Shown piece after piece: positions 1 through 41,528 of a DNA stretch of 41,528 nt. Origin of the DNA: a virus. The position numbers and the translations under genes are program-made. The stretch lies in IMG/VR virus record IMGVR_UViG_3300005253_000390, positions 1 to 41,528 of that record; one strand, 5' to 3'. The notes beneath the pieces were generated by a model. The model made no database searches and was not told the DNA's origin. It saw only the letters and a program-made list of their open reading frames with translations. Positions within the stretch are counted from its first letter, which is position 1; each line of letters begins with the position of its first letter.

Positions 1-2
1 CA

Positions 3-161
3 ATGATTGAAGAACGCAACGAGCAAGAACGTCATCAGTTCTATGCTGACGCCCAGAGAGTAATAATAGCAACTAATAACAGCCTGCGCCTGCGTATGGC
101 ACGGGCAGAGAGAATGATAGAACAAGAAATATCAGAAAAGGAGATAGAAGATGCTAATTAG
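3..161 (+). CDS. Small charged hypothetical protein (possibly 5'-truncated by the window)
   Basis: An open frame of 52 codons begins with ATG at base 3 and ends in TAG at 159-161, overlapping the start of the next gene by 11 bases. The product is rich in Glu, Arg and Gln and looks helical, but I recognise no family. Because only two bases precede the ATG, the true start may lie outside the window. The tail of this gene contains the AGGAG-type ribosome binding site of the following gene, so the two are likely translationally coupled in the early operon. Confidence 0.6.
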   Translation: MIEERNEQERHQFYADAQRVIIATNNSLRLRMARAERMIEQEISEKEIEDAN

Positions 162-756
162 CCAAGTATTAAATTTGCCTGAAAAAACATGGACACCTGA
201 TAATGACCCCGTAACTGCAATGCTTATGAGCGTAGGGCCAAGCAAAAACGACCAATATGGTTACAAGCAGAAAGTCGTTCTAAAAGACGATACTCAGGCG
301 TCCACAGAAATCACCGTCCAAACCAAGTTTGCTGATGGTCTAATGACCGAAAATATGATAGGCACAACAGCCAGATGGCGATGCAAGTGGTTCGGGAGTC
401 AATATCAAGGCAACCAGATAGTCGGTTACACGCTTGATAAGATGCCGCAAGCATCAACAAGCCAACCTGCCCCGCCACAGGCCCCACAAGCCCCCCCAAC
501 CTCGCCACAACAGACGAACGCTCGTAACAAGCCTAACGGCCAACCTGATTGGGACGCTATTGCAGAGGGCAAGGTACGACACGGTGTTGTATGTGCCTGT
601 CTACAAAGCGGTAAAGAGCCCGATATTGGTGCTTGTGATTATTGGGTGCGTTATATTATAGATGGAAAAGCACCATTACCGCCAGCAAGAAAACAGATGG
701 GAGACTTGCTCACAAAACCGACATTAAATGAAGAAGTGCCTTGGGAGCAATCGTAA
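151..756 (+). CDS. SSB-like protein with Pro/Gln-rich linker
   Basis: The 201-residue product has three parts: a beta-rich N-terminal region (about 1-95), a linker rich in Pro, Gln, Ala and Ser (about 96-125), and a C-terminal region ending in an acidic/aromatic stretch (EEVPW near the end). This layout resembles phage single-stranded DNA-binding proteins, which have an OB fold, a flexible linker and an acidic tip. That is an inference from architecture, not from a recognised signature. Its neighbour is a NinB-like recombination gene, which fits a DNA-metabolism role. A GGAG-type site precedes the ATG, and the stop TAA overlaps the next ATG (TAATG). It could equally be an unrelated phage protein. 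Confidence 0.6.
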   Translation: MLISQVLNLPEKTWTPDNDPVTAMLMSVGPSKNDQYGYKQKVVLKDDTQASTEITVQTKFADGLMTENMIGTTARWRCKWFGSQYQGNQIVGYTLDKMPQASTSQPAPPQAPQAPPTSPQQTNARNKPNGQPDWDAIAEGKVRHGVVCACLQSGKEPDIGACDYWVRYIIDGKAPLPPARKQMGDLLTKPTLNEEVPWEQS

Positions 757-1163
757 TGGAATTTATAGGAACTACACCGCCCGGAGGAGACGGCAAACCT
801 CTTTGTGCATGGCAAGCTGTTTACGACGAAGCGGCAAGACACGAGAAGTTTATTGTTATAGTCGAAGAATGGAATGAACAAAAAGAGATAAGTCGTCAAC
901 AGATGAAATATCTCCATGCTGTTGTGTTCCCGATATTCGCAAAAGAAATGTTTTGCTCTCTGCTTTGGGCTGAAATCACATTGAAGCGAAGCTGCGGCGA
1001 ACAGTGGCTTATTAAGCGATATGACAAAACAGAGATAATACTCTCAAAGACAATACTCACAGTTAAGCAATGCAACCAGTGGATAGAGAATATTTTTGAC
1101 TGGTGCGGGAGCAAGAATATCCATATTCCAGAACCGAACAAAGACTGGAGACAGAACGAATAA
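756..1163 (+). CDS. NinB-like recombination protein (tentative)
   Basis: The start is placed at ATG 756, which overlaps the upstream stop as TAATG and has a GGGAG site about ten bases upstream; an in-frame ATG at 741 is also possible. The 135-residue product has the order seen in lambda NinB-type proteins: a central SRQQMKYLHAV segment where NinB has its 'DQN..LW..L' motif, and a C-terminal helix (about 105-125) with LTVKQCNQWIENIF followed by a short IHIPEP segment. NinB proteins bind single-stranded DNA and act in phage recombination. A NinG gene lies 1.8 kb downstream, as in lambdoid nin regions. The match is by eye and moderate only. Confidence 0.55.
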   Translation: MEFIGTTPPGGDGKPLCAWQAVYDEAARHEKFIVIVEEWNEQKEISRQQMKYLHAVVFPIFAKEMFCSLLWAEITLKRSCGEQWLIKRYDKTEIILSKTILTVKQCNQWIENIFDWCGSKNIHIPEPNKDWRQNE

Positions 1164-1181
1164 GCAAATCACCCTCCTCCT

Positions 1182-1220
1182 AAGCCAGTCAAGGGGATAA
1201 AGTTTCTTCTTGACTGGCTT
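1182..1220 (+). terminator. Perfect 12-bp inverted repeat between two early genes
   Basis: AAGCCAGTCAAG at 1182-1193 is the exact reverse complement of CTTGACTGGCTT at 1209-1220, with a 15-base loop. The sequence after the stem (TAATTT) is only weakly T-rich, so it may be a leaky terminator, an RNA-processing or stability hairpin, or an operator. It sits 20 bases before the start of the next gene, just ahead of its AAAGGA ribosome binding site. Confidence 0.5.
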
Positions 1221-1240
1221 TAATTTAGAAAGGAATAGTT

Positions 1241-1534
1241 ATGGCAAATATGATAAAAATTAAAGGCAAAGAAGTTTCAGAGGATACTATCGCCTTGGCC
1301 TTGATGCAGTATTTCACTAAGCATCCAGAGAAGTATGTGTTTCGGGCGGGGGATGTGGTAGAATACAACGGCATAGGACGAGGGTGTGGAAAAAGAATAA
1401 TCGTAAGAATAGGCGGGGTGTTACATTCCGTGCGTGTTGACACTGGAATCCATTTGTCTCACACGCAAAGTCAGCGCCGATTTGAAGAATGCGAATACCG
1501 CAAAATCGGCGTACTCAGTGATTATATTAAATAG
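1241..1534 (+). CDS. Hypothetical protein, 97 aa
   Basis: ATG at 1241 follows an AAAGGA site at good spacing. The product has a helical N-terminus and a basic middle section (GRGCGKRIIVRIGGVLHSV) that reads like a small beta-barrel, perhaps SH3-like. I recognise no family. The gene is isolated between two RNA hairpins (1182-1220 and 1586-1608), so its transcript level may be controlled separately from its neighbours. Confidence 0.7.
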   Translation: MANMIKIKGKEVSEDTIALALMQYFTKHPEKYVFRAGDVVEYNGIGRGCGKRIIVRIGGVLHSVRVDTGIHLSHTQSQRRFEECEYRKIGVLSDYIK

Positions 1535-1608
1535 GCAGCGCCTTCAAGCTTCAAGGACGATTAGATTGACTACGTGATACTGACGGGCAGAGGCCCGGCT
1601 GCCTTTTT
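1533..1608 (+). terminator. Structured intergenic region with intrinsic-terminator-like hairpin
   Basis: GGCAG (1586-1590) pairs with CTGCC (1599-1603) and is followed at once by five T (1604-1608), the form of a small intrinsic terminator. An alternative long-range pairing is also available: AGGCAGC at 1533-1539 against GCTGCCT at 1598-1604. The two pairings are mutually exclusive, which is the logic of an attenuator. An AAGGAG site for the next gene begins three bases after the T run. Confidence 0.45.
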
Positions 1609-1620
1609 GAAAGGAGTAAG

Positions 1621-2040
1621 ATGGATAGATATGCAAAAACAACAACTGTTCCGGTAAGTAGGTCAAGAACTCAAATACAAGACATACTTGCTAATTTCGG
1701 TGTTGATGAGTTTTTCTTTGGAACAAGCTCACGCGGGCAAGGCATCGGGTTCAGACATGAAGGGCGTGTTTATAAATACAGCGTACCTCTACCCAAGAGG
1801 GCAAAAGATATGACCGAAAAACAATACGAACAAGCCCTACGGCGCCGGTGGCGGGTGCTACACATGACCCTGAAAATGAAGTTGGAGGAAATCGCAGATG
1901 GTGGAATGTCTTTTGAAGACCAATTTTTAGCCCAAATGTGTTTGCCTAACGGCTCGTCAGTCAGTGATTTTATGAAACTGCCGGAGAACATAGCAAAGCT
2001 CGAACAGGCGGAAATGCCAAAGATGTTGACGGGCCAATAG
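1621..2040 (+). CDS. Conserved phage protein of unknown function, 139 aa
   Basis: ATG at 1621 is preceded by AAAGGAG. The product has the pattern of a family seen in many tailed phages: an N-terminal TTTVPVSRSRTQI segment, a central strand region ending in YSVPLPKR, a helix with RRRWRVLHMTLKMKLE, and a C-terminal FEDQFLAQMCLPNG segment ending in an acidic/Met tail. Such proteins usually lie in early or replication regions; no activity is established that I know of. It is followed after 24 bases by a zinc-ribbon microprotein gene. Confidence 0.75.
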   Translation: MDRYAKTTTVPVSRSRTQIQDILANFGVDEFFFGTSSRGQGIGFRHEGRVYKYSVPLPKRAKDMTEKQYEQALRRRWRVLHMTLKMKLEEIADGGMSFEDQFLAQMCLPNGSSVSDFMKLPENIAKLEQAEMPKMLTGQ

Positions 2041-2064
2041 CCCCATTGTAAGGAGTAAATAGGA

Positions 2065-2259
2065 ATGATAAGAAAATGTAAATGGTGTGGTTCTAAGAAG
2101 CATATATCAAAAGCGTGCGCGATAAAACATAAACATCAAGCATTGTTAGATGGCGTACCTTTAGCAAGGTGCGGGTTTGATGCAATCATAGAAATAGATT
2201 TTGGCAATCAAGGTAAGGGAAGTATTGTTACTCCAGCTTATCCTATTGCAGGGCTTTAA
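2065..2259 (+). CDS. Zinc-ribbon/knuckle microprotein, 64 aa
   Basis: ATG at 2065 follows AAGGAG. The N-terminus holds C5-x2-C8 and a C18-A-I-K-H sequence, the spacing of a small zinc knuckle (CKWCGSKKHISKACAIKH). The remainder has no recognised fold. Several such Cys-rich microproteins occur in this phage on both strands; nucleic-acid binding is the usual guess for the class. Function unknown. Confidence 0.6.
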   Translation: MIRKCKWCGSKKHISKACAIKHKHQALLDGVPLARCGFDAIIEIDFGNQGKGSIVTPAYPIAGL

Positions 2260-2285
2260 GTAGCCCCCAGCCAGCAAGGAAGAAC

Positions 2286-2339
2286 ATGGCAGCAAAGAAA
2301 AGAGCGTGGGACTTTTATATATTGAGCCTTGACAAATAG
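2286..2339 (+). pseudogene. 17-codon ORF ending at the endonuclease promoter, possible interrupted gene
   Basis: ATG at 2286 follows an AAGGAAG site and opens a short frame (MAAKKRAWDFYILSLDK) that stops in TAG at 2337-2339, inside the -35 side of the promoter of the next gene. It may be a real microprotein, or the 5' remnant of a gene cut by insertion of the endonuclease gene that starts at 2364. Nothing downstream restores the frame. Confidence 0.3.
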
Positions 2340-2357
2340 TTCATTGTAATACATAAT
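2329..2357 (+). promoter_or_regulatory. Sigma70-type promoter, TTGACA-17-CATAAT
   Basis: TTGACA at 2329-2334 and CATAAT at 2352-2357 are separated by exactly 17 bases. The ATG of the endonuclease gene lies at 2364, six bases after the -10 box, so the expected transcription start falls on or next to the A of the ATG. That predicts a leaderless mRNA. The same arrangement recurs at 4723-4758. Confidence 0.7.
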
Positions 2358-2363
2358 CAAGGA

Positions 2364-3017
2364 ATGGATATTAAATGTTGTCAATGTAATAAAAAAGTAC
2401 GTGGCGTAACAAAAAGAAGAAAATTCTGTTCCCAAAAATGTGCGGATGATAATAGATATGTACCAAAGCCCAAAAGAGGAAAATGGATTAAATGTGCATA
2501 TTGCGGAAAGAACGTATGGACTTGTCCAAATCGTTTTAAGTTCAAACATAGATTCTGCAACCGAAAACATCAATTGCTTCTTTACAAGAAAGAGGCTTTT
2601 CATAGAAAGTGTGAGATTTGTGGTAAGGTTTTTTATTGCCAACCATGCCAAATAAAATATCGCAACCGGCAGACTTGTTCGATTGCTTGTCGCTCTAAAT
2701 TAAGAACATTAAATGCAAAAAAGAATAGAATAAAAAATGGATTTACTAAACATCAGATTGATAGATGTATCAGGTACTCTACTGAAGCTAAGGAATGGCG
2801 TAAGGCGGTATTTGAAAGAGATGATTATACCTGTCGGTTATGTAATAAAAAAGGTGGCTATTTAGAAGCTGACCACATAAAGCCGTTTGCGTATTTTCCG
2901 AAATTGCGTTTTGAATTATCAAATGGTCGAACCTTATGCAGAAAGTGCCACGACAAAACAAAAATGTCTGCAAAGCAAATGAGAGAATTATATGCCCAGC
3001 CCGAAAAAAGTAGCTGA
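2364..3017 (+). CDS. HNH endonuclease with multiple zinc ribbons (free-standing homing type)
   Basis: The 217-residue product begins with a chain of Cys pairs (C5/C8, C22/C26, C44/C47, C83/C86, C92/C95, C105/C109), likely zinc ribbons for DNA binding. It ends in an HNH/McrA-type nuclease: C157-x2-C160, the LEADHIKPF core with D170 and H171, N187, and C192-x2-C195-H196. Such proteins cut DNA and spread as free-standing homing endonucleases. The gene brings its own promoter, with the ATG six bases after the -10 box. Its 3' end overlaps the start of the NinG gene by 26 bases, so insertion left the neighbour's frame intact and supplies its ribosome binding site. Confidence 0.85.
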   Translation: MDIKCCQCNKKVRGVTKRRKFCSQKCADDNRYVPKPKRGKWIKCAYCGKNVWTCPNRFKFKHRFCNRKHQLLLYKKEAFHRKCEICGKVFYCQPCQIKYRNRQTCSIACRSKLRTLNAKKNRIKNGFTKHQIDRCIRYSTEAKEWRKAVFERDDYTCRLCNKKGGYLEADHIKPFAYFPKLRFELSNGRTLCRKCHDKTKMSAKQMRELYAQPEKSS

Positions 3018-3423
3018 TAAATGGTTTTCATTGTATATCCGACTTCGGGATGCCATTGAATTTCAAAAAGAAGTTCCTGATGCTGATGTTACTTATGGCC
3101 GTTGTTGTACGTGTGGCATAATCAAACAATGGAAATATATGGATTGTGGCCATTTTATTAGTAAGAGTAGAGGAGGGGCAAGTGGTGTTCGATGGGACGA
3201 GCGCAATGCCCATCTTCAATGCAAAATATGTAATGGCTTCAACCAGGGCCGATACCACGAATACGAATTGTTTATGAGAGATAAGTACGGACAAGAAGTT
3301 ATCGACTTATTGCTATGGCTCCATACACACCAATCCTACAAATACAAAATCGTGGGCATAGGCTTGATGTATGAACAAATGTTTAAGGAATTGAAAGATA
3401 AAGGAAAAATGAGCAATGACTGA
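2992..3423 (+). CDS. ninG: NinG/Rap-family recombination nuclease
   Basis: The 143-residue product matches lambda NinG (Rap). It has an N-terminal DKWFSLYIRLRDA segment, a CCTCG zinc site near residue 38, the MDCGHFISKSRGGAS signature, WDERNAHLQC, and a closing CKICNGF knuckle followed by a helical tail containing KYGQEVIDLL. NinG/Rap is a structure-specific endonuclease that acts on branched recombination intermediates. The start is ATG 2992 within the 3' end of the HNH gene, with GAGAG about six bases upstream. The 3' end overlaps the first coiled-coil microprotein gene by 8 bases. Confidence 0.85.
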   Translation: MPSPKKVADKWFSLYIRLRDAIEFQKEVPDADVTYGRCCTCGIIKQWKYMDCGHFISKSRGGASGVRWDERNAHLQCKICNGFNQGRYHEYELFMRDKYGQEVIDLLLWLHTHQSYKYKIVGIGLMYEQMFKELKDKGKMSND

Positions 3424-3622
3424 TAACGATAGACTGGGCGCGGCTATTGAGCAGCATGTATCTAAACTGGAAGCCGAGAACAAGAAGCTACGGGAAGAAA
3501 AATACGACCTCGAAAAGCAAGTTTTAAGTCTTTGCGATGAAGTTGAAAGCAAGAGCATAGAACTCCACAGGTGGGAAAATATGACAGCAGAAGAACTTGG
3601 CGAAATGATAGCAGGTATGTAA
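3416..3622 (+). CDS. Coiled-coil microprotein, repeat family member 1 (68 aa)
   Basis: The product starts with MTDNDRLGAAIEQHVSKLEA and continues as an uninterrupted Glu/Lys/Leu coiled coil (AENKKLREEKYDLEKQV). It is the first of five consecutive small genes that share this leader or the AEN-x-KL heptad phrase. The GAGCA-ATG junction is the same as that before members 3 and 5. Function unknown; self-association or association with sister proteins is likely from the heptads. Confidence 0.7.
   Translation: MTDNDRLGAAIEQHVSKLEAENKKLREEKYDLEKQVLSLCDEVESKSIELHRWENMTAEELGEMIAGM
3431..3480 (+). repeat. 50-bp coding repeat, copy A
   Basis: This stretch begins AGACTGGGCGCGGCTATTGA and is repeated nearly identically at 3885-3934, 3939-3988 and 4416-4465. 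It encodes RLGAAIEQHVSKL plus AE. Near-identity at the base level between separate genes means the duplications are recent or maintained by conversion. Confidence 0.9.
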
Positions 3623-3647
3623 TTAAGCCCTAAAAGAGGAATGAGCA

Positions 3648-3866
3648 ATGGATACACCTGAACTTGTAGAGAAAACTTTAGATATTTTGAATGCCACACT
3701 CGATGTTGCTGGCAATGAAATGGACAGGTTGCGGGCCGAGAACGAGACATTGAAAGCCATGTTAAAAGAAGCATACCCGCTTTTGCGCAGGCATACAGAC
3801 AGTGAATGTTTAGGGCCAAAGTCTTTGCTAACAAGAATATTCGATACGGTTATTAAGGAGAAATAA
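3648..3866 (+). CDS. Coiled-coil microprotein, family member 2 (72 aa)
   Basis: The product lacks the MTDN leader but keeps the coiled-coil phrase (GNEMDRLRAENETLKAML), followed by a helical end with a single Cys. ATG at 3648 is preceded by AAAAGAGGAATGAGCA, the shared junction of the cluster. No known family. It lies between two members that carry the 50-bp repeat, as part of one small operon. Confidence 0.65.
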   Translation: MDTPELVEKTLDILNATLDVAGNEMDRLRAENETLKAMLKEAYPLLRRHTDSECLGPKSLLTRIFDTVIKEK

Positions 3867-3869
3867 GCA

Positions 3870-4193
3870 ATGACTGATAACGCCAGACTGGGCGCGGCTA
3901 TTGAGCAGCATGTATCTAAACTGAAAGCCGAGAACGCCAGACTGGGCGCGGCTATTGAGCAGCATGTATCTAAACTGAAAGCCGAGAACGCCAAGTTGCA
4001 GGAGGCGTTAGAGCGTATCAAAACATGGTCGGAGGCATACCCATTGAAAGCTTTTCCAAAGCCCGACCTAAAGAAAGCACGTGAGGTGTTAGAAGCGGCA
4101 GATATGACACTTGATGCAATCTCTGCCGATGCAATGCGCCATGTAATAAATGGCGTTAAGAATATAATTTCGGAAGCCCTAAAGGAGAAATGA
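3870..4193 (+). CDS. Coiled-coil microprotein, family member 3 with internal tandem duplication (107 aa)
   Basis: The MTDNARLGAAIEQHVSKL module occurs twice in tandem because 54 bases (18 codons) are duplicated perfectly at 3885-3938 and 3939-3992. After that comes a coiled coil (ENAKLQEALERI) and a C-terminal half (about 60-107) with conserved-looking acidic and hydrophobic helices. The gene starts 4 bases after member 2. Function unknown; the duplication lengthens the coiled coil in register. Confidence 0.7.
   Translation: MTDNARLGAAIEQHVSKLKAENARLGAAIEQHVSKLKAENAKLQEALERIKTWSEAYPLKAFPKPDLKKAREVLEAADMTLDAISADAMRHVINGVKNIISEALKEK
3885..3992 (+). repeat. Perfect 54-bp tandem duplication
   Basis: Bases 3885-3938 and 3939-3992 are identical by eye, each encoding 18 residues of the RLGAAIEQHVSKLKAENA module. 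They contain copies B and B' of the 50-bp family repeat. Confidence 0.9.
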
Positions 4194-4196
4194 GCG

Positions 4197-4397
4197 ATGA
4201 AAGATTGTCTGATGTGGTCAACTGACGGGAAACAGATAACAAAGAAATGTAAACAAATATATGAATTAGAAGCCGAGAACGCTAAGCTGAAAGAATACGC
4301 AGGCCATAAATATACTTGCGCTACGCAGAGACAACCTATCGACTCACTCAAAGAAAATGACTGTGATTGTGGGCTGGATGCCCTAAAAGAGGAATGA
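4197..4397 (+). CDS. Coiled-coil/Cys-motif microprotein, family member 4 (66 aa)
   Basis: The product has a short coiled coil (YELEAENAKLKEYAG) followed by a Cys/His tail with GHKYTC and NDCDCGLDALKEE. An H-x(n)-C ... C-x-CG-x-x-AL tail of this type is common on small phage proteins and looks like a zinc site. Member 5 ends in a related tail. The gene begins 4 bases after member 3 and ends 4 bases before member 5. Confidence 0.65.
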   Translation: MKDCLMWSTDGKQITKKCKQIYELEAENAKLKEYAGHKYTCATQRQPIDSLKENDCDCGLDALKEE

Positions 4398-4400
4398 GCA

Positions 4401-4685
4401 ATGACTGATAACGATAGACTGGGCGCGGCTATTGAACAGCATGTATCTAAACTGGAAGCCGAGAATGAGAAGTTGAAAGAATCTTTAAGCGCTTCAAACC
4501 ACGACTACGCAGAATTGATGAAAGAGCGAACTGCTTATATAACTGTTTATATAGCCGAGAACGCCAAATTAAAGGCAGCCCTGCTCGAATTTGGACGCCA
4601 CGGCGAGGGCTGCCCACATCAATGGGATGAGAAATATCGTTGTAAATGCGGCTGGAAAGAAACACTGGATGCCCTGAAGGACTAA
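4401..4685 (+). CDS. Coiled-coil/Cys-motif microprotein, family member 5 (94 aa)
   Basis: This member joins the MTDNDRLGAAIEQHVSKLEA leader (bases 4416-4465 are copy C of the repeat), a central helix, a second coiled-coil phrase (AENAKLKAALLEF) and a C-terminal zinc-like tail (GEGCPH ... CKCGWKETLDAL). It therefore combines the N-terminus of members 1 and 3 with the C-terminus of member 4, as expected if the cluster evolved by module shuffling. Confidence 0.7.
   Translation: MTDNDRLGAAIEQHVSKLEAENEKLKESLSASNHDYAELMKERTAYITVYIAENAKLKAALLEFGRHGEGCPHQWDEKYRCKCGWKETLDALKD
4416..4465 (+). repeat. 50-bp coding repeat, copy C
   Basis: It differs from copy A (3431-3480) by a single silent G/A change in the first 40 bases. 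It has the same reading frame and the same position relative to the ATG. Confidence 0.9.
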
Positions 4686-4692
4686 AGCACGG

Positions 4693-4761
4693 ATGCAGAC
4701 TAACTATGAAAGTATTGATAGCTTGACAAACTCGAACATTATGAGTATATTTGTTGTATGA
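4693..4761 (+). pseudogene. Truncated early gene interrupted by endonuclease insertion
   Basis: ATG at 4693 opens a 22-codon frame (MQTNYESIDSLTNSNIMSIF ...). Its start resembles short phage proteins beginning M-T-N-Y-E-x-I. The frame runs through the promoter of the next gene and ends in TGA at 4759-4761, overlapping that gene's ATG. I read it as the 5' remnant of a gene split by insertion of the 4758 gene; it could also be a genuine microprotein. Confidence 0.35.
4723..4751 (+). promoter_or_regulatory. Sigma70-type promoter, TTGACA-17-TATATT
   Basis: TTGACA (4723-4728) and TATATT (4746-4751) are separated by exactly 17 bases. ATG 4758 lies six bases after the -10 box, the same geometry as at 2329-2364. 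A leaderless transcript is predicted. Both sites share TTGACAAA. Confidence 0.7.
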
Positions 4762-5279
4762 AACGAATAAATTATATATATGGTGATAACTTGAACGGTT
4801 TGATATTTATTAAAGAAATCGAGCCACAAATTAGTCTTTCCCGAAAAAGTAGACGTGCTATTTTTAAATGTTTCTGCGGCAAGGAATTTGGCACGATTAT
4901 AAGAAGCATAATTAGTGGAAATACTAAGTCGTGTGGCTGTTTCGGATTGAAATCACGCAGTAGTAGATTTACCAAGCATGGATTAAGGCAACATCCTCTT
5001 TATCGTGTATGGTGTTCGATAAAAACAAGATGCTCAAACCAAAGCAGGGCAGATTATAGATACTATGGGGGTAAAGGAATAAAGTTGTCCGAAGAATTCT
5101 CAAATGACTTTTTATCTTTTTACAACTATGTAATTTCATTAGATAAATATGACGAGCGAGAATCCAAAAAACTCACCTTAGACAGAATAAGCAATGTTGG
5201 TGATTATGATAGAGGGAATTTACGGTGGGCTACACGAAAAGAACAAGCTAATAACAGGGGCAATAATGTCAAAACTTAG
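4758..5279 (+). CDS. Putative free-standing homing endonuclease-like protein (173 aa)
   Basis: The N-terminal half has a zinc-like FKCFCGKEF and KSCGCFGL pair. The C-terminal half carries a motif series common in mobile phage genes: KHGLRQHPLYRVWCSIKTRC, YRYYGGKGIKLSEEF, LTLDRISNVGDYDRGNLRWA and EQANNRGNN. Proteins of this type are generally taken to be HNH-like homing or insertion endonucleases; the Asp-Arg-Ile plus Gly-x-Tyr ... Asn-Leu-Arg-Trp core is the likely catalytic/DNA-contact part. The gene has its own leaderless-type promoter, interrupts a small ORF at its 5' end, and overlaps the next gene's start by 14 bases. Confidence 0.7.
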   Translation: MKRINYIYGDNLNGLIFIKEIEPQISLSRKSRRAIFKCFCGKEFGTIIRSIISGNTKSCGCFGLKSRSSRFTKHGLRQHPLYRVWCSIKTRCSNQSRADYRYYGGKGIKLSEEFSNDFLSFYNYVISLDKYDERESKKLTLDRISNVGDYDRGNLRWATRKEQANNRGNNVKT

Positions 5280-5835
5280 GGTTTTGGTGGCGTGCGAATT
5301 TAGTGGGATTGTACGAGACGCTTTCAGGGCCAAAGGCCACGATGCAGTAAGCTGTGATTTACTGCCCACTGAAAAGCCTGGGCCTCATATACAAGGCGAT
5401 GTGCTTGAAATTCTCGGTGATAGTTGGGATTTGATGATAGCTCACCCGCCATGCACCCGGCTATGTAATTCAGGTGTTAGGTGGCTTGATGAAAGAAACT
5501 TATGGAGCGATATGTGGGAAGCCGGAGAGTTTTTCAGGTTGCTATTGGAGGCTCCCATTCTTAGAATTGCGATTGAGAACCCCATACCGCACAAATATGC
5601 CGTCAAGGCGATTGGCCGGAAATATGACCAGATAATCCAACCTTGGCAATTTGGCCACGGGGAAACAAAAGCTACTTGTCTATGGCTAAAAGGCTTGCCG
5701 AAACTGGAACCTGAAAACATTGTAAAAGGCAGAGAACAGAGAATTTTCAATATGCCAAAAAACGCAGACAGAGGACGTCTCAGGTCAATTACTTTTCAAG
5801 GCATAGCAAACGCAATGGCGGTCACCTGGGGCTGA
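5266..5835 (+). CDS. Short C5-cytosine-methyltransferase-like protein (189 aa)
   Basis: The start is set at ATG 5266 (MSKLRVLVACEFSG), which has a GGGG site and overlaps the upstream gene; the longer frame from 5194 is unlikely. Residues 5-35 resemble the SAM-binding motif I region of C5 methyltransferases (VLVACEFSG ... SCDLLP), and residues 57-64 give the IAHPPCTRL loop, where PPC (61-63) would hold the catalytic Cys. The usual target-recognition domain and later motifs are missing or reduced at this length. Proteins like this are common in phages and may modify DNA or act as inactive relatives. Confidence 0.7.
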   Translation: MSKLRVLVACEFSGIVRDAFRAKGHDAVSCDLLPTEKPGPHIQGDVLEILGDSWDLMIAHPPCTRLCNSGVRWLDERNLWSDMWEAGEFFRLLLEAPILRIAIENPIPHKYAVKAIGRKYDQIIQPWQFGHGETKATCLWLKGLPKLEPENIVKGREQRIFNMPKNADRGRLRSITFQGIANAMAVTWG

Positions 5836-5876
5836 AGATCCCGTTTTACTGCGAGAAGATACGAGAGGAAATCGGG

Positions 5877-5903
5877 GCCGCTGTTTAAGGTGAGTAAATG
5901 AAA
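5877..5903 (+). repeat. 27-bp junction repeat, left copy
   Basis: The repeat begins GCCGCTGTTTAAGGTGAGTA and runs through the ATGAAA of the following gene. A copy with one mismatch lies at 6444-6470. Each copy encodes a terminal Ala-Ala-Val-stop, then an AAGGTGAG ribosome binding site and a start codon. The two copies flank the 5898-6434 gene. Confidence 0.85.
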
Positions 5904-6434
5904 ATGAAACAGTTTGAAAACGATGAAAAAGAATATCGGGGGGCTATGGGCGGGATTATCTGGACGCCCGACATAGCTGATGAAGTATTTAAGGCTTGGG
6001 ATTATGGTCACGCTTTTGCCTATTTATTCCGCCGATTTGGCCCAGCACACGAAGGTTGCGACCCACACAAAGATTTATCACGTTACGTGCTGACTACAAG
6101 AATGAAAGGGGTGTTATTGACTGTCAGGCCCGCCCATTCCGCAGGGACATCGTTCGGCTATCTTCTAACAAAACAGATGGGCAGAAAATTACACTTAGAA
6201 TATACGCATTCGATGTGGATGGAAGGAAAAGGCAAGAATGCCAGGTCGCCTCGGCAGAGCCGAATTGAGCGGGCATTAAAACAAGCAATGGAGGAACTAA
6301 AACGGCCAACAAACGTGCGTGATTGGCTTATCAATATACAGGGGGATGTTGAGGATTATTCGTTAAATTGTGTTGAGCCAAGCAATTTGGCGGGTTATGG
6401 AATAACAAGAGATTATTTTGATAAATTCATTTAG
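5898..6434 (+). CDS. Hypothetical phage protein, 178 aa
   Basis: ATG at 5898 sits in the left 27-bp junction repeat with AAGGTGAG upstream. The product looks soluble and globular, with mixed helix and strand, a His/Cys pair near residue 50, and basic stretches (GRKLHLEY, KGKNARSPRQSRIERALK). I recognise no family. Its flanking direct repeats suggest it entered this operon as a cassette. It is co-oriented with the methyltransferase-like gene upstream. Confidence 0.65.
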   Translation: MKMKQFENDEKEYRGAMGGIIWTPDIADEVFKAWDYGHAFAYLFRRFGPAHEGCDPHKDLSRYVLTTRMKGVLLTVRPAHSAGTSFGYLLTKQMGRKLHLEYTHSMWMEGKGKNARSPRQSRIERALKQAMEELKRPTNVRDWLINIQGDVEDYSLNCVEPSNLAGYGITRDYFDKFI

Positions 6435-6443
6435 AGAGTTGAT

Positions 6444-6470
6444 GCCGCTGTTTAAGGTGAGTACATGAAA
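6444..6470 (+). repeat. 27-bp junction repeat, right copy
   Basis: It matches 5877-5903 except for A to C before the ATG. The copy supplies a ribosome binding site and an ATG (6465) that opens only a 15-codon frame (MKAKKGKVKDGKEKI). The next real gene starts at 6493. Confidence 0.8.
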
Positions 6471-6492
6471 GCAAAGAAAGGAAAAGTGAAAG

Positions 6493-6747
6493 ATGGCAAA
6501 GAAAAAATATAAAATACCAGAAGAGCTAATGGATGTAATGGCAGAAGCCTTAGCGATGGGGAAGCTGAGGGATGTTCTTGTAAAATATCGTTTTCGATTC
6601 AAAAAAGCCAAAATCTGTGCTATTACGGCTGAAAGATTAAAGGCAAAGTTTTGGAAAGAGGTGCAGGAATTGTACCCAATACTTTCAGCAAAAGGACTGG
6701 ATTATGACCGAGGAGGCTATGTAAGAATTATCGAGAAAGCCCAATGA
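6493..6747 (+). CDS. Hypothetical basic helical protein, 84 aa
   Basis: ATG at 6493 lies about nine bases after an AAAGGA site. The product is strongly helical and Lys-rich, with phrases such as KIPEELMDVMAEALAMGKL and FRFKKAKICAITAERLKAKF. A small DNA-binding or adaptor role is possible but not shown. The stop overlaps the next ATG (ATGA), so translation is coupled to the replication-protein-like gene that follows. Confidence 0.65.
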   Translation: MAKKKYKIPEELMDVMAEALAMGKLRDVLVKYRFRFKKAKICAITAERLKAKFWKEVQELYPILSAKGLDYDRGGYVRIIEKAQ

Positions 6748-6992
6748 GAACTAAATACACAGAAGACTTTGAGATGTTCTGGAAAAACTGGCCCGGACGT
6801 TATAACCCGGACGGCCCTGCCCGGAAAGTGGGCAAACGAGATGCTTTTGAGATTTGGAAAACTATGGATGACGAAGACAGGCAAGACGCTATAAGTGTGT
6901 TAGAAAGAGTAAGTTATATTGGCACGAAATATCTTCCAGACGCTCATAGATGGCTAAAGCGTAGAATGTGGGAAGATTGCCTGAAAACATAA
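6744..6992 (+). CDS. Replication-protein C-terminal-domain-like protein (82 aa)
   Basis: The sequence has the typical order of the C-terminal domain of phage replisome organiser/replication O-type proteins: FEMFWKNWPGR at the start, GKRDAFEIWKTMDDEDRQDAI in the middle, and a YLPDAHRWLKRRMWED end. In larger proteins this domain follows a DNA-binding part and contacts the helicase loader or helicase. Here it stands alone, which is known in some phages. Coupled to the gene before it by ATGA overlap. Confidence 0.6.
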   Translation: MRTKYTEDFEMFWKNWPGRYNPDGPARKVGKRDAFEIWKTMDDEDRQDAISVLERVSYIGTKYLPDAHRWLKRRMWEDCLKT

Positions 6993-7004
6993 GGAGTTGT
7001 ATCA

Positions 7005-7181
7005 ATGATACGAAAAATACATTTATATAAAAGTTACGATACAGAGGACGGCCCAAAAAGCTATTGTGGAATATTATTCAATGGAGAGTCTATTGCTAAT
7101 GTGACGGAGTTTTCTCGGGCGCGAAAGCCCAAGAAGTGTTCACGTTGTTGGCAAAGCCTAAAAGCCGAGGAAAGATGGTAA
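7005..7181 (+). CDS. Small zinc-knuckle-like protein, 58 aa
   Basis: ATG at 7005 follows an AAGGAG site by about nine bases. The product (MIRKIHLYKSYDTEDG ...) ends in a KKCSRCWQSLKAEERW tail, a C-x2-C half-knuckle typical of phage microproteins. It fills an otherwise empty 200-base gap. No family recognised. Confidence 0.6.
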   Translation: MIRKIHLYKSYDTEDGPKSYCGILFNGESIANVTEFSRARKPKKCSRCWQSLKAEERW

Positions 7182-7198
7182 GTTTGAAAGAGTAACCC

Positions 7199-7576
7199 AT
7201 GACCCCCGAACAGATTAAAACCGTACTTGAGATGAGCGAGGAGGAATTAGAGCTTTGGCTAATTAAAAATGAGATTGTGGATGGAGCAATATTACAATGC
7301 AAGGGTGGCGGTGAAAAGCCTTGTGGCATGGTTGAATCTCTCGAAGAATTGGCCTTCCGGCTGCGAGATGAGGCGGAAAAGAAAAGCCCTATTGCTTGGC
7401 ACTCTGGTTTATTTGATGTGTATATGATTGTAAAAGGGCCAGGGCATAGAATTTATAATTGGAGATGGGCTTCGTCAGAGGCCAAGCCCATACACTGGAT
7501 ACTTGCAGCAATGCAGGCAAAGGAGTATCGTTCCTTTCAAAGGTTAAATATACCCATTATATTAAAGAGGGGTTGA
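7199..7576 (+). CDS. Hypothetical protein, 125 aa
   Basis: The product has an acidic helical N-terminus (MTPEQIKTVLEMSEEELELW), a Cys pair in a Gly-rich loop (LQCKGGGEKPCGM) and a C-terminal half with an aromatic-rich strand region (YNWRWASSEAKPIHWILAAM). I recognise no family. It precedes the Gp37/Gp68-family gene by one base and is probably coupled to it. Confidence 0.65.
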   Translation: MTPEQIKTVLEMSEEELELWLIKNEIVDGAILQCKGGGEKPCGMVESLEELAFRLRDEAEKKSPIAWHSGLFDVYMIVKGPGHRIYNWRWASSEAKPIHWILAAMQAKEYRSFQRLNIPIILKRG

Positions 7577-7577
7577 T

Positions 7578-8438
7578 ATGTCAAAAACAAAAATTTCTTG
7601 GTCAGAATATTCTTGGTCGCCGGTAATCGGCTGCACAAAGGTAAGTGCGGGCTGTGCAAATTGTTACGCAGAGAGAATGGCAGCAAGGCTTTGGCGCATG
7701 GGTAGGGGTGATTATGGCTCTGTTTTAGGTATAGAGGACTATAAATGGAATGGCGAAATATTTTGCCGTAAAGACTTCTTAGACAAGCCCCTCCATTGGC
7801 GCAAGCCCCGCAGGATATTCGTATGCTCAATGTCTGATTTGTTCCATGAGAAAGTGCCGTGGGGATTTATAGAAAAAGTGATGGCGACAATAGAACAATG
7901 CCCACAGCACACTTTCCAGATATTAACCAAAAGGCCACAGGGTATGGCTGAATATTTTAATAGTTTAGGGAAAAGATTTGAATTGTCAAATTGTCTCAAT
8001 CTTCACCTCGGTGTCACTTGCGAGAACCAGGCAATGGCAGATGAGCGAATCCCGATACTCTTGCAGATACCTTGTGCTGTGCGGTTCGTGAGCATTGAGC
8101 CGATGCTGGGGTCAGTGGATTTGGAATATATCAAAGACTTCAAACGCCCGAACAAATTCGTAGAGTATGAAAGGATTTATTCTTTGTCTGGAAGGCGGAG
8201 CATTCTTGGGCATGAAATATCGAGTCCAAAACTTGACCAGGTAATAGTCGGCTGCGAGTCCGGCCCAAAGCGCAGGCCCTGCAAGATGGAATGGGTACGG
8301 GATATAGTCCAGCAATGTGACGCGGCGAATGTAAAATTATTTGTAAAACAACTTGATTTGGATGGAAAAGTAGAACATAATATAGATAATTTTCCAAAGG
8401 ATTTACAAATAAGGGACTTACCAAATGCGAAAATGTAA
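7578..8438 (+). CDS. Phage Gp37/Gp68-family protein (DUF5131), 286 aa
   Basis: The N-terminal signature KISWSEYSWSPVIGCTKVS is followed by AGCANCYAERMA, giving the Cys cluster of this family, which resembles radical-SAM proteins. Further conserved parts are FVCSMSDLFHEKVPW, QILTKRPQGM, HLGVTCENQ, RFVSIEPMLG and VGCESGPKRRPC. The biochemical role is not established. The last residues (about 265-286, ending FPKDLQ-IRDLPNAKM) are followed downstream, beyond an inserted HNH gene, by a second, codon-diverged FPKDLQ coding segment (8883-8933). The 3' end therefore appears to have been replaced when the HNH gene inserted. Confidence 0.85.
   Translation: MSKTKISWSEYSWSPVIGCTKVSAGCANCYAERMAARLWRMGRGDYGSVLGIEDYKWNGEIFCRKDFLDKPLHWRKPRRIFVCSMSDLFHEKVPWGFIEKVMATIEQCPQHTFQILTKRPQGMAEYFNSLGKRFELSNCLNLHLGVTCENQAMADERIPILLQIPCAVRFVSIEPMLGSVDLEYIKDFKRPNKFVEYERIYSLSGRRSILGHEISSPKLDQVIVGCESGPKRRPCKMEWVRDIVQQCDAANVKLFVKQLDLDGKVEHNIDNFPKDLQIRDLPNAKM
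8353..8381 (+). promoter_or_regulatory. Candidate promoter for HNH gene, TTGATT-17-CATAAT
   Basis: TTGATT (8353-8358) and CATAAT (8376-8381) have exact 17-base spacing. They lie inside the last codons of the upstream gene, 43 bases before the HNH start at 8425. Unlike the other two endonuclease genes, an AAGGGA ribosome binding site precedes this ATG. It is the third endonuclease-like gene in the early arm with its own promoter-like sequence. Confidence 0.5.
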
Positions 8439-8883
8439 ACAATGCAATGAACCCAAAGAATTAAATGAATTTCCTAAATACTCTTCGAATGGCAAAAAAG
8501 GCCGACGACATACTTGTAAAATATGTTGGAATAAAAAATGGTCGCCGATTGTTCAAATACATAACAAAAGATATTACCATGAAAATATAGCGTACAGGAT
8601 AAAAGCAAGAATACGTGCGAAAAATCAATATTCACGAGACAAAAACAAACATGGAGAAAATGGCAAAATCTATCAGAAAAAACACCGATTACAATGCAAT
8701 GTTCGTATGCAAACAAGGAGAGCCATTACAGCAGGTAAATTAGAAAGAAAATCTTGTTCTGTGTGTGGTGCAGAAAATACTCATGCTCATCATGACGATT
8801 ATAAAAAACCTTTTGAGGTAATATGGTTATGCCCAACTCATCATGGTGAAAAACATAGAATAATTAATAGGCAAGCTATCTAA
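8425..8883 (+). CDS. HNH endonuclease with N-terminal zinc ribbon (152 aa)
   Basis: The N-terminus has a zinc ribbon with C4-x2-C7 and C31-x2-C34 (CKQCNEPKELNEFPKY ... HTCKICWNK), followed by a basic helical linker. The C-terminus carries a compact HNH-like core: CSVCGAENTHAHHDDYKKP, then VIWLCPTHHGEKHR. This is the usual form of small mobile phage HNH genes. The start overlaps the 3' end of the Gp37/Gp68-family gene by 14 bases, and the stop overlaps the ATG of the leftover segment at 8883 (TAATG), so it sits precisely between two versions of its neighbour's C-terminus. Confidence 0.8.
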   Translation: MRKCKQCNEPKELNEFPKYSSNGKKGRRHTCKICWNKKWSPIVQIHNKRYYHENIAYRIKARIRAKNQYSRDKNKHGENGKIYQKKHRLQCNVRMQTRRAITAGKLERKSCSVCGAENTHAHHDDYKKPFEVIWLCPTHHGEKHRIINRQAI

Positions 8884-8933
8884 TGAGCAAGTTCCCCAAA
8901 GACCTGCAAAGCCAGCAGAAAGGCGGTGAGTAG
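8883..8933 (+). pseudogene. Displaced original 3' end of the Gp37/Gp68-family gene
   Basis: The 16-codon frame MSKFPKDLQSQQKGGE directly follows the HNH stop. Six residues (FPKDLQ) match the C-terminus of the 7578-8438 product, but five of the six codons differ silently. The simplest reading is that this is the original end of that gene, cut off by the HNH insertion, which brought a recoded replacement. It may still be translated from the TAATG overlap. Confidence 0.5.
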
Positions 8934-8935
8934 CG

Positions 8936-9031
8936 ATGTTCTTATTGGCCTTTCTCTCACTTGCGTTACTTGTTCCACTAATATCTTATGTTAATCTTAT
9001 AATAAGTGAATCAGAAGCCCCAGATAGATAA
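8936..9031 (+). CDS. Single-span membrane microprotein, 31 aa
   Basis: ATG at 8936 follows GGTGAG by five bases. The product begins MFLLAFLSLALLVPLISYVN, a single hydrophobic span, and ends in a short acidic tail. It could be a holin-like or host-targeting membrane peptide; no family can be assigned at this length. Confidence 0.5.
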   Translation: MFLLAFLSLALLVPLISYVNLIISESEAPDR

Positions 9032-9050
9032 AGCCCTGAAAGGATAAGCG

Positions 9051-9215
9051 ATGAAAAAGTGGCTAAATAAAAAATGCAAAGAATATGTAACAAGTTCCGG
9101 CAAATGTAAAATCAAGGTTCCTACTCGCTATAACGACTATTGTGAGAAAGACGATTGTCCTAAACAAGTCCAGAAAGAAACGTTGCTGCGTCTGAAATTC
9201 TTATCGGGGACTTGA
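9051..9215 (+). CDS. Cys-rich microprotein, 54 aa
   Basis: ATG at 9051 follows AAAGGATAAGCG. The product (MKKWLNKKCKEYVTSSGKCK ...) has four Cys (C9, C19, C31, C36) spaced as in a small zinc or disulphide domain, with a basic N-terminus. Not recognised. It ends 31 bases before the next zinc-ribbon gene. Confidence 0.5.
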   Translation: MKKWLNKKCKEYVTSSGKCKIKVPTRYNDYCEKDDCPKQVQKETLLRLKFLSGT

Positions 9216-9246
9216 CTAAGAAAATCGAGGGCATGGAAGCCAAGCT

Positions 9247-9501
9247 ATGATATGTACTAACTGTGGATATGACAAGGAAGCAACCAAAAAGTATTTTTAC
9301 CCCGACAAAACCAGAAACTCCGGCTGGAAAGCTTGGTGTAAGTTATGCAGCAAAAGAAATTCAAGAAAGAACAATCCGGTCAAAAGCAACCGCGAGAAAG
9401 AGGCCCGATACAAACGTGCCAAGAGAATAATGAGAAGGCTCTACCTCATGCACCGAGAAATATTCAACGAAATTATAGAACACATAGGAGACGAAGAATG
9501 A
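9247..9501 (+). CDS. Zinc-ribbon protein, 84 aa
   Basis: Two Cys pairs, C3-x2-C6 (MICTNCGYDKEATKKYFYPD) and C31-x2-C34 (WCKLCSKRN), form a ribbon like the N-terminus of the HNH protein at 8425, but no nuclease core follows. Instead there is a very basic linker and an amphipathic C-terminal helix ending in acidic residues. It may be a DNA-binding relative that lost, or never had, the HNH domain. It is the last clear + strand gene before the convergent junction. Confidence 0.65.
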   Translation: MICTNCGYDKEATKKYFYPDKTRNSGWKAWCKLCSKRNSRKNNPVKSNREKEARYKRAKRIMRRLYLMHREIFNEIIEHIGDEE

Positions 9502-9662
9502 AAGAGATAAAATGGCCAGCCCACCTTAGCAAGCCAGCCATTAGGAGGAGAAAATGTATAGCATCGAGCTTTATAATCGTATCCGGTTGTCGAGCTATTG
9601 ACAATCTCCACTCAGTATCTTGTCTTCGTAGTCCAGTAGTTCCTCGAATCTGCCTTCTGTAA
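9498..9662 (+). other. Convergent arm junction with two weak + strand ORFs
   Basis: A frame from ATG 9498 (MKEIKWPAHLSKPAIRRRK ..., 54 codons) overlaps the previous stop as ATGA but runs antisense into the outer-spanin gene. A shorter frame from 9554 (MYSIELYNRIRLSSY) has a strong AGGAGGAG site. At most one is likely real. No clear bidirectional terminator is visible where the early and late arms meet near 9600. Confidence 0.3.
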
Positions 9663-9837
9663 TTAAGATGCCGCGAAACTTTGCGGGTTCGTTAGGTTCA
9701 AGCAAGACTATTCTTCGAGAATTATCTATATAAACTGAGGTCGGCGAGGATTTGCAGCCGTTTATTATCAAGCTCGTTGTAAGTATCCATAAGCATATCC
9801 TCGTCCTCTGCGCTTTTAGCATGTTTAATTTCCTCAA
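9595..9837 (-). CDS. Outer-membrane spanin lipoprotein (Rz1-like)
   Basis: The 80-residue product starts with a basic N-region and hydrophobic stretch (RICLWILTTSLIINGC) ending in a lipobox-like I-N-G-C, so Cys of SLIINGCKSS would be lipidated. The mature part is short and hydrophilic. The gene overlaps the coiled-coil inner-membrane gene 9722-9988 by 116 bases in another frame, the classic Rz/Rz1 layout. Spanin pairs fuse inner and outer membranes in the final lysis step, which implies a diderm host. An alternative start is the Met six residues in. Confidence 0.7.
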   Translation of the reverse strand: MRKLNMLKAQRTRICLWILTTSLIINGCKSSPTSVYIDNSRRIVLLEPNEPAKFRGILITEGRFEELLDYEDKILSGDCQ

Positions 9838-9988
9838 GTTTGTCCTTCATCTCTGTGCGCACCGTCCGCAACCTCTTTTTGAGTTCCCGTGTTTTTGCAT
9901 CAGTGCTCCAATACTTTTTGAATAGCCACAACGCCAAAGCTGCCATACTGCCGATAGCGATAATAATAGCTTTAGTCGTCATCTTCAA
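9722..9988 (-). CDS. Inner-membrane spanin (Rz-like), 88 aa
   Basis: An N-terminal membrane anchor (about residues 4-23, KAIIIAIGSMAALALWLF) is followed by a long charged coiled coil (about 30-85) that would cross the periplasm. It overlaps the lipoprotein gene as i-spanin genes do. Its 5' end overlaps the upstream gene by 17 bases. It is the penultimate gene of the late transcript, which suits a lysis function. Confidence 0.7.
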   Translation of the reverse strand: MKMTTKAIIIAIGSMAALALWLFKKYWSTDAKTRELKKRLRTVRTEMKDKLEEIKHAKSAEDEDMLMDTYNELDNKRLQILADLSLYR

Positions 9989-10181
9989 CGCCCAATGCTT
10001 TCCGCAATGCCGTTATCATCGGCAGTACGAGTACATCGTCCCAGTGAGTTTTGGAGTCCTTGACTTTTTCCTCGACAGTATCGAACGCCTTATCGAGAAT
10101 GAGTTTGACCTGTGTCGGCGTAAGCATTGCCGCCATAGCCGCCACGAGCGACTTGACTAATTGGATTAATAGATTACTCAT
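9972..10181 (-). CDS. Small hydrophobic-N-terminus protein, 69 aa (lysis region)
   Basis: Residues 1-21 (MSNLLIQLVKSLVAAMAAML) form an amphipathic or membrane helix, followed by TPTQVKLILDKAFDTVEEKV and an acidic end. The ATG overlaps the upstream stop (ATGA), with AAGGAG upstream. The location just before the spanins suggests a holin or lysis-regulating role, but one helix is not proof. Confidence 0.6.
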   Translation of the reverse strand: MSNLLIQLVKSLVAAMAAMLTPTQVKLILDKAFDTVEEKVKDSKTHWDDVLVLPMITALRKALGVEDDD

Positions 10182-10285
10182 TTTTTGGTCTCCTTATTAA
10201 AAAGTTTTTCTTTCAGCCAGTTACGTAACAGGATAAAAGGTAATTTTATCCATTCCCAAAGACTTGGCCCTGTATATCCAGTCAT
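10178..10285 (-). CDS. Microprotein, 35 aa, coupled on both sides
   Basis: The frame MTGYTGPSLWEWIKLPFILL ... ends in KEKLFNKETKK. It overlaps the upstream stop and the downstream start by ATGA at both ends, which strongly supports translation. The LWEWIKLPFILLRNWL stretch is aromatic and amphipathic, suited to a membrane surface. It may belong to the lysis cassette. Confidence 0.55.
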   Translation of the reverse strand: MTGYTGPSLWEWIKLPFILLRNWLKEKLFNKETKK

Positions 10286-10518
10286 GTTATCTTTCCTGTT
10301 TCCTTGAATAGTTCACGGGCTTCATTTATCTTGTCATTCAACCCATCTACGGCATGTTGAATATCCCTTGCCAACGCCACTTCTCTAACATTGATTTTGT
10401 CTATGCGGTTTTTTACCAGTCTTTCTCTAAAATCGTTCTGTGAGCGATCTATGATTTCAGAGGCTTCATCCTGCATATTATTTAATAAATCGCTGGTAGA
10501 TTGTTCGCAAAGTCTCAT
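10282..10518 (-). CDS. Helical hypothetical protein, 78 aa
   Basis: The product is all-helical and charged (RLVKNRIDKINVREVALARDI, DGLNDKINEARELFKE), probably coiled coil. It is linked by ATGA overlap to the genes on each side in the lysis-end cluster. No family recognised; virion-associated or lysis-accessory roles are both possible. Confidence 0.6.
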   Translation of the reverse strand: MRLCEQSTSDLLNNMQDEASEIIDRSQNDFRERLVKNRIDKINVREVALARDIQHAVDGLNDKINEARELFKETGKIT

Positions 10519-10784
10519 CTTTTCAATAGCTCGTCTACACCTGTTTTAATATCGCCTATGTCCTTTTGCATTACCTCAATATCCTTTTGGACAAGTTGTA
10601 TGTCAGTCTTGCTCTGACGTGCAGGGAGGCAACCCTCGGCTTTGATAGTCTCAATAGCAGCCACATGGCCTTCCGCCCCTACCTCCATTTTGGTATAGCC
10701 CTTTACTATCGCTGCGATAATGACCACTACAGATATTATTAAGCTGATTATAGCGATTGTTGTTTTCCTGTTGTTCTTTGCCAT
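10515..10784 (-). CDS. Membrane-anchored coiled-coil protein, 89 aa (XhlA/holin-like)
   Basis: A single membrane span (about residues 10-30, TIAIISLIISVVVIIAAIV) precedes a hydrophilic region and a C-terminal coiled coil (about 60-89, DIQLVQKDIEVMQKDIGDI). The general form resembles XhlA-type or type III holin-associated proteins. Placement two bases after the large internal-protein gene and ahead of the spanins supports a lysis role, with modest certainty. Confidence 0.6.
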   Translation of the reverse strand: MAKNNRKTTIAIISLIISVVVIIAAIVKGYTKMEVGAEGHVAAIETIKAEGCLPARQSKTDIQLVQKDIEVMQKDIGDIKTGVDELLKR

Positions 10785-10786
10785 AG

Positions 10787-13015
10787 TTAAAATCCTCGAA
10801 TCTGTCGTAGTTGCTCGGCTGTTCGCAAAAGCCGCTTGCCCTTGACTGTATCTTCTCTCCTTATCCTTAAAGCCAATTGTTCTTTAAGATAATTCTTTCT
10901 CTCTGCGAAATAGAGTTTTAATAATTTTGTTGTATTTACTGTCGATGCTTGTATACCAAACTTGTTTATATCGGCAAGACCTCTAATAAGAATTTTAGAA
11001 GTTCTTGGATTTGTTGACATTCGTGCCCAGACTTGGGGAATGGCTAAAATAGCAAGTGCAGTTGCTCTTATCCCACCCGTACCCGTTGCTACTCCGGCAA
11101 CCGCGCCGGGTTGAGCTAATTGAATTAACATACCTCCTTCGCCTCTTATTTGACCTTGAATAAGACTTCCAATACGCCCTATTTCTCTAAGGTCTTTTAT
11201 CTGTTGTGGATTAAAAGCTGCCTTTAGAACATCATCACCCAAGTCGTCCATTGCCTTTTGAAGTACTTTACCGAAAATAATTCCATCCGTGCTTCTGGCT
11301 TCTTTGTAAATGCTTTCAACAAGAGCGCGTTGAAGTTGTTTCCACAATTGCGCACCTTCGGTAACTTGTTTAGGAGTTTTGCCTATAGGGGAAAGAAGGA
11401 TTTTTTTAACTTTTAATACACGGCTCGGCAATTCATTTTGGAATATAGTTGCTCTTGCTAATTCAGGGCTATCAACGGCTTGTTTAGCTAATTGAGTTAT
11501 TACTTGAGGTGAAAATCTTCGATCTACTGCCTTAAATACCGCATTGCCCCGTCGCCACAATTTGACTGCGCCCGGGCTATGTTGGCGAGCCGCTATTTCC
11601 ATAGCGTTATCTATTGCGCCGCCAAGCTCCCCTACTAATCTGGCAGCATTCCTTTCCCCCGCTGCGTCAAACTTTCTTCCCCACTCGAGTAATGTTGAAC
11701 GATTTGTAATAGATTGCCCAAAAGTGCTGTCCTGAGCAAGTCCGCTAACATTTCTTACAAAAGTTGCGCTCTCGTCAGAGCCTCTCAAGAGTTTACCGCT
11801 TTCTACCAAATCAACAAGTTTTTGGGCTATTGACTTAGCTTTTTTATTACTAACAACACCTACCCCTAAATCATCAAGTTGGGTATAAAATTGCCTATAC
11901 ATTCCCCTTGCAGCTTCGTGTATTCCATCCTTGCCGTCTATTACATTATTAAGGGCCGCTCCTAATTCTGTTGGGTCTAATTGTTTTACCAAATCATCTG
12001 CGAAACTATCTAATACGTCATTGGCCCGCTTAATAAATGCAGGTATATTTGCACCTAAACGAGTTTCTTGAATCCTGCCCATACTTGTTACAGCCTTATC
12101 TGATATATTATCTAAAGTAGCAAATAATTTACTTGTTGTTGCTGCGCCAGGGGGGATTACCGGAGTCTTAACTAATCCAACACCACCTTTTTTAAGAACA
12201 GCGATTTCCCCAATTTCTTCTGGAATGTCTTCGAGAGTAACTTTCTTTCCCGCTTTTTCTAAAGTTTCCTGCAATGCTTCAACCCCAAATTTCTTTGTTC
12301 GTCCAGCAGGTTTTAATAACCTCGCCCCGAATTTAAATAGTTTAGTAGAAAGATATTCAGACAATAAACCTTCCGCTCCATCTAACGAAACGTCCGTAAT
12401 ATCACGACCAATACTTTTTTGCCGTTCTGTTATAAATATTCTTTGAGCAACATCTTCTAATGCCGAGCCTGCTGCTCTGCCAATAGCCGCGCCTTTTACG
12501 GGATGTCCAAATCTAAGTCCTACAAGAGAGCCTGCAATTTCGCCAGTCGTTTCAGGTATCTCGCCTATCATTATACCTTTTACACCTTTATCGGATTTGC
12601 TGGCTACTACAAAGTCGTTTATAATATCATCAGGAATACCTTTTCGTCTAAGGGCTTTAATTACTGGAAGTCTTATTCTAAAATCCCTAAAAGGTCTTAA
12701 TTGAGCAGCAGCCTCAAGTAATTGTAACGGGGACAATTTTTGCAAACTGACATCCCTGTCTGGTATACCAAGTTTTAATATAGCTCTTGTCTGCACTGAC
12801 CTCTTGAATGCAGCACGATTATATTCATTTTCAAAAGCCAATTGACTGTCTGCTTCGGTCTCTGCTGTTGTTACAGGCCTTGATACTATTCCGCTTTGGC
12901 CAAACTGTTGCCGAGCTACTTGAGGTTGGTCTAATACAAAACCAGACGGTAAATTAGGCCCGGCTGGTTTATCAATAACAAATCCTTTTGGCAAACTTAT
13001 CGTATTGGCTGCCAT
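10787..13015 (-). CDS. Large putative internal virion / DNA-ejection protein, 742 aa
   Basis: ATG at 13015 follows GGAGG. The product is mostly helical. It starts with a short repeated phrase (LPKGFVIDKP ... LPSGFVLDQP), has a Gly/Ala-rich segment near residues 150-180 (GEIAGSLVGLRFGHPVKGAA) that could insert into membranes, and a second one near 645-670 (AGVATGTGGIRATALAILA). Length, helicity and position after the tail genes match ejection proteins of short-tailed phages, which enter the cell envelope during infection. No lytic transglycosylase motif was seen. Confidence 0.65.
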   Translation of the reverse strand: MAANTISLPKGFVIDKPAGPNLPSGFVLDQPQVARQQFGQSGIVSRPVTTAETEADSQLAFENEYNRAAFKRSVQTRAILKLGIPDRDVSLQKLSPLQLLEAAAQLRPFRDFRIRLPVIKALRRKGIPDDIINDFVVASKSDKGVKGIMIGEIPETTGEIAGSLVGLRFGHPVKGAAIGRAAGSALEDVAQRIFITERQKSIGRDITDVSLDGAEGLLSEYLSTKLFKFGARLLKPAGRTKKFGVEALQETLEKAGKKVTLEDIPEEIGEIAVLKKGGVGLVKTPVIPPGAATTSKLFATLDNISDKAVTSMGRIQETRLGANIPAFIKRANDVLDSFADDLVKQLDPTELGAALNNVIDGKDGIHEAARGMYRQFYTQLDDLGVGVVSNKKAKSIAQKLVDLVESGKLLRGSDESATFVRNVSGLAQDSTFGQSITNRSTLLEWGRKFDAAGERNAARLVGELGGAIDNAMEIAARQHSPGAVKLWRRGNAVFKAVDRRFSPQVITQLAKQAVDSPELARATIFQNELPSRVLKVKKILLSPIGKTPKQVTEGAQLWKQLQRALVESIYKEARSTDGIIFGKVLQKAMDDLGDDVLKAAFNPQQIKDLREIGRIGSLIQGQIRGEGGMLIQLAQPGAVAGVATGTGGIRATALAILAIPQVWARMSTNPRTSKILIRGLADINKFGIQASTVNTTKLLKLYFAERKNYLKEQLALRIRREDTVKGKRLLRTAEQLRQIRGF

Positions 13016-14103
13016 GTTTTGCCTCCGTCAAAAGACTGTATTCTCTGTCCGGTTTGAGGATTTGTCGCCGTTATTGATTGTTGCCCGTCTTGTGGTTCTT
13101 CTGGTTCTTCCGAAATATCAAATCTTTTTATTCCACCAAAAACAACGTCTTTATCTAAACCAAGTTTGCCTGCTCTTGTATCAAACTCATCAAATACGGT
13201 ATTGAAAGATTGTTTCATGCCAACAAATATTTCATTTGCTATATCGGCTATTGCCTTTCTATCTTCATTTGCTATACCTACTCCGCCTCTGAAAACTTTC
13301 GTTATCGCAGCACTAAGTCTATTTAATAGTGCAACCCCTTTGGGAGTCCTTGCAAATTCACTTTCTCTTACAACCGAGCCTGGGTCTGTTATTTTATTTA
13401 ATGCTGTTATAAGCACTTGGTCTGATGGACCTAAAGATACAGTAGCGTCATTTAATGATTTTTTTAATGCAATTCTAATGTTACGTTCTTGCGACTCAAT
13501 ATCTCTAAAGTCTTTAACTATCTTCCTTGAGTTAAATGCTTCTGACTGTGATATTGCAATCGTACTTTTATCTTTAGCCGACAAACCTGTTTGCACATCT
13601 GCAACAACACCTTCTCTAACTTCTTTGGGCGTAGCTGTTCTTGTTCCAATTACTTGCCCTGTTTGATTTCTTTGTACGACACTGAATTTAGTTGGGCTTT
13701 TTGGGTCATCAATAAGTTGTTTTTCTATTCTAAATCCCGTTACAGGCCTTGCTGCCTGCAAGCCCAAAGCCCCCTGTTGCTGCTGTTGCTGTAATAAAAG
13801 ATTGCCAAATAATTGCCCGCCTTGTTGAGACTGTGCTTGTGGAAATTGCGGAGCAGCAGGAAAGTTTATTCCCGGCTGACCTTGTCTTTGTTCAGGAGAC
13901 AAAGACCGGGCTATAGCAAGTTGCTGGGACGCATCTTGAGACTGCTGTTGCTGCAAAAGGAATTGCTGTAAGCCACTTACGTCTTGAGCGAAGCCTTTTC
14001 TTTCACTCTTTTTTTCACGCGCTATATTTAGATTCTGAAAGAAAGCCGCTAAGGGTGCAAATTTATTCTGTTGAGGTAATACTACTGTTCCGCCATTTGC
14101 CAC
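12997..14103 (-). CDS. Gln-rich virion-associated protein, about 368 aa
   Basis: I prefer the GTG start at 14103, right after the upstream stop and well spaced from AAAGGTGG; an ATG at 14130 gives nine more residues. Residues 40-140 are low-complexity and Gln-rich. The C-terminal half contains a pattern frequent in podophage internal proteins: SLGPSDQVLITALNKITDPGS, VVRESEFARTP, then a GVGIANEDRKAIADIANEIF helix. The end overlaps the start of the 742-aa gene by 19 bases. It is likely part of the internal or ejection complex. Confidence 0.6.
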   Translation of the reverse strand: MANGGTVVLPQQNKFAPLAAFFQNLNIAREKKSERKGFAQDVSGLQQFLLQQQQSQDASQQLAIARSLSPEQRQGQPGINFPAAPQFPQAQSQQGGQLFGNLLLQQQQQQGALGLQAARPVTGFRIEKQLIDDPKSPTKFSVVQRNQTGQVIGTRTATPKEVREGVVADVQTGLSAKDKSTIAISQSEAFNSRKIVKDFRDIESQERNIRIALKKSLNDATVSLGPSDQVLITALNKITDPGSVVRESEFARTPKGVALLNRLSAAITKVFRGGVGIANEDRKAIADIANEIFVGMKQSFNTVFDEFDTRAGKLGLDKDVVFGGIKRFDISEEPEEPQDGQQSITATNPQTGQRIQSFDGGKTWQPIR

Positions 14104-14104
14104 T

Positions 14105-15427
14105 TTAAGCCACCTTTCTTGCCAGTTCATTTACCGCATTTACAAGCAATCCTATAACCGCATCGTATCTTACATACTTAATTCCGTCTATTTCAGAAAC
14201 AGCATCAGGCAATACTTTTTCTAAGTCCTGTGCCATAATCCCTCCATTGCGATTGCCCGGTTCGTTGAATTTATAATTATAAGTTGAACCTGAAAGTTGT
14301 TTGACTTTATCAAGTGCGTTATCTATAGGCTTTACGTTTTCTTTAATTCTGTTATCCGAAAACATAGCTGCAATTTGTAATATCATCTGTATATCGCTGC
14401 CTGTGCTACCGGTTGGTGATAAGTCGCCAAAGATACTTCCCCCACCGTTCGGAGCTTCTGCAGGGCCGATAAGGCCACCCGTTTCTCCAAACCCCGGACT
14501 TCCGCCCCCACCGCCACCTAAAAATCCACCTTTTGCGCCACCAATAGACGTTCCCAATTCCGGTAAAAGGCTTTGTGCTGCACTTTGCCCTTGAGGCTGA
14601 ACTATATTTGTAAATGCCGGAGTATTCAGCGCTTGAGGCAATAGGCCCAAAAACGGATTGTTAAAGGGTTGGGCCTCATTGAATCGGGCCTGATTAGCAC
14701 CTGCTATACCCTGCTGTAAACCCTGTTGTTGACCACCAAAATTAAATAATTGATTTAGCCCTCCCAAAGCTGCATTGCCTAAGCCTACGCCCTGACCGGC
14801 TATCTGGCCGGGAATACCCGCAAATCCGGCCAAAGCCTGTCCGCCTGCAAATTGACGATTTAACTGGTTCTGCTGGCCCTGAAACAAAAACGGCGATGCC
14901 TGTGCGCTCAAACCTAAAGACAGTCCCTGTCCCGCCTCTGCGAACGCCCTGTTTAAGGCCCCTGACGAGCCGCTGGTGGCCCCGAACCTTTCGAGGATGT
15001 TCGGTACTATATCTCGGTTGAACGTCCGCAGGGCAAGTTGACGGCCCGGCTCTAAGGCAGATAAGATACTCTGTGGGTCAAAAGGCTGCGAAGCCCCCTG
15101 TATGGCTTGCTGGCCCTGCTGTAAAAGGTTCTGTCCTTGCTGTGGGTCGAAAGAGCCGAAAGACGGCCCAAATAGGTTTAATCCAGCACCTATGCCCGGA
15201 GCAAGCCCACCTGCTAAGCCAAAGCCCTGCTGTTGTAACTGCCCGAAAGGAACTTCGCCCGGCCTCTGGCCTTGGAATGGCGTTATGCCTTGTAGTTGCC
15301 CACCTTGAAATTGACTTAATATTTGTTGGACAACAGCTTCTAATGTATTTCCTTGCCCTGGAGTTAGAGTTGAAATTTGTTGTACATCAGTACCGCCGCC
15401 ACCAAATAAGTTATCAAAAACGCCCAT
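14105..15427 (-). CDS. Gly/Gln-rich virion protein with C-terminal S74 intramolecular chaperone domain (440 aa)
   Basis: The start is ATG 15427, preceded by ATGGAGATATAAGC; a longer frame from 15466 is less likely. Most of the protein (1-350) is Gly/Gln/Pro-rich and low-complexity. The last ~85 residues form a peptidase S74 chaperone domain: SDNRIKENVKPI, YNYKFNEPGN, GGIMAQDLEKVLPDAV, and KYVRYDAVIGLLVNAVNEL. S74 domains trimerise fibres and then cut themselves off just before the Ser-Asp. This implies that the protein, despite its low complexity, is a trimeric virion component. Confidence 0.75.
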   Translation of the reverse strand: MGVFDNLFGGGGTDVQQISTLTPGQGNTLEAVVQQILSQFQGGQLQGITPFQGQRPGEVPFGQLQQQGFGLAGGLAPGIGAGLNLFGPSFGSFDPQQGQNLLQQGQQAIQGASQPFDPQSILSALEPGRQLALRTFNRDIVPNILERFGATSGSSGALNRAFAEAGQGLSLGLSAQASPFLFQGQQNQLNRQFAGGQALAGFAGIPGQIAGQGVGLGNAALGGLNQLFNFGGQQQGLQQGIAGANQARFNEAQPFNNPFLGLLPQALNTPAFTNIVQPQGQSAAQSLLPELGTSIGGAKGGFLGGGGGGSPGFGETGGLIGPAEAPNGGGSIFGDLSPTGSTGSDIQMILQIAAMFSDNRIKENVKPIDNALDKVKQLSGSTYNYKFNEPGNRNGGIMAQDLEKVLPDAVSEIDGIKYVRYDAVIGLLVNAVNELARKVA

Positions 15428-15429
15428 GC

Positions 15430-15903
15430 TTATATCTCCATTAGAACTTGTTTGGATTTCTTCCAACCGTTCTTTTGGTAAGCGTGCGGTCTTGTAGTCA
15501 TTATCTGTATTTTCAAATTCTCGTTTTCACCCAGCCAACTCCTGATGAACTTTTCGGTTTCCTTTAACGCATTTCCAAATTGGTATTCTTTGTCAATGCT
15601 TAAAATCTGTATTTGTATCGCCTCTGTTAAAACATTTATATAAATCCATAAAATGCCCTTAATCAAGTCTTCATCGTCTACCAGAACGTAAAACATATTA
15701 TTGACACCACCGATGAACTTTGAAGGATATTGATATAACAAGTCAATATTGAACTCAATATCTTTAACTTGCTCAAATAGTTCTCTGGGTATCTGCCTAA
15801 ATAGCATATCAACTATGTCCGGTTCGCCGGTTATCCTGACAAACTTCAAATCAGAAAATGTCTTTTTGTCTAATACGGCTTCCATTTTTTTCTTGACATC
15901 CAT
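15430..15903 (-). CDS. GNAT-like protein in tail/internal gene cluster, 157 aa
   Basis: The sequence fits a GNAT acetyltransferase fold: a central strand pair (NMFYVLVDDEDLIKGILWIY), a following strand (AIQIQILSID), an acetyl-CoA-loop-like YQFGNALKETEKFI, and a final strand/helix with PHAYQKNGWKKSKQVLM. GNAT-like genes are common among tail genes of short-tailed phages, where their substrate is unknown. The gene ends three bases before the S74 gene. Its 5' end overlaps the + strand promoter at 15893. Confidence 0.6.
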   Translation of the reverse strand: MDVKKKMEAVLDKKTFSDLKFVRITGEPDIVDMLFRQIPRELFEQVKDIEFNIDLLYQYPSKFIGGVNNMFYVLVDDEDLIKGILWIYINVLTEAIQIQILSIDKEYQFGNALKETEKFIRSWLGENENLKIQIMTTRPHAYQKNGWKKSKQVLMEI

Positions 15904-15921
15904 AAGTTTTTATATTATAAG
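15893..15921 (+). promoter_or_regulatory. Sigma70-type promoter for the + strand moron, TTGACA-17-TATAAG
   Basis: TTGACA (15893-15898) and TATAAG (15916-15921) have 17-base spacing, with the gene start at 15950 and a CAGGAG ribosome binding site between. The AT-rich core also reads TATAAT on the - strand, so a weaker divergent start toward the GNAT-like gene is possible, though no good -35 box is visible for it. Confidence 0.65.
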
Positions 15922-15949
15922 AGCATTTAATTTAATCAGGAGAACACAA

Positions 15950-16405
15950 ATGACTAAACTCGAAACATTGCTTGGTATTTTCACTGTAATACTTTTGCTC
16001 GGTGGACTTATTTATCTTCACCTCGATACTGCACCTCATAATCGATTTGATTTTTACCTCGACCTTGTATCTCTAAGTCCGTTTGCAAAGCATAAAATCG
16101 CCGAAGATAATATTGTTATTGGTCATCACGGTAGCGCGAAAATACCTGACGGTCGAAACCACCTAACCATACAAGACCTCGCTTGGTTTGGTATGAATCC
16201 AGATAAAACATGTTGGAAGCATCTGGGAAATCCATGCCAAAATTGCGGCTTCACAATGGAAGAACTATTAAAAGCAAACAATGCCTCCAATAATGTTGCC
16301 TTCGGACCCAAGGCTTTACACAATTATAGGGCGCGACATATCATTTCGGAGCAAGAGCGAGCAAGAGTCGCACAAAAATATCTTCGGGACGGTCTTTCTT
16401 TTTGA
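15950..16405 (+). CDS. Moron-like membrane-anchored protein, 151 aa, opposite to late genes
   Basis: The start is ATG 15950 with CAGGAG upstream. Residues 5-23 (ETLLGIFTVILLLGGLIYL) form a membrane anchor, with the remainder outside the membrane or cytoplasmic. A central Cys/His cluster (CWKHLGNPCQNCGFTM) may bind metal or form a disulphide. The gene is the only + strand one among some 30 kb of - strand genes and has its own promoter, the hallmarks of a moron. Membrane-anchored morons often block superinfection; that role is a guess here. Confidence 0.65.
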   Translation: MTKLETLLGIFTVILLLGGLIYLHLDTAPHNRFDFYLDLVSLSPFAKHKIAEDNIVIGHHGSAKIPDGRNHLTIQDLAWFGMNPDKTCWKHLGNPCQNCGFTMEELLKANNASNNVAFGPKALHNYRARHIISEQERARVAQKYLRDGLSF

Positions 16406-16428
16406 TTAAATTGTCAAAGAGCTAACAA

Positions 16429-19400
16429 CTACAGTTCTAACCAGTTACTTCCATGCTTCATAAAGACTAAATGCTGCTTGGTTGTGGCCATATAAGAAAA
16501 GTTCGGTGCAGTATGAACCGTAAAGTGCATGTCCATAATTTCAACCGCCTTATTAGCTGAAGTAGTTATCTCTAAAACCAGTCCTTGTGCATCGTCTCCT
16601 GATATGTCTGTATTCAGGTTAACTCTTTTATAGGCAAAGGATTCTCCGTTGACTAACTCATCCTCTGTACTGTAATCGGTGTTCATATTGGCTAATACCG
16701 TACCGCCCGGTACAAATCCTGATGCCGCAAAAGTCCAGTCCGCAGAGCTATGATGAAATAATCTTAAATTAAATCCTGAATCACTCGCACCTGCAAGTCC
16801 TACAACCTCAAGAACATTTATGGTAAACGCCTGATTGCCAAAATCTTCGTACTTGGTACAGCCATAATTGATGTCCAGATTAAAGGTTACAGGAGTACCG
16901 CTTGCCGTGGCTAAGGCAATGGTTACCTGTCCTATCCATTTCTCTGTAGTTTCAACATAATCATCAGTGGATAATGTAGTAATATCAGCTACTAAAGTAA
17001 CGGTTTGTGATGCCGCCCTAACACCATCATCATCTATAGTTGTGCCGGCAACTGTTATTTTAATTACCCCTGTATTTACTGTTCCTGGTCCCCCGGCTAC
17101 TATTCCAATATGACAGGCAGAAGCTGAATTTGCCGCACTATGTGTTACCGAAGGCGATATCTGTGTTAAAGCAGCCTCTGTGGCTGACCAGTTATAATAC
17201 CCACCCGAATAAAATGTCCCAGAAGAACCGGAAGGGGAAGAAAAACTGTAAGATTTAGATTCTACTTGATGTTTAAGAAATATATTACCTACACCGTGGC
17301 GAATACGGACTGTTCGGTCATCATTTGCAGGTAAAATAAGAAGTATCTCTCCTGCGTTACCCCCGTTAATGGTATCTAAGTCGTCATTGGCAGCATTGCC
17401 CTCTGTATCAATGCTATGATGCCCTTTTGTGACTGTTACTTCGCCACTGACGATAGTTAATTCGGTGGCGCTATTAAAATGCAGGCCTCCTAAGTCAGTG
17501 ATGGTCTCCCCATTCATTTTTATATCATCGGCAAACTCAAACCTGTCCTCATCCTCCATCCATGTTATTGCACCTGAATTTGTAGTGCCAATCCAATTCG
17601 AGACCAAATCAGTATCTACACCTCCGTTAAAATTTAGCGTCCCGGCGTTCACTCTCAATGATTGTGAAGCTACCGTGGAATTGAAAACGCCATAGATAAG
17701 ACAATCGGTCAATTCGGCAGCAATGCTACTTCGATTTATATTATCTATAATTAAAAGGTCTGAATTTGTTGTTTGATTAAATCCTGATTCATGGCCGAGA
17801 AAAACATTCCTATCTCCTGTTGTTGCTGACTTTCCGCTTTCGTGACCAATCATTACATTTTGGCGCGCATCAGTTAAAACTGTTCCCGCTGTTGAGCCAA
17901 TTAAGACATTCTGCAAAATTGTTGCGGCCCCACCACCGAATCCCGCCAGATTTCCTATCGCAATATTATCATCACTTGAGCCAGGCACGTTGGCAAGTGC
18001 TGATTTCCCAATTGCCATATTTCTATCTCCCCCCGTAATATCAAGGAGTGTAAATACCCCAACTCCTACATTATCTATTCCAGTAGTTAAGTTGAACATA
18101 CTTTTATATCCGATGGCCATATTTGAACGGCCAGAAGATACAAGTCTTAGTGTTTCACCTCCCAAGCCAATATTAAAGTTGGAGGTGCTGCCAACCGCGC
18201 CTTTCCCTGCACGAAAACCAACGAAAGTATTAAACATTCCATTGTTCCCGCCTCCTGTTGTAACTACATTTCCTCCTGCTTCAAAGCCTATTCCCACATT
18301 TTGAGAACCTGAGTCGGCAGCAAAAACATCTGCACCTAAAAAGAGATTATCTGTCCCATCATTAGCAAGAAATGTGGTGCCATCTACTGTAATAAGTTGT
18401 GTGTTATCGGTGAGGTTGATGAATGGAGTATCGATAGATGGCGAAACCGTCAACAGCCCACCAGCATCTATCGTACCATCTATATTGAGAACTAATTGCG
18501 TAGTATTGGTTCCGGTAACAAAACGCAAGGCCCTTACCGTGCCCCCAAACAGCTTATCGGCCTTTATCTCGAATATTGTCCCGCTGGCGAGGTAACCCAT
18601 AGACAGAAATTCTGCTGGGTCGCTACCGGACGGAGGCCCAAGAGCATACAAATTAAAAAGTACATTGTCCGTTCCGTCACTGTCTAAGGAAGATAGTTCG
18701 ATATTAAACGGAGTAGCGGCGGTCTGGCTTTGTATGGTCATTGCCGTTGAACGGTCTGAAAAGACATAGTCCTGTGTCAAGTCAAGGGTAAGAATATCAA
18801 ATGTGGCCGATACTGCGGTCAAAGTACCTACCGTAGTTGCGCCTGTAACATCGAGAGTGCCGGAAACAGCTAAGTCCTGCGATATAACTATATCGCCACT
18901 GGCTTTTATCTGGATAGCATCGTTATCGCTTACAGAGCCTAAGAATCGAGCATTACCTATGATAAGGTCATTAACAGTCATATTACCCGTAGTAGTGAGG
19001 TTTTCATCTCCGAAACTTATCGCCCCGCCCGAATCCGTTATCGAGCCACCCGTTAAAAGGAGAGTACCAACTGTTAAATCTCCTGCTATGTCTGTGTCTC
19101 CACGTTCATCAACATAAAAAACAGGAGTAGTATCTGCTACGTTCCAGACTGCAAAAAGACCTGTCATACCCCCAATAACAATATCTATATAATCTGTTCC
19201 TTTTATTCTAATTGCATCAGCACCATCAGGATTCTGCTCAGATACAAAGTCTCCAAATTCCAGCGATAAGTCCTGGCTAAGTACCACGTCACCATCAGCT
19301 TCAATTTGAATAGCGTCAGGGTCACTTACAGAGCCTAAATTGCCTGCGTTAGCTATGATTAAACTTGCGAATGTTGGAGTGGCGTCAGTTGTATAGTCTT

Positions 19401-20016
19401 GGTCTAATCTTGCACCCGCTTCGATGAAAAGAAACTCTCCGCCTGCTGCTGCCGACCAGTCTATCTCTCTGTCTGAACCACCCATATCTACCGTAAGGGT
19501 TCTGTCGGTAGAGACACCCGTATTTATAAAATTAAAAAAGACATGGGCATCATCATCAAAAGCAAGAAAACCTAATTTCCAGTTGTCGGTTTTTAATATT
19601 GTTCTTTCGCCCCCAGAAGTTAAGTGTTTTAACGAAAATAAAGCCTCAAGACCTGCAAAAGCACTCGGCAAACTCCATTCTATAGTACCTACTTTAATTA
19701 TCGAAGAGGCATCATTCTCAAGGTAGAATGTTTGACTCACACCTATTCCGTCTTGGCCCACATCATCATCGCCGAATCTTTCTAATCTGAATAGCTCTTT
19801 AACGGAACCACTTGGCGAATCACCTTTAGATATATACAAATGCACGTCCGGAAAAGAGGACGTGTTCAGTAGGCCGATTTTTACATTATCGCCGACATTA
19901 ACATCGGTAACGACATTAAGCCCTGCAGAAAGTTCTAAATCACCTGCTTCGCCGCAACAAAACGAAGCAAGGAATAAAACTATGCACCACGATATAAAAA
20001 TCCTCTTCTTTGCCAT
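16429..20016 (-). CDS. Giant fibre/adhesin-like protein with signal peptide, 1195 aa
   Basis: The N-terminus is Sec-signal-like: basic MAKKR, a hydrophobic core (IFISWCIVLFLASFCCG), then GEAGDL. The body is repetitive beta, with recurring IANAGNLGSVSDPDAIQI / IGNARFLGSVSDNDAIQI units and LDVTGATTVGTL-type shaft units. Residues about 570-745 contain YadA-head-like repeats (NVGIGFEAGG, NMAIGYKSMF, NMAIGKSALA, NIAIGNLAGF). The C-terminal ~300 residues look like a beta-sandwich receptor-binding head. It could be a tail fibre, but the signal sequence is unusual for a virion protein and would send it out of the cytoplasm. Confidence 0.75.
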   Translation of the reverse strand: MAKKRIFISWCIVLFLASFCCGEAGDLELSAGLNVVTDVNVGDNVKIGLLNTSSFPDVHLYISKGDSPSGSVKELFRLERFGDDDVGQDGIGVSQTFYLENDASSIIKVGTIEWSLPSAFAGLEALFSLKHLTSGGERTILKTDNWKLGFLAFDDDAHVFFNFINTGVSTDRTLTVDMGGSDREIDWSAAAGGEFLFIEAGARLDQDYTTDATPTFASLIIANAGNLGSVSDPDAIQIEADGDVVLSQDLSLEFGDFVSEQNPDGADAIRIKGTDYIDIVIGGMTGLFAVWNVADTTPVFYVDERGDTDIAGDLTVGTLLLTGGSITDSGGAISFGDENLTTTGNMTVNDLIIGNARFLGSVSDNDAIQIKASGDIVISQDLAVSGTLDVTGATTVGTLTAVSATFDILTLDLTQDYVFSDRSTAMTIQSQTAATPFNIELSSLDSDGTDNVLFNLYALGPPSGSDPAEFLSMGYLASGTIFEIKADKLFGGTVRALRFVTGTNTTQLVLNIDGTIDAGGLLTVSPSIDTPFINLTDNTQLITVDGTTFLANDGTDNLFLGADVFAADSGSQNVGIGFEAGGNVVTTGGGNNGMFNTFVGFRAGKGAVGSTSNFNIGLGGETLRLVSSGRSNMAIGYKSMFNLTTGIDNVGVGVFTLLDITGGDRNMAIGKSALANVPGSSDDNIAIGNLAGFGGGAATILQNVLIGSTAGTVLTDARQNVMIGHESGKSATTGDRNVFLGHESGFNQTTNSDLLIIDNINRSSIAAELTDCLIYGVFNSTVASQSLRVNAGTLNFNGGVDTDLVSNWIGTTNSGAITWMEDEDRFEFADDIKMNGETITDLGGLHFNSATELTIVSGEVTVTKGHHSIDTEGNAANDDLDTINGGNAGEILLILPANDDRTVRIRHGVGNIFLKHQVESKSYSFSSPSGSSGTFYSGGYYNWSATEAALTQISPSVTHSAANSASACHIGIVAGGPGTVNTGVIKITVAGTTIDDDGVRAASQTVTLVADITTLSTDDYVETTEKWIGQVTIALATASGTPVTFNLDINYGCTKYEDFGNQAFTINVLEVVGLAGASDSGFNLRLFHHSSADWTFAASGFVPGGTVLANMNTDYSTEDELVNGESFAYKRVNLNTDISGDDAQGLVLEITTSANKAVEIMDMHFTVHTAPNFSYMATTKQHLVFMKHGSNWLEL

Positions 20017-20276
20017 GCGCCACTTTCTCGGTGTTCTAATTGTATATCATCGCCGACTATAATCAGTCTCCAATTTCCATCCCCGCCCGCTACATTACCT
20101 TCTTTGATAATTTCAAGAAAATCATCGTTTGCGACACTTAGTAAAAAATTAATCGCAAAAACCTGCCGTGAATATAGCTCTTTCGTAATCCACCGAGTAT
20201 ATCTCGGCATGTAATCCTGCAATGTTTCGTCCGGTTGCGGGTCTGGAAAATCTTTGCTTGTAACGAGTTTATCAAT
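19980..20276 (-). CDS. Tail-associated protein, 80-98 aa, start uncertain (TTG or AUU)
   Basis: The C-terminal part (DYMPRYTRWITKELYSRQ through WQRRGFLYRGA) is clear. The frame stays open upstream to a TGA, giving VIDKLVTSKDFPDPQPDETL before the first methionines, but that stretch has no ATG, GTG or TTG except TTG at 20222. An ATT at 20276 overlaps the nozzle stop and lies ten bases after AAGGGCGG, so AUU initiation or a frameshift from the nozzle gene is possible. The 3' end overlaps the fibre gene by 37 bases. Likely a tail accessory protein. Confidence 0.55.
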   Translation of the reverse strand: MDKLVTSKDFPDPQPDETLQDYMPRYTRWITKELYSRQVFAINFLLSVANDDFLEIIKEGNVAGGDGNWRLIIVGDDIQLEHRESGAWQRRGFLYRGA

Positions 20277-22393
20277 TACGCCACCGCCCTTCTGCCCGCT
20301 GGCTCAAAGTAAGGTTGAAACGCATGAATCCTCGGACGGTTAGAGGAAGCATTATTGGTAATCTCGAACCTGTGAAAGAAGCCTACGGCGTTTACATATA
20401 CCCTATACCACGCAATCGAATCCGAACCTTCGACCGCCCTGCACGTAATAGTCACCGTCTGAAATGCGCTTGTATCGGTATTCAAATAGCTAAGAACGTC
20501 AAAGGTTATATTCGCGTCTACATCGCAGAGGAAATCTATCCAGCCCAATCTTGCTTCTCTACCCTCTTTTGTGTACGGATTCATCTGGACGCCAATCGCC
20601 TCAAACTCAATAGCAACGCCAGCATCGGCTCCACTGGTATTCAATTGATAAACTATTCCATTATCACTGCCAAATAAAGTAGTTGGATAACCAGACTCGG
20701 CAGTACGGGCGTTCCACGGGTCGGTATAATCTTCCCATGCAATGTCCTGCGCCCACGTCAAATCACTTTCTACCGCTGACTTGCCTATAGTATGAATAGA
20801 GTTTGCCAGTTTATAAGTCGAATACCCAAGGTTCTCGTAATTAAATGTCAGTATGCTATCGGGATAAGTATTACCGTCGGCGTTTGCAGAGGCCCCGGCG
20901 GCGGCATAGGCTTCTAAAATCAGCCTTTCTTCCTTCATCACTACGCCCTGAGTAAATAACCGTGAATTTTGTATCCAATCCAAGGTAAATTCAGGTATCT
21001 CGGAATCGGCGGCCCTTATCTCCCGACTATCGGAAATATTCAATCTCGTAGTCCCTAACGCTATCTGCCTTGCGCCCTGAGTAACCAGGGAGTTTTGGGC
21101 CACACTACCTTCGTTAGCTGATATAAATTCCCATTCAAAGGGTTGTGCCGTATCACCCGTATAAGCCAATCGCCATGTACTCTTTTCACACCATACATAT
21201 AAGTCGTTCAGCAAAAAATCTGCCGAAACTATTACATCCTGAGTTGGAATGTCTCGGAAATTAGCCGTGGGCCACGATTGCGGGTCTTTGATAGTACACC
21301 ATCGGGCGCGCTGTTTGAAATCCGTACCGTCTTCGATTGTGCTTAATATAACGAGCCTCTCCCTGTAAACGAATATCAACCTGCAACTGGTAATATTGTT
21401 CTTATCGTTGGCGTCGCCTATATCCACGGTCAACCGTGATAAGTTCGTGCCATCATATTGCTGGATAGGGTCATTATTATTAGTAATATAAGTTCTTGAA
21501 CTTCCGGCAAGGTTCCAGCTTGTTGCCTGAAAATAGTTCGTATTATCACCCGTAAAAGCATCGTCGGAATTAGCACCCTCTGATTGACCGGCTATATTGG
21601 AAGGAGTTCCGTTTTCCTGCAGTTCCTCGTTTGCATTAAAGGGCCCTCCCGTTACCCCGCCTTGTGTAAAAATTATCGTTCCCCTTGCGTCATTGCCTGC
21701 GACCGTACCTGTATCAAGAATAAGAGCCGCTACAACGCCTGTAGCACTACTATCAGCCCCCTTAATAGTGTCGTTTACAGCAGGTGTGTAATTCTGCGCA
21801 GAACCACCAACATCAACTTTACCTATATATCGTATCTTGTTCCGGGTCAGGTCTATAAACCGCTCCTGAGAAGCCGTGCCGGAAGATTCATCTGATACAT
21901 AAGCCTTTGCAACTTCGATATTATCTGCATCTATTCTTTCAACAGTAAACGTGCCGTTATAGCTCGTTGTGCCGGATATAGTTACAACATCTTTAGGCTC
22001 TGTTGCCGACTGGAAGCCATGAGCGGTAATCTCGATATTGATTCTACTACCTGCATTCGCTGTGGTTATTGCGATAATTGTATTACCAACACTTGCACCT
22101 GTAAGGTATCTGTTTAATCTCTCTTTGTCGGCCACTAAAAGGTTCTCGGTCGCATTGTCCTGATGGTTCAATACGCCCGTTACGGCATTAGTTGACAGGG
22201 AGGCAACCTCCGTAGAAGTAACCACTTTTACAATTTGACCAAACTTGGCATAGCCCCTGCGCTTCTCTAAAACACCATCTTTGATATGACCATTCTTAAG
22301 TGTCTCGAAAGCGTCCTCTGGCGATAGCCAGGGATGCCGCCTCAGACTCTTGCCGGTTTTCATATCTGCAATTAAAAAAGGTTTGAAAGCCAT
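20276..22393 (-). CDS. Tail nozzle / stabilisation-type hub protein, 705 aa
   Basis: The sequence resembles the nozzle or gp10-type proteins of short-tailed phages: GVLEKRRGYAKFGQI near residue 40 (the usual 'rRpGy.k' start), an inserted beta domain (about 100-230), then propeller-like strands with RLIFVYRERLVILSTIEDG, RWCTIKDPQSW, DLYVWCEKSTWRL, GTTRLNISDSREI and TTLFGSDNGIVYQLN. The C-terminus ends in AFQPYFEPAGRR. These proteins close the tail tube and hold DNA in the head. The gene lies between fibre genes, at the expected place downstream of the adaptor. Confidence 0.75.
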   Translation of the reverse strand: MAFKPFLIADMKTGKSLRRHPWLSPEDAFETLKNGHIKDGVLEKRRGYAKFGQIVKVVTSTEVASLSTNAVTGVLNHQDNATENLLVADKERLNRYLTGASVGNTIIAITTANAGSRINIEITAHGFQSATEPKDVVTISGTTSYNGTFTVERIDADNIEVAKAYVSDESSGTASQERFIDLTRNKIRYIGKVDVGGSAQNYTPAVNDTIKGADSSATGVVAALILDTGTVAGNDARGTIIFTQGGVTGGPFNANEELQENGTPSNIAGQSEGANSDDAFTGDNTNYFQATSWNLAGSSRTYITNNNDPIQQYDGTNLSRLTVDIGDANDKNNITSCRLIFVYRERLVILSTIEDGTDFKQRARWCTIKDPQSWPTANFRDIPTQDVIVSADFLLNDLYVWCEKSTWRLAYTGDTAQPFEWEFISANEGSVAQNSLVTQGARQIALGTTRLNISDSREIRAADSEIPEFTLDWIQNSRLFTQGVVMKEERLILEAYAAAGASANADGNTYPDSILTFNYENLGYSTYKLANSIHTIGKSAVESDLTWAQDIAWEDYTDPWNARTAESGYPTTLFGSDNGIVYQLNTSGADAGVAIEFEAIGVQMNPYTKEGREARLGWIDFLCDVDANITFDVLSYLNTDTSAFQTVTITCRAVEGSDSIAWYRVYVNAVGFFHRFEITNNASSNRPRIHAFQPYFEPAGRRAVA

Positions 22394-23557
22394 TTATCGC
22401 TTCCAGAATTCAGCTATTGTATAAACTTCTGAACCAAAATTAGACGCTTCGCCAAATCCGTTACTTGCCTGAGTAGTGCCGCCTTGATGTTGGACTTCAA
22501 GAGCTTGGGAACCCGCTACTGTGAATCTGCCGACTATAAAAGAACGAGTAACATCCGATGCTCCGCCACTGATGGAAAACTCGGACGTTCCAGTTAAAAG
22601 GGTAGTCCCACCTGTTGTGTTCCGTAATCTTGTCTGATGCCTATCGACATCTATCGCCGGACAGCTAATTCGGCATTCATAAGTACCGGCTGACAGAGTT
22701 ATTTGGTTTGAACTAAGTGCGGCAAGGCTTCCCGTGTCGGTATCTTCGGTGTTCAAAGTCCTTGTTTGCCAGGATCCGCTCGTAAAACCTCCACCGTCAG
22801 TATTTTGGGACTTTACATCGGAGATTTTTATGTAAGCATTTCCGGCATCTACGTAAGCCTTAATACTCTGTTGCGAAGCTACTTTGTCAGCAGCATCAGA
22901 ACCCATCGCATCTTCATCGAGAAAACCGCCGTTTGTAGTTTCGTAGGTGGTCGGGTCGATATTTCCTGTAACATCAAGCGTCCCCGCAACAACCGTATTA
23001 CCTGTTGCTCCAGCCACAGTGAATTTATTGGTATTGAAAGTAATATCAGAAGTAGCAGAGCCAATTAAGTCGTCTCCTGCGCCTAAGGTAATCGAGCCGT
23101 TAAAAGTCGAAGTGCCTGATACCGTAAATCCGGCACTGCTAAATAAGTCGCCGTCTTTGGTGAATTGAAGCTGGACCCCATCTTCAGATGTAAAGGCCAT
23201 TTCCGGCTGTGAACCACCGTCTATGACCTGCAAGTGCCCTTCGTTAGTCGATGAAGCGCCCGCCGCCGCTTCTTCTTGGAAAGTTATAACTTCATGCTTG
23301 CCCGATTGCACCCCGGCTGAAGCATTAACAAATTCATGGTCTTGGTTTATTGCCGTCACCAAATCCGACCAATTCGTTAATATCTCTGGCTGTGAATTGC
23401 GCAAAGAAGTAGCGGCGGATGGTTTGTCCTTATCGAAAACCTGAACAAACACAACAGGTAAAATATTTCTTATCTGTTGAGAATATCTAAAGCCGACAAA
23501 AACCGAAGACCAAACACAAAGCAGGGCCAAGAAAAGAGTCGTTTTATTCTTTTTCAT
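22394..23557 (-). CDS. Fibre protein with N-terminal hydrophobic signal, 387 aa
   Basis: The start is placed at ATG 23557 (MKKNKTTLFLALLCVWSSVF), 11 bases after AGGAGG; longer in-frame starts exist. The signal-like N-terminus is followed by a region typical of phage fibre bases (NQDHEFVNASAGVQSGKHEV), a shaft (TLDVTGNIDPTTYET, VASQQSIKAYVDAGNAY), and a C-terminal beta-sandwich (about 260-387) rich in AGTYECRISCPAID and SRSF-type strands. The C-terminus looks like a receptor-binding head, yet the N-terminus would target it to the membrane or periplasm. Confidence 0.7.
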   Translation of the reverse strand: MKKNKTTLFLALLCVWSSVFVGFRYSQQIRNILPVVFVQVFDKDKPSAATSLRNSQPEILTNWSDLVTAINQDHEFVNASAGVQSGKHEVITFQEEAAAGASSTNEGHLQVIDGGSQPEMAFTSEDGVQLQFTKDGDLFSSAGFTVSGTSTFNGSITLGAGDDLIGSATSDITFNTNKFTVAGATGNTVVAGTLDVTGNIDPTTYETTNGGFLDEDAMGSDAADKVASQQSIKAYVDAGNAYIKISDVKSQNTDGGGFTSGSWQTRTLNTEDTDTGSLAALSSNQITLSAGTYECRISCPAIDVDRHQTRLRNTTGGTTLLTGTSEFSISGGASDVTRSFIVGRFTVAGSQALEVQHQGGTTQASNGFGEASNFGSEVYTIAEFWKR

Positions 23558-23807
23558 TTTTACCAATACCTCCTTTTGCCCTCTTGCGGCCATATATACC
23601 TACCAACGCACAACTAACAATAAGCATTTGCAATATCAAAATTCGTTGATTGCGAGAAGTTGCATAAGCCCAATCGCATAACTCCTCTGTTGTGAAGTCG
23701 TAATCAAGTGGCGGTATAGCAATTACCATCCACACCGTTAAGGCAATGAGTATTATTATTACTACTTGAGAGATTATTGTCAGGGATTTCCACCATCTCT
23801 TGTTCAT
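23544..23807 (-). CDS. Two-span membrane protein, 87 aa
   Basis: ATG at 23807 follows AAAGGA. Two hydrophobic spans are visible at about residues 10-31 (IISQVVIIILIALTVWMVI) and 55-73 (ILILQMLIVSCALVGIYG), separated by an acidic loop with one Cys (TTEELCDWAYA). The tail is basic. This is a class II holin-like topology, but the gene sits between two signal-bearing fibre genes rather than in the lysis cluster. It could instead help insert or anchor the exported fibre proteins. Confidence 0.6.
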   Translation of the reverse strand: MNKRWWKSLTIISQVVIIILIALTVWMVIAIPPLDYDFTTEELCDWAYATSRNQRILILQMLIVSCALVGIYGRKRAKGGIGKNEKE

Positions 23808-23808
23808 G

Positions 23809-24678
23809 TTAATATCCTTTACCGAGTAATTTTACATCGTGCGAAGCCTCACTTACCAGAACCACCAGAAAATCCGCACCTCCAACATCAAGTCTCGCTT
23901 CGGCATTTGTATCGTCTGCCGGACTGGTTATCGTCCACGAAGAACCCCATGCCTTTGCCGTTAAAACAACTGCATCAGCCATTTCAAAGCCTATCAAGTC
24001 AGATGCGGCGTGAGTAAGAACATTGGCACTACCCCTGTCAAGACGGTCGGAACTAATAGTTTCGGAGTTTGTAAATGTGCCGGTTTTTGACCTGTATTGT
24101 ATAGTGCCCGCAGCATCGCCAGCGGCGAAAGAGCCAGAAGCGATGGATACAGTAGTCAAGACAACCGCTGTTTCGGCGGAAGTATTGCCTGTAAAAGTAT
24201 CGCCCGGCTGTGGGACATAAGGCCCCCCGGAAGTATATGTTATCTGGTAGTATAGCGAAACCTGAGTGCCGGTAGTAAAAACTAATTGACCTGCATAAGA
24301 CAACTCGCAGTCAGCGGTACTCTCCTGTGATGTTCTTGTTCCCAGGTAAATCTGGTATGTCTGTGCATCGTTACCTGTTATGCCTACACTTCTAAATCGT
24401 ATACCATTCCAGCTTGCGGGTATAATAAAAGTAGATATTTCACCATCGCCACTTGAGTCCGCCGCTATTGCTACCTCTAATATTAATTTTGTTCTTTCGC
24501 CAACAGCCAAAGCTGTCGGCTCAGTTCCAGCACTGGTAGTCTCATCGATAACAACCCAGCCGTCCTGCATAGTGTGTAAGACATTGCCTACCACTTCCTG
24601 TTTCAGGGTTTCTGTTCTTAGAGCGGCACAGATAAATACAAAAACCAATAACACTGATAATATGCTAAACTTTTTCAT
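23809..24678 (-). CDS. Beta-rich exported protein with signal peptide, 289 aa
   Basis: The N-terminus MKKFSILSVLLVFVFICAAL is a clear Sec-type signal. The mature part is beta-rich: a region with WVVIDETTSAGTEPTALAVG, a central domain (FIIPASWNGIRFRSVGI, SLYYQITYTSGGPYVPQPGD), and Gly/Thr/Ser-rich strands up to a short basic end. It looks like a fibre or receptor-binding module. SD-type AAGGAG precedes the ATG. It is one of a run of four neighbouring genes with membrane-targeting N-termini. Confidence 0.65.
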   Translation of the reverse strand: MKKFSILSVLLVFVFICAALRTETLKQEVVGNVLHTMQDGWVVIDETTSAGTEPTALAVGERTKLILEVAIAADSSGDGEISTFIIPASWNGIRFRSVGITGNDAQTYQIYLGTRTSQESTADCELSYAGQLVFTTGTQVSLYYQITYTSGGPYVPQPGDTFTGNTSAETAVVLTTVSIASGSFAAGDAAGTIQYRSKTGTFTNSETISSDRLDRGSANVLTHAASDLIGFEMADAVVLTAKAWGSSWTITSPADDTNAEARLDVGGADFLVVLVSEASHDVKLLGKGY

Positions 24679-24689
24679 TTTTAATCTCC

Positions 24690-25055
24690 TTATGGGTTAG
24701 CGTCTGGTGTCATAATAATAAAGTTGGAACCGTCATAAGCCAGAGACGCTATCCCGGAAGCATCTATATAGCTGTTGACGGGGTCAGCGCCTGAAAGAGT
24801 TTTCAGTGACTGCGCTCCTAAACCGTTTATATTAAGCGTGCAAGCCCCAGTATTGTCTGTTACCGGATTGAGCAAAACAAATAACCCTGCATCGTAACCG
24901 CCAATTCCGTCTATTTGGGCAAGATAGGTATCGTTAGACGCAGTATCAACGGCATAATATGCCAAAGCCGTTACAGGGTTGTATCTCCGGCTTATCGTAC
25001 CCATGGAACACAAAACAAGTACAGTAGCCATAATCGTTATAAATGTTCTTTTCAT
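24690..25055 (-). CDS. Small fibre-domain protein with signal peptide, 121 aa
   Basis: The N-terminus MKRTFITIMATVLVLCSMGT is signal-like. The rest has the pattern of a phage fibre tip repeat: GLFVLLNPVTDNTGACTLNI, NGLGAQSLKTLSGADPVNSY, and DGSNFIIMTPDANP at the end. In other phages the same module is part of large tail fibres; here it stands alone behind a signal. AAAGGAG precedes the ATG. Confidence 0.65.
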   Translation of the reverse strand: MKRTFITIMATVLVLCSMGTISRRYNPVTALAYYAVDTASNDTYLAQIDGIGGYDAGLFVLLNPVTDNTGACTLNINGLGAQSLKTLSGADPVNSYIDASGIASLAYDGSNFIIMTPDANP

Positions 25056-25056
25056 A

Positions 25057-26142
25057 TTAGAATCTCCTTTGCACTACTTGCCCTAAAAGTCTTTTAATTT
25101 TATCAGGTCTAATCTTACTCATCATGCTTTCTGCATAAGCGGCCACACTGGTTATAGAATCAGCAGGGCCGTTTCTTACCAAATACTCCAAAGCGGATTT
25201 GCCCACTATTGCAGGCCCCCATTTTATATCGTCAGGTACAGCCTCGTCATCGGCAAAAGCCGTTGGTCTGTCAGCAATAGACAAAGCCTCTAATTCATAT
25301 ATATCGTTCGGCTTTGGCCTAACGTAGAGATTCTGGCCGAATAGTAACGCAGTGGTAGGTTCGGCCCTATTCTCAAACTTGCCGTCTGTAAACGTATCAG
25401 TCACATTAGACGCATCCAGAGCCGTTGTAGCAGGCGTAAACGCCCCGTCAGACTTGGTTACGGTAACATAACCCATATATGCCGAGTCCGAATCCGAAGC
25501 AACCAGAGCGTCAAGGGCTATTCTTGGCGTTGCGTAGCCCGTACCGTTGTCTGCGGCGGCTGCTACGGTAATATCGCCGTCAGCATCTATCTTTAGCGAC
25601 CATGCACCGTAAAGACCTGCCGGAATCGCGTCTCCTGTTAAAGCAACTTCGCTGGACGATTTCGAGTATGATTTCTTTTGAATCTCATAACTAAAATCGC
25701 TGTGCTTGACTTTTGCAGTATCACTCGAACCTATCACTAAAGTAGGGTCTGTAATGAACTGCTCATCCTTAAATTGGGTATGATGAAAACTTGTTCTTTG
25801 CCCGGTAAAATGCGCAAAATGGTGGTGATGATGGTCTACGCCAAAGAATAGCTCTCTGTCTCTATATAAAACAATTTGCCTGCCATTTATCGTTACGGGG
25901 TCGTCAAGACGGTCTACGTTCTGGGCGAGAGAATAAACACCGTCATCCGTTGCTGATAATGCCTGAGTAAAGAATACATTGAACTCATCTACCTTGGCAT
26001 CGTGGGAAAATCGATTGACGTAATAATCGATAATCTCCTGGTCAACAACGGCATTGGAAGTCTGACTGGTCGATTTCCTGCCGGTCAACTCGCGCCATAG
26101 AGTACGCATTTCAGATAATTTCCAGGTTTTAGCTGCAGTCAT
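25057..26142 (-). CDS. Head-tail adaptor-like protein with natural His cluster, 361 aa
   Basis: The N-terminus (SEMRTLWRELTGRKSTSQTSN, then DQEIIDYYVNRFSHD) and C-terminus (IVGKSALEYLVRNGPADSI ... RPDKIKRLLGQVV) follow the form of short-tail adaptor (gp4/gp11-type tubular A) proteins that join portal to nozzle. The middle (about 150-270) is a beta insertion. A run of five His in DHHHHHFAHF at about residue 103, with more His nearby, may bind metal. The gene abuts the O-antigen-polymerase-like gene (TAAATG). Confidence 0.6.
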   Translation of the reverse strand: MTAAKTWKLSEMRTLWRELTGRKSTSQTSNAVVDQEIIDYYVNRFSHDAKVDEFNVFFTQALSATDDGVYSLAQNVDRLDDPVTINGRQIVLYRDRELFFGVDHHHHHFAHFTGQRTSFHHTQFKDEQFITDPTLVIGSSDTAKVKHSDFSYEIQKKSYSKSSSEVALTGDAIPAGLYGAWSLKIDADGDITVAAAADNGTGYATPRIALDALVASDSDSAYMGYVTVTKSDGAFTPATTALDASNVTDTFTDGKFENRAEPTTALLFGQNLYVRPKPNDIYELEALSIADRPTAFADDEAVPDDIKWGPAIVGKSALEYLVRNGPADSITSVAAYAESMMSKIRPDKIKRLLGQVVQRRF

Positions 26143-27621
26143 TTACTGCACCTTTGCTAAATTTAATTTTGCATGTTTGAAATCAGGACATATACGCAAA
26201 GCCTCGGCAAAATACTTTTGTGCTGCCAATGGTTCTCTTTCGATTTGCTTTGCAAGCCCCATACCATTTAATACATATACATTATGCGGATTGTATTTAT
26301 GAGCTATCTTAAAATCATTAGCTGCTAATCGATATTGTTTCGATTCAAAATAAGAAGTCCCGCGCCACCATTGCCAGGGGATACCTGTATGGCTGACCGT
26401 TGAAAATGGAGAATGAGCCTTAAATAATTCCATGACTTGCGTACCAGTTTTTGCATACCTTACTTTTTTATCCCAAAAAGAAGCTTTGAGCCTGAAACTA
26501 AAAACAACTAAAATGAATATCATAACAGTTAGTAATATCTTGGGCTGTTGTATCGACCTCATTGGACAGGCAATCGCTATAAAGTTAGCCAGCATTAATG
26601 ACGAAAACGGTCTTGCGTGCGGAGCAGAAAAGGAAGCTATTGCTATATATCCGCACAATGCAATTAATAAATATTTACTTCGCCGAGCATAGTACAAACA
26701 GGTTGCAAATATCCCGATATAACAAACGAGTCCTAATGCACCAATTTCAGAACAAATCCATACAAAATCATTATGTGGGAATCTAAACGTATCTTTAATA
26801 AATGCCCCCGGATAATTAATACCAGCGGCATATTTAGGAAACATTATCCACCAATTTCCCGAACCTACGCCCAAAGGATTATCGATTATCATGCCCTTAG
26901 TAAAATTCCATTGTTCCAATCTCTGGCTCAAAGAAGTCGTGTGCAATAACCCTCTATTCGTATAAGCAAATAACGATAAAACAATACAAATCGAAGTTAA
27001 TATTAACCAACGTCTTTTAGATAACATTGCAAGGACAAATGAACATAAAACAATCGCTAATATTGCCGACCTTGACCTTAATAAGAAAATTTGTATGACC
27101 ATCAATGTTAAAATAACGATGGCTGGCTTTTTCCAAAACTTATTAGCTATCGCATAATAGCAAAACGGAATTACAAAGAATTGAGCGTGCGCCCATGTAT
27201 TTTTCTGCCTCATCAAGCCTCGGCATATTCCAAAGTTGCCTTGTAAATAATAATCGTACCAAAAATAAACTACGAACACCGCACCAAGTATAATCATTGT
27301 CTTGGCAAGTAATTTCTTATCTATTTTTACGACTGATATATACGTGACCATCAACACTATTCTTAATACCGAGAATAGCCACTCGGCTTTGTTTATTGCG
27401 TACATTCCCGACAACAAGGAGATAGCTAAAAACCCTAACAAGAACCAATGGATAAAGCCTATTCGTATTTCTTTAGAGCAATAGACAAGAATTATCGTCA
27501 TAACACACCAAATGATATGACGAGGCATTAAAGCGCTATCAAACAATAATGTCACTAAAACCGTGCCACAGAGAAAAATACCTATCGGCAAAATATACTT
27601 ATCAATCTTATTGTAAACCAT
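26143..27621 (-). CDS. O-antigen polymerase/ligase (Wzy_C/WaaL)-like membrane protein with C-terminal TPRs, 492 aa
   Basis: Residues 1-360 contain roughly ten to twelve membrane spans. Signature parts of the O-antigen ligase/polymerase superfamily are visible: RSRSAILAIVLC in a middle helix, NPLGVGSGNWWIMFPKY in the large periplasmic loop, and FPHNDFVWICSEIGALGLVC after it. Residues about 415-490 form two TPR-like units (YRLAANDFKIAHKYNPHN, AAQKYFAEALRICPDFKHA). Members polymerise or attach surface polysaccharide in the inner membrane, facing the periplasm. Here it lies inside the virion operon with GGAG before its ATG, so it should be made late. Serotype change or receptor masking is the likely theme. 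Confidence 0.8.
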   Translation of the reverse strand: MVYNKIDKYILPIGIFLCGTVLVTLLFDSALMPRHIIWCVMTIILVYCSKEIRIGFIHWFLLGFLAISLLSGMYAINKAEWLFSVLRIVLMVTYISVVKIDKKLLAKTMIILGAVFVVYFWYDYYLQGNFGICRGLMRQKNTWAHAQFFVIPFCYYAIANKFWKKPAIVILTLMVIQIFLLRSRSAILAIVLCSFVLAMLSKRRWLILTSICIVLSLFAYTNRGLLHTTSLSQRLEQWNFTKGMIIDNPLGVGSGNWWIMFPKYAAGINYPGAFIKDTFRFPHNDFVWICSEIGALGLVCYIGIFATCLYYARRSKYLLIALCGYIAIASFSAPHARPFSSLMLANFIAIACPMRSIQQPKILLTVMIFILVVFSFRLKASFWDKKVRYAKTGTQVMELFKAHSPFSTVSHTGIPWQWWRGTSYFESKQYRLAANDFKIAHKYNPHNVYVLNGMGLAKQIEREPLAAQKYFAEALRICPDFKHAKLNLAKVQ

Positions 27622-27633
27622 TCGACTCCGCCG

Positions 27634-27741
27634 CTAAAAGAACCACGAGATAAATTCCTTTACTCCGAGTATCATCATAAAAGAAACAAAGACACAGCCT
27701 GCCAAAAAAAAAGTAATCAACAGCTTTTCTCTTTTTGTCAT
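27634..27741 (-). CDS. Single-span membrane microprotein, 35 aa
   Basis: The frame MTKREKLLITFFLAGCVFVS ... MILGVKEFISWFF has one membrane span. An in-frame ATG two codons upstream (27747) is an alternative start. It lies between the terminator-like hairpin at 27756 and the O-antigen-polymerase-like gene. No strong ribosome binding site is visible, so support is moderate. Confidence 0.4.
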   Translation of the reverse strand: MTKREKLLITFFLAGCVFVSFMMILGVKEFISWFF

Positions 27742-27755
27742 TACCATAAAGGTAA

Positions 27756-27780
27756 GCGGGGGTTATAAAACAACCCCCGC
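27756..27780 (-). terminator. Strong GC hairpin after the beta-helix gene
   Basis: GCGGGGGTT (27756-27764) and AACCCCCGC (27772-27780) form a perfect 9-bp stem with a 7-base loop, 11 bases beyond the stop of the 27792 gene. The flank on the - strand (TTACCTTT) is only moderately T-rich. It may be a partial terminator setting a step-down in expression after the capsid genes. Confidence 0.6.
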
Positions 27781-27791
27781 CCTATTTTGAA

Positions 27792-28883
27792 TTAGCCGTC
27801 TGTATGAGCCGACACAGAACCAGCCGCACTAATTAAGCCAGCTTCACGTGTACCAGAGAACTCATCACCATCAGTATCAGTAACAAAGTTGTTCATAAAT
27901 ACCATGTCGTCGCCAACACGCATTAACAAAGCCGTTGCCACATCTGAAACGATTTCGTTATTGGAGACATAACCACCAGTGCCATCGGCACAAACTATAA
28001 CTGCAACGTTGTTAATCTCTCCGTCGCCACCCATAGTGCCTTGAAACAGCAGGTTTCGCCTGATAATCAAGTCATCAGAATTAGCAGCTGCAGAAGTAAT
28101 TGCTTCGACTATACAACCTACTGAACAATCGCCTATAATGTCGTTATCTTGAATGGTAGCACCAGAGACGCCAGTCAGATGTATTGCCTGGACAGCACCA
28201 GCGGCACCGGCTCGGAACGTACATTTTTCAATCACAGCATTATGAGCACCATTCTCAACGCTGATAGCAGTATTGAACTCATCAGTTCCAACAGCATCGC
28301 CTTCGTCTCGGAAGTCGTTATTAATAATCCGGCAATTTTCTCCCGTAATAACTAATCCTGAAACAACGGCGGTGACCGAAGCCCTATGACGTAGATTGAT
28401 TAGTGTTACGTCATCAGCACTTACGATAAACGTACTTGTTGCCGCTGTATAATCAAAATTCGGGGCTTGTTTGCCTTGACCAAGACCAATGATAGTTACG
28501 CCATCAATATCAACTGTTACGCCAGCGGCGGCAATATCTTCATCGGAGTTTTGTATCACATAGATTCTATCACCACGGTCAGCAGTTACATCGCTTCCGC
28601 TATCAAACGCATCGTCAAGAGTAGGCCATGCAGTGGCAGGAGAAGTGCCTGTCGAGGTTGCTGAACCACCAGCTGCACTATCAACATAAAAAACCTTGCC
28701 TGTGCCTGCATTAAACAATCCCGCATTTGCAATGTCGGTATTCAGGGTGTCAAACCAGCCCCGCAATAACTGGTCGAAATTACCAGCGTTTACATTTCTA
28801 AAGTTTATCTCGGTAATATCAACCGTGCCAAACGCTACTGAGGACATAAACAAAATCAATAAACAAATAAATAAACGCTTCAT
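27792..28883 (-). CDS. Right-handed beta-helix protein with signal peptide, 363 aa
   Basis: A textbook signal peptide (MKRLFICLLILFMSSVAFG) precedes a short linker (NFDQLLRGWFDTLNTDIANA) and a KVFYVDSAAGGSATSTGTSP start typical of pectate-lyase-like parallel beta-helices. Rungs follow: VTIIGLGQG, VTLINLRHRASV, CRIINNDFRDEG, AVIEKCTFRAG, ATIQDNDIIGD, LIIRRNLLFQG, YVSNNEIVSD and VFMNNFVTDT. It could be a surface depolymerase, adhesin or decoration. No catalytic triad was identified. The ATG overlaps the upstream stop (TAATG). Confidence 0.7.
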   Translation of the reverse strand: MKRLFICLLILFMSSVAFGTVDITEINFRNVNAGNFDQLLRGWFDTLNTDIANAGLFNAGTGKVFYVDSAAGGSATSTGTSPATAWPTLDDAFDSGSDVTADRGDRIYVIQNSDEDIAAAGVTVDIDGVTIIGLGQGKQAPNFDYTAATSTFIVSADDVTLINLRHRASVTAVVSGLVITGENCRIINNDFRDEGDAVGTDEFNTAISVENGAHNAVIEKCTFRAGAAGAVQAIHLTGVSGATIQDNDIIGDCSVGCIVEAITSAAANSDDLIIRRNLLFQGTMGGDGEINNVAVIVCADGTGGYVSNNEIVSDVATALLMRVGDDMVFMNNFVTDTDGDEFSGTREAGLISAAGSVSAHTDG

Positions 28884-29029
28884 TATTTATCTCCTTTCTC
28901 TAAAGATTTATTGTATTCTTCGACTTCGGCGTTGTATGCCTCATTTTCATTATGAGCATCAATAAGCAGATTCAATATCTTGTTTACTTCACCGAAAGTA
29001 TCTGTTTCTGAAAAACTTACTCTTTCCAT
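28883..29029 (-). CDS. Small acidic protein, 48 aa
   Basis: ATG 29029 follows AAGGAG with ideal spacing, and the stop overlaps the next ATG as TAATG. The product (MERVSFSETDTFGEVNKILN ...) is acidic and helical. It lies in the head gene cluster and may be a minor structural or coupling peptide. No family recognised. Confidence 0.6.
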   Translation of the reverse strand: MERVSFSETDTFGEVNKILNLLIDAHNENEAYNAEVEEYNKSLEKGDK

Positions 29030-29038
29030 AATATCTCC

Positions 29039-29818
29039 TTACACTTCTAAGGGTTGTGGTTTAAGCTCGTTAAGGACTTTCGTATCGGTTACTATCCCGA
29101 ACGGCGCATCCTGTGGGGCCTCACCCAAATAATCGAACGAAAATCTCGGCTTGCCGCCAGTCCTCTTGCATACTTCACCCATCTGGCCTTCAACAGGAGG
29201 ACCTGCCACAGGAACACGCTGATAGACAGGGGTTACCGCAATCTGTCGCCATTTCTTAATATGGTATTCAGACAATACATGTATCTGGTCGGGAATAAGA
29301 TGGAAAACATATTTACCGCCAAGATTAGGAGTGTGAGATGCATCATCCTGTTCTCGGTTCGTAAATATATAGTACCCCTTTTTGCTCGGCTCATATTTCT
29401 TGCCGGTAACAGGGCATATACCGCCTTCTATTCTTACTGTCTCAGGCGATGGTTTCTTTTCTACCTTCTTCATACCGAGTAATTGCCTTGCTTTTGCCAA
29501 CTCAAGTTCTGTCGGTTTTTCAGACAATTCGATAGGTATGCTGAGCGTTTTAGATTCTACCATAATAGATGCACGGTCAATTTGTGTTTGCCGTTCAGCC
29601 CTGAACTTTTCTTGAACTTCAAATTCATACTTTAACCTTGCATCAATCTTCGCAGCTTCTTCTGACGTTAGAACCGTCTTGGGCACTTCTGCTTTCTTGG
29701 CCTCAATCGCCGCTTCTAATTGCTCTGAATTACCACTTGCAGTTACACCTAACTTTTTAGCCTCGGCCTGAAGTTCATGGTAACGATTCAATCCACTATT
29801 TTCTTCTGTAGGGTCCAT
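29039..29818 (-). CDS. Head-region protein with N-terminal HeH/SAP-like motif, 259 aa
   Basis: Residues about 12-42 (RYHELQAEAKKLGVTASGNS, then EQLEAAIEAKK) form a HeH/SAP-like helix-extension-helix, a small nucleic-acid-binding motif common on phage head proteins. A Lys/Glu-rich helical middle follows. The C-terminal half has a Cys-containing segment (GGICPVTGKKYEPSKKGYY), then a conserved-looking YVFHLIPDQIHVLSEYHIKK. Location downstream of the capsid suggests a head protein. AAAGGA precedes the ATG. Confidence 0.65.
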   Translation of the reverse strand: MDPTEENSGLNRYHELQAEAKKLGVTASGNSEQLEAAIEAKKAEVPKTVLTSEEAAKIDARLKYEFEVQEKFRAERQTQIDRASIMVESKTLSIPIELSEKPTELELAKARQLLGMKKVEKKPSPETVRIEGGICPVTGKKYEPSKKGYYIFTNREQDDASHTPNLGGKYVFHLIPDQIHVLSEYHIKKWRQIAVTPVYQRVPVAGPPVEGQMGEVCKRTGGKPRFSFDYLGEAPQDAPFGIVTDTKVLNELKPQPLEV

Positions 29819-29841
29819 ATTAAAAATCCTTTCCGAGTTTT

Positions 29842-30486
29842 TTAAGCGTTAGGGTCGATACCACTGCCCCAACCATCTACATCTCCGTGGTCAAGAACCT
29901 GGTCTGCCTGCATGGCGAGGTAATACACTTCCTGACCATTAGTCATCAATGCTGCTGCAATAACAACGCCCTGATAACCACCGCGTTGAAGACTGAGGTC
30001 AACTCTTTTCCACACAGGAGTACTGTCAAGCACATTTTCACCAATGGCATCAGGCCACGTTGGTTCCGATGAACCGGAAGTTCCACCTGTCACACATTCA
30101 AAAACAGCACCTCTGTCAGTAGGCGAAGATACGGTTGGTTTTACATAAGAACCTGGCGCTGTTGCAGTACGGGCCGTATAGGATGTACTCGCAGCCCATT
30201 CGGCTAATTGCCCTGCACCTGTACCGCTTGCAGGACTTTGAGCGCCTGTGTTATAAGCTGTAATACCTCCGGCGTCGGCAAGGTTGGCAGTTATGCCCTC
30301 TAAGACACTATATCCTTCCTGCTTACCAGTACCCTGGTCTTGTTCCATTCTCCGCCACCAATAATTGATTTCTATATTGGTATCAGTAAAGAAATCGACA
30401 ACTTTGATGTAGTCGGGAATAAAACCAAGAGGCAAGTTGACTAACCCGCCATCAGCTTCAAAATGTCCAACTTTGATTATATTCAT
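29842..30486 (-). CDS. Capsid-decoration-like protein, 214 aa
   Basis: The first 60 residues (MNIIKVGHFEADGGLVNLPL, then IPDYIKVVDFFTDTNIEINY) resemble proteins found directly after N4-type capsid genes. A middle insert (about 95-165) has a carbohydrate-binding or Ig-like repeat pattern (LAEWAASTSYTARTATAPGS, FECVTGGTSGSSEPTWPDAI). The end (GVVIAAALMTNGQEVYYLAM) returns to the first fold. A surface decoration role is likely. AAAGGATAAAAATATT precedes the ATG, the same leader style as the capsid gene. Confidence 0.6.
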   Translation of the reverse strand: MNIIKVGHFEADGGLVNLPLGFIPDYIKVVDFFTDTNIEINYWWRRMEQDQGTGKQEGYSVLEGITANLADAGGITAYNTGAQSPASGTGAGQLAEWAASTSYTARTATAPGSYVKPTVSSPTDRGAVFECVTGGTSGSSEPTWPDAIGENVLDSTPVWKRVDLSLQRGGYQGVVIAAALMTNGQEVYYLAMQADQVLDHGDVDGWGSGIDPNA

Positions 30487-30530
30487 AATATTTTTATCCT
30501 TTCTTACATAAGTCCTTTATCGATAAGCAT

Positions 30531-31469
30531 TTACACGGTCGTCACTAAAACGTGGCCGAAGTTGTCATTGAGTAGTTGGGCCGCGTAATTCTGCAACCAG
30601 CCTAACGTGGTAAATCTCTGTAAGGGTGAACCTACCTTATCCTTCGGGGTAAAGATAAGCGGAGCATCCGCCGAATTACCTTTAATTCTGACTGTACCGT
30701 AGAACTCTTGGCCGAAGATGAGGTTCTCATAGCCTGTCGTTGCGTTGGTTCGAGTTGCATTGGTCGTCAAGAGCCATCGAATATCATCGGTAGCCCCGAA
30801 CTCGTCTGTCATAGCCCTGTCTTGGGCGTAAGCGCTTACATGCCTAAAACCACTTACGTTCGAGAGGCGTGTTCTTTGGCCTACGTGACAGATACCAATA
30901 AACGACGCCCTGATAGGAGAAGTAGAAACCTTAACACTTGCACTTATCTGAGGCTCAATCATTCTGGTATTCTGAACGAGCAGGTTAGTTACAATTGTAT
31001 CGAGGTCTATCTTGCCGATGAACGTATTTGTTCCCACGCCATTCGAGGCCGTGGTCTGTGATGCTGTACCGCTGGCGACATCTCTTGTAAGCGTGTCAAT
31101 GGTCAACCTCATGTTGTCCAGCAGTATGTCGGACATCTGGGTTTGGTCATCGGTAATGCCGGTGAAAGTCATCCACGAACTTGTTACAATCCATGCACCG
31201 TATTCCTTCATCTTGACCTGTATATCGGTTTTTGATAAAAGAATCGGGGCAGGGTCAACGCCTTCGATAAGCGGTACTGTCTGCGCGGCCGGATTGCCCC
31301 ATCTTCGCCACTTGTTGGTATCTCCGGCGTGCATCGGCATTGAATCTTTTTTGCCGAATCTTACATATATAAAGGCATCAATCACCCGAAGCAATACATT
31401 GCTTTGATAGAAGATATTTATCGGGTGATTGATCCTTGTAGTTGTGTGCATTTGACTATTAGTAGGCAT
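30531..31469 (-). CDS. Major capsid protein, N4-gp56 family, 312 aa
   Basis: Signature parts of the N4-gp56 family are present: TNKWRRWGNPAAQTVPLIEG, ILLSKTDIQVKMKEYGAWIV, TIDTLTRDVASGT, and VSTSPIRASFIGICHV. The HK97-like fold is expected. ATG follows AGAAAGGATATATAAT, a strong site shared by neighbouring head genes. The scaffold gene lies just upstream and a decoration-like gene just downstream, the standard head order. Confidence 0.85.
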   Translation of the reverse strand: MPTNSQMHTTTRINHPINIFYQSNVLLRVIDAFIYVRFGKKDSMPMHAGDTNKWRRWGNPAAQTVPLIEGVDPAPILLSKTDIQVKMKEYGAWIVTSSWMTFTGITDDQTQMSDILLDNMRLTIDTLTRDVASGTASQTTASNGVGTNTFIGKIDLDTIVTNLLVQNTRMIEPQISASVKVSTSPIRASFIGICHVGQRTRLSNVSGFRHVSAYAQDRAMTDEFGATDDIRWLLTTNATRTNATTGYENLIFGQEFYGTVRIKGNSADAPLIFTPKDKVGSPLQRFTTLGWLQNYAAQLLNDNFGHVLVTTV

Positions 31470-31486
31470 ATTATATATCCTTTCTC

Positions 31487-32275
31487 TTATACTTGTTCGT
31501 CATTAGCCAACTTCTGCCGAATCTCAAGGACCTGCTCCCTCGACATTATCTGTTGATTGCTGGGGTCGCCTGCGCCACCGCCACCTGCCGCCGAGCCGCC
31601 AAGGGGATTGGTATTATCGTCAATACCCTGTCTTGCTAAATGTTCCTGATTGGAAGCAGCAGTTTTTTGAAGCTTCGCAAGTTCTCTTTCTTCCATAACT
31701 ATTTTGTAAGCCGATTCATTACTGGCATAAATAGCGTTGGCTAAATGAGGTTTTTCTGTTATTATTTTCAATAGTTCTGGAGACATCTGGAAGTTATTAC
31801 CTATTTGCCTTCCCACAACTTCTCCATAGTCGGCGTGTTCCTGGACAAATCGCTGATTTGACACAGCTTGCTGCTGTTGCTGTTGAGCGGCATTTTGTAT
31901 CTCGATAGTACGCTGAATTACCTGACCTCTCTGAGTTTCGGTCATATACTCTTCGTCCTGCAAGCCACAGTCAACCCTTGCCTGGTCATAAATGGTCTGA
32001 GTTTGCGTTTGAACAGGAGCGGTCTGTTGCTGTTGATTCGCAGATAATATCTGCATTTGCTGAGTTAAATTAACTACTTCTTGTTCAGCAGCAATCTTGG
32101 CCTTGTTTGTCTTCTCAAATTCAACGTACTTAACGACTTTCTTGTCCTTGTCATCGCCGTCTGCAAGTGTTTCACCTTGACCGGAGGTATTTAGGTCTTC
32201 GCCTTGACCGGAGGCGGTTAGGTCTGGGTCAGCGACCGACTGACTCGTGTTTAGGTCTTTGTTTTCTTCAACCAT
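31487..32275 (-). CDS. Scaffold protein, 262 aa
   Basis: The start is ATG 32275 (MVEENKDLNTSQ) with GGAG upstream; a longer frame to 32332 runs through the terminator-like hairpin and is rejected. The product is acidic and Gln-rich with a helical, coiled-coil middle (KTNKAKIAAEQEVVNLTQQM), a disordered Gly-rich stretch, and a C-terminal helix (MSREQVLEIRQKLANDEQV). It contains two near-repeats, TASGQGEDLNTS and NTSGQGETL. Position immediately before the capsid gene and composition identify it as scaffold. Confidence 0.8.
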   Translation of the reverse strand: MVEENKDLNTSQSVADPDLTASGQGEDLNTSGQGETLADGDDKDKKVVKYVEFEKTNKAKIAAEQEVVNLTQQMQILSANQQQQTAPVQTQTQTIYDQARVDCGLQDEEYMTETQRGQVIQRTIEIQNAAQQQQQQAVSNQRFVQEHADYGEVVGRQIGNNFQMSPELLKIITEKPHLANAIYASNESAYKIVMEERELAKLQKTAASNQEHLARQGIDDNTNPLGGSAAGGGGAGDPSNQQIMSREQVLEIRQKLANDEQV

Positions 32276-32289
32276 TTTATAACTCCAAT

Positions 32290-32336
32290 AAAAAAAGCCC
32301 ATGACAATCAGATTACTCAATCTGAAAATCACGGGC
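32290..32336 (-). terminator. Intrinsic terminator or attenuator in the scaffold leader
   Basis: On the - strand GCCCGTGA (32336-32329) pairs with TCATGGGC (32304-32297) through one G-U pair, with an inner CAGATT/AATCTG stem, and is followed by seven T (32296-32290). The stem is fully paired only in - strand RNA. It lies 15 bases before the scaffold ATG, so it sits between the upstream late genes and the scaffold-capsid genes. Confidence 0.75.
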
Positions 32337-32366
32337 CGTTTGTCGATGTCCGTATTTATTTAGTTG

Positions 32367-32864
32367 TTATGCTTTTAAGAGTTTTACAATCTTATCTATA
32401 TCCACCTTATTCATTATTTTTGGTTTAGGTTTAACTTCCAACGTGTGTTCATTTACTTCCTTCCACAAACTATGGCTATCAGAGACTTTCGTACAAATAA
32501 TTGATTTTCTTTTATTCCTGTATTTTAATACTTGGCCCACATAATGCTGTGGCCCGGAACCGGGAATACACTTATACGTTCCATTGTCTTCAAGTAACAT
32601 TGAATCCCATTCATATTCATATTCATATTTGTCATTGATAATTACTGGTTCTCCTCTTAATCGAGTACATCTGTCACAGGGGCATTTAACATCGCCCCAC
32701 CTGCGCCATTTATATTTTATGCCTGAAGGCTCAATAGAATCTTCAACGCCTGTGAATGCTGGTACAATCGGCGAACAATTTGGTTTAGCCTTACTTGGCA
32801 CAAACACCGCAAATACACCTCCGGCAGCAGCAAAACATCTTTGGATGAAAGTTCGTCTATTCAT
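32367..32864 (-). CDS. Twin-arginine-signal protein, about 165 aa
   Basis: I prefer ATG 32864, overlapping the upstream stop as ATGA; a GTG at 32876 adds four residues. The N-terminus MNRRTFIQRCFAAAGGVFAV has the Tat pattern (N-R-R-T-F-I-Q plus a moderately hydrophobic h-region) and ends in VPSKAKPN, a good cleavage site. The mature part has a Cys cluster (VKCPCDRCTRLRG) and further Cys, suggesting a metal-bound folded domain exported by Tat. A KWRRWG phrase is shared with the capsid protein. No family recognised. A Tat substrate in a head-gene cluster is very unusual. Confidence 0.65.
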   Translation of the reverse strand: MNRRTFIQRCFAAAGGVFAVFVPSKAKPNCSPIVPAFTGVEDSIEPSGIKYKWRRWGDVKCPCDRCTRLRGEPVIINDKYEYEYEWDSMLLEDNGTYKCIPGSGPQHYVGQVLKYRNKRKSIICTKVSDSHSLWKEVNEHTLEVKPKPKIMNKVDIDKIVKLLKA

Positions 32865-33130
32865 AGTTTTAGCCACTCGTCAATTTCTTCTCGCAAAGAT
32901 TGCAAGAACATTGTAGATTTGTAACGTGCCCAGCGAGCCTTACCTGTTTTTTCACATGCTAGCGGCGGTTTTATTACATCCATTGGACTTATAGGAGCAA
33001 TTCCAGGCGATGCACCACCAAGCCCTCCCAATAAATCTAAACCTAAGTCTAAACCAGGCAAGAGTGGTGGGAAAGCTTGTTGTTGGCGTGCTTGCAGTTG
33101 TGCACCGAACATTTCTTCTAAAATACCCAT
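32861..33130 (-). CDS. Hypothetical head-region protein, 89 aa
   Basis: The product has a Pro/Leu/Gly-rich middle (FPPLLPGLDLGLDLLGGLGG) between two helical ends, with a Cys near residue 59. ATG overlaps the upstream stop at 33130, and the stop overlaps the Tat-signal gene by ATGA. Low-complexity linkers of this kind occur in minor virion proteins. No family recognised. Confidence 0.6.
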   Translation of the reverse strand: MGILEEMFGAQLQARQQQAFPPLLPGLDLGLDLLGGLGGASPGIAPISPMDVIKPPLACEKTGKARWARYKSTMFLQSLREEIDEWLKL

Positions 33131-33492
33131 TACCGCTTCCCTTTCAATTCGACATTCACATTCGGCAAGCGCTTCATAATCTCTTTGTAGGTCGCGTTCA
33201 TATCGTCTGCCGCCTTGTTTAATGCCGCCATTATCTTGTCGTGATATTGTGTCTGCAACGTCATTTCCTTTTGCTGGTATTGCTTTTGTAGTTCGACTTC
33301 GTGTTTCTCGTGTTCAATTTCAAGCTTTTCTTCCTTGAGAGTTACGAGATGTTTAATCTCGCGCTCTTCCATAACCTTTTTGAGCTTGAGTTCGGCAAGC
33401 TCCTTTTTTAGCTGCTCGATTTCAGTTTTCAGTTTGCCGGATTCGTCTACCGGCTTAATCAGTTTTTTCAGCCATTTTTTTGTAATAAACAT
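33130..33492 (-). CDS. Coiled-coil protein, 120 aa
   Basis: From residue 18 to about 95 the sequence is an almost unbroken Glu/Lys/Leu coiled coil (GKLKTEIEQLKKELAELKLK, then EEKLEIEHEKHEVELQKQYQ), ending in a short helix. ATG 33492 follows AGGAGAAAACT. It may be a second scaffold-like or assembly protein. Composition alone does not decide. Confidence 0.65.
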   Translation of the reverse strand: MFITKKWLKKLIKPVDESGKLKTEIEQLKKELAELKLKKVMEEREIKHLVTLKEEKLEIEHEKHEVELQKQYQQKEMTLQTQYHDKIMAALNKAADDMNATYKEIMKRLPNVNVELKGKR

Positions 33493-33508
33493 AGTTTTCT
33501 CCTATTTG

Positions 33509-33703
33509 TTAGGGTTGAAACTTACGATTACCTAAATCAACTATCACTTCACCACTATATTCCAGAGCCAAACACTGCTCTAAATTAGCCATTGTAAAGT
33601 CTCTACCTTGCATATTAAACTGAATCTTACCTCGAAAGCAAGGAAAAACTTCTGATAATTGCCTGCCTATGTCAGCTAATTTCTTTTTTTGCTCGGCTGT
33701 CAT
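33509..33703 (-). CDS. Hypothetical protein, 64 aa
   Basis: Compact mixed alpha/beta sequence (MTAEQKKKLADIGRQLSEVF, then a strand pair around GKIQFNMQGRDFTM and EYSGEVIVDLG). ATG overlaps the stop of the upstream gene (ATGA). Not recognised; likely a minor head or assembly gene given its operon. Confidence 0.6.
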   Translation of the reverse strand: MTAEQKKKLADIGRQLSEVFPCFRGKIQFNMQGRDFTMANLEQCLALEYSGEVIVDLGNRKFQP

Positions 33704-34002
33704 TTCTTGCCTCTCTTGTGCGAGGATGACTTCTTGCGCTTGATTTTACGTCTCTCCTTTTTCGTATGCCCGTGCAGTGCCATTATTTTCTTCTTCATTA
33801 CACTTATACTTGCCCTAACATTATTCTGCATACGTCGATAACCTGTTTCTTTCCTATCACGAAACGCTCTTTTTAATATCCTTCCATCTAACACAGCATA
33901 TTCTGTATCGTGTACTAATCCACAATCACAACAGGCAAGCAACTGACCGTTCGTAACATCAACCCACTCACCGTCAAACCTTTGGATATAAACCTGTGCC
34001 AT
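33700..34002 (-). CDS. Phage protein with CCDCGLVHD motif, 100 aa
   Basis: The N-terminal part contains LLACCDCGLVHDTEYAV, a short signature found on small proteins in many phage head clusters. The C-terminus is extremely basic (KKERRKIKRKKSSSHKRGKK). It may bind nucleic acid. The ATG overlaps the upstream stop. Exact role unknown. Confidence 0.65.
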   Translation of the reverse strand: MAQVYIQRFDGEWVDVTNGQLLACCDCGLVHDTEYAVLDGRILKRAFRDRKETGYRRMQNNVRASISVMKKKIMALHGHTKKERRKIKRKKSSSHKRGKK

Positions 34003-34214
34003 TATTTCTTCTCTTTTGGTTTTACGCTTATAACGGGTTGGCCTTCATAATATTTTACACTCCATTCAAGGTCACGCCAGTCGCAATCATATCTTTGCAT
34101 TGCCATTGTAATCGTAATGAGTAACGGCTGCTTGATGTTGTCGGGCATATTCCTGGTATGCTTTGGGTCAAGCTGTATGTCTTCGTCAATTGTGACGTTT
34201 ATGACCTTACCCAT
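34002..34214 (-). CDS. Hypothetical protein, 70 aa
   Basis: The start is ATG 34214 (MGKVINVTIDEDIQLDPKHT), preceded by AGGAGGAATA; an upstream in-frame ATG at 34277 would overlap the previous gene by 70 bases and is rejected. The product is a small alpha/beta domain ending in a Lys-rich tail (VKPKEKK). Not recognised. Confidence 0.6.
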   Translation of the reverse strand: MGKVINVTIDEDIQLDPKHTRNMPDNIKQPLLITITMAMQRYDCDWRDLEWSVKYYEGQPVISVKPKEKK

Positions 34215-34467
34215 TATTCCTCCTGTTACGAATACCAGCAATTCTTTTGCGTTCCTGGTCTTTGTTTTGGTTTTCAACCATCTCTTTAGCAGTCATCTTC
34301 TGCACTTCTACACGGCCTAAATTATCAAATCTGTATTTTAACTGCTCGATAGAACATTTCATTCTCACGGCGGCGTCTTTGAGTATGCCTTTTACTTCTG
34401 TCTTAAAAGCCTGCTGTAATTCGCCGAGTGGCGTTTCGCCCTTATAGATTTTATTTATTGCGACCAT
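34207..34467 (-). CDS. Basic helical protein, 86 aa
   Basis: Helical product with MVAINKIYKGETPLGELQQA at the start and a very basic end (KDQERKRIAGIRNRRNNG). A GGAGG site overlaps the stop of the small gene upstream. Possibly a DNA- or RNA-binding minor protein. No family recognised. Confidence 0.6.
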   Translation of the reverse strand: MVAINKIYKGETPLGELQQAFKTEVKGILKDAAVRMKCSIEQLKYRFDNLGRVEVQKMTAKEMVENQNKDQERKRIAGIRNRRNNG

Positions 34468-34469
34468 AT

Positions 34470-34577
34470 TTAGCCTCCAAGTTCTTTCGCGTTATTTCTG
34501 CCTCTCGTATGCGACCTGCTTCTATGGCTAAATGGCCACGACAAATACAATCCTATTAACCAAATATAATATTTCAT
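34470..34577 (-). CDS. Membrane-inserting microprotein, 35 aa
   Basis: MKYYIWLIGLYLSWPF forms a short hydrophobic N-terminus, followed by a basic tail. The ATG overlaps the portal stop (ATGA), and the tail carries the GGAGG site for the next gene. The tight coupling supports translation. Confidence 0.5.
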   Translation of the reverse strand: MKYYIWLIGLYLSWPFSHRSRSHTRGRNNAKELGG

Positions 34578-36553
34578 GGTTTAGCTACCTGTGTCTGTTT
34601 ATCTTGTGCTATTTGCATCCTGACTTCTTCCTTAACTAAGGCAATGAGAGGTTCGGCACTTAACTTCTGGGCCTGGGCCAACGTCTTCATTCTATTCAAA
34701 GGTATCTCCGACCGCTTTTCCCGTGCGTCCGCCATGTTCTCCTGTGCCTGTGAAATCTGTACGGCAGTCAAACCCTGAGTCAGTTTGTCAGCGGACTGTT
34801 GGGACTGTAATTGGGCCTGCTGCTGCTGCTGCCTCGACTGGATGGCCTTTTGAATGGCCTGTAATGTCGGGGTCTTAAACTGCATCGGAGAGGCTTTGAC
34901 TAACATGTCGGCTGTAATGATACCCCTAAACTCGTCCGGCATTTCCAAGAGAAGGCTCTTGAGTTCCTGATAGTACATATTCTGCTGACTGTCAGTTAAT
35001 AGACCTTCGGTAGGCGCACAATCAAATCTCGATAAATCATCGTCGTAAAATCCTTGCGCAGGTTCCTCGTTGATTATCTTGCGTATACGGGTAGGATCGT
35101 AATTAACCTGAACAATCTGAACCTGCTTTTTGCCGAAATCGCTTTTAGAGCCTCTAAGATTCTGGAACATCCATCCTTGCGCGGTCAGGGCCTTGCCTGT
35201 CCGGTAGACATGAAGTACACCGGATATTTCCTTGTTCTTTTCGTCAGTACCAAGTATCTCTTGATTAAGGCCACCAACCTCCGACTCGTCTCTATTTATA
35301 ATCTCTAACATAGTAAAAACCGATTGAGGAACTTCCGAGGCGGGCATTTGTTTGAAAATCTGCTCTAACAACATTTCATCCGGCGTATCTTCATTAACTT
35401 GCAGATTTATCCCCTGACCGCTCAGGTAAGTATCTTCAGGGTTCATCAAATGCTTGCTTCTGGTTAATTTTATACCTTGAATCTGGCTTTCGATTATGTC
35501 CATTGCCTGATTTATCTTGCGGTTATACATTCGCTGAGGGTCACGAAGGCCGCGAGTAAATGCCTGTAATTTTAGTTCAGTCCTGGGTTGTTCGGGACAC
35601 CACATACCATGAAACCACGTATAATTATAGTCACGTATTCTCATGGGATTATCGCCTTCCCACAAAAATTCGTCGTCAAGAAGTATCGTCAACCTAATCT
35701 TGTCCTTAATATCCCTGAACTTTACCAGGACAGGAGCGCCGTCCGGTGTTCTGAAATTCTGTAAGAGCTGGTTTGCTAAATTTTCATCTCCCCTCGCTTC
35801 GTCTCTGAGAAATTCCTTAAAAGTCTTCTGCTTGCCGGTAAGACGGTTCTGGACAACAGAAACCTCTTCGGTAGTCCTGTGCCACCATTGCTCGAATAAC
35901 CGTTTCTTCGCCTTGTTCATCATTGTCGGGGAACCTTGAAACGGCCAGCGACTCGTATGAGTCAAGGGATTGATTGATTCAATCTCGTCGGCGCGGGTAG
36001 GAACAAGCATCTTTGCCTTATCGGTGGAAATCCATTGCCCGGTAAGAATGTCGCCGCAATCGGAAAGGTCCTCTTTAGTGAGTCCGTGGTCTAATAAGAA
36101 CTGGTTCCATCCCAACCTGCCGTATTGTATTATTCCCTGTCTGTCCCGCCACGATTCCACTAAATTAGAACCTTCAACCAGAGTACCCCACTTGAAAGCC
36201 GCACTCATCATATTATAACCGCCGTGCCTGGCCATCATACTCATTAAGACACCCGTGTGCTGATTGCAGGCCTGGTCTTCTACTTCATCAAAATTGCCTT
36301 GCGGGCCTATTTTTAATATATGGCGGTTGCGGATTTCGTAGCCGTGCAAAAGATTGACCTGTCTCCCTATCTTATCGATTGTATGAAGCAGTCTGTTCTG
36401 TCGGTCTGCCCTCTGCATTTCTTCGTAAGTATGCTGGGCCTTTAGATAGTAGTCGAGGTCGAGACACGCCTGCTCGTTAAACGGACGCCATGCGGTCTCG
36501 TTTATCTCGTAAACATCGTGAAACTCGGATGTTGTTGTCTCGTCGTTAGGCAT
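34574..36553 (-). CDS. Portal protein (P22-type), 659 aa
   Basis: Length and motif order match podophage portals: N-terminal helices with LDYYLKAQHTYEEMQRADRQ, RQVNLLHGYEIRNRHI near 65-80, EDQACNQHTGVLMSM, AFKWGTLVEGSNLVES, wing-region DEIESINPLTHTSRW, MRIRDYNYTWFHGMWCPEQP, GLRDPQRMYNRKINQAMDII and EVGGLNQEILGTDEKNKEIS. A Gln-rich stretch near 575-600 precedes the C-terminal helices. AAGGTGG lies before the ATG. It follows the terminase and one small gene, the usual packaging-gene order. Confidence 0.85.
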   Translation of the reverse strand: MPNDETTTSEFHDVYEINETAWRPFNEQACLDLDYYLKAQHTYEEMQRADRQNRLLHTIDKIGRQVNLLHGYEIRNRHILKIGPQGNFDEVEDQACNQHTGVLMSMMARHGGYNMMSAAFKWGTLVEGSNLVESWRDRQGIIQYGRLGWNQFLLDHGLTKEDLSDCGDILTGQWISTDKAKMLVPTRADEIESINPLTHTSRWPFQGSPTMMNKAKKRLFEQWWHRTTEEVSVVQNRLTGKQKTFKEFLRDEARGDENLANQLLQNFRTPDGAPVLVKFRDIKDKIRLTILLDDEFLWEGDNPMRIRDYNYTWFHGMWCPEQPRTELKLQAFTRGLRDPQRMYNRKINQAMDIIESQIQGIKLTRSKHLMNPEDTYLSGQGINLQVNEDTPDEMLLEQIFKQMPASEVPQSVFTMLEIINRDESEVGGLNQEILGTDEKNKEISGVLHVYRTGKALTAQGWMFQNLRGSKSDFGKKQVQIVQVNYDPTRIRKIINEEPAQGFYDDDLSRFDCAPTEGLLTDSQQNMYYQELKSLLLEMPDEFRGIITADMLVKASPMQFKTPTLQAIQKAIQSRQQQQQAQLQSQQSADKLTQGLTAVQISQAQENMADAREKRSEIPLNRMKTLAQAQKLSAEPLIALVKEEVRMQIAQDKQTQVAKP

Positions 36554-36740
36554 GTATCCACCTTACACCTTCAATAGTTCCAACCTCACCTTCGCATTCA
36601 GGATAAGGCTGTTCATATCTTCTTTCCCATCGCTTTTTGTGTTGTTTGTGATAATAACGATTTCGGGGCGACAACTTTCCAATACATCTTATCAATGAAG
36701 CACTATTATAATATCTTGATAGGCTAACAAAGTCTTTCAT
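36546..36740 (-). CDS. Small basic protein between terminase and portal, 64 aa
   Basis: The start is set at ATG 36740 (MKDFVSLSRYYNSASLIRCI), overlapping the terminase stop as ATGA with GGAG upstream; a longer frame from 36767 lies inside the terminase gene. The middle is very basic (NRYYHKQHKKRWERRYEQP). The stop overlaps the portal start. No family recognised. Confidence 0.55.
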   Translation of the reverse strand: MKDFVSLSRYYNSASLIRCIGKLSPRNRYYHKQHKKRWERRYEQPYPECEGEVGTIEGVRWIHA

Positions 36741-38899
36741 CCTGTTCTCCGGTACTTCTTGTTCCACTTGGCTATCTGAGCTTTTGTTATGCTCTTAACA
36801 GTACCGCAAAGACCTTTGGATATAGCTATATCAGAATACATAATCGAAGACGCCGGATGAGAATTATGGACAATAACTCCTTCGGCTACAAAATTATTCG
36901 TCTCTGGTACACAAATATCATAAGTTTGTACTCTTTCAATAACAGGTCGAATATAACGTATTTTATGGTTCTGTCGCTTGCTTGGTATAAGTCCTTCCTT
37001 GTCCCTCTTCCTGTTATATTTTCTTGCACAAATCTTTGAACAATAAGCTGTTTTATAACTACCCCAATATTCCACACCACAAAACTTACAGAATTTGAAA
37101 CTGTTTACTCTGGTATAAAACTCTCTATTGTAGTCTGTTAAGTCTATATGTATCCGTTCTTGGTTCGTCCTGCCAATAAATGTTTTTCCACAATGGTCGT
37201 CAGCCTTGATAATCTGTAAATTAGTTGGTCTATTGTCAAAATGGTCGTTTTTAATATGGTCTGTATGATAACCGGATTTGATTGGCCCGTGAAATCTCAT
37301 ACATACAAATCTATGCTCATCACAAAAAGAACCATCGTTTAAATCAATCTCGATATATCTACGGTTTAGAACTTCATAAAAAGGCATTAAGCTATCACCG
37401 ACAGATAACTCATCCACTCTTTTGTATTTCTCGTTTCTCAACATGAACAAATGGTCTTGTGTAGCTCTTATATATTTCCCACTATCTAATCCAATTTCCC
37501 AAACTTCTGCGTTTTTACGAGTTGGGCCGCAAGAACCGATTTTGGTCGGTATTAAACGGTGTTCTTTCTCCGAATAACCCCAAACAAAATCGGACTTTAC
37601 AACGTCTTTAATAGGAATCCAATCTCGCAATGTGCGAATTTTCGTTTCTCCGGCCAAACAGGCCCAATCATGCAAGGGGTCTTTGAGATAAATCCTTAAA
37701 TCTTCATCGTATTTCCTTCGGTAATGAAAAAGAGCCTCTAAGCCGTCTTCACATTTATTCTCATTGAACCAGGCCGACTTAAAACCATTATTAGTATTAT
37801 TTATGGCAATGTCAAGGTTCTGTGTCTTATCTAAAACAACTACATCATAACCCAAATCCTTGAACGCCTTACCAAAGGTCATACCACTTACCTGCTCGCG
37901 CTTATTAGAATCCTTGGGCATAATGAATTTACCGTAATTGTAATCATTGTCCTTCTTTCTTTTATCGAGAACCCTTGCGTAGTGGTCTGCGAACTTTCCG
38001 GTGTTCTCGTAATAGTCTATGTAAATTCTTTTACCTTCAATTAATTGAAAGAACCATATCGCCGTACAGTCCAAACCTACGTCAGCCACCAAATGGACCC
38101 TGAAATCAGGTTTATGCGGGAAAGTGCCCATGTGACCGTCTTTTTGTATCTCAGAGAGTCTGGAGGCCCAAAAACAGGCGTCCAAGTCAACCTCATCGTG
38201 GCTGTTCATTACAAACTGCTTGAACTTGGCGGGAGAATCGACCTCCATCCTCCGCAAATCATCGATAAAGTCCTTTGGCAAATTAGATTCATTTTCAAAA
38301 GAATCGGCTTGAACACAAGAATAACCCTCCTTGGGACTCTTAATAAACATCTTCCAAGCCCAATTATGGCCGTTGGCGTTACATATTGTCATTATCTGCC
38401 TAAGAGGGTTGTCGTGCATACTCTGGAGGAATGGATATACCGCACCTGCCAGTTTCTTCCAATAATCCTCGTCAACCTCCAATTCACGCCTCAACCGGCC
38501 CCTCAATAGCTGAAATTGTGTATCAGTAGGAAATTCATCGCCCTGTTCAATATAAGCCCAGCCAATGTTAATGTTCTGCAAACCGCTTAATTCCTTGGCG
38601 TGGCGGAATAAAGTCTTGCTGCCATTACTGTAATGGGCCTCCTTAGTGCCCTGCGGGACGTGCTTCCCCGTGTATCGGGTGAAATCCTTCATTGTAGAAT
38701 CACGTAAATCGGTAAACTTGTTCCTGACAATCAGACCTAAATTATTCTTATAGAACCGATTAAGTAAATCGCCCTTAAAAAGAGCGTCCATAGTCTTGCC
38801 AGTACCCCAACCGGCTATAAATGATGGGAACCGATTCAAAGCAGTATAGAATTCCCACTGCTTAGGCTCTAAATCGTAGTTTATGACCTTAGTTGGCAT
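36737..38899 (-). CDS. terL: Terminase large subunit containing an in-frame intein, 720 aa precursor
   Basis: The ATPase shows Walker A AGWGTGKT (residues 29-36) and Walker B WAYIEQGDE (114-122), with the acidic pair at its end. The RuvC-like nuclease begins VADVGLDCTAIW with D273 and D277. After DWA (411-413) a 266-residue intein (414-679) interrupts the chain, and the host protein resumes with SHPASSIMYSDIA. Joined, the sequence reads DWASHPASS, matching the nuclease end of P22-like terminases. Mature length would be 454 residues. TerL packages and cuts the DNA, so virion assembly depends on splicing. Confidence 0.9.
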   Translation of the reverse strand: MPTKVINYDLEPKQWEFYTALNRFPSFIAGWGTGKTMDALFKGDLLNRFYKNNLGLIVRNKFTDLRDSTMKDFTRYTGKHVPQGTKEAHYSNGSKTLFRHAKELSGLQNINIGWAYIEQGDEFPTDTQFQLLRGRLRRELEVDEDYWKKLAGAVYPFLQSMHDNPLRQIMTICNANGHNWAWKMFIKSPKEGYSCVQADSFENESNLPKDFIDDLRRMEVDSPAKFKQFVMNSHDEVDLDACFWASRLSEIQKDGHMGTFPHKPDFRVHLVADVGLDCTAIWFFQLIEGKRIYIDYYENTGKFADHYARVLDKRKKDNDYNYGKFIMPKDSNKREQVSGMTFGKAFKDLGYDVVVLDKTQNLDIAINNTNNGFKSAWFNENKCEDGLEALFHYRRKYDEDLRIYLKDPLHDWACLAGETKIRTLRDWIPIKDVVKSDFVWGYSEKEHRLIPTKIGSCGPTRKNAEVWEIGLDSGKYIRATQDHLFMLRNEKYKRVDELSVGDSLMPFYEVLNRRYIEIDLNDGSFCDEHRFVCMRFHGPIKSGYHTDHIKNDHFDNRPTNLQIIKADDHCGKTFIGRTNQERIHIDLTDYNREFYTRVNSFKFCKFCGVEYWGSYKTAYCSKICARKYNRKRDKEGLIPSKRQNHKIRYIRPVIERVQTYDICVPETNNFVAEGVIVHNSHPASSIMYSDIAISKGLCGTVKSITKAQIAKWNKKYRRTG
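36863..37660 (-). other. Intein with HNH homing endonuclease (266 aa) inside TerL
   Basis: Splicing blocks are clear. Block A is CLAGETKIRTLRDWIPI with Cys1 at precursor residue 414, and block B is GKYIRATQDHLFML (T480, H483). Near the C-terminus are block F (VQTYDICVPETNNFVAEGVI) and block G (VHN ending at N679), followed by Ser as the +1 residue. Between them lies an HNH core (YHTDHIKNDHFDNRPTNLQI, 544-563) and a zinc ribbon (CKFCGVEYWG ... CSKIC, 604-624). All residues needed for splicing and homing appear present, so it should be active. Confidence 0.9.
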
Positions 38900-38902
38900 G
38901 AA

Positions 38903-38998
38903 TTACCAGACCTCACGCAAAATAAAGTATATTAAGGCCAAAGAGTTAAAAAAAGCGATAAAATCCGTTATTGACCAATCTTCGTGATGTAATTTCAT
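38903..38998 (-). CDS. Membrane-type microprotein before TerL, 31 aa
   Basis: The frame MKLHHEDWSITDFIAFFNSL ... IYFILREVW has one hydrophobic segment and stops two bases before the TerL ATG. An AAGGA site is about 13 bases upstream, which is long. A second, overlapping frame (MIYDEITSRRLVNNGFYRFF) is better spaced from the site; at most one of the two is likely translated. Confidence 0.4.
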   Translation of the reverse strand: MKLHHEDWSITDFIAFFNSLALIYFILREVW

Positions 38999-39146
38999 CA
39001 TATATCATAAGTCCTTGTAAGTTAAGTGTTTATCAAACATTTGCAAAAGTGGGCTGTGATTATAGAGACATATCATACTCTCTCTGCCTTTCCCCAAAAG
39101 GGGACACGGGGGCCTCTTCCGACCCCACCCCTCGACTTTCTGCGAT
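38999..39146 (-). promoter_or_regulatory. Non-coding gap with G/C-run hairpins upstream of TerL
   Basis: No gene is supported here. CCCCAAAAGGGG (39092-39103) is a perfect palindromic hairpin. A second stem joins GGGG (39108-39111) to CCCC (39123-39126). A TATAAT hexamer (- strand, 39064-39059) lies downstream of these, without a good -35 box. The region could hold a terminator plus promoter, or a packaging signal. Confidence 0.35.
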
Positions 39147-39326
39147 TCATTTAGTCTTCCTTAGTAATACCTCACGCACTCCGCCCAACCTAAGTAAGTC
39201 CTGTTCAGTTATGAGTTTAACTATCTTATCGACAACAGGCTGCACTTCCGCTGCGTACTCAGATAACGCCTGGGCCTGCTCTCGGCCTTGCCTTAGTCTT
39301 TGTTCAAGTTGTTCAGTTCCGTCCAT
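39147..39326 (-). CDS. Small helical protein, 59 aa
   Basis: The start is ATG 39326 (MDGTEQLEQRLRQGREQAQA), preceded by AGGATG; the longer frame to 39416 needs a TTG start and overlaps another gene. The product is a charged amphipathic helix pair ending in LLRKTK. Not recognised. Confidence 0.5.
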   Translation of the reverse strand: MDGTEQLEQRLRQGREQAQALSEYAAEVQPVVDKIVKLITEQDLLRLGGVREVLLRKTK

Positions 39327-39351
39327 TGTACTGCATCCTCTATGCTTGTAG

Positions 39352-39447
39352 CTACGCTCCGTCATTGCTCTTCCATATCCATCGGCCCATAAATAAACCA
39401 ACAAAATAAACTGCAACGGGATATAGTATAACCCAACTATCAGGCAT
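39352..39447 (-). CDS. Single-span membrane microprotein, 31 aa
   Basis: The frame MPDSWVILYPVAVYFVGLFM ... ends RWIWKSNDGA. The ATG lies in a GGAGCATAGCTATG junction module (39445-39458), and the gene ends in GGAGCGTAG, which forms the next copy of the module. The hydrophobic span covers most of the protein. Confidence 0.5.
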   Translation of the reverse strand: MPDSWVILYPVAVYFVGLFMGRWIWKSNDGA

Positions 39448-39457
39448 AGCTATGCTC

Positions 39458-39535
39458 CTACTCCCATTTAAACCTTATCAATCCATGCAAGACATAACCA
39501 ACAACCGCACCTATTGCAAATACTACATAGTCCAT
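39458..39535 (-). CDS. Single-span membrane microprotein, 25 aa
   Basis: The frame MDYVVFAIGAVVGYVLHGLI ... ends RFKWE. The ATG is in the GGAGCGTAGCTATG module (39533-39546), whose TAG is the stop of the upstream zinc-ribbon gene. Its form (a short span followed by a basic/aromatic tail) is shared with the 39352 and 39999 microproteins. Confidence 0.5.
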   Translation of the reverse strand: MDYVVFAIGAVVGYVLHGLIRFKWE

Positions 39536-39537
39536 AG

Positions 39538-39720
39538 CTACGCTCCATGCGCTGCGTCTAACATTATCAATGCTTCGGTTATGTATCTATTATGTTCGGC
39601 TTGACGTTTGTGTTCATCATAAACTTGGCTGGAAAGCCGTGACTGACATGCAAGACTACAAGTTCTGCACACACCACTATCTTTGCCACAAATTACACAG
39701 TTACATCTTACTGGTTTCAT
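39538..39720 (-). CDS. Zinc-ribbon protein, 60 aa
   Basis: The start is placed at ATG 39720 (MKPVRCNCVICGKDSGVCRT), overlapping the end region of the upstream gene; a GTG at 39765 with GAGGCG upstream is an alternative. C6, C8, C11, C18, C21 and C25 form a ribbon of the C-x2-C type followed by QSRLSSQVYDE, similar to 39725-40018. The C-terminus is helical. Confidence 0.55.
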   Translation of the reverse strand: MKPVRCNCVICGKDSGVCRTCSLACQSRLSSQVYDEHKRQAEHNRYITEALIMLDAAHGA

Positions 39721-39724
39721 ATCC

Positions 39725-40018
39725 TCAGTCTTCAGGTCTTTCGGACCCTGCATAAACCAGTTCACCTAACGCCTCGATGCTTGACTTGCTCGGAGCTTTC
39801 ATGGCACATGGTCGGCAAGCACCTGGCCAGCGCCTTGGCTTGGCAAGGGCCGGCAAACTGCCGCCACAATATCTACATGATTCGAGGTCGGCAACACTTG
39901 ATGCAACAGGCAATGCAACACTTCGCTGTGCAACACTTCGAGCCAGCTTTGACCTGCATGTTGGGCCACATGTCCGGGCTTTCTTACCGATTGCTTTGTC
40001 ACATATTACGCATTTCAT
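39725..40018 (-). CDS. Double zinc-ribbon protein, 97 aa
   Basis: The start is ATG 40018 (MKCVICDKAIGKKARTCGPT) with AAGGATAAGAG upstream; a frame from 40054 is less likely. The first ribbon (C3, C6, C17, C21) is followed by an Ala/Val-rich repetitive linker (ARSVAQRSVALPVASSVA) and a second ribbon (CRYCGGSL ... CRPCAM). The linker region is unusually GC-rich for this genome. Nucleic-acid binding is likely; function unknown. Confidence 0.55.
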   Translation of the reverse strand: MKCVICDKAIGKKARTCGPTCRSKLARSVAQRSVALPVASSVADLESCRYCGGSLPALAKPRRWPGACRPCAMKAPSKSSIEALGELVYAGSERPED

Positions 40019-40094
40019 GTCTCTTATCCTTAATATAACCCAATACCTGCCCAATTATGAAACCTATTGCCAATATAGCTGCAATCTCAACCAT
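39999..40094 (-). CDS. Single-span membrane microprotein, 31 aa
   Basis: The frame MVEIAAILAIGFIIGQVLGY ... ends KDKRHEMRNM. The ATG overlaps the terminase small subunit stop (GATGGTTGA). It overlaps the 5' end of the downstream zinc-ribbon gene by 20 bases in another frame and carries that gene's ribosome binding site. Confidence 0.45.
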   Translation of the reverse strand: MVEIAAILAIGFIIGQVLGYIKDKRHEMRNM

Positions 40095-40518
40095 CTTCTA
40101 TCTCCTTACTATCAATCACTTTAGCCTGCTTAGGGCCTATTATGATGATTGTCTGCTCCTGCTTTGTGCCGGCGTCCTTGTCCATGCCGTAAAGCCTGGC
40201 TATGCCTGTGCTTGCAGAAACTCGGGCGCCGGCTGCGCGTACCTTAGAGGCGAAATCACGATCCTCTTCATACATTCTGTGCATATCTTCGACAGTAAAC
40301 CCCTTGTCCTTAGCTGATTTCGCCTTAAACTTAGTAATAGCTTGCTTTATGTAATCGTAGGTAAGCAGTCGTCTTGCATTCTGCCTATGCCCTGACTTAC
40401 AATTTGGATACGCTTTTTGATAAGCTAAGCTACCATTATTGACAGCATCAGTACATATATGGCTTACAAAGTCTATCTGTCCTAATGTTAGCGGCCTGTC
40501 TCTTAACTCTATTGCCAT
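40087..40518 (-). CDS. terS: Terminase small subunit (Terminase_2-like), 143 aa
   Basis: The N-terminal half follows the family pattern: PLTLGQIDFVSHICTDAVNN, SLAYQKAYPNCKSGHRQNAR and RLLTYDYIKQAITKFKAK, a helix-turn-helix that recognises the packaging site. A central coiled helix (VEDMHRMYEEDRDFASKVRA) would drive ring assembly, and the C-terminus (TIIIIGPKQAKVI) is strand-rich. It lies about 1.2 kb upstream of TerL with microprotein genes between them, which is an unusual spacing for the pair. Confidence 0.75.
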   Translation of the reverse strand: MAIELRDRPLTLGQIDFVSHICTDAVNNGSLAYQKAYPNCKSGHRQNARRLLTYDYIKQAITKFKAKSAKDKGFTVEDMHRMYEEDRDFASKVRAAGARVSASTGIARLYGMDKDAGTKQEQTIIIIGPKQAKVIDSKEIEDG

Positions 40519-40826
40519 ATCCTTGACCTATAGTTTTTAAAGCTCTCGCCACATTCAGCACACTTAATCTCCATCAGTGTTTCGTGACCACTGGTACACG
40601 TAAAATACAGCTTCTCCATCTGCTGTGTATTATGGCCATTTCTTGTAGGCATATATAATGTCGGGCCATCAACGGAAAATGTTATAATCTCTTGCTCTTT
40701 GTTCTCAGTATCCGGCGATTTGCTTTCTCCTGCGCCTAAGTTTAAGTAATAGCCCACCATCAAGCCTATAATAGTTGCTAAAAACAAATATCTTATTAAC
40801 TTTGCTCTTTCTTTCTTTATTGGCAT
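40509..40826 (-). CDS. Membrane-anchored protein with Cys motif, 105 aa
   Basis: Residues about 8-30 (KLIRYLFLATIIGLMVGYYL) form a membrane anchor. A hydrophilic linker and a zinc-ribbon-like end (FTCTSGHETLMEIKCAECGE) follow, with C-x2-C near residue 90. ATG follows AGGATGAAGTAA. Combination of a membrane anchor and zinc ribbon is unusual. Function unknown. Confidence 0.6.
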   Translation of the reverse strand: MPIKKERAKLIRYLFLATIIGLMVGYYLNLGAGESKSPDTENKEQEIITFSVDGPTLYMPTRNGHNTQQMEKLYFTCTSGHETLMEIKCAECGESFKNYRSRIWQ

Positions 40827-40913
40827 TTACTTCATCCTAAACACATAAATTATCGTCTTGGCTGCTATTAGACTAAACACCACGATTAAGTACAGTATTA
40901 TCTTATCGACCAC
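40827..40913 (-). CDS. Single-span membrane microprotein with GTG start, 28 aa
   Basis: GTG 40913 lies seven bases after AGGGA in the 26-bp junction repeat. The frame reads (M)VDKIILYLIVVFSLIAAKTI ... YVFRMK, and its stop sits next to the following ATG (TAAATG). The single span is flanked by charged residues. Confidence 0.45.
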   Translation of the reverse strand: MVDKIILYLIVVFSLIAAKTIIYVFRMK

Positions 40914-40938
40914 ATTTAATCCCTGCTTTGTTGTTCAA
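40913..40938 (-). repeat. 26-bp gene-junction repeat, copy 1
   Basis: CATTTAATCCCTGCTTTGTT plus GTTCAA (+ strand) is repeated without change at 41354-41379. On the - strand it encodes the residues E-Q-Q-S-R-D and a stop, includes AGGGA, and ends in an ATG. Confidence 0.9.
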
Positions 40939-40987
40939 ATCTTTTAAGACAGAATGCACCTACTACTAATCCTATACAATAAAACAC
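40916..40987 (-). CDS. Microprotein ending in EQQSRD, about 23 aa, start uncertain
   Basis: The frame (M)FYCIGLVVGAFCLKRFEQQS-RD ends inside the 26-bp repeat. GTG at 40987 is the best start. A competing frame from ATG 41000 (MEWLCVLLYRISSRCILS) has the better-spaced GAGG site. One of the two is probably translated; both are short and hydrophobic. Confidence 0.35.
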   Translation of the reverse strand: MFYCIGLVVGAFCLKRFEQQSRD

Positions 40988-41023
40988 ATAGCCATTCCAT
41001 CTCTAATTACCTCGTTTTGTTAT

Positions 41024-41197
41024 TCAAAGTTCCTCGGCTATATTAAATATCTTCATACGTAGATTCACGTTACCAGTCATATTAAACACAACATCACCGA
41101 GGTTATTGAGAAACTCCTTGTCTGTATCTACGCAAGGATAAGGGATCAAGTCGTCAAACATAGCCTCAAATGTCTTTTGCTCTTCTTTTGTGAACAT
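41024..41197 (-). CDS. Acidic helical protein, 57 aa
   Basis: ATG 41197 follows AGAGAGG at good spacing. The product (MFTKEEQKTFEAMFDDLIPY ...) is acidic, ends FNIAEEL and looks globular. The competing frame at 41146-41328 overlaps its 5' part. The site and composition favour this one. Confidence 0.55.
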   Translation of the reverse strand: MFTKEEQKTFEAMFDDLIPYPCVDTDKEFLNNLGDVVFNMTGNVNLRMKIFNIAEEL

Positions 41198-41328
41198 TTT
41201 CGGGTTCCTCTCTTTTTAGTCCTTAACATCTTATTAGTATAATAATCATGCTCTGGATACCATCTTTCAATGATTAATTCGTTGTTCAAGCTGCTGTTCT
41301 CTTTTATATTAACCCCTATTAAAGGCAT
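41146..41328 (-). CDS. Possible basic protein, 60 aa (doubtful)
   Basis: The frame MPLIGVNIKENSSLNNELII ... carries a basic end (KKRGTRKCSQKKSKRHLRL) that is antagonistic to the better-supported 41024-41197 gene, overlapping it by 52 bases. No strong ribosome binding site is present. The region 41200-41356 otherwise holds only a 15-codon frame from ATG 41356 (MIVICLILCYAFNRG). Confidence 0.3.
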   Translation of the reverse strand: MPLIGVNIKENSSLNNELIIERWYPEHDYYTNKMLRTKKRGTRKCSQKKSKRHLRLCLTT

Positions 41329-41353
41329 AACAGAGTATTAAACAAATAACTAT

Positions 41354-41379
41354 CATTTAATCCCTGCTTTGTTGTTCAA
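41354..41379 (-). repeat. 26-bp gene-junction repeat, copy 2
   Basis: Identical to 40913-40938. It again encodes E-Q-Q-S-R-D-stop followed by AGGGATTAAATG, here at the end of the partial zinc-ribbon gene. Confidence 0.9.
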
Positions 41380-41527
41380 CTAACTTTCCTACGTCTGCAA
41401 AAGCTCGTACATTACCACAGCCAACGCACTTAAAATATTCACCTTGATGCGCAATAACAAACTTCTCAAAGGTTGACAACCTCATTTTACGTCCGTCCCT
41501 GTATCTCCAAGACTCTCCGCAGTAATC
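41357..41527 (-). CDS. Zinc-ribbon protein, 5' end outside window
   Basis: The frame is open to the window edge (DYCGESWRYRDGRKMRLS ...) and contains two Cys pairs, one implied by YCGES at the edge and one in FKCVGCGNVRAF, then ends KLVEQQSRD. It belongs to the zinc-ribbon class seen in the late arm. An internal ATG (MRLSTFEKF) exists, but the upstream Cys suggests the gene starts beyond the edge. Confidence 0.55.
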   Translation of the reverse strand, partial: DYCGESWRYRDGRKMRLSTFEKFVIAHQGEYFKCVGCGNVRAFADVGKLVEQQSRD

Positions 41528-41528
41528 A

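Follow-up and report, generated by a model that had tools for sequence, protein, structure and literature searches.

The fibres and spikes of tailed phages are taken to fold and attach in the cytoplasm, and in vitro, P22 heads that are already complete can still accept tailspikes. Assembly of filamentous phage M13 takes place at the membrane, and the particle is extruded. Its receptor-binding virion protein, pIII, is described as being made with a signal sequence, as a pre-protein (PMC8310372). Phage lambda encodes the signal-bearing product Lom from a gene inside its tail operon (PMC12309495).

We analyzed the window, an entire stretch of 41,528 nt (41.5 kb) from an uncultured virus (record IMGVR_UViG_3300005253_000390). 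On the minus strand, the portal, coat (phrog_1357) and terminase genes follow the gene order of P22-like podoviruses. As in the P22 tail module (portal, gp4, gp10, gp26 and gp9 tailspike), a P22_portal family protein is present, and the order is portal, scaffold, coat, adaptor-like, stabilisation-like and late internal proteins, with fibre genes inserted between. The structural proteins of P22 lack signals (0 of 13 called by the rule given below), but the window's clade carries several signal-bearing fibre genes per genome. M13 pIII shares with the window fibres a signal on a virion receptor-binding protein, but the clade consists of tailed phages with a spanin-like gene pair. Lom and similar phage surface morons are also signal-bearing products of a tail operon, but Lom is an outer-membrane barrel, whereas the products of the clade are fibres that carry tail-fibre domains and an N-terminus of virion type.

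No isolate is close to this P22-like podovirus: isolate matches for its coat protein (MCP) and portal reach only ∼20–29% identity, a figure that bears on closeness and not on type, and its tail protein had no match among 50,697 phage records. Searches of bacterial genomes for a host with the MCP or Wzy protein gave no match. An overlapping gene pair at 9595–9982 encodes a coiled-coil protein with an N-terminal transmembrane (TM) segment and a lipoprotein-like protein; the pair resembles spanins, which suggests a diderm host.

The window operon and its fibre genes

The genes considered here are:

34574..36553, minus strand: P22-like portal (PF16510, E=1e-38), which marks the phage type
28883..29029, minus strand: 48-aa ORF (MERVSFSETDTFGEVNKILNLLIDAHN...KGDK), overlapping the fibA start by 1 nt
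27792..28883, minus strand: fibA, 363 aa, right-handed beta-helix with a Sec signal (fibre slot 1)
26143..27621, minus strand: Wzy_C (O-antigen ligase/polymerase) membrane protein, 492 aa, with C-terminal TPR (PF04932, E=4.9e-15)
25057..26142, minus strand: conn, head-tail adaptor-like core protein without signal, conserved and syntenic in relatives (start of slot 2)
24690..25055, minus strand: fibB, 121 aa, Sec signal (SMG/TIS), weak PHROG match
23809..24678, minus strand: fibC, 289 aa, Sec signal, beta-rich
23544..23807, minus strand: tm87, protein with a two-TM hairpin, overlapping fibD
22394..23557, minus strand: fibD, 387-aa tail fibre (phrog_24210 tail fibre, 3.5e-36), hydrophobic signal without a clear cleavage site
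23348..23440, minus strand: docking-type motif of fibD (VFDKDKPSAATSLRNSQPEILTNW...), corresponding to the start of signal-less orthologues
20276..22393, minus strand: tail, gp10-like stabilisation core protein without signal (end of slot 2)
19980..20276, minus strand: ORF of ∼98 aa between tail and fibE, with an apparent ATT start (ATG in relative L002)
16429..20016, minus strand: fibE, 1195 aa, Sec signal (GEA/GDL) (fibre slot 3; phrog_6002, phrog_4636)

We infer the adaptor role of conn and the gp10-like stabilisation role of tail from gene position.

The initial annotation had described five products of this operon as fibre or beta-helix modules that begin with a basic n-region and a hydrophobic core, and had proposed their export, perhaps for receptor masking, a block to superinfection or a coat on released virions, with membrane anchoring as an alternative. 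The five genes do start at 28883, 25055, 24678, 23557 and 20016 on the minus strand; four of the starts are ATG with a good Shine-Dalgarno site, and 20016 has a weak site only. Start 23557 was favoured over the longer 23593 because of its strong Shine-Dalgarno site and smaller overlap with the preceding gene. The fibre or beta-helix assignment holds by family matches for fibA (Beta_helix, 5.5e-5, just under the curated cut-off), fibD and fibE, and less firmly for fibB; fibC matched no known family and no tail-fibre family or domain. The two fibE PHROGs are virion structural and tail spike families; its YadA-head-like repeats were read by eye and gave no Pfam match, and the C-terminal outer-membrane anchor of trimeric autotransporter adhesins was not found. 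The C-terminal half of fibD is 44% identical to a putative tail fibre of Sulfitobacter phage pCB2047-A, of the same phrog_24210 family, but neither that protein nor most other homologues from beyond the clade begin with a signal. Little weight was given to the structure models of fibC (beta-rich, pLDDT 64) and fibD (pLDDT 52, with a weakly TNF-like tip; best E 1.6e-3, cyanophage Pan3 needle 8.8e-3).

The N-termini, with predicted cleavage at the slash, are MKRLFICLLILFMSSVAFG/TVD for fibA (likely after AFG, residue 19), MKRTFITIMATVLVLCSMG/TIS for fibB, MKKFSILSVLLVFVFICAA/LRT for fibC and MAKKRIFISWCIVLFLASFCCGEA/GDL for fibE; that of fibD, MKKNKTTLFLALLCVWSSVFVGFRYSQ, has no good cleavage site. 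Their net charge is two or three, and the hydrophobic core spans 10–14 residues with a mean hydropathy of 2.5–3.4. In all five, the Sec (signal peptidase I) layout was found, a basic n-region followed by 9–15 uncharged hydrophobic residues. Small residues occupy positions −3 and −1 in fibA, fibB, fibC and fibE but not in fibD; a leader-peptidase site is plausible in four of the five proteins.

Signals were called by our own rule, not by SignalP. Among E. coli proteins, the rule found 17 of 18 exported ones and called as signal or lipoprotein 0 of 54 cytoplasmic and 2 of 15 inner-membrane ones. It called none of the 24 plus-strand (early) gene products of the window. With shuffled window proteins it fired in 0.9–1.4% of cases (1.4–1.8% for any N-terminal hydrophobic segment), too rarely for chance to account for five of five. 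An explanation by chance or by wrong start codons was rejected on the Shine-Dalgarno sites, the calibration, the shuffles and the relatives. Lipoprotein signals were also rejected, since no lipobox cysteine (signal peptidase II) was found in the five proteins. None of them has a later membrane segment or a surface anchor that we could find, and only fibA is somewhat enriched in cysteines (5 Cys), with no general trend that would indicate disulphides.

Signals in related genomes and their position ahead of the fibre N-terminus

Scans of IMG/VR yielded about twenty related contigs, 13 of which were counted as in-group genomes. Fibre genes occupy three slots: the first lies behind the coat, decoration and g29 genes, the second separates the adaptor-like gene from the stabilisation-like one, and the third follows the stabilisation-like gene. 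Across the 13 genomes, 44 of 72 slot genes of ≥115 aa, a set that includes Wzy, glycosyltransferase, GNAT (acetyltransferase-like) and other non-fibre genes, were signal-like vs. 1 of 91 core virion genes, and this one call came from a wrongly chosen start (Fisher p=2e-19, to be read as a guide only, because related sequences are not independent). Slot genes without a call were membrane Wzy, glycosyltransferase and acetyltransferase-like genes, a post-tail protein of ∼100–160 aa and a few fibres. In a more distant outgroup (L033–L035), 1 of 17 slot genes was called. The in-group contig L040 (MCP 79% identical) has fibres without signal in every slot seen, and L022 and L023 each carry signal-bearing and signal-less fibres in the same genome.

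The observation is thus confirmed and reaches beyond the window: most fibres of the relatives keep the hydrophobic N-terminus, with boundary motifs such as AFG, AFA, VSA and VYA, and the few orthologues without it start at or beside the mature boundary. Behind the signals lie diagnostic tail-fibre domains (Collar, PF07484, 2e-21, in L027 fibD; S74 chaperone, 3.1e-7, in an L023 fibre), beta-helices and ConA-like lectin domains. The combination of a signal and a docking segment had no match in isolate phages. The contig L007 (9536–10609) encodes a signal-bearing fibre (MVKKTIVIITILLCVVLCFAG/THD) between adaptor-like and tail-like genes; this virus is otherwise unlike the window, and the trait may therefore be wider than the clade.

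A conserved start, AFDKDKPAASTSLRNSNPEILANW, is common to the fibD family, and the tips behind it are unrelated (Collar in L027 and L029, weakly TNF-like in the window), the pattern of a conserved N-terminal segment with exchangeable C-terminal domains that marks Caudoviricetes fibres. In the signal-less fibD of L022, L023 and L032, the protein starts M-A-F-[DN]-K-D (M-AFDKDKP..), with the motif right after the initiator Met. In eleven other fibD proteins, the motif follows a signal, usually after G or A (e.g. GAFDKDKP..); the window and L002 have a 17-residue insert between the two. The more distant signal-less fibD of L029 starts MTLWDATKP, and the slot-2 protein of L040 has a related start (MAWDNTKPADNRKWDL) ahead of a Pect-lyase tailspike. 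Position −3 of fibD is often F or L, and the best-scoring site of our rule is not always at AFDKDKP. Mean identity of the docking motif is 73% among signal-bearing fibD and 60% among signal-less ones, which come from fewer and more divergent genomes. The motif is thus under no weaker constraint in signal-bearing copies, whereas the rest of fibD (28% identical) and the signal itself (26%) are free to vary. On a tree of the tail protein, well-supported branches require three or more changes in the presence of the fibD signal, and parsimony gives five.

The fibA family behaves similarly, with FG/EFQQINFANVQ in L026, M-AVKLNFAQIG in L040 and M-AQKINFESVK in L064; the slot-1 start of L040 (MAVKLNFAQIG) resembles mature fibA. 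Between the window and L002, identity is 29% in the signal part of fibA and 81% in its mature part, as expected if only the physical properties of the signal are under selection. The contrast is smaller in fibC (signal 74%, mature 86%). Since signal-less proteins start at or next to the mature boundary in both fibD and fibA, the signal is an add-on before a virion-type N-terminus. An internal start that would yield a second, cytoplasmic form of fibD was rejected because the codon is not conserved: two codons before the boundary, three of seven relatives without the insert have ATG, and the others have ATA, TTG or TTT.

Proposed export and attachment, and the rival explanations

These data suggest that the fibres leave the cytoplasm before joining the particle, which is unexpected for a tailed phage. 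The export proposed in the initial annotation gains support from the signal features, the restriction to fibre genes and the relatives; judged from the sequences, export of the fibres by Sec is quite probable. Sec export followed by attachment to the virion, probably at lysis, is the reading we favour, with a likelihood that we put just short of even. The virion-type N-terminus kept just after the signal favours virion proteins over free decoys, because a decoy that never binds the virion would not need to keep a docking end.

The P22-like podoviruses of this clade would make their receptor-binding fibres and beta-helix spikes as Sec pre-proteins, to be translocated into the periplasm during infection. 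Host leader peptidase would cut most of them, and the fibres would fold and assemble in the periplasm; once lysis proteins opened the envelope, they would meet and dock on heads assembled in the cytoplasm. We infer export, cleavage and attachment after export, and the domain architecture points to docking. A fuller version, in which assembly has two compartments (DNA-filled heads in the cytoplasm; Sec-exported, leader-peptidase-processed fibres docking at lysis) and the signal is gained or lost gene by gene with the docking end unchanged, is proposed tentatively, at somewhat less than an even chance. Export away from the capsid would be costly absent some benefit, and we name none; also against the model, the window fibD, with its 17-residue insert and no good site, may stay uncleaved.

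In the literature searched, which left most subscription journals outside, no description of exported tailed-phage fibres was found. If the model is true for the whole clade, fibre attachment would be spatially separate from head assembly; before joining the virion, the fibres could meet host glycans and the enzymes of the periplasm (disulphide formation, glycosylation); and co-infecting phages could swap fibres at lysis. It would also follow that signal-peptide matches in phage fibre genes should not be written off as annotation noise. With orthologues that have the signal and orthologues that lack it, the question is open to direct test in a laboratory strain.

In the main rival reading, that of receptor masking, the exported fibres would not be virion parts but would act at the host envelope. 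They would mask receptors, exclude superinfection, or cleave or remodel glycans, in concert with the products of the Wzy_C and glycosyltransferase genes in the same operons. A Wzy_C gene lies beside fibA in the window, L002, L003, L032 and L051, and a GT2 gene does so in L022; Wzy_C was not seen in the virion operon of the other relatives or of isolate phages. Lambda Lom, whose gene lies between tail genes, offers a precedent as a signal-bearing protein of the outer membrane (PMC12309495), and variation of the receptor-binding domains behind a kept N-terminus would also fit. We consider this reading unlikely, however, as the virion-type docking motif is strongly constrained in the signal-bearing forms, signal-bearing and signal-less fibres coexist in L022 and L023, and the window proteins lack a surface anchor or later TM segment. 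Wzy_C and glycosyltransferase genes occur in several of these operons, which would allow the fibres to be glycosylated in the periplasm or host glycans to be altered.

A second rival holds that the N-termini are uncleaved anchors in the inner membrane, with a peptide in the cytosol, a segment across the membrane and the fibre itself in the periplasm, for membrane-linked assembly or release. The fibD of the window and of several relatives lacks a canonical site, and W or P is kept in its hydrophobic part. In L061 (1912–3522), L039 (9186–11642) and L027 (3510–5882), the small Lys-rich ORF that otherwise precedes fibA is fused in frame to signal and fibre, which shifts the signal to an internal position, about residue 60–85; in the L027 fusion, the place where an internal start would be expected lacks a start codon. 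Moreover, the two-TM protein tm87 adjoins six of eleven signal-bearing fibD genes and no signal-less one. The fibD of the window and L002 and the three fusions may thus be membrane-anchored forms. As a general account this is decidedly improbable, given the small residues at −3 and −1 in most other fibres and the freedom of the fibA signal to vary.

That the N-termini do not serve export, with the helix buried in the virion or acting on the next host membrane at infection, agrees with the normally cytoplasmic assembly of virion fibres and with the loss of 20 N-terminal residues of P22 gp7 to a host protease (record note), so that N-terminal trimming alone is no proof of export, but we rate it as highly improbable in view of the classical n-h-c layout with a basic n-region, low signal conservation and small residues at −3 and −1, the repeated gain or loss of the fibD signal with the docking motif unchanged, and the occurrence of the same feature on unrelated fibre folds and not on core proteins.

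Other features of the window and its relatives

The 48-aa ORF accompanies signal-bearing fibA in the relatives; no small ORF was seen before fibA in L040 and L064. The topology of tm87 resembles that of a class II holin. The small ORF and tm87 may be partners of the exported proteins, although the numbers are small. In L026, tm87 and fibD have relocated jointly and lie behind the lyt gene.

Between the portal and scaffold genes, the window encodes a twin-arginine signal protein (32367–32864, minus strand; MNRRTFIQRCFAAAGG; TIGR01409 above cut-off). Tat-like or lipoprotein-like starts occur at a similar place in L028, L044/L045, L026, L039 and L037, and in L018 a Tat-like start precedes the terminase large subunit gene (TerL). 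The window TerL (36737–38899, minus strand) is split by an intein with an HNH endonuclease (PF14890, PF13392); the gene is shorter in L013, L018, L037 and L040. On the plus strand, several small early ORFs at 3416–4685 share the start MTDN[DA]RLGAAIEQHVSKL[EK]AEN and form a tandem family of coiled-coil-like proteins, and positions 7578–8438 encode a DUF5131 protein (PF07505, 2.3e-75).
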